A stretch of 64,000 nucleotides of DNA, from the NCBI GenBank assembly GCA_920105625.2, contig OV050033.1:131873821-131937820 (forward strand), in the 5' to 3' direction. Of the stretch, positions 1-64,000 are shown in pieces. Under the pieces are notes generated by a model. It did not search any database, was not told where the DNA came from, and saw only the letters and a program-made list of their open reading frames with translations. Each line of letters opens with the position of its first letter. Positions within the stretch are counted from its first letter, which is position 1. A program made the position numbers and the translations under genes. The DNA is from Clusia tigrina. Taxonomy: Eukaryota > Arthropoda > Insecta > Diptera > Clusiidae.

Positions 1-1650
1 TAAATGAATTTAATGAAAGGCCTTTTTATTTGATATGAATGTCTTAATTTAAATGGAATTTGTGTTTCACTTTAACAGCGCAAAATAAAACGGCAAAGTG
101 TGGTAGCAAATTTTACAGCGGCGCTTTTAATTTGCACACCGAGTCCTTTGGAAACTTTATGTTTGAGTTTGCACAGACGAAAATGCGTCACGGTGTGCAG
201 CATTGATTGCATCAGCTATATGAGCCAACGCTTAAGGGAAGGCAAGTGATACAGCAGAGCAACAGAAGGGTAAATAATATCCATGTAATATGTGGCTGTA
301 TAATTTTAGAATATAGCAAAAGAAACAGGAATTTTATGGCACTACACAGGTGAAAGGAGATGTCAAGCTGCCACAAGAAGAGGGCTTTATACAATCTGAA
401 TACAGCTTGTGACTGATCTACAGCGCACTGAACGACTCAAATCAAAGTGTTTTCCAACATACGAAGCAAGTTCTTGTGGTGATACATATCCTGGGAAAAT
501 TACCATTGACTTTGAAATCTATGCATATTCTTTAGGTTCCTTTGAATCCCTCTCAATGTACTGTAAACCAGCAGAACCTTTACGAGTACAGAAACCATTG
601 CGGAATTCGTTATATTCATCAAACCGATCCTTCCGAGTCACTCAACATTAACAGCCCTCTGGCTGTGTAAATCAGCAAAGCCTATACGAGTACAGGAGGC
701 ATAGCGAAATTCGATATATTGGCAAAACTACAGTACAGTATTATAGCACTTCATCCGCATTGTCCACAATCTGCAAGGAATTTCGCCCAGGATTGTATAC
801 TGTTGACCAAATTATTTAACTTTATGCTGGACTTACAGAGTATAAAGCTACGAGTAGCATAGAATAATCTGTTGCTGGGATATTGATATGATTTTTTACT
901 CTCGACATTCGTGAAAATTTAATAGGAAAGGCGAAACTTTTTGGTAGTCAATCAATTTGTCTGGGCATCAATGAACCGAAAAGTCTCTCAAGAAACATTA
1001 TGTACAACAAGATGACACCATTGATTTCAACTTGGCAGCGGTCAAAAAGTGCCTCATAACTAGGAGTAAATATAATCACCGCAAAAGAAATGTTATGTTG
1101 AGATATCACACCAATCATTGCTTCGGACTTTGAGAACACTTGGGTTCAAGGCAATCAAGGGAAAGTCTAGAAAACAGCAATCTTGACTGTTAACTCATAA
1201 GGCTGTACCATCGAGCAAAACTGCAGAACAAGTTCTAGAGATTGGCGAGATGGAGACTCCACGTAGGTATTTCGCCGCGATATGTAAGTAAATTGAATGG
1301 AGGATGAGGTCTACATCCACATCCTTATACAACTCTTAGATTATTGCGGTTTGAAAATGTAGGAACTGTTCTAGGATGTAATCACAAAATTGATAGGATT
1401 TAGTTCAAAGATTTAACTTCATTGCTCCAAAGGAATACAACGCTTCAACTAACATGACCTTAGTATCACAGACACCGGGTTTAGGAAATAAGGATATCGG
1501 AAGATATGAACTGATAGGTATATTAGGATCAGTGATTTATAAAAGAGAGTCCACGGAAGGAAGATTCTTTTGAAATGAAGCTCAGACAATACGCTGGCCT
1601 TTTCAGTACTTAATAGACGATAATGGTAAATTAGAGAGTAATGCATTTGC
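1..1650. other. Gene-free spacer
   Basis: I see no convincing coding exon, transposon terminus or tandem repeat here. The short open frames in this stretch have no recognisable motif and look like chance frames in AT-rich DNA. Confidence 0.5.
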
Positions 1651-1659
1651 AAAGGTGAA

Positions 1660-1915
1660 AACTCGTAAACACGCCCACTTCCCCTCTGAATATATGCTTG
1701 AAAAGAGCTTAACTCAAAACCAAAATAGTTATTTAGCTGAAATTTCAGTTGCGATCAAAAACACGCCCACTTCCTATATACATATATGGTTAAAAATAGC
1801 ATATCTGAATAACCAAAAGAGTTATTTAGCTGAAATTTCAATTCCGATCGAAAACACGCCCACTTGAATATATGCTTAAAAAGACCATATCTGAATATCC
1901 AAAATAGTTATTGAA
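1660..1915. repeat. 93-bp tandem repeat, about 2.7 copies
   Basis: The motif acacgcccactt recurs at about 1669, 1762 and 1855, a 93-bp period. The intervening stretch (agttatttagctgaaattt and flanks) also repeats. The core resembles the gggcgtgg/cacgccc core of the repeat at 21.69-21.99 kb, so the two may belong to one dispersed family. Confidence 0.8.
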
Positions 1916-2304
1916 ACTTTATATGAAGTCAACCATGAGTTCCATTATTACCGTCCAGCATTGTTCAGAAGGGCTGATAGAAGGACTTATTTTCATAGGT
2001 GTGTTGGAAGGACTGATTTTAAAGGGTTCTCTGGAAGGACTTTGGAATTATAACGAAGAAATGACTATCCAAATACGGCGTCCATACGAATCTATCATGC
2101 AAAAGCCCACTCAGAGACATTATTATATATGTTGTTGTTGTAGGTTTTTTAGCAAAACTCTTTTGCTTTGGGCTCACCACACCCCAAACTTAGCGACGTC
2201 AACGCCTCCATCACCCTCCATAACAACAATAGCTACATTCGGGATATTCCTAATGTTTATACGCTTAATATAACAAATTATATTGTAATTTCTATGTTGA
2301 CAAC

Positions 2305-2420
2305 ATAAGCTAATTGTTGCTGTTGTTGTTGGTCTGTGTATAGTTGTTATTGTTGTTGTTGCTGCTGCTGTTGTGTGTGTATTGTTGTTGTTATGTGTAT
2401 AGTTGTTGTTGTATGATAAG
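2305..2420. repeat. Imperfect TTG/TTA trinucleotide microsatellite
   Basis: Runs of tgttgttgttg are interrupted by tgctgctg, gtgtgtgt and gttatt. It is a typical fly trinucleotide microsatellite with no coding context. Confidence 0.85.
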
Positions 2421-3309
2421 CGTTTTCGCATATGTTCCAAGCAGTCGCTGAGATTTTTTGTGATTTGGTTTTGCTTCCCAACCCGACATCAACTCATATT
2501 TTTTGTTGATGTTGTTGTTGGTGTGGTTGTGTGACTCCTGGTACTCGTCTGTGCTGGCATTGTGTGCTTGTATTTGTGTGTCTGCCTGTGTATTATGCTC
2601 CTGCTTGAATTTGTCCTGCGGTGATTTATGTTTCGTTAATTTTTCATTGAGCCCGAGGCTGAGCCAGAACCGAGCATGTGGAGTGGTGCTGGTGTGGCGG
2701 TACTTCTGGCGCGGCTCTGTTGGTGCTTGTGGCCGTGCTTTTATGGTTCTGCGGTTTGCCATTATGCTGTGAACCTGTTGAGTTTTGCTTTGTCATTTAC
2801 GCTTCTTTGTCATTTAATTTTCTGCATGTCCCTAATTTATTTTTTTCTATATTTTTCTTTATATATTTTGATTGTGTTTTAATAAATCTTTTTTCACATT
2901 TGAATTTTAGACGCTTCATTAATCAAAGCAAATGCACTATTGGCGTTCCGGCCGTGACAAAGGGACCCTCAGGAGGGTGTTCCTCGTTTGCTGTTTGTTG
3001 ATATTTATTTGCCTCATAGCAGATGAATTAATCAAAATCCTGATAAATATTCCATCAGAAAGTAATGTGAGAGAAACGCATATTAAAGTGGACAATGAAC
3101 GCCCACAAATTATTAGAGTGATTTATGCACTCAGCGTTGAGGCTGTGCTGGATTTAGTGGGCATATCAAAAGAGACAAGCGTGCCATGAAGATTGCTTCC
3201 TCGGGCAGCTAATAAAGAAGCCTTCGAGTTGTTGAAGCCCCGCTGGGAAATGACTGACCGAGAAAATTTGATTGACGAATTGCTGGATCCATTCAGTCAC
3301 CTCCTTAAA

Positions 3310-3700
3310 ATATAGAATAATATTTGATTCACAGAATTGGGTGGAGTAATCCCAGTTTAGGATGGGGAGTTGATCCAGCATCCACAGGGAATAGTATTTT
3401 GAGCAAGGATTCTTGGTAATGACAGTTTCAGATAGAGAAGGGATCCAGAATCCACAGAGAATAGTATTTGAGTCACAGGATTGGGTGGAGTAATCCCAGT
3501 TTAGGATGGGGAGTTGATGCAGCATCCACAGGGAATAGTATTTTAAACAAGGATTCTTGGTAATGTTAGTTTCCGATGGAGAAGTGATCCAGAATCCACA
3601 GAGAATAGTATTTGAATCCCAGGATTGGGTGGAGTAATCCCAGTTTAGGATGGAGAATGGATCCAGTATTCACAGTGAATAGTATTTGAGTCATAGGACT
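3310..3700. repeat. 144-bp tandem repeat, about 2.6 copies
   Basis: The marker gtggagtaatcccagttt occurs at 3341, 3485 and 3629, exactly 144 bp apart. The units share tccacagggaatagtatttt and ggattcttggtaatg, and differ by scattered substitutions. Open frames across it come from the repeat, not from a gene. Confidence 0.9.
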
Positions 3701-4390
3701 GGTAATAAGGTCAATAAGGACTCACTAATGGTATATCACTAAAGAATCACTGATGAGGTATCACTAATGACTTTTAGAATTTAAAGTCACTAATAATATA
3801 TCGCTAATGCCATATCACTACCTACTAATCACTGAAGACTCAACAATAAGTTATAAGAAAAGATTTATCACAATTAACTTATCACAAATGACTTATCTTT
3901 AATGAGCTATCACGAAAGACTTATCACTAATGAACTGTGACTACCTACTTATAACTGAAGACTCACTAATGAGTTATCCCGATAGACTTATAACTAATAA
4001 ATTATCACGAAAAACCTATTGCTAATGACTTATCACGAAAGAGTTATCACTAACTAGTTATCAATAAAGCTCACTAATGAGTTATTGCGAATGTCTGTCA
4101 TTACCTACTTATCACTGAAGACTCACTTATGACGTATCGCTTATCACAAATGGCTTATCACAAGTGTCTTCCCACTAATGAGTTATCACGAAAGACTTAA
4201 TACAAACGACCTTTCACTACCTAGTTATCACTACAGCTCACTAATCAGTTATCACGAAAGCTCATGACTAATGACTTATCAGTAATAGCTTGTCACTAGT
4301 ACCTTAGAAATATCACCATGTGATGTTATATGACGTAGAATGCCTCACTAATGATTCACTAATGAGTTTTAACTAATGATTAAAATACCT
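3700..4390. repeat. Degenerate short tandem repeat
   Basis: The stretch is made of variants of cactaatgagttatcacgaa and gacttatcac, in units of roughly 20-30 bp with heavy divergence. It abuts the 144-bp repeat and has no open frame of note. Confidence 0.7.
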
Positions 4391-4549
4391 TGAATTATAA
4401 ATACTCATCACTTACATATTTATAAGTAAATATCACCAAAAGCTTTTGCATGACCTTCTCGAAGTATCTTAATACCATCCCCACCAATATTGGTAATAGC
4501 TCTAGAAAATCAGTGGGCCTGAATCAGTAAATATATAAGTGTCATATTT

Positions 4550-6830
4550 TTTTTCAAAACTTTCGGGTCCTGAGTGCCGCCTGAAGATATGCTTCACTTT
4601 TAATTCCAAATGAAAATGTGAAGCATATTTTGAGGTAGCAATGAAACAATAATGAGTGCTAGGACTTTTAATAACCCATGCAAGTTTACCAACTAAATAT
4701 ACCAAACAATTTTTAAAAGATCATAAGCCGCTTACTATCAAAATTGAACATGCGACAACCTCACAGTGGGCTTACTCCGCATGTGGCGATATAGTGTAAA
4801 AGCTGGCTCTGTTGACCCATCTACCTGAGTGTGGTTGACCCACAACAACTCGGCGAAAAGTTCAATCACAACGCATAAAATTACAACATACTTTTCGGCT
4901 GCAATATGCTCGCGGGATACTTTGCTCTTATTCAGACTCTAAAGCATTGTTTGGACAGCCTAAAAGCAGGCTGAGTTTGGGTGTTTGGCCAAACTCGAAC
5001 ATAATTTTTTAAATTTTTACAGAAATAAATAAAAAATTAAAAAGTAAAACAAATCAAGTTTCATATCAGAGGTGGGCAATGAATACTTCTTATACAGAGA
5101 TCTGAAGTGAGTATGCTCATAAATATATTTGGGACAACTGAAAATATGCTGCTCCTTGCTTGCCTATTACTACCAAAGTGAGGTTTTAATAGTGTGAAGC
5201 AAAGTGTGTAGCATATTTCCAGGTGCCTCAAAAAGACTCATGAGAAGTTTATACTCACTTCAGATCTATGATTCATAAGCCTTTCAGGAATATCTTTGAT
5301 TCCCCTGAAAATCTGCTTTAATACCAATTACACATATCAAAGTGATACGTAATTGGTCCCTAAAGTATGCAACATATTTTCAAAAGGCAGGAGGTATTTG
5401 ATATATGAGATTTTTAGAAATTAATTTTGAGACCCTTGAAAATCTGCTGCATTCCAATCATGTATATCAAAGTTATGTGTAATTGAAATGTAAAGTATGT
5501 CGCATATTTTAGAGTGCCTCGAAGATACTTATGAGCTAATTTAAACTATATTAAACCTTTGGCCCTTAGGTTTATTCGGTGAATCCATGGCAGCATGCTC
5601 AGCAGCAAGACTCAACGCAAATTGCTCCATGGAGCCAACCACAAATCGACAAACTTGCCGAATCTCTGAATTATGAGACTTCAAGAGGAAAAGACTTCCA
5701 AAAATATGCTACGGTTTCTATACCAATTTTACACATACGAAATGCTACCGAAGTTCTGTGTAATTGGTGTGTAGAGTACACAGCATATTTTGAGACTCCT
5801 AAAATACCCATGAGTCCCTCATATATGTACACAATGCACTGCGTTTAAGGAATCACTTTCAGGTCCCTGAAAGTATGCTGCACTTTTCATTCAATTACAT
5901 ATAGCAAAGTAATGTATAATTTATGTGTAAAATATGCAGCATATTTTCGGGTGCATAATGAATGTATGAGCTTTTAGGAATCTCGCTTAGGCTCCTAAAA
6001 ATATGCAGCATTTAGAACACCAATTACACATATCAAACTTATGTGTAATTTATGTGTTAAGCAGGGAGCACATTTTCAGGCGCCTCACTAATGCTCCTGA
6101 GATAATCATAACTCTACTCATGGCAAGTCTCCGATTTCTAAGACTTTAAGAAATGCTTTTAAACATATGCTTCATTTTATACTACACGCGTACCAAATTA
6201 TAACAAAGTTCTGTGTTATTGTATATTTTCAGGGGCCTCATAATTATTCCTTAAGGTAAAGCACATTTATGAGGCTCTGAAGACCCCAAAAATATTCATG
6301 GGCGCCTCATAAATGTACTCACTCCCCACCCAAGAGTATTTTTTAGATTTTAAGAGCCTCACAAATGTCCTCACTTTAAGGAATAACTTTGAGGCCCCTG
6401 AAAACATGCTGCAGTTTTCATACTAATTACATAAATCGAATTACAGAAAATTTATTTGGTATTTAAAGTATGCAGCATATTTTCAGGAGCCGAAAAAGTA
6501 CTCATCAGACTAATATAAGTTTAAACTGCAGATCTCTTAGAGTTGAGGAACTTTTGCCACTTTTCCTGAAGATATGTTGTAATTTATATATCAATTGCCC
6601 ATACCGAGTTATATCAAAGATATGTGTAATTGGTGGAGTAAGCAGCATATTTTTAGGTTCTTTAAAATTACTCATGACAAAGAGTATCCACGGTAATCTG
6701 ATTTATAAACCTTGAAGGAATTGCTTTAAAGTACCTGAATATATGCTACCATTTATATACCAATCACACTTAGCAAATTATATCAAATTTATGAGTAATT
6801 ATCATGTAAAGTATACCAAAATACCAAATT
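4550..6830. repeat. Array of about 11 hairpin-forming (foldback) units
   Basis: Each unit is an imperfect inverted repeat of about 90-120 bp. The left arm runs cctgaaaatatgctgc then accaattacacata, and the right arm is the reverse (tatgtgtaattggt then gcagcatattttcagg). Arms are joined by a short tcaaag-like loop. Clear units lie near 4570-4650, 5135-5235, 5300-5400, 5440-5530, 5695-5805, 5860-5955, 5990-6100, 6150-6235, 6390-6485, 6560-6660 and 6725-6825. Linkers carry tactcatgag and ctttaaggaatc motifs. Related copies occur at 12784-13300 (inverted), near 24520, and in an MMS22L intron at about 58310-58450. No open frame spans the array. Confidence 0.8.
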
Positions 6831-8290
6831 TGGATGAAGTGTTATTCAACTTTTAGTGTGTAATAGAATAGACATCTCCTGTCTCGACTCGCTTCACAGA
6901 TAATAATATTACACCCTGAAAGTTGACTAACTCTCCATCCAAATTTAGATTTCACCAAACCAAACCGCACAAAATGTTGGTAGGCTTTTAGGCTGCACCA
7001 TTTGTCTATGATATGCGATACGAAATTGTGTTTCGCTGGAAATAGCAATGACTTCATTAACAAAATCTGCAGCAACTTACCTTTAATTACTGTGGTAAAC
7101 ACTTGAACTCTGCTTCAGGACTGAAGCGGACGAGTATTAATTTCAAATATCAAAGCAACGTAAAAGTAAACTTATTCTTTTCTTTCACTTCTCAAATCAC
7201 CAAATTTGCACGTGTTTAACTTTTAGCATTTAACCGCCAAGGATAACAAAGGCGTTCAGGAGGCGCACAAGCCAGAAGAAGCCTCCGAATTACACGCACA
7301 AAAAAAATTTTCGAATGCTCACAATCAAATCCACTTAATTAACGCGCAAATGCTTTACAATTTATGGGCCATTAAAAGCGCAAATCCGCACATCGGAGCA
7401 GCAAATCAAAGAGCTATCAGCCGCAAACAAGACGCAGGACTTCGCCAAAGCCGACCCAGCCACAAACTCAAAGATTGATGAAGACACCACGACCAACTCG
7501 CGTTCACACTATCGTGTCATGTACCAACACTACAGGCGGAGACTCGATTTCAGCTACAATTACAGTTGAAGTTAAAGTTGCCGTTTGCCGTTTGCCGTTT
7601 GGTTGTCTGCTAAAGGCGTTTTGCGTGAGGTACACAAGTGTATCCTTCGGATGCTGCAGAATGACTGATGCTGGGCGCTGCGTGGCGACGGCATACAACC
7701 TGTTTGTGTGCGTTGCTCTGCTTGCGGGGGCGTTGATGTCGCTGCGCTGGCTGCTGTTCTTCTGCTGGTGTCCTTTGCAGTGGGGCATTGCTGCGCAGTG
7801 ATTGAATGCAGGCTATGCTCGCCTGTGTGGGGGCGTTTACTTTCGAAACCTTTTCAAATTCAAATTTAAATTTCGTACGCCTTTGACGCACTTACCACAA
7901 TTAGCAGCGACCAGTTGCATTTTTTTCCAAAATTAAGTTCATTTTTTGTTTTGTTTTTAATTTGATGGACCCTGACAAAGGCTTCAATTAGTTACTGTGC
8001 AGGACTTTGTAAATTTCTACAATGAGTTTAAATTGTGAAGTTCTGCTGGGTTGGTATGAAAATGTTGCAAAATGTTGGCAGTGGCCCAGTGCAACTTTCT
8101 GCGAGATGGTTTGTGAGCAATGAACACAGAAGACTTCACTGCATCAAGCGATAGCATACATTTCGTCCTGGAAGATTGTAGCTAGGCCCCCCATAACGAA
8201 GCCTTTTAGGAATTGGAGGTCATATTTGCCGCTCTTATCTCTCCGTCTGCGAGTTTTGATCCGCAGATTTGTGAAGTTGTTTCAGAAGTG
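6831..8290. other. Spacer, partly GC-richer, no supported gene
   Basis: Positions about 7480-7830 are richer in GC than the neighbourhood and carry a short gccgttt triplication at about 7580. A 108-codon frame at 7475-7801 has a hydrophobic tail but no recognisable domain, so I do not call it a gene. The rest is featureless. Confidence 0.4.
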
Positions 8291-8744
8291 AATCTCAGTG
8301 GCGAACGCAGGAAAAAATTTTGGGGGGGGTTTTAGTTAAAAAAACAATGTTTCATTATTTTATTTACAAATTTAAGTCTAATCTTCTTTTATTTTGGGCC
8401 ATAACATTTAAAATCTCTTCCTCCGTCACGTCTATATCTCTATGGATATTCAAGAGAGCCATTCCGTTCAGGCGTGCTTCTCCAGTTTTATTTCTTAAAT
8501 ATGTTTTTAGCCTGCGAAGTGAGGAAAACGAGCGTTCACTTGAAGCGACAGATATAGGTATTGTTGCTCCAATCTTTAAAAAACGATGCACTGTTTTAAA
8601 AATTTTTGCATCGCAACAATTCAACGCGTCTAAAAAAGTTTTGGGTTTATTTGTTTGATTTAAACAGTTCCTGAAAATATTGAAACGTGATAGCTCAGGG
8701 AAAAGGGATTGCATACTTTTAGGATCCCATCTGGAGAATGAGTG

Positions 8745-9306
8745 CCCCCTGTGAGTCAAGATGCGAACTATTCGAATAAAAGTTTATTCAAGAACCATCT
8801 GCCGGTAATATCAAAAAGAATATTCTCGACTTCTGTCGAAGTGGATAGAAGCTTCTAGAAACTACGAGAATAGCGTAGAAGTTTCTACACCAACCATTCG
8901 AAAACTATAAAAGCGACAAGACTGTTCAAACTCAAGGACAGTAGATCAGAGATCGTAAAAGTGTATACATCAGGCATTTTAATCGAAGCAGCAGTATTAG
9001 CAGTATTTGTAATTTTGCAAAGTGATGAAATTCATTATTAAATAAAGTGATGAAATTACTTATTAAATAAAGTGACTAATGGTTTGTGAAATAAAGTGCA
9101 AATAATAACTAAGTAAACTTTAAGCCTAATATTAAATGTGTGAATAGCAATAATTAAATAAAGCTAATTATTTTAATTTAACCGGCGATTGTTTGATTAC
9201 TACACAATCTAGTGGTACGAGTCCGAGTACAGAGAGTTAGAGGAATTGTCAGGAGGGCAATTTTGTAACAGAGTAAATTGTCAAGAGGGCAATTTCGTAA
9301 CAATAT
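8745..9306 (+). mobile_element. HSE-bearing LTR-like repeat, copy 1
   Basis: This block shares most of its length with 12290-12780. Both copies have heat-shock-element pentamers, then a TATA box (here TATAAAAG at 8906), an A-rich stretch with several AATAAA signals, gattgtttgattactacac, tagtggtacgagtccgag, and two aattgtcaggagggcaatt-like motifs. Both end at gtaacaatat. The order promoter, polyadenylation signals, then tail fits a solo LTR, with a possible TGG primer-binding start. The 5' boundary is uncertain. An alternative is a mobilised hsp70-like promoter plus leader. The copy interrupts the broken hAT gene. Confidence 0.6.
8818..8913 (+). promoter_or_regulatory. Heat-shock elements plus TATA box, copy 1
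   Basis: GAAgcTTCtaGAA at 8848-8860 is a perfect three-pentamer heat-shock element. GAAtaTTC at 8818-8825 and GAAgtTTC at 8878-8885 are further pairs. TATAAAAG follows at 8906-8913, about 20 bp after the last pentamer. HSF binds trimers of nGAAn in alternating orientation, and this spacing to TATA resembles hsp gene promoters. Activity is inference. Confidence 0.65.
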
Positions 9307-11255
9307 ATTAAAAATTTTAGTAAGAAAATCTAAATCTAAAGAAAAGATTTTTTACCTTTTCCACATTTTAAATTCAGCAACGAAATCATCGGGATCTTCT
9401 ACATCAGCGGATCATTGCTTTTCTAAAGCACGAACAGTCTCCTGCATCTCAATAACGTCAAGATTTATGCATTTATTTGGCAAAATGTTTTCAATTTTGG
9501 AAAGCAGCTCTCGATGTTTTAAAAATCGTTCATTGATTTGGTCCAAAAAATGATCTAAAAACGGTATATAAATTGATCTGCGGTAATATTCTTTCGGTTT
9601 GCCTTCATAATTGTCGCGATTAGTTTGCCGTTTCGCCAAACGTGGAATTTTGATTTCTAAATCTAATTCTGCGGCGATTGTTTTAACTGATTCAAAAATT
9701 AGTTTAAACGATTGTTCAGAATCCTCACGCATTCACTAATTTCAGCATACAAATTATTTGCATAATCAACGCAGCTGCTCAAATCGCAGTCTATTTGCTG
9801 CAAACATAGACTTATGTGTTTTGATAATGCAAAAATTGGCTTTAGGATTGGATTGCAGTCAACAAAGCATGTGGCTTTGATAAATCACTTCTGAAATTTT
9901 CATTATCAAGCTCTTCCAACGCTGTACAGATCAATGGGAAGAAATCGTTAAATAAAGAGAGAGATTCTAAATGCTCCACCCAACGTGTTTCGCAGAATTT
10001 AAGTAACCTCACTTGCTTTGAGGTTGGAAAGGATTCTAAAATAAGATTTTTGAGCAGTGTGCCTGCTTTAGTTGACATCCGAAAAAGGTTTACGGTCTCT
10101 TTCATGGAACCAATACAATTTCTTATAGCAGGTATTTTGCAAGTCGTTGCGATGGCTAAATTCAAGCTGTGATTAGCACAGTGCACATAAAGAGCCGCTG
10201 GATATAAATTTTGGATGACACTAGCACAACCTTTGACATGTCCACTCATCGACCGCGCTCCGTCATAACCTTTAGAAAAAAAAAATAAATAAATTTAACT
10301 GTCCCAAAATTAGAAGAGTTGAAAACTCACCTTGACCCCTTATGTGTGCAAAACTTAGTTTAAGTTCTTTTAATTTATCAATCAGCACATTCGCAAGACC
10401 GCTGCCAGTTGCATCCTCAACAGGAAGAAAACATAAAAAGTCCTCTCTCAGTTTTTCCTCATTCTCAAAACGATCAACTTACCGTATACAAATTGAAAAT
10501 TGCTCAATGCCACTGACATCCGTTGTTTCATCAGCAATTATTGCAAAGCATTGAGATTTATTAATACGGTTAATAATTTTTTTTGGCATCATTTGTCCTG
10601 CTATTTCAATAATTTCATTTTGGATGCGCCAACTGAAATAAGTAGCATTTCGTGCTGCAGTTTCAACATGCTTTTTTAAATTTTCGTCGCCACTATCTAT
10701 TGCTAAACGCAAAAGAGCCCTGAAGTTCCCGTTGTTTTCAGCAGGCATTTCTAAAGAATGATTTCCTTCGTCACGATGGCCTCGTAACGCAAGTCCTTGC
10801 CTTCCGCAGACAAGCAAAACACGGATTATGGGTTGTGATTTTGCTCGATTTTCAAGCTGTTGCTTTTTGCGGCCATGATTTCTGTTAGTATATCGCGGCG
10901 CGCTGCAAATTGCTATTTGGGAAATTTCGCACACTACCAGACGCATTATTTTTCATTTTATTGTGTCGTTTTTTTCTCGTTTTTTTTGTTTTTGTTAGCA
11001 TGGAGGCAGACTAATTATTGGCTACCGAGAGGCAATTTACGTATATTCTTGTTAATTTAATTTTCTTTATTATCGCCTTAATGAATATTTAGAAGCACAA
11101 AATACATACAAAAGATCACACTTTGAACGCAGCTTACTTTTTGTGGTGTATAATGTTTGCAGCTTCCAAAATGAGGTGTGGCAGGTTTGAATATATTTAA
11201 AAATAATAAAATATATTATATTTTTGTATATATCACACCTACCGTTCGATATATA

Positions 11256-12206
11256 CGAGGTGTGATCAAAAGATAACCGTTATTTTCATCTTTTCGTGAG
11301 TTACGTATGCTCGATGTTCGCATTTTTTTTTCTGTTATGTTGGTACACATGTCTGTTATATATGTTGGCAATACCAACCATTTTGGATTGTCAGTTTGTT
11401 TTTGACAGATAAAAAGGTTAGTCGTGTTTTGGTGTGCTCTTCGATTTTGTACTATTCGAAAAAAATGGATCAAAGAAACTGTATTCAGTTTTGTGTAAAA
11501 AATGAAATTACAGGCGCAAGGACATTTGAAATGTTTACTGTGGCCTTTGGCAAGTCTACTATGAGCAGAACACAAGTTCAATTGTGGTATAACCAGTTTA
11601 AGGAAGGCCGAGAAGATGTCAATGACGATGCTCGTCCTGGTCGCCCGAGCACGTCAACAACCGATGAAAACATTCACGCAGTGAAGAAAATGATTTTGGA
11701 ATCGTCGAATCACTATCAGAGAGGTTGCTGATGATGTTGGCATATCGTTCGGCTCATGCCAAGCAATTTTTACGGATGTTTTAGGCATGAAACGTGCGGC
11801 AGCGAAGATTGTTCCAAAATTGCTAAATTTTGAGGAAAAAAAAACGTCGCATGGACATCGCTCAGGAGCTGTTTTTGGCCAAAAACAAAACCGTTATCAT
11901 GCCTCAACCACCGTATTCACCGGACTTGGCCCCCGCTGACTTTTTCCTCTTTCCAAAACTGAAGACACCGATGAAAGGAAAGCGTTTTGCTACGATTGAG
12001 GAGATAAAAGAAAAATCGAAACAGGAGCTGTTGGCGATACCAAAAAAAGCGTTTCAGAAGTGTTTCGAGGACTGGAAAAAAACGCTGACATAAGTGTATT
12101 ATATCTGAGGGGAATTACTTTGAAGGGCACAAGATAGTTGTTGATGAATAAATAAATACTTTATTTTTTGATCACACAATAACGGTTCTTTTTTGATCAC
12201 ACCTCG
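11256..12206 (+). mobile_element. Mariner element 1, internally deleted
   Basis: The element lies between TA dinucleotides with inverted ends cgaggtgtgatcaaaag and its reverse. The transposase frame starts at the ATG in ATGGATCAAAG (11465) and is nearly identical to mariner 2 at 29.4 kb. It lacks two bases near 11700, which shifts the frame. It also lacks about 380 bp between the gagctg at about 11870 and the catalytic third domain, removing the first two catalytic Asp. The third Asp region (YSPDLAPADFFLFP) survives at 11920-11960. It is non-autonomous, a typical internal-deletion derivative. Confidence 0.9.
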
Positions 12207-12289
12207 TATACAAACTATCAGAGATTCTAGTCAGTGAGCAAAAACTTATTGAAACATAAATGATTGCATACATTTAGGGTATCCTCTAT

Positions 12290-12780
12290 TCATCGTTGTT
12301 CACCACGCGAGAGGTGTAAATAAGCCAAGACACAATCTATGCGTAAAAGCATACTCTAGAACCTTCTTGAAGCTTCCTTCGAAGTGTAGAGAATATTCTG
12401 GAATTTTCTAGAAACTCCTTTCGAAGTGTAGAGAAAACTCTAGAATGTTCTAGTGCAACACACGAGAGGTATATAATCCACCACACAGTTGAACAGCAAT
12501 TAGAAAAGTGTGTACATCGGGAATTTCTATACTAACAGTATTAAGAAGTAATAAATTGATTAAATAAAGTGCAAATTGTAATAAAGTACTCTTTAAGCCT
12601 ATGATTAAGTGTGTAAATTCCAATAATTAAATAAAGTTAATTATTTTAATTTAATCTGCGATTGTTTGATTACTACACAATCCAGTGGTACGAATCCGAG
12701 CATTGAGAGTTAGGGTAAATTGTCAGGAGGTAAATTTCGTAACTGAATAAATTGTCAAAAGGGCAATTTCGTAACAATAT
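12290..12780 (+). mobile_element. HSE-bearing LTR-like repeat, copy 2
   Basis: Homologous to 8745-9306 in the same orientation, with about three quarters identity by eye. It lacks roughly 70 bp present in copy 1 after the TATA box. It carries three clusters of heat-shock elements, TATA at 12470, AATAAA signals, gattgtttgattactacac, and the terminal gggcaatttcgtaacaatat. It abuts the inverted copy of the foldback array at 12784. I see no gag or pol sequence next to either copy, so each looks solo. Confidence 0.6.
12359..12477 (+). promoter_or_regulatory. Three heat-shock element clusters plus TATA box
   Basis: Cluster 1 (12359-12376) is GAAccTTCttGAAgcTTC, four perfect alternating pentamers. 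Cluster 2 (12391-12413) is GAAtaTTCtgGAAttTTCtaGAA, written here as five perfect pentamers in a row. Cluster 3 (12433-12450) has four units with one mismatch. A TATA box (gtatataat, 12470-12477) follows 20 bp later. Two to four such clusters just upstream of TATA is the layout of fly hsp70 promoters. The match is direct; heat induction is inferred. Confidence 0.75.
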
Positions 12781-12783
12781 GTT

Positions 12784-13320
12784 TAAAAGCGTTTCTTAAA
12801 GTCTTAAAAATCGGAGACTTGCCATGAGTAGAGTTATGATTATCTCAGGAGCATTAATGAGGCGCCAGAAAATGTGCTCCCTGCTTAACACATACTCGTA
12901 TATTACACATAAGTTTGATATGTGTAATTGGTGTCCTAAATGCTGCATATTTTGAGGGGCCTAAACGAGATTCCTTAGAAGCTCATACATTCATGGTCTG
13001 AAGTGAGTACATATACCACTTGAATGTTTGCGAGGCACCCGAAAATATGCTTCATTATTTACACATAAATTACACACTACTTTGATATATGTGAATGGTG
13101 TTAAAGGTACAATATATTTTCAGGGGCCTCAAAGTAATCCCTTAAACCCAGTGCAGTATGCACACTTATAAGGGTCTCATGGGTATTTTCGGAGTCTCAA
13201 TATATGCTGTGTACTCTACACACCAATTACACAGAACTTACACAGAACGCAGCATATTTTTGGAAGCCTCCATTAAATGTCTTGAAGGCTCATAAATCAG
13301 ACATCTGCAGTGAGTAGACT
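12784..13320 (-). repeat. Inverted copy of the foldback array segment
   Basis: This segment is the reverse complement of about 5690-6190, unit for unit and including linkers such as cggagacttgccatgagtag (forward at 12812, reverse at about 6125-6145). Divergence is roughly 10 percent by eye. It includes about three hairpin units. Together with the array it makes a large inverted repeat with arms of about 500 bp and a spacer of about 6.6 kb. Confidence 0.8.
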
Positions 13321-14588
13321 AATGATTAGTTAGTTAGTAAATGTGGCTGCTCATAAATACATCAATTGGGCTTTATGCCTATTCTGATACCACGAGGAAC
13401 TTTGTTCTTTTTCATCTCCCCGCGTCAGAGAACCATGTTCTGCTATACTTCTTATTGAAGTCTCCCACTTGTATAAAGATAAATATTCAATATAGGTGTA
13501 GTTTAATTGCAGGATCAAAGAGCCACCCATCAGTAGCGGACTAAGGCCTAGGCATCCTAGGCACGTGCCTAGGGCCCGTAATTTTTGGGGCCCGAAAAGT
13601 AGGTTTTAAATTTGGTTAATTTTTATAATTAATTTTTATTTTTATTTAACCCTGATATTACAATACATTTGTAAATATGATTATACTCATACATTTTGCA
13701 TGGAAATATATTTCGAGCGTTATGTTTTTTGACTCCGATTATGCATCAAGAGCAGAGGTGCACAAAAATGATTTGCATTTGTGTAGTTGAGCAAGAGAGA
13801 GAACTGCAATTTGCGTCATTAACATTTTAATTTTTTTTAGTGAATTTGAAAAAAAGGTGCTGTCTCTCGCTCTCTCATTGACGACTAAATGAAAGAGCAT
13901 AACAATGTGTGTGCTTCTAGTTTATACAACTGTGACAGGGATACAAATGTTGGTATAATTGTACCAAATTTGGAACGCCATGAAAAGAACAATGGTACAC
14001 CAAGCACTTATTTAGTACAATTTACATATTCGCTCATATGCAAGTTCTGTTCAATTTACAGCACAGTTACGTTGTTTTATTTCGTTTTGCATTTTATTTC
14101 ACATCGGCTCGATTGGTTGTCAATTATGTTCATTCGATCAACTGATTCATTACGATACGTCTATGAGTAGTTAAGTTAACATACCCGCAATTTTATGGAT
14201 TTTTATCAAAATAACAAGAGTTTATTTCGAAGGAATCAAGACAATCAAATTTGGTACAATATGAGTCGAAAAAGTACAGTTTTAAAAATCTGTTGGTACA
14301 ATTTGAAAATTTGATTTTGCATCTCTGAATTGTAGTTTGGGCTGCGCATCACTGATCAAGAGAAAATTGTTGTTGTTGTGTTTGTTCTGTGCATTTGAGA
14401 GTACCGTTATATTTACTTTTACTTGTTGAATGCTAATCTTTGTTGTTGAGTTCTTTGCTGTCTGACGTGGTGTAAATTAATGTGAGTTATGAACAATTAG
14501 ATAATCAACTGGAAAGTAGTTATAACAAGTTTAAAGTTTTGAGTGTTTCATCAGTTTCTATTATTTTTTTTAGTACGTAGTCTTAAAA

Positions 14589-17042
14589 ATGAGTTCCTAT
14601 AAACATTTAAGTGGAAGTGAAAAAAGAAAACGAAAAACTGATCGAAGTAAAGTGGCAAAACAAATGAAAAGATCGTTGGACAAATTTTTTACTGTAGTTG
14701 GAGAACAATTACAACAATCGTCATCATTTTCACAAATTTCACCTGCTCAAACTCCAGAAACATCATTTGTGTCCGAAACAATTCAGCAAGAAGACCAGCA
14801 GGAAAAACCAAGCAATGCCGTTTGTGAAAATGAAACAAAAGGAGAAAATATAAATTTAAAATCATCATTTGTAAACGATATTGCATAATGGCCAGAACAC
14901 TTAGCAGATGCCATGCGAGAGTATTATATAAAAAATCCACCAAAATCAATCAATGGATCTTTGGAATCATCTTCTATTCGATGCAACTAAGGATCAAAAC
15001 AAACAACAAGAAAATTAACTATTGCCTCCTTCTTCAGAACAATTAATAGCGGGGAAAAAGTTAAAAGAGATTGGTTGGCTTATACTGAAACCAACAACTT
15101 ATTGTACTGTTAGGTCTGTAAATTATTTTCCAAGGAAACAACGCTAATGACAAAAGGGACGAATGATTGGAAAAATGTACATAAAAAATTGTCAGAGCAT
15201 GAAAACTCCAGTGACCACATTAACTCCATTTTAATTTTTATACCAAGATATAAAATTACCGGACGCATTGACACTGAACTGGAAAAACAAATTATAAATG
15301 AAAAAAAAATATTGGAGGGAAGTTCTTAAACGTGTGGCAGTGACAATCAAATTTATTTCTTCATATTCTTTAGCGTTTCGTGGTAAAAATGAACTGTTTT
15401 TTAGTGAAAATAATGGTGATTATATAGGTGCTTTGGAATATTCCGAATTATCCGAGTTCGATCCATTTTTGCGGGAACACATGAAAAAATATGCAAACTG
15501 CGGCACCGGTACTATAAACTATTGGTCGTCTACAATATGTGATGAATTTATTTCTATTATATCGAAAGATTTACAACTCACAATAGTGAACGAAATACAG
15601 GAAGCCAAAGTTTACTCTCTAGTTATTGATTCAACGCCTGATATATCTCACGTAGATCAGCTGACCGTCGTTATTCGCTATGTTCGTCCAAGTGGTATAA
15701 AAGAAAGATTTTTGGGATTTATACCATCTCATACGGGTGAAAACTTGGAGAAAGTTATTTTAGAATTTTTAAATAATTTAGATTTAGACATCACTAACTG
15801 TCGGGGACAGAGTTATGATAAAGCGTTTAATATGTCAGGTAAATATAAGGGACTCCAATCCAGAATAAAACAACATGTTTCTTCTGCCCATTTTATACCG
15901 TGCGCAAATCATTCATTAAATTTAATTGGAAACGCTGCTGCCGAAAGTTGCATGGAAATTACCTCTTTTTTCAATATCGTTCAGGAATTGTACGTATTTT
16001 TTCAAGTTCTACACATCGGTGGAATGCATTACAAAAATTTTGTAAGAGCAAACACTTGAGTGTTAAACGTATATGTGACACCCGGTGGTCTGCTCTTTCC
16101 GATGCTGTGAAATCCTTAAAGGAAAATTATGATGAAATTAAACATTGTTTACGTCAGTTTTCCTCAAACAGTGATGAAAAACCATTAACAAGGTCCGAAG
16201 CAGCCGGTTTACATAAAAAACTTGATACATTTGAATATGTACTGTTACTTATTATATGGGAAAAGATTTTAGAGAGGATAAAGGCCTCAAACAAGACTCT
16301 TCAACAAAAAGACGAATCCCTAACTACAGCAGTTTTAATATATGATTCATTAATAGATTTCATACAAACTGTTAGAGATGATTTTGACAACTTAGAAAAA
16401 GAAGCAGAAAAAGTTAAAGATATTGCATATACTATTGATAAAAAACGGCAGAAAATACGAAAACTATTTCATGATGAAATTCCAGAACATGAAATAAGAT
16501 TCAGTGGCAAAGAACATTTTAAAGTTGATATTTTTTTTGTTGTATGCGATTCTTTAATTAGCAACATTAAAAAACGATCTGGGGGACATAAAACTATTAA
16601 CAATAAATTCAAAATAATTTTTCATGATAGTGATGTTAGTGACTCTTCAATAGAGGAATTACAGTGTTATGAACAAGATTTAAACCTAGCAGAACTGAAA
16701 AATGAAGCATTACAATTTAAGTCTTTTATAAGTAAAGAAAACATTATTTCGCCTGTATCCATGTGGTCATTTATTCAGGAAAATAATATTATTGCAACAT
16801 TCCCAAATTTAAACATAATTCTGAGAATTTATTTAACCCTTCCAATAAGCAATGCCAGCGGTGAAAGATCATTCTCAGTAATGGCCAGAATAAAAAATGT
16901 TTTTAAGATCCACACTAGGCCAACAAAAATTAAATAGTTTATCATTGCTTTATATAGAAAAAGAGTTATTAAATAACTCTATTAATTATGACAAGCTTAT
17001 TGACGAGTTTGCAGAATTAAAAGTGAGAAAAAAGGCAATATA
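14589..17042 (+). pseudogene. hAT transposase pseudogene (ZMYM1/DUF4371 type)
   Basis: The start at 14589 gives a Lys/Arg-rich N-terminus (KHLSGSEKRKRK), usual for this group. A stop follows at 14886-14888 within the frame, then a TTF-type Cys-x2-Cys region (CKLFSKE near 15120). The DUF4371 core in 15298-16059 carries VIDSTPDISHVDQ and GQSYDKAFNMSG, then CANHSLNL. A frameshift near 16000 moves to the frame at 15900-16937, with CDTRWSAL and the C-terminal NASGERSFSVM. A last frameshift near 16905 precedes LGQQKLNSLSLLYIE and the end at 17042. At least one stop and several shifts make it inactive. The gene belongs to the hAT element at 13531-19790. Confidence 0.85.
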
Positions 17043-17167
17043 ACTAATCAATCTGAGTACATTTGTTTAAGTATTTTTGTTTTTTTTTAATGAATTATGT
17101 TTATGTTTGTTTGTTTTAATAAATTATGTTTATGTTTGTTTGTTTTAATTTATTATATTAATGTTTG

Positions 17168-19596
17168 CCCAAACACGCAAAAATTACAATCATAAATTTA
17201 TACAATAACATCCTTGAACAAGGCATTTACCCCCAAAATTGGCGAACAGCTGAGGTTGTTCCCATCCCAAAACCCAATAAAAGCAAGTATGAGTTTAATG
17301 GTTTCAGACCTATATCCCTATTACCTTGCACCGGAAAAATAACCGAGAGAATAATAGCTAAAAGAATAATGTGGTTTATATCAAAAAACAATTTAACGAG
17401 TCATAACCAAGTAGCTTTCAAGCGAAAACAAAGCACAATTGATGCACTGCTTCACTTTGAACATTACGTTACAACTTCACTTTCCACCAAAAACCGTGTT
17501 ACCGTTTTAGCTACTGATTTTCATAGAGCCTTTGACCGCATAGGAATACATGTTGTCCTTCAACAACTGGCGACCTGGGGTATAGGAAAAAAAATTTTTA
17601 ATATCGTCAGAGCTTTCTTATCAAACCGAAAAATAAGAGTTAGAGTTAATACAGTACTATCAAATACATACCCCCTCGTCAATGGCATACCGCAGGGTTC
17701 CCCACTATCGGTTGTTCTATTTATTATTGCATTCGACCAATTCAGTAAATTACTCGATGGATACAAAAATATTCAACACACAATTTACGCAGACGACGCC
17801 ATTATATTTTCTAAAACAAAAGATCTCGATACTATCAAATCTACTTTCACAAAAATACTTAATGAAATTACAAATTGGGGCAACTTCCCTGGCGCCAAAC
17901 TATCTGTTAGTAAATGTAAAATACTACATATATGTAAGAAAACCAAATGTAATTATTTTAGCCTTAAATATGATAATATAAATATTGGACTTGTAAAACA
18001 TCTGAGAATTCTTGGTGTTATTTTTGATAATAAGTTTAACTTTAAGGAGCATTGTTTACAGTTAAGAAAAAGTCTAGCCACCCGACCCAACATTATTAAA
18101 TACCTAACATCCAAACACAGTTTAATACACATTTCAACATTAATTAACATCACCAGAGCTCTCATACTTTCAAAAATAGATTACGCATTGCCAATTTCTG
18201 GATGGTGTTTTTAAAAAAAACCAAAAATCTTTGGAAGCCCCTTACAACACAGCTGTTCGCAGGAGCATCAGCGCCTTTCCAACGTCACCTTTCAAAAATA
18301 TATTCGCTGAAGCTGGGCTACCATCTATTCAACAGCAATTATCGTTGTCAACATCAAAACTCATCCCTACACTCTTCATTACTAACAACAGAGTACTGCA
18401 CAAAGACATAATGGAGGTTGTCAAGCACAAACGACAATATAAAATTAAATCCATAATTCGTAGATGTGTCCAACTCTCCAAAAACCTTGACTGGGATATA
18501 AAAGTCTGTCAAACTAAGCGACAAAGTGAATCGCCTTGGAATATAAAAGATAGCTCCTTCGCATTGATTTTACTGCAATATCCAAAAACCGTTACCGATC
18601 CCAAAGTTTATAGACAACTTTTTACAGAAACGGCAAGTGAATATATAAACAAAAAATGGAGCCTACTCTACAGACGGATCAAAAGGAACTCTTGGCACAT
18701 CATTTACTGTAGTCCACCACAACGGAAATTTAATTACGTCAGGATGTCTTCCTCCTTTTAGCTCTGTATTTACTGCCGAAGCTTTTGCTGTTAAATGTGC
18801 CATCGACTTTGCTCACAAAAATAAAGGAAACTTCCTCATATGTACAGACAGCAAATCGACTATTGAAGCCATTCGAAACTTCAATAATGATAGCAGCAGG
18901 ACCATAAACAATATCCGTAACTCGTGTATTAAATATTCCAAGAAAATAAAAATTATGTGGGTCCCAGGACATTCGGGGATACCAGGTAACGAACTTGCAG
19001 ATATAGCTGCTGCAGAGTCAATTACGGCTCCAAACTACGTCTTCCAAGTCACAGAAACTAAAGACCTACTGCGACATATAATATCTCTCCATGTTGCCAC
19101 GAACTATTGCACTTGGAAAAAATATAAACACTGTTACACCACCTTCAACACAGATGGAATGAAACCATATTATCCTGTAACTTGCTCTCGCCAACAAACA
19201 AAAAAACTTTGTACGACTCCGCATCGGACACACCAAATGCTCGAACGAGCATTTGCTACGTGGGGAACCGTTACCTAACTGTCAATTCTGTGGGGAATCA
19301 ATATCCTCGTTACACCTGCTAAATAACTGCCCCAACTTCCAAAAAACCCGTAAAAAAAATATTCCATAACCGATTCCAAGTGATTCTCTAAAAGATACAT
19401 CAAAGGATAACATAACAAAGATTAATAAATTCTTAAAATAATGCCACATCCAAAATTATATTTAAATACCTAAATAAGTAAATATGTAAAATAATATATT
19501 AAAATCGAGTTGAAGGCCCTGGTAGCTATGACTCTTCTTCTTAAATTAGTTATAATAATTTATTATTGTGATTAATCCTTTTAAATAAAATAAATA
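17168..19596 (+). mobile_element. 5'-truncated I-clade non-LTR retrotransposon nested in hAT
   Basis: An 11-bp target duplication, attaatgtttg, flanks it at 17157-17167 and 19597-19607. It ends in an A/T-rich ttttaaataaaataaat tail, as I elements do. The 5' end is truncated inside ORF2. Reverse transcriptase (17168-18214) shows GFRPISLLP, FHRAFDRIG, GIPQGSPLSVVLF and the catalytic YADDAIIF. A frameshift at about 18205 in a run of A, and another near 18750, break the frame. RNase H follows with WVPGHSGIPGNELAD at 18955-19010. RNase H after RT points to the I clade. The copy is dead. Confidence 0.88.
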
Positions 19597-19798
19597 ATTA
19601 ATGTTTGTTTATTTTAATAAATTATGTTTATGTTTGTTTGTTTTAATAAATTATGTTTATTTAGTTTTTGCACAAGTATATTATTTTTAAACATTTTTTT
19701 CTTTAAAACCAAACTACCAAACGCAAAGTATGTATGTGTCATGACTGAAAAAAAGGCCCTAGGGCCGGCTTTAGCCTTAGTCCGCCACTGCCACCCAT

Positions 19799-20120
19799 GA
19801 AGAAGAGTTTTTATTGTACTCGTCGTATATATTCGTTACCTTTATAGCGAGTAAATTATAGCAATTTACCATGAAAAAGAATCTGTTTATAAATTCCTGA
19901 AATTTTTTTATTTATTCTTAGAATTAAACATTAAATCAGAAATATATAAGCTATATAGCTATCAACTCTTATTGTCATCAACATCCAGGTCACGAAAATG
20001 AATTCCTTGCTAATAGTTTCATCACCGGATTATGTTAAATAATACAAAAACTCTATTATAAATAGTTTTCCTAGGATGTGGGTGGATGAGAACATCCCTC
20101 CACCCTGGAACCCTTTTCAT
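19799..20120. other. AT-rich spacer
   Basis: I see no coding or repeat signal here. It is host sequence next to the right target duplication of the hAT element. Confidence 0.4.
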
Positions 20121-20520
20121 ACTTCCTTCAGGGTGGAGATTCTCACTAAATCCTTATTGGACACTCAACATTATTCCTGCGTCCAGGTCCCGCTTTTTCC
20201 CCCGGAGCACATTTTCCACACATTTATCTACGTGGTCCAAGTTCTTTTTGCTGCCTAGCATGACGTCCACAATGTTTTCGGTAGCTACTGTACTTCCGAT
20301 TTCCATTTGGTGCGTACTGTTTTTCCAACGTGGTGCGTACTGTTTGCCACCTTGGACATTTGAAAAAGGTGTGCCCTGCATCGTACGCCTTGCTATCGCT
20401 GTATATGCACTCAGACCCTTCGATTTGTCCCATTCGGTGTAGATACTTGCTGAAGTATGTGTGGCCACACAGCAGCTGCAAGGGGTAGAAATTCTCATTT
20501 CCGGCTGCTCATTCTATCCA
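20120..20520 (-). pseudogene. R1-type retrotransposon C-terminal fragment
   Basis: Minus-strand translation gives LLCGHTYFSKYLHRMG then a Cys-containing HTFFKCPRW segment, the zinc-knuckle-like C-terminus of R1-clade ORF2. ENIVDVMLGSKKNLDHV follows in a second frame, so at least one frameshift separates the blocks. No reverse transcriptase is attached. It is a truncated relic. Confidence 0.65.
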
Positions 20521-20939
20521 GCTCGCTATGTCGAGGATGATTGTCGCTGTCAATCTTCCACACGTCTCGGTGACCCATCGTTCTTGCTAATGCTGCATGG
20601 TTTGCTGCTTTATATACTGCGCGGTTACTCTGGTATTCTTACCCATCTTAACTTCTCGTCGAGATCGATTGGGGTTAAGCGGCTAATTACCAGAATTGCC
20701 GGCTACAAATACAGTACGGTACGTACGTGTATTATGATACAAATGTATGTAGAGTATTATAATACAAATGTATGTAGAATATTATGATAAAGTAAATGTA
20801 GATGGTAGGTCCACCATTGACTAGATCAACAATGTCGTGATCGTCCACAAAACGCATGCACTTGCTTTTATTCATAATAAGTTCGGATGAAGCATGTCCA
20901 GTGATTGGAACCTCAGCATACTCTACCTAGTCCACAAGA

Positions 20940-21560
20940 AAGCGATCCCATGATTTCCGCCAAATACCGTGGAAATCCTTTCGAATATCGCATATAAGGT
21001 TCTATCGAGGGTATTATGTGAAAGATTGAAGCGCATCGTCACCGAGTTGATTGGGCCTTATCAGTGTGGCTGCAGGCCTAGTAGATCCACCATTGACCAC
21101 ATATTCACACTATCCGAAATCCTGGAAAAGACCCCAGAAAACCAAATCGACACCCACCACATATTCGTCGATTATACAGTCGCCTTCTCCGGCACGATTA
21201 CGGATTACCTGTACGCCGCAATGCCAGGGTTTGGTATCCCTGCAAAGTTCATTCGACTTTGTAAATTGACACTGACCGACACCACCAGCCCGTGAATTTT
21301 GAAACAGACCTCTCCGGACCATTCGATACCAAACGAAGTTTCAGGTTCCCTATCGTGCGACTTTTTCAACCTCATGCTGGAGAAAATAATTGGAGCTGCA
21401 AGCATCGAGATCACGGGACCATCTTTTACAAGAGTGTCATGCTGTTAGCATACGTTCATATTGGATGCAATCCAAGAGCAGTCAGTGCAAATCTCCAGCC
21501 TGGAAAATGAGTCGCGTCGAGTGGGTCTAGTGGCGAACGAGGACAACACAAAATACCTTG
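20940..21560 (+). pseudogene. RTE-like non-LTR reverse transcriptase fragment
   Basis: Translation gives SNIAYKVLSRVLCERLK, then YQCGCRPSRSTIDHIFTL and PENQIDTHHIFVDY, which match the finger and palm of RTE-like endonuclease-reverse transcriptases. A frameshift near 21295 leads to LSGPFDTKRSFR and GTIFYKSVMLLAY. The catalytic YADD is lost (LAYVHIGC instead). The same family left fragments at 24880-25150 and 41415-41756. Confidence 0.7.
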
Positions 21561-21689
21561 TGTCAGCAAGCAAAGAGCCACGGCGCACAGTGGTACGACC
21601 CCATACATATTGAGGAAAAAAATAAAAGGAGTAATTGGAGGATCATCTATTTTGGCAAAAATTACTTTTGGCTCGATATTAAGAAAAAT

Positions 21690-21990
21690 TCCAAAAATGG
21701 GCGTGGTCGGTCAATTTCCACGCCCACCTCCCATACAAACTCAACATAGAAAGTGCTACAAAATGGGTTTCAATATAGATATTGAACTGAAATTTTGGTA
21801 ATTTATATCTGAAAATGGGCGTGGTCGGTAAACTTTCACGCCTACTTCCCAACTTAAGTGTGGAAAGTGCTTCAAAATGGATTTCAATATAGAGATTGAT
21901 CTGAATTTTTGGCTATTTATATCTGAGAAGATACAGAAATTGTGTTTTGGAAATGGGCATGGTCTAACAATTATTTCGCCCATATTTCAC
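21690..21990. repeat. Tandem repeat with gggcgtgg/cacgccc core
   Basis: Units start with aatgggcgtggtcgg at 21699 and 21817 and with a diverged gggcatggtc at 21955, a period of about 118-138 bp. Each contains cacgcc about 20 bp downstream, so the core can fold. Related in core to the 93-bp repeat at 1.66 kb. Confidence 0.7.
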
Positions 21991-22121
21991 AGTTTAAAAA
22001 AATTTCTTGAATTCATGGGGATTCATGAAATATAATATAATAGATCATAATGTGTATAGTAAATATTTCTAAATATTTTCATTTAAGTATAAATAAAATG
22101 AGTTCAATATAATCAAACCTT

Positions 22122-24063
22122 TTATTCATCAACTATCATTTCTAGTTCCAAAATCTGTTTACGAGGTTGACGTCTTATACTACTTATGAAAGGATCAGAT
22201 GATGCAAGCAGACGATGGAAAACATCAGTATTTGTTGAAGTTCTATTGCACTTTCTAGAAAACATCAACCTATACTTCCTGTAATCCTTATTACGCGCTT
22301 CTTCTGCTTCCTCGGAGAGCATACCAATAGGCAGTTCTGCTGCATCAATTATGTACTTTCCATGTATAATTATTTTATAGACAGTAACAGGCATGAAGTA
22401 CCAGTTATATTTTTTAACAAATAGTTCAGCAGTATCCCCACGCAAATTTTTTAAACTTGTCAGTATCATTTTTTTGGCCACATGTTATTATCTGAAGAAC
22501 AATACTAAAGCGATCTATAAGTTCTTCATCAACTCCTGTTATATCAGCAACGTTTGTAGGGTTGGAAAACAAAACGCCTTGAGGTATTGCCATCGTTCGA
22601 AAACCCAATTCCTTGTTGCACAGCATCCACTGGCATGTCCATTTGTTCTTTAAATGCCGTCTGGATTCGATTTCTTGTTTTAAAATCTTTTTTATAGCTT
22701 CGATCGCAGACCACTTTTGAAAAGATATGTTATAAGAAACATGGAGTATGCATTCCATTAATTTTATTCGAGCGTGTAGTGATGAAATGCCCAATTTACA
22801 AACCTCACTATCAACAGCTCTCCTTGAAATTGTGTATAAATTGTTCATTTCGGAGGGTTTCGCTTTACAAATCTAACATACGGCTGCTGATGCAGTAACT
22901 ATTTGTGCCGTTTTGCCGTCCATCATTGTGAAAACTAAGTTGTGTTTAATATTGAGTTCTCTGCTGCATACTAGAATCTCCGTATTCCGCAAAGCAGTAA
23001 TATCCGACTTCATTTTCTCAACAGCTGTTAAGACTTTTTCTTTGGTCTCCTTGGCGAATTCGAAGAAAATTGGACGACAGTATCTCGTTGATGATGGACT
23101 TTTATTACGCCAGTATTCCTCTTCAGTGGTTGATTGCAAGCTTAAAGGCACCATCGATACCAATAGCAAATTCCTGTCGCTTACATTAGATGGCAAACTC
23201 TGATTGTACTCTACATGACCAGAGGATCGCAACCCCACTTAGACGTAAGAGTGTATTTCAAATTTATGATAGCATTAACATTTTCGTCGGAAAAACTTTC
23301 AAAAATACGTTTTGTCGTGTGATCCCTCAAACTTTGCAAGCTAACAGAGGCTTCCTTTTCTGATATTCGAAATTATCAGGATAACATTTTTTCTTTTCAT
23401 TTAATACCTTTATATAAGGTGGTGAAATATCATATCCTTCTCCTTGGAGAACATTTTTTATTGTTTCGTACTGATACCTTGTTAACTCTGCAGTTGAAGA
23501 AGGAATATGTGATTGTGATTTTATTTCTGCGCCCGCTACTGTGCTCGCCATGACTAATTGTTCTTGTGTATACCAGGACGCTAAATCAGCAGTTTTGTAC
23601 ATTTTACTACGATCCCGCAATCGCCGAATTCCCTAACTGGCCTTCCTTCGTTCAACAACTAGGTCGGTCATCAGCAAGTGATACTTCGAATACGAGCATA
23701 GCTGAAAAAAACTTGTTATGGTATTTAAAATTCGCATTAAATTATTTTGTTTCAGAACGTACTTTTTAGCCATGCATCATTTTCTTTTTCAAGAAATAGA
23801 ACATTTTTTTGCGATTCTTCCCAGCGTTTATAAAAGCGACTAAGAAATCTCTTCTGAACTGCTTTTTTCACGATTTCGATTTCTTGTTTCGTAAGCACCG
23901 AATTTTTTGCTTTTATGAAATCTGTTAATAAAAGAACATTTTGACCGCAATTAATAAGCTCCCCACTCAATTCACTATATGACACAGAAGATAAACTCAT
24001 TTTAATAGTTATGTTTAATAATTTTCTTCTACTTCTGCTTTGCAAAATGTTATTATCAATCAA
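22122..24063 (-). pseudogene. Transib-like (RAG1-core-related) transposase pseudogene
   Basis: Minus-strand blocks read in order: 24063-23752, 23620-23327, 23238-22873, 22848-22426 and 22481-22122, about 640 codons in all. Motifs include WGCD at 23226-23237, SPSSTRYCRP, a Cys-x-Ile-Cys element followed by KPSEMN near 22865, and a C-terminal LSEEAEEARNKDYRKYR. Order and shape resemble the RAG1 core (catalytic Asp motif, paired Cys region, then a Glu in a SEG/SEE motif). Breaks are a one-base frameshift right after the WGCD Asp codon, a TAG at 22873-22875 inside the Cys motif, and an extra G near 22440. No terminal repeats were identified. The family assignment rests on recalled motif order and is moderate. 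Confidence 0.55.
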
Positions 24064-24879
24064 TTCAAATGGTTTTGTTTATCAAATCATATGGTTTTGA
24101 TTTTCTTATTTCGTTATGCACTTCTTTCAACTTGCTGTCAATGCATTGTTAATTAGTTGTTGTTATAATTGATTGTTGAATGTGATGTGCATTTAAAAGT
24201 AAGAACGCAAAAACAAATGATCAGTACCGTTAGGTCACATAATGCTTATTTGTTTTTGCAGTCGCATGTCACAGATAACTGCAACTACTATAGGCAAAAT
24301 TAAAGTAATTGTGAAAAATATTTGTCTCTGAAATTTGCATTCATAATTTATTATTTTAGGCAGTTAAGAATATGAAATACATTAAGTAGAAAATATACTT
24401 CAATTGGTAGTCGTCTGTGACCGAGAGAAGTTGTGCTCTGAAACAAAAATATAACAAATAGAATATTAAATAAAAATAAACTATAAATTATTTTATTGAA
24501 CCCATCATTTAAGAAGCCTTTAAGTATGCAGCATATTTTATTGCAAATTTGAATTGCAATTTTCGTGACCTTTGGCAGAAAATTCATAAGTTTGAAGAGG
24601 ATCGGTAAAAGTCGGTGAATGTTTTTACATAAATTGAAACAATCACCTTCCATTTTATTGCCGTGAGAAGACGGAGGTAGCCGGAGCCAACTTTGTTTTT
24701 TTCCAAAGAAAATTGCAAGCGCTGCATTTTATAAAGCCATTCTGAATCGCGCATATCTTTTGAACCAATTACGTAAACCTTCCTCGAGAGGAAGATATTT
24801 CGCAAGATCTATGGTCCAATAAGCGTGAACGAGGTGTATCGAAGAACATGGAACATGAACTGTATGAGCCGTACGCCAA

Positions 24880-25150
24880 CACTGACATAGTCAAACGCAT
24901 AAAAATCTAGCGGCTCCGCTGGCTTGGTCATGTTAAGCGAATGGATGAGGACGCTCCAGCTAAGAAGGTGTATTCTTCGACACAAGGTGATGGAACGGGC
25001 AGAAGAGTGCGACATAATCTCCATTGGAAAGACCAAGTGCTGGGGAACCTGTCTGAGCTTCGCCTTTCCAACTGGCGCCAGCGCGCGCTTAGCAGAGGCG
25101 ACTGGCGAAGTTTCATTGAAGCGGCCAAGACTGGTTATCGGTTGAAATGA
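24880..25150 (+). pseudogene. RTE-like retrotransposon 3' coding fragment
   Basis: Translation gives RLRWLGHVKRMDEDAPAK in two adjoining frames, then GRRVRHNLHWKDQV and LSNWRQRALSRGDWRSF, which is the C-terminal tail typical of RTE-like retrotransposons. It joins directly to a mariner fragment at about 25150. Confidence 0.65.
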
Positions 25151-25735
25151 GTTTATGCGCCGTTTCGTATCAGTGGACGAAACAGGAATTCATCCCAACA
25201 CTCCAGATACCAAGGAACAGTCGAAACAGTGGAGTTTTCTTAGTGAATCTAAGCCGAAGAAGGCGAATGTGGGTCTGTCAGTCAACAAGGCCATGGCGAC
25301 AGTTTTTTTGGGATGCGCGCGGTGTCATTCACATCGATTACCTTGCGTGAAAAGAGTAAAATGATCACCCAAGCTATTAGATCGATTCGACGCAGGGTTT
25401 AAAGCAAAAACGACCGCATTTGGCGAGTACAAAAATTCTCTTCCACCAGGACACCGCTTCGGCGCATAACTCCGGAGTTAGAATGACAAAATTGCATGTT
25501 TTAGTTAACAAATTGCTCCCTCATTCAGAATATTCTCCAGATTTCGGACCCTGCGACTATTTCCTGTTGCCAAATATTAAGAAACGACTCGGCGGTAAAA
25601 GATGTGGGTCGAATGCAGAAATCATCGATGAAACAAAACACTTATTTTGAAGGCCTCGAGAAATCGTATTATTTGGAGGGCATCCAAAAATTGCAGGAAC
25701 GTTGGATGAAGTGTATCGCGCAAAAAGGAGAGTAG
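25150..25735 (+). pseudogene. Mariner transposase fragment, N-terminus missing
   Basis: The frame at 25155 gives RFVSVDETGIH (first catalytic Asp) and VNKAMATVFLG. After a frameshift, HQDTASAH (second Asp) and YSPDFGPCDYFLLP (third Asp) follow at 25441-25570. A tail with LQERWMKCI ends at about 25735. It belongs to a different mariner subfamily from the elements at 11.3 and 29.4 kb. The DNA-binding half is absent. Confidence 0.75.
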
Positions 25736-26144
25736 CACCTTAAACAATTACTAACTAAATTTTGGTCGTTTTTCGTATGGAAAAATGTGTCCTTTTCGCC
25801 AGATTTTTAATAATTTTATAACGAAATAGCCATTTCAGTATTCTTGAATACACATGAGTAAAGGTTAATTAAAAATAATGAATATTAGAATGAAATTTGC
25901 TCTAGAATAATGAATATGGGCTGGAATTGCTGTCCATTCTCTCTTCAACTTCCATTGGTCAGACTACTATCAGCTTGCCAAGACGCTCTAAATGTTCAAA
26001 AACTATAATGTCAACGGCGAGATGCCCAACGTAGTCGCTGATGGTGCTTATGGTGTCATTTTCGGTTTGGTATCGTGTACGGACCTGGCGAATAGAGTGA
26101 TTCGGTTCATTCCAGGATATTGTGATGTGGGAACAACATACTCC

Positions 26145-26340
26145 CTGACTACACCGGAACATTTTTCTGCAATCCAGTCAGCTGGGGCACAAGGGAAGCA
26201 AAGTACCAGACACATGTATTAGATATATGCTTCTGATAGTACTCTGAACTAATAATTTTTGCCTTTTCCGCGTAGTCAACAGTAACGATTCCTTTCACAG
26301 CCCAAAATAGTGAAGCTATCACCTTTCTTCTGGTCGGCAT
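26145..26340 (-). pseudogene. Mariner transposase fragment, minus strand
   Basis: Minus-strand translation PTRRKVIASLFWAVKG then VDYAEKAKIISSEYY matches the segment after the first catalytic Asp of mariner transposases (GKVMASVFWD-like). Only about 45 recognisable residues remain. Confidence 0.6.
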
Positions 26341-26439
26341 TGTCTTCGCCTGCTTGGGAGTTGGTTCACCTCGTTTAGTGCATATATTTCGTAAAAATAT
26401 CTTAGATATGTGATAATAAATATATACTCGTATAGAGTT

Positions 26440-28010
26440 TAAATTTAGCGTGTTCTTAAATTTTTTTCTTCTTAGTTTCTTTTATTTCACTTTTTAAAAA
26501 GATTTATTTTCGCTAAGAAATAATATTCATTTATTTTTTAATTAAAAATTATTTTAAGTTTTTTTTTGGTTTTAAATTTTTTCATTATTTTTATATTTTA
26601 AATTTTTTTCAGAATGTTTTTTTTTTATTTAGTTAAATGTGAAAATAAATAAGTATATTCATTAATTATTAATAATAAAAATAATATATTAATTAATTAT
26701 TTTGATTAAATAAATATATTAATTAATTATTTTAAATTTTTTCCACAATTTTTTGACTTGAAATTGTTTGTAATTTTTTTATATAATATGTTATTTATGA
26801 TTTTTGGTTTTAAAACTTTTAAGGAATTTTTTATTTTAAATTTTTTGAATTAAATTTTAATACAAAATTTTTAAAATTTTAATATAAAATATATAGATTA
26901 GTTTTTTATGTTTTTTTTTCAGAATTTTTCTTTAAAATTCTTTTCATAACTCTTTGCTTTTTAATTCCTTTTCAGAATTATTTATTTTTCAATATCATTT
27001 GATTTAAATTTTTTAATTTTGGTAAATAATAAATTTTGTGACATTAAATTTTTTCAACACATTTTAGTTTAAAATTTTCAAATATGAAAAAATATTAAAT
27101 TTTGTTTGATTTTTTTGATATTTTTCAGAATTTTTCGGTTTTAAATTTATTACATTAATTTTTTATTTAAATTTTTCAAATTTAAAAATAAGTAAAGAGA
27201 TTAATTTTTTTTTATATTTTAAATTTTTTCTGTATTTTAAGTTTTAAATTTTTTATAATATTTTGATTTTATATTTTTTTCTGTATTTTAAGTTTTAAAT
27301 TTTTCAAAATATTTGGATTTTAAATTTTTTGTTGATTTTTAGATTTAAAATTTTTTAAATTTTTTTTTGTTGTCAATTGTAAAAATAAATATATAGATTA
27401 ATTGTTTTGGACTTTATATTTTTTTCAGTATGTTTGCTTTTTAATGTTTTCAGATTTTTTTTTTGGTTTTTTGATTTTAAATTTTTTTCAAATTTCTTTT
27501 GGTTTCTTAAAAATTTTTTTATTTAAATTTTTTGACTGTGAAAATAAATAATGAAATTAATTTATCTTTCATTTTTTCAAAATTTCCTGATTTAAATATT
27601 TTAAATAAGAAAATAAATAATTATTACATAATATTATATATATATAATTATATTATATAATAATTAGATGAACTTTATTTTACCTTGAATTTTTTTCAGT
27701 ATTTTTTGATTTTTAATTTTTTCAGACTTTTTTGATGATTTTTTAATTTCAAATTTTTTTTGGTTTTTTCAAAATTTTTTAAATTACATTTTCAAATGGG
27801 AAAATAATTATTTTATTTTTTATTTTAATTTTTCAAATGGAAAAAAAATAATTTGATATTATTTTATATTTATTTATTTTTTGATTTTAAATTTTTTACA
27901 AAATTTTATGGATTTTCTCAAAATTATTTGAATTGAAATCTGCAAAATAAATAAATAAATAATTTTTTAAAATAAATAAATTTGAACAATGAAATTTTTT
28001 TCAGAATCTT
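26440..28010. repeat. 1.6 kb T-rich low-complexity tract
   Basis: Almost pure A/T with long T runs on the plus strand. Phrases such as gattttaaattttttca and aaaataaataattatt recur irregularly. It has no frame of note and no terminal structure. The T bias on one strand suggests decayed tandem units. Confidence 0.75.
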
Positions 28011-28309
28011 CTTCGAAATGGCAGAATGGCAGTTCATATAAATTCCACCAATTTCGTTCTCTTTGGAAACAGCTGTGGTTGTTTTCACCACTTCATCCAT
28101 TCCCCAGGTCCAAGGTGAATTTCCTTACTTGTAAGTAAATTCACCTTGCGCAGGTCCATCTCAGAGCACCAATTCCTGTAATTACAACTCACCTCCAAAA
28201 CGAAAGAGTCAAGGGGGAAACTTCCCGCAGCGAACCAGAAACTAGAGTATACAGAGTAAAGAAACTTAAACCAAATACTCTCTACAATATTTCCATTTTC
28301 TTAAAAATC

Positions 28310-28830
28310 AGTAATATATGAAATCAAATAAATTCTAAATTTTTTAATCACACATATTCATGTACCTATAAAATTTAGAAAGTATTGATTTCATAAGATA
28401 GTGTGTTTTTGATATGAAATGTGACAATTTCGCGCAAATTGTCAAACTTCAAAATAATAATAAATTCTAAATATATAAAAATATATACATATGTATGACT
28501 CCACACCATGTGCGATCGTTTGACCTACATTCGTGCAGAATAAATGTGTACATATTTCATATAGATTGGTTTATCAAAAGCATACACACATTGACAATAC
28601 CAAACAAGAAGTTAACTATTGTGTATTTATTGTGTATGCTTTAGAAATCCCCACACCGCGCTACAAGTGCATTTTTACATATTCGCATTCTTCCATTCTT
28701 CTCGTGTTCTTTATTTTATACGGAAGGACGCACAACCAAATATAATGTTTGGCACAACCTTCCGCATCAAAGAACAACGAAAGACTGATAACAAGAACAG
28801 AAATTCGTTCCACTACACCAAATTGCCCTG
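28310..28830 (+). repeat. Diverged segmental direct duplication, copy 1
   Basis: Shares order and many phrases with 31510-31945: aaatcaaataaattctaaat, gcgcaaattgtcaaactt, attcgtg-agaataaatgtg, cattgacaatacc, and catcaaag-acaacgaaagact. The spacing between shared blocks is kept. It carries no recognised gene. Confidence 0.7.
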
Positions 28831-29390
28831 CAACATTTTTTTTTGACCAAAATGTTGATCGCCATCTGCCAGCAACATAATTTAGTACTGAAGAGTCAGT
28901 TGTCGCATATTCTTATTAAAAAGTATTTGGTTGGACATGAATCCACTGAAAATCGTGTTGAATCCACTCAGAACCGTGGTGAATCCACTCAAAATCGTAG
29001 TGTGTCCGCTACGGACGCTGGCAGCGAAAAAGGGTTTAATTTCTCTGTGTTCTCTGCCAGAAACATAAATGAAGGAGATATCCCAATTCCCTTTTTAGCA
29101 TTTCTTCCAGTGAAATCGCAGAGAGGAAAACATGTTTCTGATACATGTTGCTTAGAACTTAATCAACATATTCCGTATACATTTTTATGAAAAATTTTGT
29201 ATGCGCAACATCAGAATTATATACATATGTATGTATGTACGATTATGTATGCTTATACAATTTTTAAAGCACTTGTTATGGTAGATCATTATAAATATGA
29301 ATAAATGCGTGCACGTAGCATTTGTACGTGTCCTTAACACTTTGATTTTTTCTAATCAAATTAAGAAATAAATAATTTTTATAAAAATTT
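28831..29390. other. Spacer with a 24-bp triplication
   Basis: A gaatccactcaaaatcgt-like 24-bp unit is repeated about three times at 28938-29005, inside a 115-codon frame (28843-29190). The frame has no recognisable domain and I do not call it a gene. Confidence 0.4.
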
Positions 29391-29396
29391 TACATA

Positions 29397-30720
29397 CGGG
29401 GTGTGATCAAAAGATTACCGTTATTTTCATCTTTTCGTGAGTTACGTATGTTCGATGTTCGCATTTTTTTTCTGTTATGTTGGTACACATGTCTGTTATA
29501 TATTTTGGCAATACCAACCATTTTGGATTGTCAGTTCGTTTTTGACAGATAAAAAGGTTAGTCGTGTTTTGGTGTGCTCTTCGATTTTGTACTATTCGAA
29601 AAAATGGATCAAAGAAACTGTATTCAGTTTTGTGTAAAAAATGAAATTAAATGCGCAAGGACATTTGAAATGTTGACTGTGGCCTTTGGCGAGTCTACTA
29701 TGAGCAGAACACAAGTTCAATTGTGGTATAACCGGTTTAAGGAAAGCCGAGAAGATGTCAATGACGATGCTCGTCCTGGTCGCCCGAGCACGTCAACAAC
29801 CGATGAAAACATTGACGCAGTGAAGAAAATGATTTTGGATAATCGTCGAATCACTATCAGAGAGGTTGCTGATGATGTTGGTATATCGTTCGGCTCATGC
29901 CAAGCACTTTTTACGGATGTTTTAGGCATGAAACGTGCGGCAGCGAAGATTGTTCCAAAATTGCTAAATTTTTAGCAAAAACAACTTCGCATGGACATCG
30001 CTCAGGAGCTGTTGAACATCGTCAACGACGATCCAGATTTCCTCAAAAAGATCATAACTGGTGACGAATCGTGGGTGTATGGCTATGACATTGAAACCAA
30101 AGCCCAATCATCCTAATGGAAACGTCCAGATGAGCCAATACCGAAAAAAGCACGTCAAGTTCGGTCGAACGTAAAGGTTTTGCTGATAGTTTTCTTTGAT
30201 TGCAATGGCGTGGTGCATCATGAATTCTTGCCACAAGGTCGTACGGTCAACAAGGAATACTAACTTGAAGTTATGCGCCGTTTGCGAGAAGCAATTCGTC
30301 AGAAACGCCCAGAATTGTGGAAAAACCAATCATGGATTTTGCACCATGATAACGCACCAGCTCACACATCGATGCTTGTGCGTAATTTTTTGGCCAAAAA
30401 CAAAACCGTTATCGTGCCTCAACCACCATATTCACCGGACTTGGCCCCCGCTGACTTTTTCCTCTTTCCAAAACTGAAGATACCGATGAAAGGAAAGCGT
30501 TTTGCTACGATTGAGGAGATAAAAGAAAAATCGAAACAGGAGCTGTTGGCGATACCAAATAAAGCGATTCAGAAGTGTTTCAAGGATTGGAAAAAACGCT
30601 GGCATAAGTGTATTATATCTGAGGGGAATTACTTTGAAGGGCACAAGATAGTTGTTGATGAATAAATAAATACTTTATTTTTTGATCACATAATAAAGAT
30701 TATTTTTTTATCACACCTCG
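29397..30720 (+). mobile_element. Mariner element 2, full length
   Basis: 1324 bp between TA dinucleotides (29395-29396 and 30721-30722) with inverted ends cggggtgtgatcaaaag and the reverse of cgaggtgtgataaaaa. This is the usual length of a complete mariner. It contains the transposase pseudogene at 29604-30665. It is nearly identical to mariner 1 at 11256-12206 over shared sequence, so both come from a recent burst. Confidence 0.93.
29604..30665 (+). pseudogene. Mariner transposase, three in-frame stops
   Basis: From ATGGATCAAAG at 29604 one frame runs about 353 codons to the stop at 30663, with no frameshift. The N-terminal helix-turn-helix half includes SRTQVQLWYNRFKE and GRPSTSTTDEN. Catalytic motifs are GDESWVYGYD, HHDNAPAHTS and YSPDLAPADFFLFP, with 34 residues between the second and third Asp (D,D34D). 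Three nonsense codons break it: TAG at 29973, TAA at about 30114 and TAA at about 30258. Each looks like a single substitution, so inactivation is recent. Confidence 0.92.
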
Positions 30721-30722
30721 TA

Positions 30723-31509
30723 TATAGAATATTGGGACTTTTAACGTGTAAATTATATTTCATAAGAAATCCTTCTTCTTCATTCATAATATATTGTACG
30801 ATACCAAAAAATATTCTTTCTATTCATTATGTCGGCCCTCATACCAGGCGAACAGAAAGCGGAAACAGAATCCACACTTCACATCATAAATTGAAAATGG
30901 AAATTATTCTTTAATTCCAAGTTATTACGTAATGTGAACAAATCTTCTTTGTTTGTATTTGGTATTTCGGTTCCTTCACAAGTCGCTACCTACCAGAACT
31001 ATAAATGTACATATGTACGTGCATACTCAGAATTAGTGCGGGGGATTCACTTTCCATCAGATCTGATATTTTTAAGCACAATGAAAAGGAATAACATTTC
31101 TTGTGGTGTGCTTACGAAGCAATATGCAGCGCTTTCCAAGCTCGAAACTTAGCTAGAAGTGCGGAACCTTGCAAATATGTAAGCTTTCTTCAAGCGGGCT
31201 GCAATTTTGTGAGTTGGGGACCATCAGGGCACAAGCTTTTTTCACACAATTGACAGTTCAAAATCCAGGAATTGTTGTAGCCTTGCGGCCACCTTCTTAG
31301 TGCACACTGGGGACCACTGAGAAATGGCAATGTACAACAATTTGAAAATAAAGAATAATTTCAACTTTCAAGTCTGCCACTGCTTTCTTTTTCTGTTCGC
31401 TTGGTATGAGTGGCCCACATACTCAAAAAACAATACTTATTATAATACAACAAAGCCCACAAAATCACATCAAATATGCGTCGTACCAATATATTTCCAT
31501 TTTTACAAA
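30723..31509. other. Spacer
   Basis: AT-rich sequence between mariner 2 and the second duplicated block. No coding motif, terminus or tandem repeat is evident. Confidence 0.4.
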
Positions 31510-31945
31510 AAATAGTAAAAAATTAAATCAAATAAATTCTAAATTTCTTGGTCACACGTATTCACGTACTATAAAATTGTGAAAGTTTTGACATCATAAA
31601 ATAGCAGTGCTTTCGATAAGAAAGGATGCACTTTTGCGCAAATTGTCAAACTTGAAAATGCTCCAAAATTTTAAAAATATAATAAATTTTCGTTTTACCC
31701 ACATTCGTGTAGAATAAATGTGCACATTTTTTTTTTTTCATTAGTCAAAAGCACACCCAACATTGACAATACCGAACAGGAAGTGTGTGATTGTGCGTAT
31801 ATTGTGTGGTCTCTACAAATACGTGTATCGTTAGATAATTGCATTCATCCATTCTTTTGGTGTTCTTTATCCGAGAAGGAGCGATGCGCAACCCGCCGCA
31901 TCAAAGGACAACGAAAGACTCAATAAATAAAGAATCAATTTGGAA
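31510..31945 (+). repeat. Diverged segmental direct duplication, copy 2
   Basis: Second copy of the block at 28310-28830, in the same orientation and about 3.2 kb away. Similarity is roughly three quarters by eye with small indels, including a T run at about 31727. Mariner 2 lies between the copies. Confidence 0.7.
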
Positions 31946-32916
31946 TGCAACATCTCCATTTTGACCAACATTGCAAAAAAGTGCATACAATGTATTCTCA
32001 GAGCGCATTCACGTCCATGTGGTATAAAATAGAAGTGAAAACCAAACATGTGTTCCTGCGATCTATGGGTAAGCTGTCGGCAATAGAATCCTGAGGTAGG
32101 TTCAAATCCTTAACAGAAGCATTTCATTTTATTTTTATATGAATATTTGTTGTGATTGTTTGGTAAAAAGTTTACTACGGCAATATCTCATGATTTATAT
32201 TTCTGCTTATTTGATTTTATACCATATTAGAAATGAATGGTGATGGAATGATGAACCCATATTAAAACAAATTTGAAAATAAAACTTTTTATGTAATCAA
32301 CGCAATTGCATTAAATTAATTCATTCAAACAAATATGTATGAGAGCAACGAAACATTGATTAGAAACACTTCGTGTCTCCAAACAAGTTGAGCCATCTTT
32401 GAATCTATCATTCCAAAAAGTCTTCCTCCCTGCGATTTTTGTATACAAGTCTTACAGAGGGAAATTGGATGCCTCTTATCATTTATGTGTCTGCATTCGG
32501 ATACGTGAATAAGTCATAAATTACCTAAGCAAAAGTGAATGAAAAAGCATTGCAATTTCTAAGGTTTTATGTTGGAAATTTATAATATATAATTTACGAA
32601 ATTGATTTTGTTTGTTCTTATAATTGTGAGCAAAACTCACATATTTAAATATACTTTGAAACTTAAATTATAATATTTAAAGTACAATATATTACATGTG
32701 CAACAAAAGCATCATATAAAGAAATGGATTTGCATACATTACACACATTATATATGTATATTACGTATATTGTAATAGAAACTATTAAACTAGAAAACTT
32801 TTCGCTTAATTTCTTTGAATATTGAGTTTAAAAATACAATACTATCGACCTACAATACTATGACCTTGCGCATCAAACAGTTTCTCTGGTCGTAAACTTA
32901 CAAACTGGAAAACCTT
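31946..32916. other. AT-rich spacer downstream of gene A
   Basis: No coding exon recognised. A short duplication near the 3' side (gaatattgagtttaaaaa at about 32817 and 32932) overlaps the 3' end of the ZAD-hAT gene A. Confidence 0.4.
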
Positions 32917-35579
32917 TCAATTGATTTCTTTGAATATTGAGTTTAAAAAGACAATACTATCGACCGCCTGGGGCATCAAGCAGTTTCTCTGGTCGGCTAT
33001 AATGTTGCTGGCCAGAGTGAAGACCCGCTCAGCAGCCGCACTACTCGCTGGAATGGACAATATTTTCACCGCAAACCTTGACAGATGTGGATACTCGGTT
33101 CGGTGCTTCTCCCACCATTCAATGGCGTCGAAATTTGTGTCGATCTGCACTTTAACCCAGCAATATTTCTGCACCTCATTCTTCACTGATTGCGATAGGG
33201 AAATTATCGTTTTTCTCGATAAGTCCGGAAAGAAGAATTCCAATTCTTTGGTAATTGTGGGCGTGCAACGAGCCTTTTTCGAGCTCGAACAGGATGGCGC
33301 ATCTGAGGTGTCTGCAGTGGAGCTTCTGGAATCGGCTTTTTCATTGTGCAATATCTCTGTGATGCAAAAGTTGCGTACTTCTGTGGTAATGCTCTCCGAT
33401 TGCATTTGATTGGTGGGCGGATACAGAAAGACGGCAGCTCTATGGTAGACGCTCAAATTTGGTGTCCACTTCGTATCGATTTGGCGTAAAATGTTACGCT
33501 TTAAACTGGATAAAGCCGGAGCATCGTCTTCCGCAACCTCACACATTTTCCGCAGACGATTTATCGACGGGTACACGTAGCAAATCGAGACATATTGGGT
33601 GCCCTGCAGTTTCTGCGATATCAGCTCAAAATGCTCGCATAGTTCGACCAGCACTTTGAGTAGGCTTATTGCGGACAAGGCATGCATTTCGGCGTTGTTG
33701 CCCAAAACTTGGTTTATTTTGGACCAGTTTTCCGTAATGGTCTTGAACAGATTTAGTTGCCGGTTGCAGCGTGTCATAAAGTGGGTTTTCTGTGTTGTTG
33801 GTAGCAAATATGGAGGCTTGGACTTTTTTAAGAATTTCAAAAGTTTATTGCAATTTTCGATTATGTCCTGCAGCTCAACTGTGGCTTCAAATGCCGCGTC
33901 TAGTACATCAGCAAACAAGTGATGAGACGAGTTGATGCGCTTCTGATTGCGGAAGGCACTTTTAATATTTGCTCCACTGTCGGTGACGAATATAATGTTC
34001 TCCAAGCTGTGTATATCGAATTCGGCCAGAATATTCTTCATTTTTTGAAGAATGTCTTCGTCGGTAGACTTATTCAAGTCCATCGGTTTCACGCCCAACA
34101 CCATTTCCTCAAATTGCCCCTCCTTGATGTAATGGAATGTGGCACACAGATAGTTGCAGTGCAAAAAGTTATCCAGCCACAAATGCGTTGTTATGCACGC
34201 TTTGGATTCATCGACAATTCTTTTAATTTCATGTTTCTTTTCCTTCTTCATGTCTGCCGCCATGGTATTGACGCGCCGCGAAATAATTGTCGAATCGGGC
34301 ACTAAATCGTTTAAATCTAAATATTCGCCAAATTTGGCGCCTATTTCGATGAACTTCTGCAACATCTTTCGGAACCCATTACCATCAATGGCCGTATATG
34401 GTCTGCAATCTTCAATCATCCACTGAGCACACGCATCCAACACGATCTGCTTCTCATCTTGCTTTAGTTGCCTGAATGGCACGTCGTTTTTCTGCATAAG
34501 GAAACACTTGTGGCGCACCAAGTTGGACGTTTGCTTGCCGTTGAACTTGTAGACCCGCTTACACGAGCGACAATAGACAATATCCTTCACAGTGGTTCCG
34601 TCTTCTTTTTGCAATTGACTGAATAAACTCCAAATTTTGCTTTTGCTCTTGGTTCTCGGCGTCAGGCGATAGACTCCATTCGAAATTTTATTCATCATCC
34701 GATGTCTATCCATGTTGCCTACGTGCAGGTACATTTCCTTTGATGAGTGGGCCGCGTTGGAGGAATCCTTTGGGGAATTTATAGCTCCAACATCGGTTTC
34801 TTGTTGCTCAATTTTATAATCGGTTGTCTCCTCCAGTTCCTGTTCCGTGACATCCTCCACAAAAGCAGCACTATTGTCACCAGCCTCTTCCATTTCCAGC
34901 TCTTCCCCGTACATTGTTTGTTCGATTTTGACTGTGTCCCACTTATCTTTCTCATCGTCAGCCACATCTTCGCATTTTATGGTGATCGGCATTTGTAATT
35001 GCGACTGCCGCACGGACACCATTATACAAAATTTTTGAAAGTTATCAATGCTAATCCAACAGTTGACACATAGTGTGGAGCTGACTGGATCATCGGGGGC
35101 CAGCTAGAAAATAAGGAATTTTTAGTTTAATTACCACAGCAAACCAATTACCAATTTAATTTAAAGTTACAAGAAATCAATTAAGTTCAAGTTTAACATC
35201 ATCTACAAATTGAGAAACAAATTCACACAAAACCACAGCAAGAGCTGACCAAAGGCTCAGACGACAACAAACCAAGCATTCGTGGTTCCCGCCCAATACC
35301 ATTGCTGTACTCTCACCTTGCTGTCTGCAATTTGTAAACAGTTTAATTAAATGTCTAAGGTACATTATAAGCATCCATGCTCCTCGTATTGTTCTTCTAA
35401 AACACCTATTACTGATAAACCTCGTCTTAATGATTCCCACATTTAATTGCGTTGTTTGTGTGTACCTGCAAGCCGATGCATTTGGCCACCGTCTCAGCGA
35501 TTCCTTTTGTATCAACGCCATCCTCATCGTACACAGGAATCAGTACCTCTTCACCACTCAGACAAAGTCGACAAGTCAT
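32917..35579 (-). CDS. Gene A: ZAD-BED-hAT fusion protein, domesticated transposase
   Basis: Two exons on the minus strand, 35466-35579 and 32917-35103, join in phase 0 (donor CAG|GTACAC, acceptor TTTCTAG) to give 766 residues. The ATG at 35579 starts the ZAD (Cys3, Cys6, Cys50, Cys53), a zinc-coordinating dimerisation domain of insect transcription factors. An acidic linker follows, then a BED-like finger (about 194-240, CRSC and NLVRH). The rest is a hAT transposase core with VTDSGAN (Asp413) and a C-terminal dimerisation motif near ASSAAAERVFTLAS. The first catalytic Asp position reads TTHLW, His345 (34183-34185), so transposition activity is unlikely. The frame is open throughout, unlike the dead hAT copies nearby. 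Likely a nuclear DNA-binding protein; target unknown. Paralogous ZAD exons lie in genes B and C. Confidence 0.82.
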
Positions 35580-36439
35580 TTCTCATTAAATCAATTATAT
35601 TTGAATCAATTCGTTTGCTATTGTTATTTAGAGACAAGCAATTAAAATTTAAGACGCTATTGCAGTCACTGTCAAAATTGTTTGGTGGCCGTGTGCAAAC
35701 ATATCCCATAAGAGAAGAAGTCTTTAAGCTATCAGCTGTTCAGAACAGTGTTACCAACTCTTGGTTTTCATTACACATCAAGCAATGTTTACATGTTTTT
35801 TATAACGGATCATTTTTAGAAAGTACATAACACAAATTTATTATTATTATTATTAATATATCTTACACCAAGGCGTTATTATTATAATACCTTGTTCCAT
35901 CATTAATGTTGGCTGCATGGGTGTGAACGAATGAGTACAAGGAACCACACTAAACTCAGTGTAGCTACACAATCATTTTACTAAAGGCGGGAGCATTCAA
36001 AAGGTTACAACAACTACAATTTCATTAAATTAAATTGTCGGTTGAATTATATTAATTAGGTGAGAAAAGCTGATCGCTAAAAACACCCTAAAAAATAAAG
36101 GAATGTAAAAAATGATTAAAAAGAAGGGAAGAAGAATTTTCCCTTGCTTCCACCTGATAAGTTCGAGGCTAAACACGTCCATGAACATAGCAAAATAAAT
36201 ACCAGGTAGAAGCATTAGTGAGACTTCTGTATCTCAAACGTCTGAAATTCATCGAAGGCTAGAAAAACAAAATATATCCAGTTGTTATTTTTTCTATTTA
36301 TATACTTTTGAAGCAAAGTATTTCTCTCTTAAGGCAGATCTTCCTCTTATCTTTAATTCTCAATAATTTTGCTATGCATATAAGTTTATAATATAGTTTG
36401 CATATACTTTATTATAGCATATCTTTTTAAATCTAAAAT

Positions 36440-37115
36440 AAATCTAATTTTGTTGACTTTCCACTGCTTTGCATATAAACACAACTACTTTCGATCAGTT
36501 CTCTTACGCTACATGTATATTATTTCCCTTAAATCATTAACATTATATATTAAATTGAAATAAAATTTAATTTTGTTGACTTTTCAAATAATCACAACTA
36601 CTTTCTCTTCGTTCTCTTACGCAGCATGTATATCATTATACCTTAAATCATTAACGCTATTATCATTATCCAATAAGTAGAAATTTAATTTTACTCTGTT
36701 GTTGCTTTCGCTCCATTCCTTTACGCTGGATGTATATCATTATGCCTTAAATTATTATCATCATTGGCTGCATTCTGGCACCCCATCGGATACCCAACCG
36801 ATCAGAATTCTCCGAATTTTTTGCAATCAGCTGATTGAGCGAACAACATTTCTTTGAGCGAAAATTTTCTACGCTACCGTACTCAACATATAGCACAGCT
36901 GTTTGTAGAACAGATGTTTACATATAAAGTAACAAATTTTTGTAGCGACGCGTTCACAAACAAAGTGCGCTGTTTCACTCACCCGATAGGCAACCGATAG
37001 GTCGCCAGAATGCTGCCATTATCATTATCTATTAAATATAATTAAAATTTTAATTTATTGACTTTTGAGTGCTTTTATACAATCTCCAAATGCGTTCCTC
37101 TACACTGCATATATA
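36440..37115. repeat. Degenerate tandem repeat, about 100-115 bp units
   Basis: Units share ttgttgactttt, ttacgct-catgtatat and ccttaaatcattaac; the last recurs at about 36530, 36645 and 36746. A fourth unit, at 37020-37110, is separated by an inserted MITE-like element (36765-37018). The array lies upstream of gene B. Confidence 0.65.
36765..37018. mobile_element. MITE-like insertion with imperfect terminal inverted repeats
   Basis: The left end TGGCTGCATTCTGGC and the reverse complement of the right end TGGCAGCATTCTGGC match over about 25 bp with four mismatches, continuing into CATCGG/TATCGG. The element is about 254 bp, has no frame, and splits a tandem-repeat unit. The heptamer ttatcat occurs close to both ends (36755-36761 and 37019-37025) and may be a target duplication, though three bases are unexplained on the left. 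Confidence 0.65.
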
Positions 37116-37435
37116 GTTTTCTACCCAACGGGCTTTTTTTTGATCTATTATAGTATGATTTCATTTTTTGACGGTTGAAGATTTAATTGAAATCATGCTA
37201 TCTATTTAATAACTAACATATGAAATATAGAAAAAGCATTTTTATTCAAACGGGCCGCAATTAAACAAATGAAACAGTTTTCGTACCATTCTGGGGAATT
37301 CCCCTCACGTTGGCATCCCTGTCTCCGGAGCAAATTTGACTTTTCCTTACAATGAAGAATTCTTGTTTTGTTTTGTTTCATCCTCCGGCATAAGAATGTT
37401 TCAAATTGTTTAATATATATACTAATAACTGAAAA

Positions 37436-40400
37436 ATGAGCTGCCGTCTTTGTCTGGGTAGTGTGGATATACTGATTCCTGTCTACAATGAAAACGGTGC
37501 TGATGTTAAAGGAATTGCGGAGACGGTCTCCAAGTATATCGGAGTCGCGGTAATCATTTTTAGTCAAAAGCCGTCTCCATTTTGCTTAGCGGCTACTTTA
37601 GATCCACCCTTAATATTTGAGTGGAGTGGTATTGAAGAAAACAAACCATAATTCCCATATTTTTGTCTAGTTGTCTCCTCAGGATCCAGTCAGCTCCAAA
37701 ATATGCATCAGCTGTTGGGCGAGTGTGGACAATTTCCAGAAATTCTGTCGTTTGGTGGCCGAGCGACAGCTCCTACTCCCAACGCCAGAGACCATACAAT
37801 GTGATGAAACAGCTGAGGAAGTGGGCAAAGAAAAGTGGGTTGAAGAGATTCAGTTGAAAGAAGGAGGAACAGTATACGAGGATGAACTGCAAATGGATAT
37901 GGAAGAGAGTGAAAAATCTCAGCTCAATTCCTTGGAAGAAGTGAAGGATGTGCTTACTGGGAAGCAGGAATTGGAGCAAGCCACCCTTTGCGAAGTAGAG
38001 CAAAAAGTAGTCAGTATTATTAAGAAACCCAGAGGACGTCCACGCAGAAAGGAGGTGACGGTGCCGAAGAAAGCTGCGATACGTGAGTCGAATGCACGCA
38101 AACTCGGACGCCCCAGTCGAAATGGTAAGCGAGCTACAAAATGTTTTATTTGTAAAAATATCCCTGAAGAATTGCAATTATAGACGCCGAAATTACAATG
38201 GACGAAGATCGTTTAATCGCCAGTTACATGAAACTGGTCTGCGATATTTGCCAACTAGAGCTGTCCACCTACAATGAACTTAAGCAACACTTTAAAACTG
38301 CTCACAATACAAACGGTTATGCTGTGTGCTGCCAGAAGAGGCTGTACAAGCGTGGCATACTTATCGATCATATTAATGTGCACAAAGATCCGGAATACTT
38401 TAAGTAAGCAGCATGGGATTTCTAAGGCTGTGTACACTGCATCAAGGCCGCTGGAGAGAAAAGAGTGAAACTCTTCTTATTGCTCAATATAATTGCTCAA
38501 CACGAAAGGTGCAGTTATGGCAACATGATCAGTTGGAGCTACTGGAAGTTTCTGATAAGATGATGAAACTACTGCAACACCGTTTAAGTCAATAATTATT
38601 CCTAGCTCTGAAGAATTATTCCAAACTCTATACATTCATGAACGACATACACTTGATTCTAATTGACAATCTATTCATTTCTATGCCATCTTCCTGCCGA
38701 AGAACATAGCGATTTCACACCTCCATCTGATCATCCTCCCATCTATTGCACCATTTGTGTTGTTGCAATTGAAATGAACAACGAAGAAGTATTTCATCTC
38801 CTTATCTCTCACCTCGTCGCCTTATTACACATCTGTTTGAAACTATTACAGATGCTCCCTTTGCTCCAATGTATTCGCCGATCGTGTGTGTTTGCGAAAT
38901 CACACTTTGTTGAAGCATAAATCAGCGGAGGAGCTACACTTCCAATGCAAGCACTGCGATAAAAAATTTGCCAAAATTTACCTTCTCCAAAGGCATGCGG
39001 TGAAGCACACCCCGCGCGATAAATGTACATTTATTTGCGACATTTGCAACAAGGGGTAAGTAAACAACTGAACTGGGAGCAGCAACTGAATCCCGGCAGT
39101 AGAAAGTCTATGATGGAAGTAGGGTTAAAGACATCAATAAGGCAGCATTATTAAACTGCTCTGTTGAAGGAGAAATACAACTCCTATAATCACGCTTCTC
39201 TGAGATTGGAATATAGGATGATTAGAGCTTGGGTTTCCTAGGCCCAGTATATACAATATAGATCCCGCAATAGTCGTAGAATAGACCCGCGAAGTCCCGG
39301 TTTTGGAGGTACTTTGTTCGCCATCAGGCGAATGACTATGTGCGATGTACTATGTGGTGGAAAGCAGATGGCTTGCCAGAACTAATTGTGGCTGCAGTGA
39401 CAGTCAGACTGGTGAAAGCCTTACTTAGTCCCCTTGTCACTTCCAAGTTGGTGCTGTTCTGCAAATCCAGATTGCATTATGTTGGAAAGCTTAATAGTAT
39501 GTTGCCAACATGGGTTCCAGGACACATGGGTGTTATGGGGAATGAATTCGCGGACAAGCAAGCGTATAAAGGATGTGAGACCACTTTTACTGGATCATAA
39601 CTTTTGGTCCGATTAGGGCCGCTATTAGAGATTGTGTTGTGTATGCACAGAATCGTGAATGGGACGTCTTAATAGGCAGCGAGTAGACGAAGGGTATGCT
39701 ACCTGTTATCTCTGACAAAACGTCAAGGTTTCTTTAGTCACTTGGTAGGATGGACTACAGACTTTTGATAGGTAGAAGACATATCATTTTATGTGGACTA
39801 ACCACCCGGAAATTATAGGCATAACAGACAGGGCTCTTTGTCCGACTTATGGGATGGAAGATGAGGCTGTTCGTGTGTGCCTCGCTTTCTCGTGAATCGA
39901 TTTTCGAGGTTTTTGGCACCGACAACTTAAATAGTGCAAACTTTGGCTCCTTAGCAGGATCAATAGTTTCATATTTTGCTGCTGGGATTCAGTTGCAAAT
40001 TCAAAGAAACAAATATGAGTGAATTCAATTTTGCAGTTACCCAACGTCGTCTCGGTTGAAATCGCACGAGAAGAATGTCCACGGCGATGGCAGTCTGAAA
40101 GTTTGCAATCACTGTGGGAAAGTTATACGTGGCAAGTACAGTTTCATACGTCACATGGAGAAGCATGAGGGGACCGCAGCGCAACGGGGTGTCCAGTGTG
40201 AGGAGTGTGGTCATTGGCTGTCGGACAAGTATTGTTTGCGTATTCACAAGGAGCGTCATCAAGATCAGGGCACATATACATGTGAACTTTGCGGCAAGGA
40301 ATCGCCCTCACGTCTGGCCATGAGTGCGCACTTTCGCTATCACCATCTGAATACGGAACTGAAGCACAAGTGCAAGGAATGTAAGAGGGAATTTAAAACT

Positions 40401-40779
40401 TCGCGAGCTTTACGGGTAATTATTCAATTGTCAAGGATCATGAGCGCACATTCTTACGTTACCGATTGGACGTGGTATTAACCTGAATTTAATATACGGA
40501 GGAGCTCTGTCTCCACGCCATGCTGCTACTTTAGTTATTGAATATAATTATAATGATATTCTTTAATTTATTCGTTTGTTTTTCTATTTTCATATATTTG
40601 CCATTTACCGCCACATTTAGGAGCATATCACCACCCACACTGGTGAAACGCTATACACCTGCACGTATTGTGATAAGAAATTCAAATGTTCGTCGAATTT
40701 GCATTCGCATCGGAAATGGCAGCATCCAGTTGAGTGGACCCGTGATAGACAAACACTTCGAACTAGAAAGGATCAGTAG
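37436..40779 (+). CDS. Gene B: ZAD C2H2 zinc-finger transcription factor
   Basis: Six exons fit in phase: 37436-37549, 37671-38124, 38184-38403, 38852-39055, 40037-40415 and 40621-40779, coding 509 residues. The ZAD has MSCRLCL and CISCW. An acidic linker carries two AT-hook-like motifs (PRGRPRRKE, KLGRPSRNG). About ten fingers follow, starting CDICQLELSTYNELKQHFKT and the compact GYAVCCQKRLYKRG, then CSLCSNVF, CKHCDKKF, CDICNKGY (split by intron 4), CNHCGKV, CEECGHW, CELCGKE, CKECKREF and CTYCDKKF. It is a nuclear DNA-binding protein of the insect ZAD family, grauzone-like in layout. Intron 4 holds a retrotransposon relic. The ZAD exon matches those of genes A and C, so all three descend from one gene. 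Confidence 0.87.
39240..39900 (+). pseudogene. Non-LTR retrotransposon RNase H fragment in gene B intron
   Basis: WVPGHMGVMGNEFAD at about 39510-39555 is the RNase H active-site segment of I/jockey-type elements. Downstream remnants include DYRLLIGRRH and a degraded Cys-containing tail. Stops interrupt it. It lies wholly inside intron 4 of gene B. Confidence 0.65.
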
Positions 40780-41400
40780 TACCCACCAAGTGCTACGTTG
40801 ATAATGACGTGAATGTTCGCTGATGCTGCTGCATTGTATTAGCTGACTCCAGTCGTTGGCTTGCTTTGGATCAATGCTTGCATGGAACCTGCTTTTTATG
40901 GTACTCAGTTACAGAGTGTAATCATGGATTCAGAAGAGAGACTTTATATATGGATATAACTAGCTTAGAATTAAGTAAAAGTACAGTGTACTGAAAGTAT
41001 AATTAAATATACTTTTTAATAAGAGAATACCAAAATATGCTCTCGCTGTATTTAGCTTTAATTTTGCGTATTTCTGCCCGAAGAATTTAGCGGCTATTAT
41101 TAAGGATGAGCTTAGCAGCGACTGTTTGGTAATCGGTGATTTGGGTAGAGCCACTTTCAAGTCACAAGTCATAATTATAGCAGCAACTGAAGTGACACGT
41201 TACTTCAAACTCGGTGAGCGAGTCAGTCAATAAACAAACCTACTCTTAAGTCGGTTGTCCATGGACAAGTCGGATAATTTTGGCCACGACCAAGACTTCG
41301 TATTCTTAATATTATTACCGAGAGCTTAGCTAAATTCCACCATAATTCGCTTTTACAGTGTGGAAAGTTTACTAAACTAATAGAAGTCTTGACTTTGTTT
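40780..41400. other. Spacer downstream of gene B
   Basis: No coding motif or repeat unit is seen. It contains the presumed 3' untranslated region of gene B. Confidence 0.4.
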
Positions 41401-41414
41401 CTTCTTTGAGGGCG

Positions 41415-41756
41415 CTACAACGGATGGTCGGTCTTGGCCGCTTCAATAAAGCTTCGCCAGACGCCTCTGGTATGCGCACTCTGGCGCCAGTTGCCAAGGC
41501 CAAGCCCAGTCAGATTACCCGGGACTTGGTCTTTCCAACGGAGATTATGTCGTCCTCTTCTACGCGTGCCAATATCGTGTTTCGAAGAATACACCTTATT
41601 AGCTGGAGCGTCCTCGGCGACGATAGGCTTCAATCCTTCACATAATACGCTCGATAGAAGCTTATATGCGATATTCAAAAGATTTCTCGACGGTAGTTGA
41701 CGGAAATCGTGGGATCGACTTTCGTGTGGACTGGGCAGAGTATAATGTGGTTCCAA
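41415..41756 (-). pseudogene. RTE-like fragment with internal deletion
   Basis: Minus-strand translation joins LLNIAYKLLSSVLCEGLK (reverse transcriptase start) directly to EDAPANKVYSSK and RRGRHNLRWKDQV (C-terminal tail). Most of the RT domain is deleted. Same family as 20940-21560 and 24880-25150. Confidence 0.7.
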
Positions 41757-42184
41757 TCACTGACCATATTCTCCAGGTACACTAACACAGAACTCCATAC
41801 CCACAACTCAAGCATTTTCATAACTTGGGCCATTTTATAAGACTTATCAACAAGTTGTTACATAGTGGATTATACTGACGTCGCTGTTAAAGTTATATAT
41901 TTGCGCTATTTATTAATAGAAATATAAATAATATAATTAGGAAACTATAATATATAATACTATATATATAATACTAATATAATATATGATGTATTATAGA
42001 ACACAGATTTCCATCCAACAACTGCTTCGACTGACATCCGTCATTCACGGTTTAGCTTTATAAAAGCTGCATGAGCACTACCAAACGATAACACTGAATG
42101 GTTACGAGCTGGTAACGTGGGAAGAATACTTCATTCACTTCGAACGCAGCAGAGCTGTGTAATAGCAACGACAATCATTACATT
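41757..42184. other. AT-rich spacer
   Basis: No gene. A short run of taatata repeats lies at 41930-42000. Confidence 0.4.
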
Positions 42185-42770
42185 CCCCTCCCAAGTACAC
42201 CCGATACTGCCACTCAAATACACCACATGCTGTCATTCAACTACACGAGACTGTCCTTCAAATTCACCCGATACTGTCATTCAAATGCAAACGACACTGT
42301 CATTCAAGTACACTCGATACTATCATTCAAATGATCTCGTTATTGATGTTCAGATACACCCGATACTGTCGTTCAAGTACACTCGTAACTCTCGTTCAAG
42401 AACTGTGGTTCAATTACACCCGTAACTCTCGTTTAAATACATCCGATACTTCAAATGCTTTACTCTCTTCAAGTTCACCCTATACTCTCTTTCAAGTTCA
42501 CCCATTACTCTAATGCCAGTTCACCCGTTACTCTCCTTAAAGTTGATCCTTTACTTTCTTTCAAGTTCACCCTTTGCTCTCCTTCAAGTTCACCCTTTAC
42601 TCCCTATCAAGTTCACTTTTTACTCTATTTAAAGTTCACACTTTACTCTCTTTCAAGTTCACCCGTTATGCTCTTTCAAGTTCACCCTTTACTCTCTTTC
42701 AAGTTCACCCTTTACTCTCTTTCAATTTCACCCGTTACTCTCCTTCAAGTGCACAGGAATAATGGTTCGA
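42185..42770. repeat. 23-bp minisatellite, about 25 units
   Basis: The 3' part (42655-42750) has clean 23-bp units of tttcaagttcaccctttact plus three bases. The 5' part is older and uses variants such as tcaaatacacccgatactgt. Divergence rises toward the 5' side. Open frames of repeated SFKFTLYS come from the repeat. It ends about 150 bp past the stop of gene C. Confidence 0.85.
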
Positions 42771-42922
42771 CTAACTAGTACATTCAGTATGCCTCGTTCA
42801 CGATCATGCTCAGCTGTGTACGCGGTTTAAGGTGCATGTCCATGTTCGTGGGCTGCCTACCACCTGTAGATGAACAAATAAAATGTATATGAATCCTGCT
42901 ATATAGTGAATAAATCTGTAAC

Positions 42923-45900
42923 TTACAGATTGGCGTTCAAAAACATCATTCGGCCCACTTTTCTCCCAAAGAATCTATTTCGCCGTTCTATCAGTGTGAG
43001 TCCAGCTTTCGAAAACACATTTTCAGACGGCATGGAACTCGCCGCAATACACAGACGTCTCCTCATGATCTCGTACAGATGTGGGTAGGCTTCTCGTTTT
43101 TCGTGCCACCATTTCAGGGGATTGTTATTCCTTGGTAATATCTTTTCTTGTAGGTATTTATCAACTTCCATGATCCCTATTTCCATGGGATTACTGTTGT
43201 TAATGATTTTGTCCACTTCACGATCGAATTCGTCCCATATACTGCCCGACTTTTTAGGTGGTGTTGGGCTCTTGGAATCATCGACTGCAGTAACAACAAC
43301 CGGTGGGGTATTTATGGGCATTTTGCATACTAAATCCTTCAAATCAGTGCAAGCTTTCAGGTAAGCAGTTTCACTTGTAAATCCATGCCGCTTGAAGCGC
43401 GGGTCCAAAAGCGTGCTTTCGGCAAACATAGAATCTTCTTCCAATAGCGAATACCTTTTGGACAACTCAAATAAAAGCCTATGACCCATTTTTTTCACAG
43501 AATGGGGAAGATTCTCTCGTGACAGGACTTGCGAGCATTTATTTTTGAGAGCGTTCGCTATCAGAATCACCTCGGATATGATGAAATTGCTGTCTGAAGT
43601 CATCTCCTGAGTGGCGTTTCTAAAATACGACAACAACTCATTAGCGGCTGTTAGAATAGCAAAGTCTTCAAGGTTGACGTTAACCATATGGGAATAGTCC
43701 TTGGTAATTATGGTCAACAATTTTCCTTTCAACTGAATGAGCATGTCAAACATGTCACACGTTGAGCTCCAACGTGTGGGCACATCTGGCTTTAATTTGA
43801 GTGGTGTTTGACCCAATGTAACTTGTAAGGAATGTAAACTCTGGGCAGCCACAGCATCACTGTGAAACATTTCCGCAATGGCTCTGAATTTGGCGTGTGT
43901 CTTTCGTATTTCCAGTAAGCCAGCCTGGACGATCAAATTCAACATGTTTGCAAAACACTGAATTTGCGTCCAATCACTCCAAATAACTGCCGCTCCTCTT
44001 GTGGTGCCGGCATAGTCAATGGTTAGAGCCACTACCTTGCTGGTTATCAACCACTTATCACATATTTTCTTGAACTCCTCGCGTAACTGGTCCGCTGTAT
44101 CTTTATCGCCGTACTTGTAGCAATCCAGCATGACCGACTGCAATTCAGTGTCCTTATTAATAAAGTGGCCGCTGATCGCAACGTAATTGGAGTCTGGCCC
44201 AGATGTCCAGCAATCCGTTGAAATGGACACATATTCGGCGGTGCTCAACAGTTGCTCCACATTTTTTCGCGCTATGTCGTAATAGGTAACCACCAGAATG
44301 TTGGTCAGTTCTTCTCGGGTCGGTATGCAGTACATGCAGTTGAGCTCTGAAACAAAATTCTTGAACTCTTTTGTCTCCACCAGCTCCAGAGGCAAGTAGT
44401 TCTTCGACATGAACTCAAGCAAGTATCTGGTCAGTAGTTCATCTCTATCTTTATTCGATATTGTGGACTTTTGCACATAATCTGGTGTGAGGTTCGAGCT
44501 GTGATTTTCGGTGACTGTAGAACCAAACATTTCGGGGGAAAATTCACTGGAGTTTGTTGATTGCATGTGTTCAGGAAATGTAGTGGGCGTACGCTCCGAC
44601 AAACTTTCTCTGCTTTTTGTAACTCTCTTATTCTTGAATGCCAATGAGTTAGTATCCTGACGGATGGCAGCAAAAATGATTGGATGCTGCGATTTGGTGT
44701 GCCGCGTCAAATTGTACGGGCCTCCGCCTCTATAGGACATCACTTTACCGCAAAAATTGCACTTTGCCTTGTAATTCCTCAGGTCAGTGAAATACAGCCA
44801 AGCCCTGGAACATCTTAAACTGAATTGAGAGCTCCTAAAAGGGGAAAAACACATCTATTTAAAAACCGCTGCAATGAGGCAAAGTAATGGCAATATATAC
44901 AAGCGGTTAAATATATATAAATAAAGTAGATATGCATAATATAATATAATATAAATCATCCATGGAACCACAGTAAGAACTAAACAAACGCAACTTCTGT
45001 TGAGTTGACTACCCCACGCCCTCCGCATTGACGTACAAACATTTCACATTTTGAAACCGGATGAGAGGGAGTGTCAGAGTCACACCGACAACAGGAGATG
45101 GATAAAGATAGGAGGGTATGGTCAGGCAATGCAAATGAAATATCTTTTGAGATGAAAAGCGCTACATGAGTTTTCCAAATTGGTATTTTATCAGTTATAA
45201 TACCCAAGAACTTTTATCAGGCCCAAGTGTCAGTTCCCTTTAAGAAACGGAACAAGGATCTGCTAAATTTCTTGAGCATGCCTGATATAGTATACCGTGA
45301 AGAGGGATGAAGCATATATGATCATAATTTATCCATTACAACTGCTTACTTCAATACGGAGTCAGGATTTTTATGTATATGAATATGCTCAATAAATGTG
45401 TCCCGGTTATAGAACGTCTTCCGACAACACACCGCATATCCATTTATATTGTGAACAGTTCTATAATGATTCCTGAGTTCGTTATAGGTGGCAAACTCCA
45501 ACAGGCAAACATCGCATTTAAGTTTCGTGTGGCTGGCAATTAAACTGGCTTCATCCAAAGGGTTTGCGTCATCTATATTTAATACAGAAAACATAAATTA
45601 CATTATTCATTCATTTTAATAGTATTCATAAATTTGATATGTTTGACCTACAAATTCTCATCGGGTTATCCAGATGACTTTCATTAGTTTTTGCCATAAT
45701 TTCCTCTGTTGTGTTTGTGGTCACATTTTCAAATTCTTTTGACTCTTGTTCGTATGATGTGTCCTCGAATCCCGGTTCGCAAATCAGGTTACTTTTCTCG
45801 CTATCATCCCCTTCCAAATCCAGTTCATCCACGTATATTGCGTCCTCTTCCATTTTAATTTCCGCATTCCATGTAGTTTCACACTCAGTTGCTGCATGGA

Positions 45901-46282
45901 ATTTTTTCTTTTCTGGCAATTCCAACTGTAATTGCCTCTCTTTCACTAATTGGCAGAACTTATGAAAATGATCAATATTAGCCCAGCAACGTAGACATAT
46001 TCTGGTGCTCACCGGATCATCAGGAACCAACTGGAAATGGTACAACAAACACAAACAACGGATACACTCTTTCTCCTTGCAAACTACAACTAATTCTAGC
46101 TTCAGCAAACATATTGTTTTAAGTTTAAAAATACGTGATTTGTGTTTGTTTTAAATGCAAATTATTACCTGTACATGGACATATTTGGCCACTGTCTCTG
46201 CAATGCCTTTAGCATCAGATCCACAATCATCGAAGACAGGAATCAATATTTCCTCCTTAACTAAACAAAGCCGGCAAGTCAT
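42923..46282 (-). CDS. Gene C: ZAD-C2H2-BED-hAT fusion protein
   Basis: Four minus-strand exons fit in phase: 46169-46282, 45652-46030, 45350-45572 and 42923-44834, coding 875 residues. Exon 1 is a ZAD start (MTCRLCL) and exon 2 completes it (CLRCW) with an acidic linker. Exon 3 gives two C2H2 fingers (CDVCLLEFATYNELRNHY and GYAVCCRKTFYNRD). The last exon begins with a classic BED finger (Trp251, Cys264, Cys267, His284, His289) and a hAT transposase with STDCWTS (Asp446), TIDYAG (Asp512), LLDPRFKRHG and the C-terminal PSENVFSKAG. The first ATG after the acceptor lies inside the BED finger, so the transposase exon needs the upstream exons to make a whole BED. Unlike gene A, both recognisable catalytic Asp remain. 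The exon 2 donor (t|GTAGGT) is the weakest junction. It could instead be a ZAD gene next to a hAT copy. Confidence 0.75.
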
Positions 46283-48308
46283 TTTTCAATCATTCAATTA
46301 TGTACTGTATTACGAACAATTGCACACTTTAACTTTCACACAAACAACATAAAACCATTCAAATGCAATATATTAAAACTAAAGCCGCTTTTCATTGAAT
46401 AAAATGTCAACAGTGTCCGAGGACAGTGACGGAACTTTCTCACAATTATGCTATTTGCTACGATTTCCTCAGAATCTAAAAAGGGTAGAGTAAAGGGCCG
46501 AGGTGAATTAAGTAAATTCACCTTGGGTAAATGTGAATATGAATAAAGGAAGAATATGAGAAGGTGAACGAATTTTTCTTCATTACTTAGTGGAATCCAA
46601 TTATGTGCCTGACATTAAAAAAAGAGAGAGAAAAAATAAACGTTGCTACTCTCAAAAGTATAAATATTGGATATTTATCTTACAAACTAAATCTGACAAA
46701 GGTGGAACAGTAAAATTACGTTTTTTATGTTTTCTGTAGACATATTTTATATTGCATTTGGTAAAATGACTTGTTTACAAAAATGTAGGTGTTTTTTAAT
46801 CACAGCCGGGCAGCTGTTGATGAGATGTACTATAGTTAGTGAAGGTATATTAATAATGAAAACAAACACATTTAACTCGTAACGGAATAAAACTAATATA
46901 TTTAAGATTTTCTTCTCATTTTCCTTAAGGTGCAGAGTGACATAAAGTACATTTTCTGCCGTTAAAATTTTTAGTTTCTGTTGCAATTGTACTGGAATTA
47001 TATTTCTGTTGTCGTGTCTGCTTGATGCCACTCCGCACCTTTACTTTACATTTACACCTGTCAAATGAACGAAAATTATTTCAATCGACATTAATTCTGA
47101 ACAAAGATCAGAAGCCATCTTGATAAGAAATTATAATGTTTCCAAGCATTATTTTTCTGGTTTATACAGTTTAGTAATAAATACACCAAAAATTAACTAC
47201 ACTTTTACTCCTTTTTCTCTTTTTATTCTTTATGTTCTGCATTTTCCAAATTCACCAACAACGCTAGATTCGCCCAAAAAATCGAACTCCGTCCGATCCG
47301 CCCCAACCAGGTTTGTTAATTTTTTTACTCTTTTTTAGCGATCAACGTTTCCACATAATTAACAATTCAACTGACAAATTGATTTAATTAAATTAAGCCG
47401 AAGATCGAAGATTCATTCGTTAGTTTGGCGCAGGAAACCGAGTTAACTAGCTCTGTTGTAGTCAAAACGAAGAGAAAAACAAGTATCTATTAACAGATAA
47501 CTAGGTGTTTTTGCCTTTTGCCGCCTTCGCTTCATAATAAAACAAATATTTTCGTCAATAACGAAACTTCATCTAAAAATTTAGTAATAAGGTTAACAAA
47601 TTTTTTAAACCGATTAACACATTTTTTTTTAACGACTCTGGAATACAGTGGCGGATTGTTTTGTCGGACAAAATTTTTCAATTTTTATCAACCACCTGCT
47701 TCGTTACGCTATGTCTTAAAGGTTGTACTATTGTGAACTCTCCAACCATAAGCAAATTGCAATGAGACAGCTGATCAAAATAAACAAATTCAGAGGGTGG
47801 GTGCAATTAATAAAGCACAGGGGAATCAGACCATCTAAGAATTTGGAGATTGGAGAAATGCATAACATCCAATTAAAGAAATGAACAAATTAAGCAACTT
47901 ATTTGCGTGTCAACCTTTGTCTGCCACTGTTTTTTAAATTTTACACGTAATTTGTTGATCTCAATATACACCACCAACCACTGGGTGTACATTTAAAATA
48001 TTATTTATTTGTGAAGCATATGACAATTTTTAAAGTGCTATGAATATGTTTCACAAAAATAGTCTCATCTATTATTATTATTGCTTCAAAAACAATAACT
48101 CAAGTTTTATTTTACAATTTGTGGGGGAGCACTAGCTGCAGGGTCCTTCAGTTCGCAATAGTAACTAAATAGAGGTTTTCGCCTATAGTTGGCAACACTA
48201 ATCTTTAACCTCAAACTACATTATTCAGGTAATATTTTCATTTTGTAAAGTTTTAATATTAATTAGATAACACAAAACAAACAATAAATAAACAAAAAAT
48301 ATAGCAAA
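46283..48308. other. Spacer between gene C and TRMU
   Basis: Contains the presumed promoters of gene C (minus) and TRMU (plus). A small palindrome, aggtgaattaagtaaattcacct, lies at 46501-46523. I see no supported coding exon; short frames lack motifs. Confidence 0.45.
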
Positions 48309-49717
48309 ATGTTTCGCAACATTGTGATGGGCATCTCCGGCGGTGTGGACAGTGCAGTTTCTGCTTTCTTATTGAAAGAAAAAGGTGAGCTTTCAACTAT
48401 GGACATAAACTGCCTGATCCTAATTCTTAAATATTTATTATGATTTATATCTCAAGCAAGGTTACAAAGTGTTGGGCGTGTTTATGAAAAACTGGGATGA
48501 GTTTGATGAGACGGGCCGCTGTTCCGGAGAACAAGATTTGTTAGATGCTGAGTACACCTGCCATAAACTTGATATCGAACTGCAACAGGTCAACTATGTG
48601 AAGGACTACTGGAACTCTGTATTTACGTGGGTTAAACTATGCAGATGTTTATCATTTTTGTTAATAATAGTTAATATAACTATTTTTAGACATTTTCTTG
48701 AAGACTATCAAAATGGTTTAACACCTAATCCGGATATATTGTGTAATAAATACATCAAGTTTGATCTATTCCACAAATATGCGATTGAGAATTTAAAATA
48801 CGATGCTATAGCCACAGGACATTATGCGAATACATCATATGGTCCTTATTTAGAGAATTATAGAGATGATGATGGTAAATTTTCATTTAGCATAACCTAT
48901 TTATATGTATTCCTATGTAATTTTCACCTCTCCCAATGCAGATGTTCACCTCTTGTTGGCCAAAGATAGTCTTAAAGATCAAACGTTCTTTTTGTCTGGT
49001 GTTCAACGCTCATCCCTGTGCCGCGCCATGTTTCCTTTGAGCCATTACTTAAAGTCGGAAGTTAAGCAATTGGCACGCAAATGTGGCCTGGAACGTTTGG
49101 CCAATAAGAAAGAGAGCACAGGTATATGCTTTGTGGGACATCGAGATTTCAAGGAGTTCATTAAAGAGGTAAAATAAATTTAATTAAAGCTTAGTTCAAA
49201 TAAATACAAATTTTTATTTCAGTATATACACTCCAAAGTGGGTAATTTCGTAGACATAGACAGTGGTGCAATTGTAGGCGAACATGAAGGCATCCACCAG
49301 TGGACAGTGGGACAACGTTGTCGTTTGGCCTCCTTTTTACAGCCCTACTTTGTGGCCCAGAAGCATGTAGCATCAAACACAATATACGTAGCGTCTGGGA
49401 CTTTTCACCCTGCCTTATACAACGATAAAGTACACACAACAAACGCCAATTGGCTGTGCTCGGATCCATTTGCAGAAAACGGAGTTTCATTGCACTGTCG
49501 CTTTCGTTTTCAGCATACGAAACCTTTGGTCAATTGCACTGTTTATAAAAGTGAGGGAGACACCTCGGATTTAACTGTGATACTAGACAAACCGTTGCGT
49601 GCCATTACTCCCGGGCAGTATGCGGTATTCTACAGTGACACAATTTGTTTGGGATCAGCGCGTATCACCAGCTCTACAAAAGTGAAAGACTCGGAGAATT
49701 TGAGATATATAATATAG
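48309..49717 (+). CDS. TRMU: Mitochondrial tRNA-specific 2-thiouridylase (TRMU/MTU1)
   Basis: Five exons fit in phase: 48309-48384, 48461-48626, 48690-48874, 48942-49168 and 49223-49717, coding 382 residues. The enzyme makes 2-thiouridine at the wobble position of mitochondrial tRNA Lys, Glu and Gln. The N-terminus has the ATP-pyrophosphatase P-loop SGGVDSAVSAF, then GVFMKNWDEFDE. The two catalytic cysteines lie in TPNPDILCNKYIKF and KESTGICFVG. KDQTFFLSG, HQWTVGQR and a C-terminal PGQYAVFYS beta-barrel segment also match. All five exons carry expected family sequence without a gap. Little precedes the P-loop, so any mitochondrial presequence is short or cryptic. Length is close to the family norm. 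The minisatellite starts about 180 bp downstream. Confidence 0.95.
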
Positions 49718-49898
49718 CAAGCCCATAAATGACAATTCCAAACAGTTTTTGTGTCCAGAAAATCATTTCAATTTTAGGCTTTGATGTATACAGTTAAAGT
49801 GGGTGCCGCAACGCAGCATTGCGCTGGAACCTTATGTTGAAGTACTTGCGTTGCTAATAGTTTTTATAGATTTCAAGAATTGTTATAAATAAGGGCAG

Positions 49899-52500
49899 AC
49901 TGAGATTCAAGCTGAGTACTGGTTGAGATTCTGGGCTGGGCACTGGCTTAGATTCTGGGCTGGGTATACTGGCTTAGATTCTGGGCTGGGTATACTGGCT
50001 TAGATTCTGGGCTGGGTATACTGGCTTAGATTCTGGGCTGGGTACTGGCTTAGATTCTGGGCTGGGCACTGGCTTAGATTCTGGGCTGGGTATACTGGCT
50101 TAGATTCTGGGCTGGGTATACTGGCTTAGATTCTGGGCTGGGTATACTGGCTTAGATTCTGGGCTGGGTATACTGGCTTAGATTCTGGGCTGGGTATACT
50201 GGCTTAGATTCTGGGCTGGGTATACTGGCTTAGATTCTGGGCTGGGTATACTGGCTTAGATTCTGGGCTGGGTATACTGGCTTAGATTCTGGGCTGGGTA
50301 TACTGGCTTAGATTCTGGGCTGGGTATACTGGCTTAGATTCTGGGCTGGGTATACTGGCTTAGATTCTGGGCTGGGTATACTGGCTTAGATTCTGGGCTG
50401 GGTATACTGGCTTAGATTCTGGGCTGGGTATACTGGCTTAGATTCTGGGCTGGGTATACTGGCTTAGATTCTGGGCTGGGTATACTGGCTTAGATTCTGG
50501 GCTGGGTATACTGGCTTAGATTCTGGGCTGGGTATACTGGCTTAGATTCTGGGCTGGGTATACTGGCTTAGATTCTGGGCTGGGTATACTGGCTTAGATT
50601 CTGGGCTGGGTATACTGGCTTAGATTCTGGGCTGGGTATACTGGCTTAGATTCTGGGCTGGGTATACTGGCTTAGATTCTGGGCTGGGTATACTGGCTTA
50701 GATTCTGGGCTGGGTATACTGGCTTAGATTCTGGGCTGGGTATACTGGCTTAGATTCTGGGCTGGGTATACTGGCTTAGATTCTGGGCTGGGTATACTGG
50801 CTTAGATTCTGGGCTGGGTATACTGGCTTAGATTCTGGGCTGGGTATACTGGCTTAGATTCTGGGCTGGGTATACTGGCTTAGATTCTGGGCTGGGTATA
50901 CTGGCTTAGATTCTGGGCTGGGTATACTGGCTTAGATTCTGGGCTGGGTATACTGGCTTAGATTCTGGGCTGGGTATACTGGCTTAGATTCTGGGCTGGG
51001 TATACTGGCTTAGATTCTGGGCTGGGTATACTGGCTTAGATTCTGGGCTGGGTATACTGGCTTAGATTCTGGGCTGGGTATACTGGCTTAGATTCTGGGC
51101 TGGGTATACTGGCTTAGATTCTGGGCTGGGTATACTGGCTTAGATTCTGGGCTGGGTATACTGGCTTAGATTCTGGGCTGGGTATACTGGCTTAGATTCT
51201 GGGCTGGGTATACTGGCTTAGATTCTGGGCTGGGTATACTGGCTTAGATTCTGGGCTGGGTATACTGGCTTAGATTCTGGGCTGGGTATACTGGCTTAGA
51301 TTCTGGGCTGGGTATACTGGCTTAGATTCTGGGCTGGGTATACTGGCTTAGATTCTGGGCTGGGTATACTGGCTTAGATTCTGGGCTGGGTATACTGGCT
51401 TAGATTCTGGGCTGGGTATACTGGCTTAGATTCTGGGCTGGGTATACTGGCTTAGATTCTGGGCTGGGTATACTGGCTTAGATTCTGGGCTGGGTATACT
51501 GGCTTAGATTCTGGGCTGGGTATACTGGCTTAGATTCTGGGCTGGGTATACTGGCTTAGATTCTGGGCTGGGTATACTGGCTTAGATTCTGGGCTGGGTA
51601 TACTGGCTTAGATTCTGGGCTGGGTATACTGGCTTAGATTCTGGGCTGGGTATACTGGCTTAGATTCTGGGCTGGGTATACTGGCTTAGATTCTGGGCTG
51701 GGTATACTGGCTTAGATTCTGGGCTGGGTATACTGGCTTAGATTCTGGGCTGGGTATACTGGCTTAGATTCTGGGCTGGGTATACTGGCTTAGATTCTGG
51801 GCTGGGTATACTGGCTTAGATTCTGGGCTGGGTATACTGGCTTAGATTCTGGGCTGGGTATACTGGCTTAGATTCTGGGCTGGGTATACTGGCTTAGATT
51901 CTGGGCTGGGTATACTGGCTTAGATTCTGGGCTGGGTATACTGGCTTAGATTCTGGGCTGGGTATACTGGCTTAGATTCTGGGCTGGGTATACTGGCTTA
52001 GATTCTGGGCTGGGTATACTGGCTTAGATTCTGGGCTGGGTATACTGGCTTAGATTCTGGGCTGGGTATACTGGCTTAGATTCTGGGCTGGGTATACTGG
52101 CTTAGATTCTGGGCTGGGTATACTGGCTTAGATTCTGGGCTGGGTATACTGGCTTAGATTCTGGGCTGGGTATACTGGCTTAGATTCTGGGCTGGGTATA
52201 CTGGCTTAGATTCTGGGCTGGGTATACTGGCTTAGATTCTGGGCTGGGTATACTGGCTTAGATTCTGGGCTGGGTATACTGGCTTAGATTCTGGGCTGGG
52301 TATACTGGCTTAGATTCTGGGCTGGGTATACTGGCTTAGATTCTGGGCTGGGTATACTGGCTTAGATTCTGGGCTGGGTATACTGGCTTAGATTCTGGGC
52401 TGGGTACTGGCTTAGATTCTGAGCTGGGTTTTGGCTTAGATTCTGGGCTGGGTTTTGGCTTAGATTCTGGGCTGGGTACTGGCTTAGATTCTGGTCTGGT
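49899..52500. repeat. 26-bp minisatellite, roughly 97 units
   Basis: The unit tggcttagattctgggctgg plus gtatac repeats with no change that I can see from about 50075 to 52400, about 90 copies. Variants of 22-24 bp that lack ta, or carry ggcac or gttt, sit at both ends. Because 26 is not a multiple of three, it cannot be a simple coding repeat. Each unit has two GGG tracts on the plus strand. The uniform core and variant edges point to recent expansion or homogenisation. Confidence 0.97.
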
Positions 52501-52619
52501 TGCGGTCTCATATTTTCTTTTGGGACTTGCAAAGGAGGAAGAAAATCAGATTTTGGCTGCGTAAATATACTTAGACATGTATAGGTAATCACTGGTTAGC
52601 ATTAAGAATGTCTTAAATT

Positions 52620-52960
52620 TGGTCCCCGACACCACTGCTTTTTGTAGCCGCCCGGAACTTGGATCATTTTCAACGCTTATCCTATTGTTGTCTATTAAAA
52701 CCACACGCCCAATGTCGAATGACTATAGGAAGGGGAGTCTCACACAATATGTGTAAAACACTCGATCACAAATCTGCTTCTTTTGCACCCTTACAAATAA
52801 AAGAAGGGACGGCACTGCTATTTGTGGGCGCCCATAACTAGATTGATTTTCGACGCTAATCCTCCCTTTGTTAAAATTACACAACCAAAATTCGAATGGC
52901 GTTAATGGAAGAGGAAGTAAAGCACTTGATCAGAAATCTACTTCACTGAAAACACCATTT
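52620..52960. repeat. Two-copy tandem duplication, 182-bp offset
   Basis: The segment from cactgctttttgtagccgcc (52631) recurs as cactgctatttgtgggcgcc (52813), with later shared phrases ttcaacgct-atcct and cttgatca-aaatct-cttc. Identity is about 75 percent by eye. Confidence 0.65.
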
Positions 52961-54145
52961 TGAACTTAGTCCTTTTGGTATCAATCTAGGGTATTATAGT
53001 TGATCAGCTCGGTACAATAGTACAAAGTCCACTCAATCCCATCCCGTCCTCGTAGTTAAGTAATGGACCGATATCATCTTTGTACTCATTTAGGGTACCT
53101 ATAGGCACTTTTGCTTCAAACCCTTGGAAGAGTACAATCCCCATAAATATAGTTTGCGGTAATAGTCCACCAATTCTATCGTGGATTCGGTGTAGCTACA
53201 ATCTATCAATCAGTTTATCTTCAGTTAATGCTTTTTGTTTATGAATCTCGTCCTTCCGCAGTGATTTCTCCAATTCTCTATTGTACTCGTTTAGGATTGT
53301 TTTGAAATAAAGCCACCCTCAGTTCCTTTTGAATTTTCTGGTTTTATGTCCCAATTGGATAAGAAATTGTTCACACAGTGTGACTTCATCTTGAGGTTTC
53401 TTACTGATTATGGCAGTCACCAGTGATAAAATCTTCAGGCATTCAGTGATTACCTCTTCAGTTGATAGTCACCAGTGATTACCTCCTCAGTTATTGATAG
53501 TCACCAGTGATGACTCACTTCTCGTATCTCACTTATTGGTAGCAGATCCATAATTTTCACTTCAGAGCTCTGGCTGATATTAAGAGGAGAATAACCTCCC
53601 AGTTTGTTTCCTAGGATTTCTGTAAACTTTATTGTTCTTCGTAGGACAACCCAATTCATGGCTGACATGGTAGGGACCTCCAATGCGTGCTGGTTTGAGA
53701 AAGCAGGCGACATATTTGAGTTCGTAATTCCAGCTCTCCCCTTATAGCATCTATGTACGTCGCTTGTTACTCGCATTATGAATTGTAATGTTATTTTAAT
53801 AAAATAATAAAGTTGATTTATTTTGATGAGTATATATTTATATATCAGAGCTAAAAAATTTTGTACAGGTTGCAGCATTAGCATCTTAACAAAAATGTCC
53901 GATTTCACCCGTTTGTATTATTACTGTCTATATTTTGGATCTATGGTTGAGTCAGAACGGCGTTGGGTTACCTACATATAGTTACATCTGTTAATTACTC
54001 CTAGAAACCTTATGGTTTATATATATATATATTAGTTGATTTTATACAATTACACTTAGTTAAAACAAGTATTATGCGGTAAATAAAAATTTGTTAAGCT
54101 TATAAGTTAAAGATGCCTACGAAAATTAAAATAGCTAACCTATGT
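52961..54145. other. Spacer, decayed sequence
   Basis: A 34-40 bp unit with agtcaccagtgattacctc repeats about 2.5 times at 53430-53515. A 135-codon minus frame at 53501-53908 has no recognised domain. The rest may be decayed transposon, but no motif supports a name. Confidence 0.4.
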
Positions 54146-56041
54146 TTACGTTAGGAGTACGGTCAACGCATCTAGAAATCTAGTCAAATCACTTTGTCGA
54201 ATTTGTATGAGCGAACCCTCGAAAAAATCCTGCAATATTGTAGATTTACTCTTCAGGGCTGCCTGCTCGAATGCTTTGCCAAAGAAGTTCTTCGGTGAAT
54301 CCTCCCGCACAGGCGGTATGCCGACCAGTAGAGAAAGGCCTCGCTCTACATCGACCGGACAGCTGGCGATCAAGGGCAATTCCGGTGCCTGTCTGCTACG
54401 CGATACCGCTACTTGGCCATTCAGTATAAATTTCGCCAACAACATCAGTCCGTACGGATACGAAAAGAACGTATTCTCTTCGTTTAGTATGAAGTAAAAA
54501 AATGAGCCCGTCGAATGCACCTGATGGGCCTCAAGACTGCTTTGGACTTGCTTAAACACCGCCGAGAACAGAAGTTTCGCATTATCGATGCCAACCGTGA
54601 GTATATCTTTGTGATTCCGTGACAGACTGTCGAGTGCCTCAAGAAAGCAATCTTCCGGAGTTTTGTCTTTTCTCACCGATTCCAATATGGCCAACATGCC
54701 GTGTACGTAGTCGGCCCCAGAGAACCGATTTCGATAGCCATAGTTCAGCGTGAATGAACCATAAACTATATCAGGTATGCCGTATTTTTCCGCCAATTTC
54801 TCCACCATCGAGTAGAATTCGTGTCTCAACACCAAATCCATGGCACCAAAAGTTTGTCTAGCATGGACCAGCGGGAGGCCCATTTCGACCAGCAGCTCAT
54901 GTAGTCTCTTCTCACCGCGCAGTGTCCACAATTTCAGTTTACACGCAGAATACATGGTATATCTAAAATAATTGTTGGTATTTATTAAATTCTTACAAAA
55001 ATGTCTAATATGCTATAACCTCATTGATTCCACCACTGTCCAGTGACGATACAAAACCAAGTGCAAATCATTCTCGAAATTAATCTTTGAAGCACTCATG
55101 TTGCTCTGATCGTTGGTTTTGTTGGTGAGTCGCGTCACGTGCGACTGTATATTCTCTATTTCCAATGTGTAAATACTGCTCTCAATTTTGCCCAATATCA
55201 GTTGCTCGGTTACACCCACAATAGCCCACCACAGCAAATCCATATTATCTTTCGACAATTTCCAAGCCAATTCAAATATGATCAACGCTGATGAACGACC
55301 ATAAAAGCTGTATTGCGTATATTCGAACATGATGCGATCACGTTCATTCTCCCAAGTACGTCGCTGACGCTGTTTCAGTATGCGATTCGCATGCTTTTCC
55401 ATGCGACTAAGTTTCTTCGCCGGTGGCCTTGCATTGTCATCGGCATTCTCGGCATCCGATTCTCCAGCGCCACTGTCGTCTGCATTATTAGCAGGATCAT
55501 CATTGTCATCGTTGTCGTTGTCGTTGTCTTCGTCATCCCCTTCCGTATCTGATTCGCAGAAGATGGTATCAAAAGCGGGTATATTCTCTTCCAGAGCGGG
55601 ATCACCAAATATGCAGACCTTTAAAGAGATTCCAAGATATAATTCTTCACACCTTGCATACGTACTCCCATTTACCTGTCTATCGCTGTATATGTTGCAG
55701 ACATCCAGTGGCCTGTGTGAATCACAAATGAAGAATATTACATCCTCTTCCGGCTGCAGCAGTTCGATTATGTCCACACAACCACCGCAATTGATCAGTA
55801 GAACGTACTTAATATCCCCTTGATGATCATTGAAGGCCCGCTGCAAACCGGCCATGCCCATGATCGGCACCACCGAATACAGCATGTGATCGTACTTGAA
55901 CAGAACTTGCAGTATCTTGCTGGCGCAGATGGCATCGATATCATAGTTGACAATGATCAGTATACGCTTGCCGATCAGTCTGTTGTAAAACTCCTGTCTA
56001 AGATTTTGTATAAACATATTTTCTAAAGCGTAACGCACCAA
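54146..56041 (-). CDS. CDC45: Cell division control protein 45 (CMG helicase subunit)
   Basis: Three minus-strand exons, 55676-56041, 55020-55618 and 54146-54962, fit in phase and give 593 residues. CDC45 joins MCM2-7 and GINS to form the replicative helicase in the nucleus. The N-terminus has the RecJ-like DHH-type core (IIVNYDIDAICASKIL) and DSHRPLDVCNIYSD. An acidic Asp/Asn-rich stretch (ESDTEGDDEDNDND onward, about residues 145-185) and a basic segment follow, as in the family. Then come QYSFYGRSSALI and LWWAIVGVTEQL; the C-terminal exon has LKLWTLRGEKRLHELL and MGLPLVHARQTFGAMD. Intron 1 (55619-55675, 57 bp) lies between SDRQ and VCIFGDP and has no stop in frame. Divergent from MMS22L, 1.1 kb away. 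Confidence 0.95.
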
Positions 56042-57159
56042 TTAATTCAAATGGTGTACATTTATTTAGCACACAAAGTGCCAATATGCGCGTGTTCCAG
56101 GTGTGCAAAGTTGTCAATTTTTCTCACATTATTTTTTTGTCCCAAAATTTCGGATCAGTTAGCATTTTCTTCAATGCACGTACATGATAATTGTCCGGTA
56201 AACACGTTTGCTAAATAATTCGTTATTTTTATATTATTTTACGCACTTTAGATGGTTTAATGAAAATTGTTATTCTAATTTTTATGTCATTTTTGTCTAA
56301 GGAAACAAAATCAAAAACGCGGGAAAAATACGTTATGCAGCGTGTTCAGTGATCATGTAACCTTCACAGCAACAACATTTTGGGGTGCACAAGCACCCCA
56401 TTTATCTATGCTTATGGTTGACATCGCCACAATGTCCCTTAAACAGGACCAGGTCAGTTTAGGGAAAGCCACTTAACTTAATCTATGATTGATTTTATTA
56501 TGGTTTTCTATGCATATTGCTGGTCATACTAGGTAAATATGCAGTCTGAATTGAAAGTGCAACCATGAAAAGTTATAAATTATAATTTTCCACTTGTGTC
56601 GTCATCACCATTACAAGACTTTCTTCATCCGCGTAATATCCTAACATAAACAAGCGATATTGCTATTTTTGATATTTGATTTTGAACTGTCAAATAGTTA
56701 ATTTTTGTGGGAATGTAAAGGACTGCAAGAGTGTTACAAGACGAAATTACAAGGTGAATTAATTTTCCACCAAAGAGAGTTAAGTGAAAAATTCAATTTG
56801 GCACATGGAAAACAATTCTTACATAAGCTGTTATTGAAAATATAAACATATGTAAATTCTAGTTTGCTACATCCGGCCAAAGGCATCTACATACATACAA
56901 TTTTCAAATAAATGAATCTGGCCCGCCCATCATTCTTATATTAACATTTAACAAACCCCACCCTCTTTCATGTAAAGCGTACATATGTACTTGCATTTAC
57001 CAACACACTGAACACACCTCTCACTCTGTAGCGCCAAAAATAAGTTTTGTTTTTGTTCTTATGTTTGTGTTTTACCTTTTTCTTTGTTTAAATTTCTGCT
57101 GAGTTTATTCTTTTCAATAATGTTTTTTTAGTTCATTGATTTGCCAACTTTAACATAAA
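56042..57159. other. Divergent intergenic region CDC45/MMS22L
   Basis: About 1.1 kb holding the promoters of both genes. Apart from an E2F-like octamer at 56319 I see no clear element, repeat or exon. Confidence 0.5.
56319..56326 (-). promoter_or_regulatory. Candidate E2F site
   Basis: GCGGGAAA is an exact E2F/DP consensus octamer (TTTCCCGC on the other strand), about 280 bp upstream of the CDC45 start. Replication genes such as CDC45 are usual E2F targets. An octamer can occur by chance, so function is inference. Confidence 0.4.
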
Positions 57160-60100
57160 ATGGATTTTGATTTATTCGTATTGGATGATGACGATGACAT
57201 ACTCAGTTCAGTGTGTCTGGAACCTACACAATATCAAACTGATGGGACGACGTGTATGATACCTTGTTTTCAATGTGGCGGCGAGGATACGCTGAAATCA
57301 CAATTTTCATCTGAAGGATTTATTAAGAATGCTTTTTTGAGTAATGAGCCGACGTTCCGGAATGCGGTCACGCACCTGATTTCCCTAACTGCGTATGACT
57401 TTCGAGCTTCACACTTGCTGGGCTGTGAGGTGGCGGAATATGTGTTCGGTGAGGCATGGTGAGTCGATAACAAAGTCGGTACATACTTCCATGATTTCTG
57501 ATGACGATCTCATTATTAGCATGAATATACAGTACTTGATGGTCAGTGTGCGTGGCCCGATCGGTGTGTTTGAAGAGCTCACGTACAGGCAGCGGCGTGA
57601 GAAGGTATCAGAGCTACTCCATTTAGTGTTGCACGCAACTCATGCAGAGCAGTGGCCAATTTTGCAGCCGCAAGTGGAACATATGCGGAAACTGGTTAGT
57701 CGAATTACGCAAGCGGATACGTGGAAGCTCATCTATTCTGCCAATAGCAACAAGGGGAATGAGTGCAATGTGCCGGCCTATCATTTGCTGCACGGAGCTC
57801 TTGAATGGAAACTTTTGGATTTGTGTATATTAGAAAAATACTGTATAGTAAACCAAATGGACAGGAACCCAGAGGAAGCTCAACAGAGGGACTCACCATT
57901 CATTACCCAATTGGAGCGGATTTTTGTTGATTTGATTACCTGCTCTTTGTATTTATATGCCAAAAAGCGTACCGCGGACTTGATGTTTTCTTCGCCCTTT
58001 CCTTGCACCTGCTTTAAGGAGTTCTGGCTATTCTTACAACTGGCAGTGGAAAAGTGGAGCACAGCCTCTTCCGCTTTGGGTGGTAATGATGTAAAACAGA
58101 CTTTTTGGCTATTTTTTAATAAGACAATGGCAAAGATGAAAGCTCAACTCGGTGAGTAGGAAGTAGTCAAGAATTAAGGTGCTCGGAAAGAGCTTTGTAT
58201 TGTATTTCTTTTGGCCACACTGATGGCTATGGCAGCAGAGATGTTCAATGAATACATTCGTGAGCCGGGCTCAGTAACTGAAATATTCAGTGAATACATT
58301 CGTGAGCTACTTTTTTGAGGCCCCTAAAAATTTGCCGTATTTTTGCCATACTGACGAGACTCCAAATTTAGTTGTGAATGGAAAGCGAAAAGTTGCATAT
58401 TTTCAGGTGCTTTAAAAAATTGTAAAAGGCTCACAAATGTATTCACTGCTTTGATAGTTAAGGTCATGTTTTTATTGATATTTATAAGCTTTATAATATT
58501 TGATATATAAATTCATATTCTCCTTCTTTTGTAGATTTCTTTAAGCTCTCGGTACTTGGGTTCCATGAGTTTAGCAATTGGATGATTCACGCCTTGACAC
58601 GGCTCTATGGCTATCGTTCTAATGGCCAATTCGAAGGTGCAAACTATGTCCGAGTCAGCAACGAAGAAGTGGAGAATTGTGAGTTCTGTGAGAACTGCAC
58701 TCAGCAATTTCTCAACTCGAACCCTAACGAGGAGCAGTTGCGCGTCTATATCTGCCTACTATCTCCAACACTTTTGCAGTGGTGGCGGCCAAAAGTTAAC
58801 ATACCAATGCTTTTCTGGGAATACTTTCATAAGCGTCTCAATTCTTCGTTTTACATAGCTGGCACGTCACCCGGTAATCTGGCGGTGTCTTGCGGTAGTG
58901 GCAGGGCCTATTTAGCAAAGTATCGCTCATTATTGGAGAAGACTCAGCCTGACATCAACTTAAGCAGTTACACGCTTTTCACTCTGCTATTGGGGAAACA
59001 TTTGGATCGCCTGCTGAAGTCCCACTTAAATCATCAAGCAGCCAAACTGCTAGGTCGTATATACACAAAGTTCAGTTTGCAGAAGTTTCTGACTCTCAAC
59101 GAGACGGGCATTCATCATCTCATCGAGCTATTTCTGGTGTTGGCGTTGTGCGGCGACTTTAACGATTTGGCTCCAAAGCTACGTGACAAATTGCTGGCCA
59201 TCGCTTTCGATAAAGTGACCACTAATAAGCAAATTGCCGTGGTCAAAGGACATATGGCTCTATTGATACTATTTGCGGAGCTCCGCTGTGATCTCAGCGA
59301 GTATATCACCAAACTGTTGCAGCAGCTCTTAAGCATAAACAGTGACCTGGCGGTATCCAAGGTGTTGGCCGATAGCATGCTGGATGTGTACGAACACGCG
59401 GATGACTTTCGTCGAGGCGAGCATTTGCTCATCGGTGCCTGGATACCGAACCTGCTGAACAATTGCACGCCAGCCGAACAAGAGCGCACTTTGGAAGCTC
59501 TGCATATGATATTTGTGAAGTTGCAAAACAGCGAAAAGTTCCTCGAAGCAGATGGCGATCTAATGAAGTCCCTCAATGCGTTTATTTTGCCGTTTCTGAA
59601 GCAGCAGTACGTCTCGAATTTCAGTGCTTGGCTGCCTCAACTGGCAGCCGACTTCTGTACGCATTCCTCGGCCGTCTCTGACACCCAAAGCTTTCAGAAA
59701 CTATTCCACTACTTTGCTGAAGCACCCACAGCGAATCGTCAAGCTTTGCCTCAATTCCTACTCAAAATCCTGCAGTCGGACAGAAGCGGCTCGGTCGACG
59801 CCACTGTTGTCATGCAAGTGTGGCTCAAATGCTTGGTCCTGCTGACGGCTCGCAACGAAGAAGTAGCGAATCTGACAAAGTGCGTCGTTCTGCTGCCCGA
59901 CTTTAAGTTTATGACCGATTTATCGTCGGACGAGATACTGAAAGCCAAAGAACCGCTTTGTGTGTTTGTGGCCGCTGTCGGCAAGAATTACGACTCCTGC
60001 ACGAACTATGAGAGACGCTGCAAAATTGCGGACAATTTCAACGCCTACCTGCGTCACTTTGAGCGCTGGCTGCAGCCGGATCTCAAGGTGGAGAAATCTG

Positions 60101-60999
60101 AACTGCTCTTCCGCTATTACAGCTTTCTCGCCATTGTCATTTACAACTGTCCTCAGATAGTATACGCAAAGTCGAAGATCACCTGTTTCTTTCACATAGC
60201 CATCACCCGCTTTGTCCTGCCCACCAGCATACAAATGGGCAAGCCGCCCGAGGGGAAACTGGCCCAACTCATACACAAGATTTGGCCCGTGTTGGTCCAA
60301 GGCATTGGACGTTTGAATTTCAAATCCGATCCGTATATCAGCAAAACGCTCAACGATCTGATACAGAAGTGGACGCCGCATTTCAAAATTTCCACCAACG
60401 CCAAAGTGGTGGCCCGCCCCTTCATCACCTGCGTGCAGGCTGACAATTACGCTCTGTCCTTGGTGATACTTGAGAAACTCACCAGCATGTTTTTGGCCAC
60501 ACAACGACGCCAAGCAGACCCCAATGCTTGCTTGGTCGTAACAATATTCCAGGAGATTCTGGACGCAGTTGTAGCTGCGCCCACAGAGGTGGTAAGCGAA
60601 AAACGTTTGGAGACTTTCATGAAGGGCACTTGCCTCCTAACGTTGGAGCACATAATGATGGTCGATGAGATTGTGCCAAGTCGTGGCCAACTGCTGGAGC
60701 TCTTTAAACGCTTGGTCCAAAGTGTGGTATTCCAAAATTCCAACCAATTGAAAGAGCTATTCGCGGAGCATCTGCGTATTATTACCAAGAAGCATTTGGC
60801 CTATTACACGTTCTTCTATTTCGAGCTTTTAATGAAACTCGTCCAAATTTCTCACGAATTGGTAGAGCAAATCATGGAGTTTTTATATGCCGAAGTTCAT
60901 ATTGTGGAGGAGAAGCGCGGTGCGGGAGAGGATAATCGTATACGTGGTTGTTTACAGAAATTGTTGCAGCACATCAATACCGCCAAGCAAAAAGGCTGA
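57160..60999 (+). CDS. MMS22L: MMS22-like DNA repair protein
   Basis: Three exons, 57160-57458, 57520-58151 and 58535-60999, fit in phase and give 1131 residues, slightly shorter than vertebrate MMS22L. With TONSL this protein loads RAD51 at stalled or broken replication forks in the nucleus. The start ATG opens an acidic MDFDLFVLDDDDD. Family landmarks in the large exon are LLQWWRPKVN, FWEYFHKRLNSSF, GRIYTKFSLQKF, KGHMALLILFAEL and a C-terminal helical region ending LLQHINTAKQKG. The protein is mostly alpha-helical with no enzyme motif, as expected of a scaffold. Intron 1 is 61 bp. Intron 2 (58152-58534) contains a foldback repeat. The annotation rests on recalled family sequence in the central third. 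Confidence 0.85.
58310..58450. repeat. Foldback repeat copy in MMS22L intron 2
   Basis: Positions from tgaggcccctaaaaatttgc to agttgcatattttcaggtgc match the arms of the 4.55-6.83 kb hairpin units, with the ggctcacaaatgtattcact linker. The loop region has diverged (ttgccatactgacgagactc). Confidence 0.7.
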
Positions 61000-62550
61000 A
61001 GTTATACTTAAGGGAAAGGTGTGCCTGATATATTTAATTGATTTTATTTACGATATTTAGTTTTTATTTAAACATTTTGTTGGGTGGGGTTGTCAAACCA
61101 CCACCGTTAAATACTTTAATATACAATTATGGGATGAGTCAACGTTAAAGTGGCAGCATCCAGTTGGACACAATGCTGCCAAAACAGCAGCAGATCTCAA
61201 ACCTTTTTTCGTTCACTCGTTGAACCTTTTTTGGCTTCAGATAAAGTTGGCGGCTGAGTATATATTAATATTAGCATGAGCCTCTTCAGAAGTGGCCTTC
61301 CAGATAAGTTTTCCTTACCATGGGACTAGGGCATGTAGGAGGTATAAAATGGCTTCTCTCTCTATATTACATTTATGCAGCTGATATGAACTTTTGTGTG
61401 GGTATATCATCCCTCAAACTACATAAAGCAGCTCTTTAAGATGCGGTAAAATTTGTGGTCCTAGTTATAGGGAAAAACCTGAACTGGAGACAATATTCTC
61501 AGACATCTCCATAAGATATTGTTTATTCCTAACGGCGTTATACAAAGATCGGTCGAGCCTGAGGCCAAATACAATGTGCCCCGCCTCCAAAGCAGTCAAT
61601 CTATTTATTCCCACCTAGGGAGTATTGGTGTGGTGAATAGCATTGAATAAAGCGTATCTTATCTTATATCTTAACTTGGTATGGGAAACCAAACAAGACG
61701 TGGCTACTGTAACAAGTGTTCTAAGAATCAGACCGTTAATGGCCCTATAAGTGATCCTTCGTCTCTTCTCTATGAATCTAGTCTGAGCCTTTAAGTGCTT
61801 AAGGAAGTTTTCCCGAAGAAGGCTGCCGTTCTAACCTAACCTAACTTAGAGTATGCTCCTTCTTAAGATTACAATGATAACTGGTCAAGATTGATTTTGA
61901 GGACTATTAGCTCTCTATGATATTATAAATACTATCATTGTATCATGCTACTTAAGTACATATTGGCTCTGCATTGTTTGCAATCCTTAACGATGCGTAT
62001 TCTCATTTTATTTAATACGCCCTATTATAGAGTCCATCGTATTCCAATTCTTTTAAATGGAGTTAAGATTACAACTAGGCCAACAGCACACTCAGTTACT
62101 GAACCCAGGGAGCAGTAAGCACTAAGTGTGCCTTAGCTAAATCTTTTGCAACAAACTCCAGAAGTGGCGCGAGGGTACACAAAGTGCACCAACGAAGAGG
62201 TCACCGTTGTTTGAAAGAATATTAGGCAGGAACTTAACAGTCTTGGGCCACCTACTAAAAAAGTGTCAGCATTGAAAAAGTAAAAAATGTTATTGTCAGT
62301 TTCTAGAGGATTACTGGCCCTTCGAACATTTTCCGCTGCATTTTAAAAGTTGACTTGTTTCCATTTGCATTTTAAGAGTGGAGTTATCATTCCTCTGCCA
62401 CCAGCACAATCCCACATGCAATGGAAACCATTTAAATAAATTAAAAATTGTTAAAATTTCACAAATATTTTGCGTTGGTTTATTTTCAGCCAACTGGCTT
62501 CGAAAGATTCAATTTCACTTTAAGCCCTGGCGCGAGTTCGGCTGGATTCA
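61000..62550. other. Spacer downstream of MMS22L
   Basis: Begins with the presumed MMS22L 3' untranslated region. A taacctaacctaac run at about 61841 is the kind of tail seen at fly transposon ends. I could not identify the element around it, and no exon is supported. Confidence 0.4.
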
Positions 62551-62554
62551 GTGA

Positions 62555-62915
62555 TATCAGTTTCTTCTTCTATCCGTAGGAGAGGTTCGTGTTCGTAGCA
62601 CAGATTCGTATTCACAATGAAGATTCGTATATGTAGCGGAGGTTCGTATTCGTCATTTTTCTACGATCGATATTGTGGTAGATTGAATGTGTTTGCTACT
62701 GATACCAATTTCTTCGTGTTCGTTGCGTATGTTCGTTTTCATAGAGGATGTTCGTATTTGTAGCGGAGGTTTGTATTCGTAACTTTTCTACGATCGATGC
62801 TGTGGTAGGGTGGAATGTGTTTGCTACTGATACCAATTTCTTTAGCAGAGATTCGTATTCGTGTTCGTATCTACGATCGATTCTGACAGAGGATTGGATG
62901 TGTTTACTATTTCAG
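62555..62915. repeat. Tandem repeat of about 129 bp, about 2.3 copies
   Basis: gctactgataccaatttctt occurs at 62694 and 62823; ctacgatcgat occurs at 62661, 62789 and 62871. Short gaggttcgtattcgt subunits are nested within. Confidence 0.75.
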
Positions 62916-62989
62916 GGCGCTCTGTGCGAATACCGACATTTTGAATTTCTTATGGCATAGAATGCTGCCGGATGTAGGCAGGAAGGAAA

Positions 62990-63160
62990 AATTAGAACAT
63001 AATTTAATTATTATTATTATAATTTATATACATTACATTAAGAAAATTTAATTCAAGAAAAACTACTTTATTAAAAACTATTTTAAAATGCTAATCGGGT
63101 AAAATATACCGTAACAATCAAGTTGTATATTCACAATAGATACACCTAGTATTATGGGGG
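62990..63160 (+). repeat. Direct repeat left of mariner 3
   Basis: aattattattattataattt through caatagatacacctagtatt recurs at 63765-63955 in the same orientation, with small indels. The pair flanks the mariner fragment. Confidence 0.75.
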
Positions 63161-63166
63161 AATATA

Positions 63167-63765
63167 TTGGGTCTGAGAAAAAGTTCGTGGCGTTTTCCCC
63201 GATAGATGGCGTCAATTGCAAATAACTCAGGAAACACAGCTCGCACAGTTCAGGAAACACATCTCGTTGGAAAGTTGACACTTCCTGCGTCACTTTGAGT
63301 GTATACACATCGAGACTGGTGCTTGAGTTTGAAAATGGAGATAAACAATGAAAAATTGCGCCATATTTTGCAATTTTTTTACGACAAAGGTAAGAACGCT
63401 TCGCAGGCTTCTGAAGAAATTTGTGCTGTGTACGGTGAGGGTACTGTATCAAAATCTGCTGCACGGAAATGGTTTGCTCGCTTCCGTTCGGGGAACTTTG
63501 ATGTGAAAGATATGTCACGCTCTGGTCGCCCAATCACTGAAAAAGCGGATGAAATTCTTGAAAAAGTCCAGCAAGATAAGCATATCAGCAGTGCTGATAT
63601 TGGTAAGGAGCTCGGCATTGACCACAAAACAGTTTTGAACCATTTACACAAAGCTGGCTACAAAAAGGAGCGCGATGCATGGGTTTGTCATGAATTAAGC
63701 GGCAAAAACTTGGTAGACCAAGCTACCGAGTTGCAGGCCACCCCCAAAATGGAAGGGAAAATTAA
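63167..63765 (+). pseudogene. Mariner element 3, 3'-truncated (mellifera/irritans-like)
   Basis: A terminus ttgggtctgagaaaaagttc starts at 63167 after a TA. The transposase ATG is at 63335 and gives NEKLRHILQFFYDKGK, then KWFARFRSGNFDVKD and RSGRPITEKADE, the two helix-turn-helix halves of the DNA-binding region. Family similarity ends near KNLVD (about 63720) and the frame closes at 63778 with unrelated residues. The catalytic domain and 3' terminus are missing. It is unlike the mariners at 11.3 and 29.4 kb. Confidence 0.85.
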
Positions 63766-63955
63766 AAAATATAATTGAATTATTATTATTATAATTTATA
63801 TACGTTACATTAAGAATATTTAATTTAAGAAAAAACGAACTTTATTAAAAATTATTTTAAAATGTTTATTCGAGTAAAATATACTGTAAATAAATACACT
63901 CGTATTTTATAAAAACAATCAAGTTGTACATTCACAATAGATACACTTAGTATTA
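63766..63955 (+). repeat. Direct repeat right of mariner 3
   Basis: Copy of 62990-63160 with a 30-bp insertion (taaatacactcgtattttat and flanks) before caatcaagttgtac. Confidence 0.75.
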
Positions 63956-64000
63956 TTATTAGTTCCGACAATAATAAAAAAAAACAAGAATATATATGCA

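Follow-up and report, generated by a model that had tools for sequence, protein, structure and literature searches.

Zinc-finger genes of the KRAB type have captured transposases in tetrapods, and DREF is a domesticated hAT. We know of no ZAD in the ZBED genes, DREF, DAYSLEEPER or Kat1. As far as the available parts of the respective papers describe them, the ZBED genes (PMC10027918), DAYSLEEPER (PMC3499209) and Kat1 (PMC4763223) are single-copy host genes which combine a BED finger with a hAT dimerisation domain, as do two of the genes described here. For tetrapods, the available text of PMC8290160 reports 106 host-transposase fusions that arose via splicing; these resemble our genes in having a transposase exon behind the exons of a host domain and in keeping the DNA-binding part.

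ZAD proteins with a DNA-binding domain of the transposon type have been found before. According to the accessible part of PMC9810180, two ZAD-ZNF genes of Drosophila melanogaster, CG6689 and CG10431, carry THAP domains. These are a real precedent; they have the THAP domain only, in N-terminal position, and their C2H2 fingers are kept. Of the 91 Drosophila ZAD genes surveyed in PMC7655104 (available part), five are named as lacking C2H2 fingers and 13 as having another domain at the N-terminus, and no hAT is found among the ZAD genes named in section 5 of that paper. A ZAD-hAT fusion was not found in open-licence papers, which is a weak negative, most matches being titles only.

Here we describe a cluster of three ZAD genes, A, B and C, from the fly Clusia tigrina. 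They occupy positions 32917-46282 of the window, by which we mean the whole stretch of 64,000 nucleotides that was analysed. We consider it probable that A and C are host-transposase fusions of a grauzone-like ZAD family, and predict from their sequences that they code for DNA-binding regulators which do not transpose. The splice-mediated capture described for tetrapods (PMC8290160, available part) fits gene C. Compared to the tetrapod captures of that source, the cluster differs in the arthropod ZAD as the host domain, in the two unrelated hATs within three genes, and in the intra-exon position of the join in A. Unlike in CG6689 and CG10431, whole BED-hAT transposases replace the finger array in A and C. 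Fusion as such is known, and ZAD-hAT fusions are a possible insect counterpart of the vertebrate transposase captures.

The ZAD cluster and its exon plan

The first-pass annotation had claimed three ZAD paralogues with a first exon of 114 nt, phase 0 and near-identical plan, and this is borne out by domain scores, intron phases and exon-by-exon matching (Table 1). The spliced ZADs of all three genes pass the Pfam cut-off of 28 bits for zf-AD (PF07776). Without exon 1, exon 2 scores 17.5 bits in A, 25.8 in B and 27 in C, all of them under the cut-off, so that it is the join of exon 1 to exon 2 which makes a passing ZAD. Each ZAD has the four cysteines of zf-AD, arranged as two CxxC pairs, and pairwise identity between the three is 61-63%. 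The first three introns of B and C have phases 0, 1 and 2 at matching places. When the genome was searched with the ZAD of A, the three genes of the cluster, with two exons each, accounted for the top six of 25 matches, and the seventh match had an E-value of 0.001. The ZADs of the putatively fused genes are under constraint, with NG86 values of dN 0.25 and dS 1.24 for A and B, and of dN 0.26 with saturated dS for A and C.

Table 1. Predicted features of genes A, B and C, with positions in the window.
Gene	Feature	Position	Strand	Spliced ZAD (bits)
A	exon 1, first ZAD half, 114 nt, phase 0	35466..35579	-	48.3
A	intron 1, GT-AG, predicted	35104..35465	-	
A	exon 2, second ZAD half, acidic linker and whole Hermes-like BED-hAT transposase; 728-codon open frame	32917..35103	-	
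A	transposase-derived part from retained internal Met, 599 codons + stop	32917..34716	-	
B	exon 1, first ZAD half, 114 nt, phase 0	37436..37549	+	49.8
B	exon 2, second ZAD half and linker	37671..38124	+	
B	exon 3, fingers 1-2, counterpart of C exon 3	38184..38403	+	
B	exon 4, C2H2 fingers	38852..39055	+	
B	exon 5, C2H2 fingers	40037..40415	+	
B	exon 6, last finger and stop	40621..40779	+	
C	exon 1, first ZAD half, 114 nt, phase 0	46169..46282	-	55.9
C	exon 2, second ZAD half and acidic linker, ends in phase 1	45652..46030	-	
C	exon 3, two C2H2 fingers (the first canonical, the second a variant), phase 2 at its end	45350..45572	-	
C	intron 3, GT-AG, predicted; join of host part and transposase	44835..45349	-	
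C	exon 4, BED-hAT transposase	42923..44834	-	

Among solved structures, the only chain found with the ZAD of C was that of grauzone (1pzw). A protein search with B gave 31 matches, which include ZAD-zinc-finger relatives in Bactrocera and Rhagoletis, proteins of Episyrphus and Musca and, among these matches, grauzone-like proteins of hoverflies and the house fly. On the basis of these two results, the cluster is classed by sequence similarity as grauzone-like. The best tephritid matches of B are just 38-47% identical, so that the protein database appears to hold no B of a close relative. A hAT domain is listed in none of the 31 matches.

B codes for 509 aa in six exons (37436-40779) and is a ZAD-ZNF gene, with an array of about ten C2H2 fingers behind the ZAD; this number, counted by eye, agrees with what had been noted earlier. 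ZAD, acidic linker and the intron plan common to the cluster are those of grauzone-type ZAD-ZNF factors (B; 1pzw). However, A lacks the C2H2 array and C has two fingers, and in both a BED-hAT is found instead. A and C are ZAD proteins and not ZAD-ZNFs, since A has no C2H2 match and C has one canonical finger below cut-off and one variant. Within intron 4 of B (39056-40036), a frame at 39280-39600 resembles, by eye, the RNase H piece of a LINE.

Predicted joins between ZAD exons and transposases

In A, the second ZAD half, the linker and the transposase share one frame which is free of stop codons, more than expected by chance, and the predicted product has 766 aa. Host and transposase parts are joined here in one predicted frame within one exon. 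The C-terminal part aligns to residues 3-606 of Hermes (E 3.6e-128; 36% identity over 603 residues), and the hAT dimerisation domain (PF05699) scores 73.9 bits. It had been proposed that A enters a BED-hAT within the same exon. The open frame confirms this, but the BED is of the Hermes type: it matches the BED of Hermes (8eb5) and Pfam DBD_Tnp_Hermes, and not Pfam zf-BED. The linkers encoded by exon 2 of B and C can be aligned with that of A to about their ends, the last stretch weakly, after which the frame of A continues directly into the transposase. This would place the join at or near the position of intron 2. A stretch of 72 nt at the coding end of A, last codons included, is repeated 115 bases further on with 88% identity (32779-32965).

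C has a predicted product of 875 aa, and every intron is of the GT-AG type. Zf-BED (36.4 bits) and the hAT dimerisation domain PF05699 (64.9 bits) are both over cut-off. B and C match exon by exon up to exon 3, where both have the donor GTAAGC in phase 2. In B, the exon that follows codes for more fingers, whereas the next coding exon on the strand of C is the BED-hAT exon; later finger exons like those of B were not found behind exon 3 of C in the window. The acceptor of exon 4 keeps the frame and ranks first by pyrimidine content among the 53 YAG sites of 42923-45349. We thus have a predicted splice of the ZAD and finger exons to the BED-hAT exon, by which host and transposase parts would come into one frame across a phase-2 GT-AG intron, with the join at intron 3. 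The order of two C2H2 fingers and then a BED-hAT exon stands as first annotated, except that only one finger is canonical (20.9 bits, under the Pfam value of 25.2), the second being a CC...H..H variant by eye, and that the join is a predicted one. The joins of A and C, as modelled here, are two joins at two places. Just behind the stop codon of C, a degenerate 23-base tandem repeat is located (42192-42754).

Unfused proteins would be possible because both hATs have kept a methionine upstream or internally, which is the transposase's own first one at residue 168 in A and lies at 44854 in C, where the frame opens with MCFSPF. The hAT parts would then be separate or domesticated genes adjoining ZAD genes, translated from these methionines, with ZADs that are short proteins or not made at all. 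Stand-alone relatives in the same genome (L010 and L014, see below) would fit with this. However, given the single frame of A, every transcript that includes ZAD exon 2 codes for the fusion, and in C the B-like donor of exon 3, the lack of B-like finger exons behind it in the window, and the agreement in phase between the hAT frame and the most pyrimidine-rich acceptor all speak against separate genes, which we regard as unlikely.

The hAT domains, their relatives and their active sites

The transposase part of A is of the Hermes type, while that of C is of the Ac/ZBED-like kind, with a butterfly protein (P0001, 45%) as its closest match. In a tree of 16 sequences the two are found in separate, well-supported groups, and in none of 200 bootstrap trees do they form one clade. 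The dissimilarity noted at first sight thus reflects two unrelated lineages, and two independent transposase captures within one ZAD cluster are likely. Both proteins belong to the hAT superfamily, as each has a BED-type finger and a C-terminal dimerisation domain.

Each of the two hATs has one full match among the matches listed for the genome of 1,214,047,780 bases. For A, the next best among at least 75 matches listed are L010 with 59% identity and then L011 and L012 with 45%. For C, the next best by score among at least 71 matches listed is 28% identical, and identity rises to 44% in shorter matches to parts of the dimerisation domain. Around both hATs there are several partly complementary pairs of 12-28 nt, viewed with no chance control (21 pairs for C, the 25 longest of 30 for A), and none is evidently a hAT end. 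With no clear inverted repeats and a single full match each, neither A nor C was classed as a hAT element.

Two relatives in the genome have an unbroken, stand-alone Hermes-like frame that starts with methionine: L010 (G000:C3:35657064-35658869), with 601 codons, and L014 (G000:C2:200383571), with about 644. A ZAD like those of A, B and C was not found, at E-values up to 1, in the 17 kb upstream of L010 or in the 7.5 kb upstream of L014. From their sequences, L010 and L014 look like further domesticated hAT genes, in this case without a ZAD. L011 and L012 are 99.7% alike over 3.5 kb, and L013 shares 1.7 kb with both. Because the likeness of L011 and L012 extends beyond the transposase, they may represent one duplicated stretch rather than two insertions.

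The search for an orthologous ZAD-hAT fusion in relatives, which had been suggested as a check and covered the protein database, found none for either gene: there was no fused relative of A among 6318 candidates (0 matches), and the 6 matches to C among 4589 candidates were all transposase-only. The reason may be a restriction of the fusions to this lineage, masking by annotation pipelines, or a lack of sensitivity in the search. Within the genome, 123 hAT and 107 ZAD matches were placed, and only A and C have the two within 15 kb; in the next closest pair they are 18 kb apart, with the hAT upstream. The hAT matches are most of 146 obtained with A and C as queries, second pieces of a locus being left out. 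The ZAD matches are most of 25 and 108, after overlaps were merged and part of the weakest matches, those near E 0.09, dropped. In viral contigs, no match to the patterns of the hAT of C was found.

Six active-site positions of Hermes were scored (D180, W182, D248, H268, W319, E572). A has lost two of the six, D180 being changed to H and W319 to C. In C, the only loss is H268, changed to N; D, D, E and both tryptophans are kept, and DY replaces DN behind the second Asp position. Neither protein has the complete active site of an active hAT transposase, though in C the triad itself is intact. Losses number four of six in L010 and one of six in L014, and L011 and L012 keep all six. A, C, L010, L011 and L014 all retain the zinc ligands of the BED. 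Five residues are described as essential in the available part of PMC6027215, and these include D180, D248, W319 and E572. The accessible text of PMC4763223 states that changes of H268 severely harm Hermes, and also that the tryptophan of Kat1 which matches W319 can be changed with activity kept, so that W319 is not essential in all hATs.

That C keeps D, D, E and most motifs would also be expected if the fusions were working transposases steered by the ZAD, the element having taken up a host domain and not the reverse. This is hardly credible, as both are single copies without clear inverted repeats, A lacks D180 and C lacks H268, and the ZADs sit in a cluster of paralogues with shared introns.

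Open frames are retained in both genes. Over 598 aligned codons, A and L010 have a dN of 0.27 and a dS of 2.02 (saturated), and their differences at codon positions 1, 2 and 3 number 154, 113 and 310; part of this constraint may date from ancestors that were still transposing. In a neutral simulation started from A, an open frame together with changes in at least two of the six codons had P <= 0.0077 at any divergence tried, and a probability lower still when indels were included. This figure is a rough bound, since the simulation starts from the present A and counts any amino-acid change. One-of-a-kind copies, lost active-site residues and the constrained frame of A are signs of domestication.

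Recent insertion of hATs into dispensable ZAD duplicates, with frames that are open through youth alone, would make A and C incipient pseudogenes. The richness of the window in transposon-like frames, judged by eye, and the intact D, D, E of C agree with such an origin. Yet neither hAT has a close copy among the matches listed (at least 71 for C and at least 75 for A), clear terminal inverted repeats are lacking around both, and drift gives the open frame of A with its lost active site a probability of at most 0.008. We consider recent insertion improbable and retain the reading as domesticated fusions.

The BED of C is identical to that of P0001 at 36 of 43 positions, compared to 249 of 589 elsewhere in the protein (Fisher p 8e-8). 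For A and L010 the corresponding values are 31 of 46 and 321 of 552 (p 0.14), an excess which is not significant, and the excess in the BED of A against Hermes is weak and no stronger than in plain transposase pairs (L011 and Hermes, p 0.049). Following this difference, selective keeping of the DNA-binding part appears well supported for C and is only suggested for A.

Possible origin and working of A and C

We propose that C arose when a hAT landed in or beside intron 3 of a ZAD-ZNF copy, the later finger exons being gone now, and that A arose from the insertion of another hAT where exon 2 ends in a second ZAD copy. Active-site residues are changed while the zinc ligands of the DNA-binding fingers are kept, which points to A and C as likely DNA-binding regulators. 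ZADs dimerise and are required for nuclear localisation, that of Grauzone included (PMC5081699, available part). In the fusion protein, the ZAD would accordingly be expected to carry the protein to the nucleus and to pair two molecules. As described in the available part of PMC10368747, Hermes brings several BED domains together by multimerising and so locates the sub-terminal repeats at its left end. A ZAD dimer would place two BEDs side by side on paired sub-terminal repeats within old, scattered hAT ends, and the eroded catalytic core would serve assembly only, with no cutting. The bound protein would switch nearby genes, or shield or compete for the ends of hATs still present; possible targets are L011 and L012, which have a complete active site.

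A wider reading is offered as a tentative one, on the whole doubtful. ZAD clusters might be an insect platform for transposase capture, like KRAB genes in tetrapods, two unrelated hATs having entered one cluster of three genes. The ZAD-Hermes protein, itself catalytically dead, might be a home-made repressor, its BEDs paired via the ZAD on the ends of Hermes-like elements of the same genome (L011-L013). If ZAD genes too gain DNA-binding ends by capture, the route would hold across distant animal groups and unrelated host domains. It could be tested within one cluster, for which the unfused paralogue B is the control. A brake on hATs that is made by the host is a further role for which a dead transposase with a kept BED and a gained dimerising domain would be a candidate.

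As to the surroundings of the cluster, four frames of the window are transposon-like by eye (8364-10952 on the minus strand; 15298-16937, 17162-19278 and 29562-30665 on the plus strand), and among them are what look like further hAT-like transposases, a transposase of the mariner type, and the reverse transcriptase of a LINE together with RNase H. The frames at 54146-56041 (minus strand) and 48424-49717 (plus strand) resemble by eye CDC45 and a tRNA 2-thiouridylase, respectively, and we take them to be ordinary neighbours. Another ZAD gene, of a different subfamily, lies 15 kb past the end of the window (L068, G000:C3:131952981-131953235), and frames near it resemble by eye a PAK-type kinase and ribosomal protein S19.
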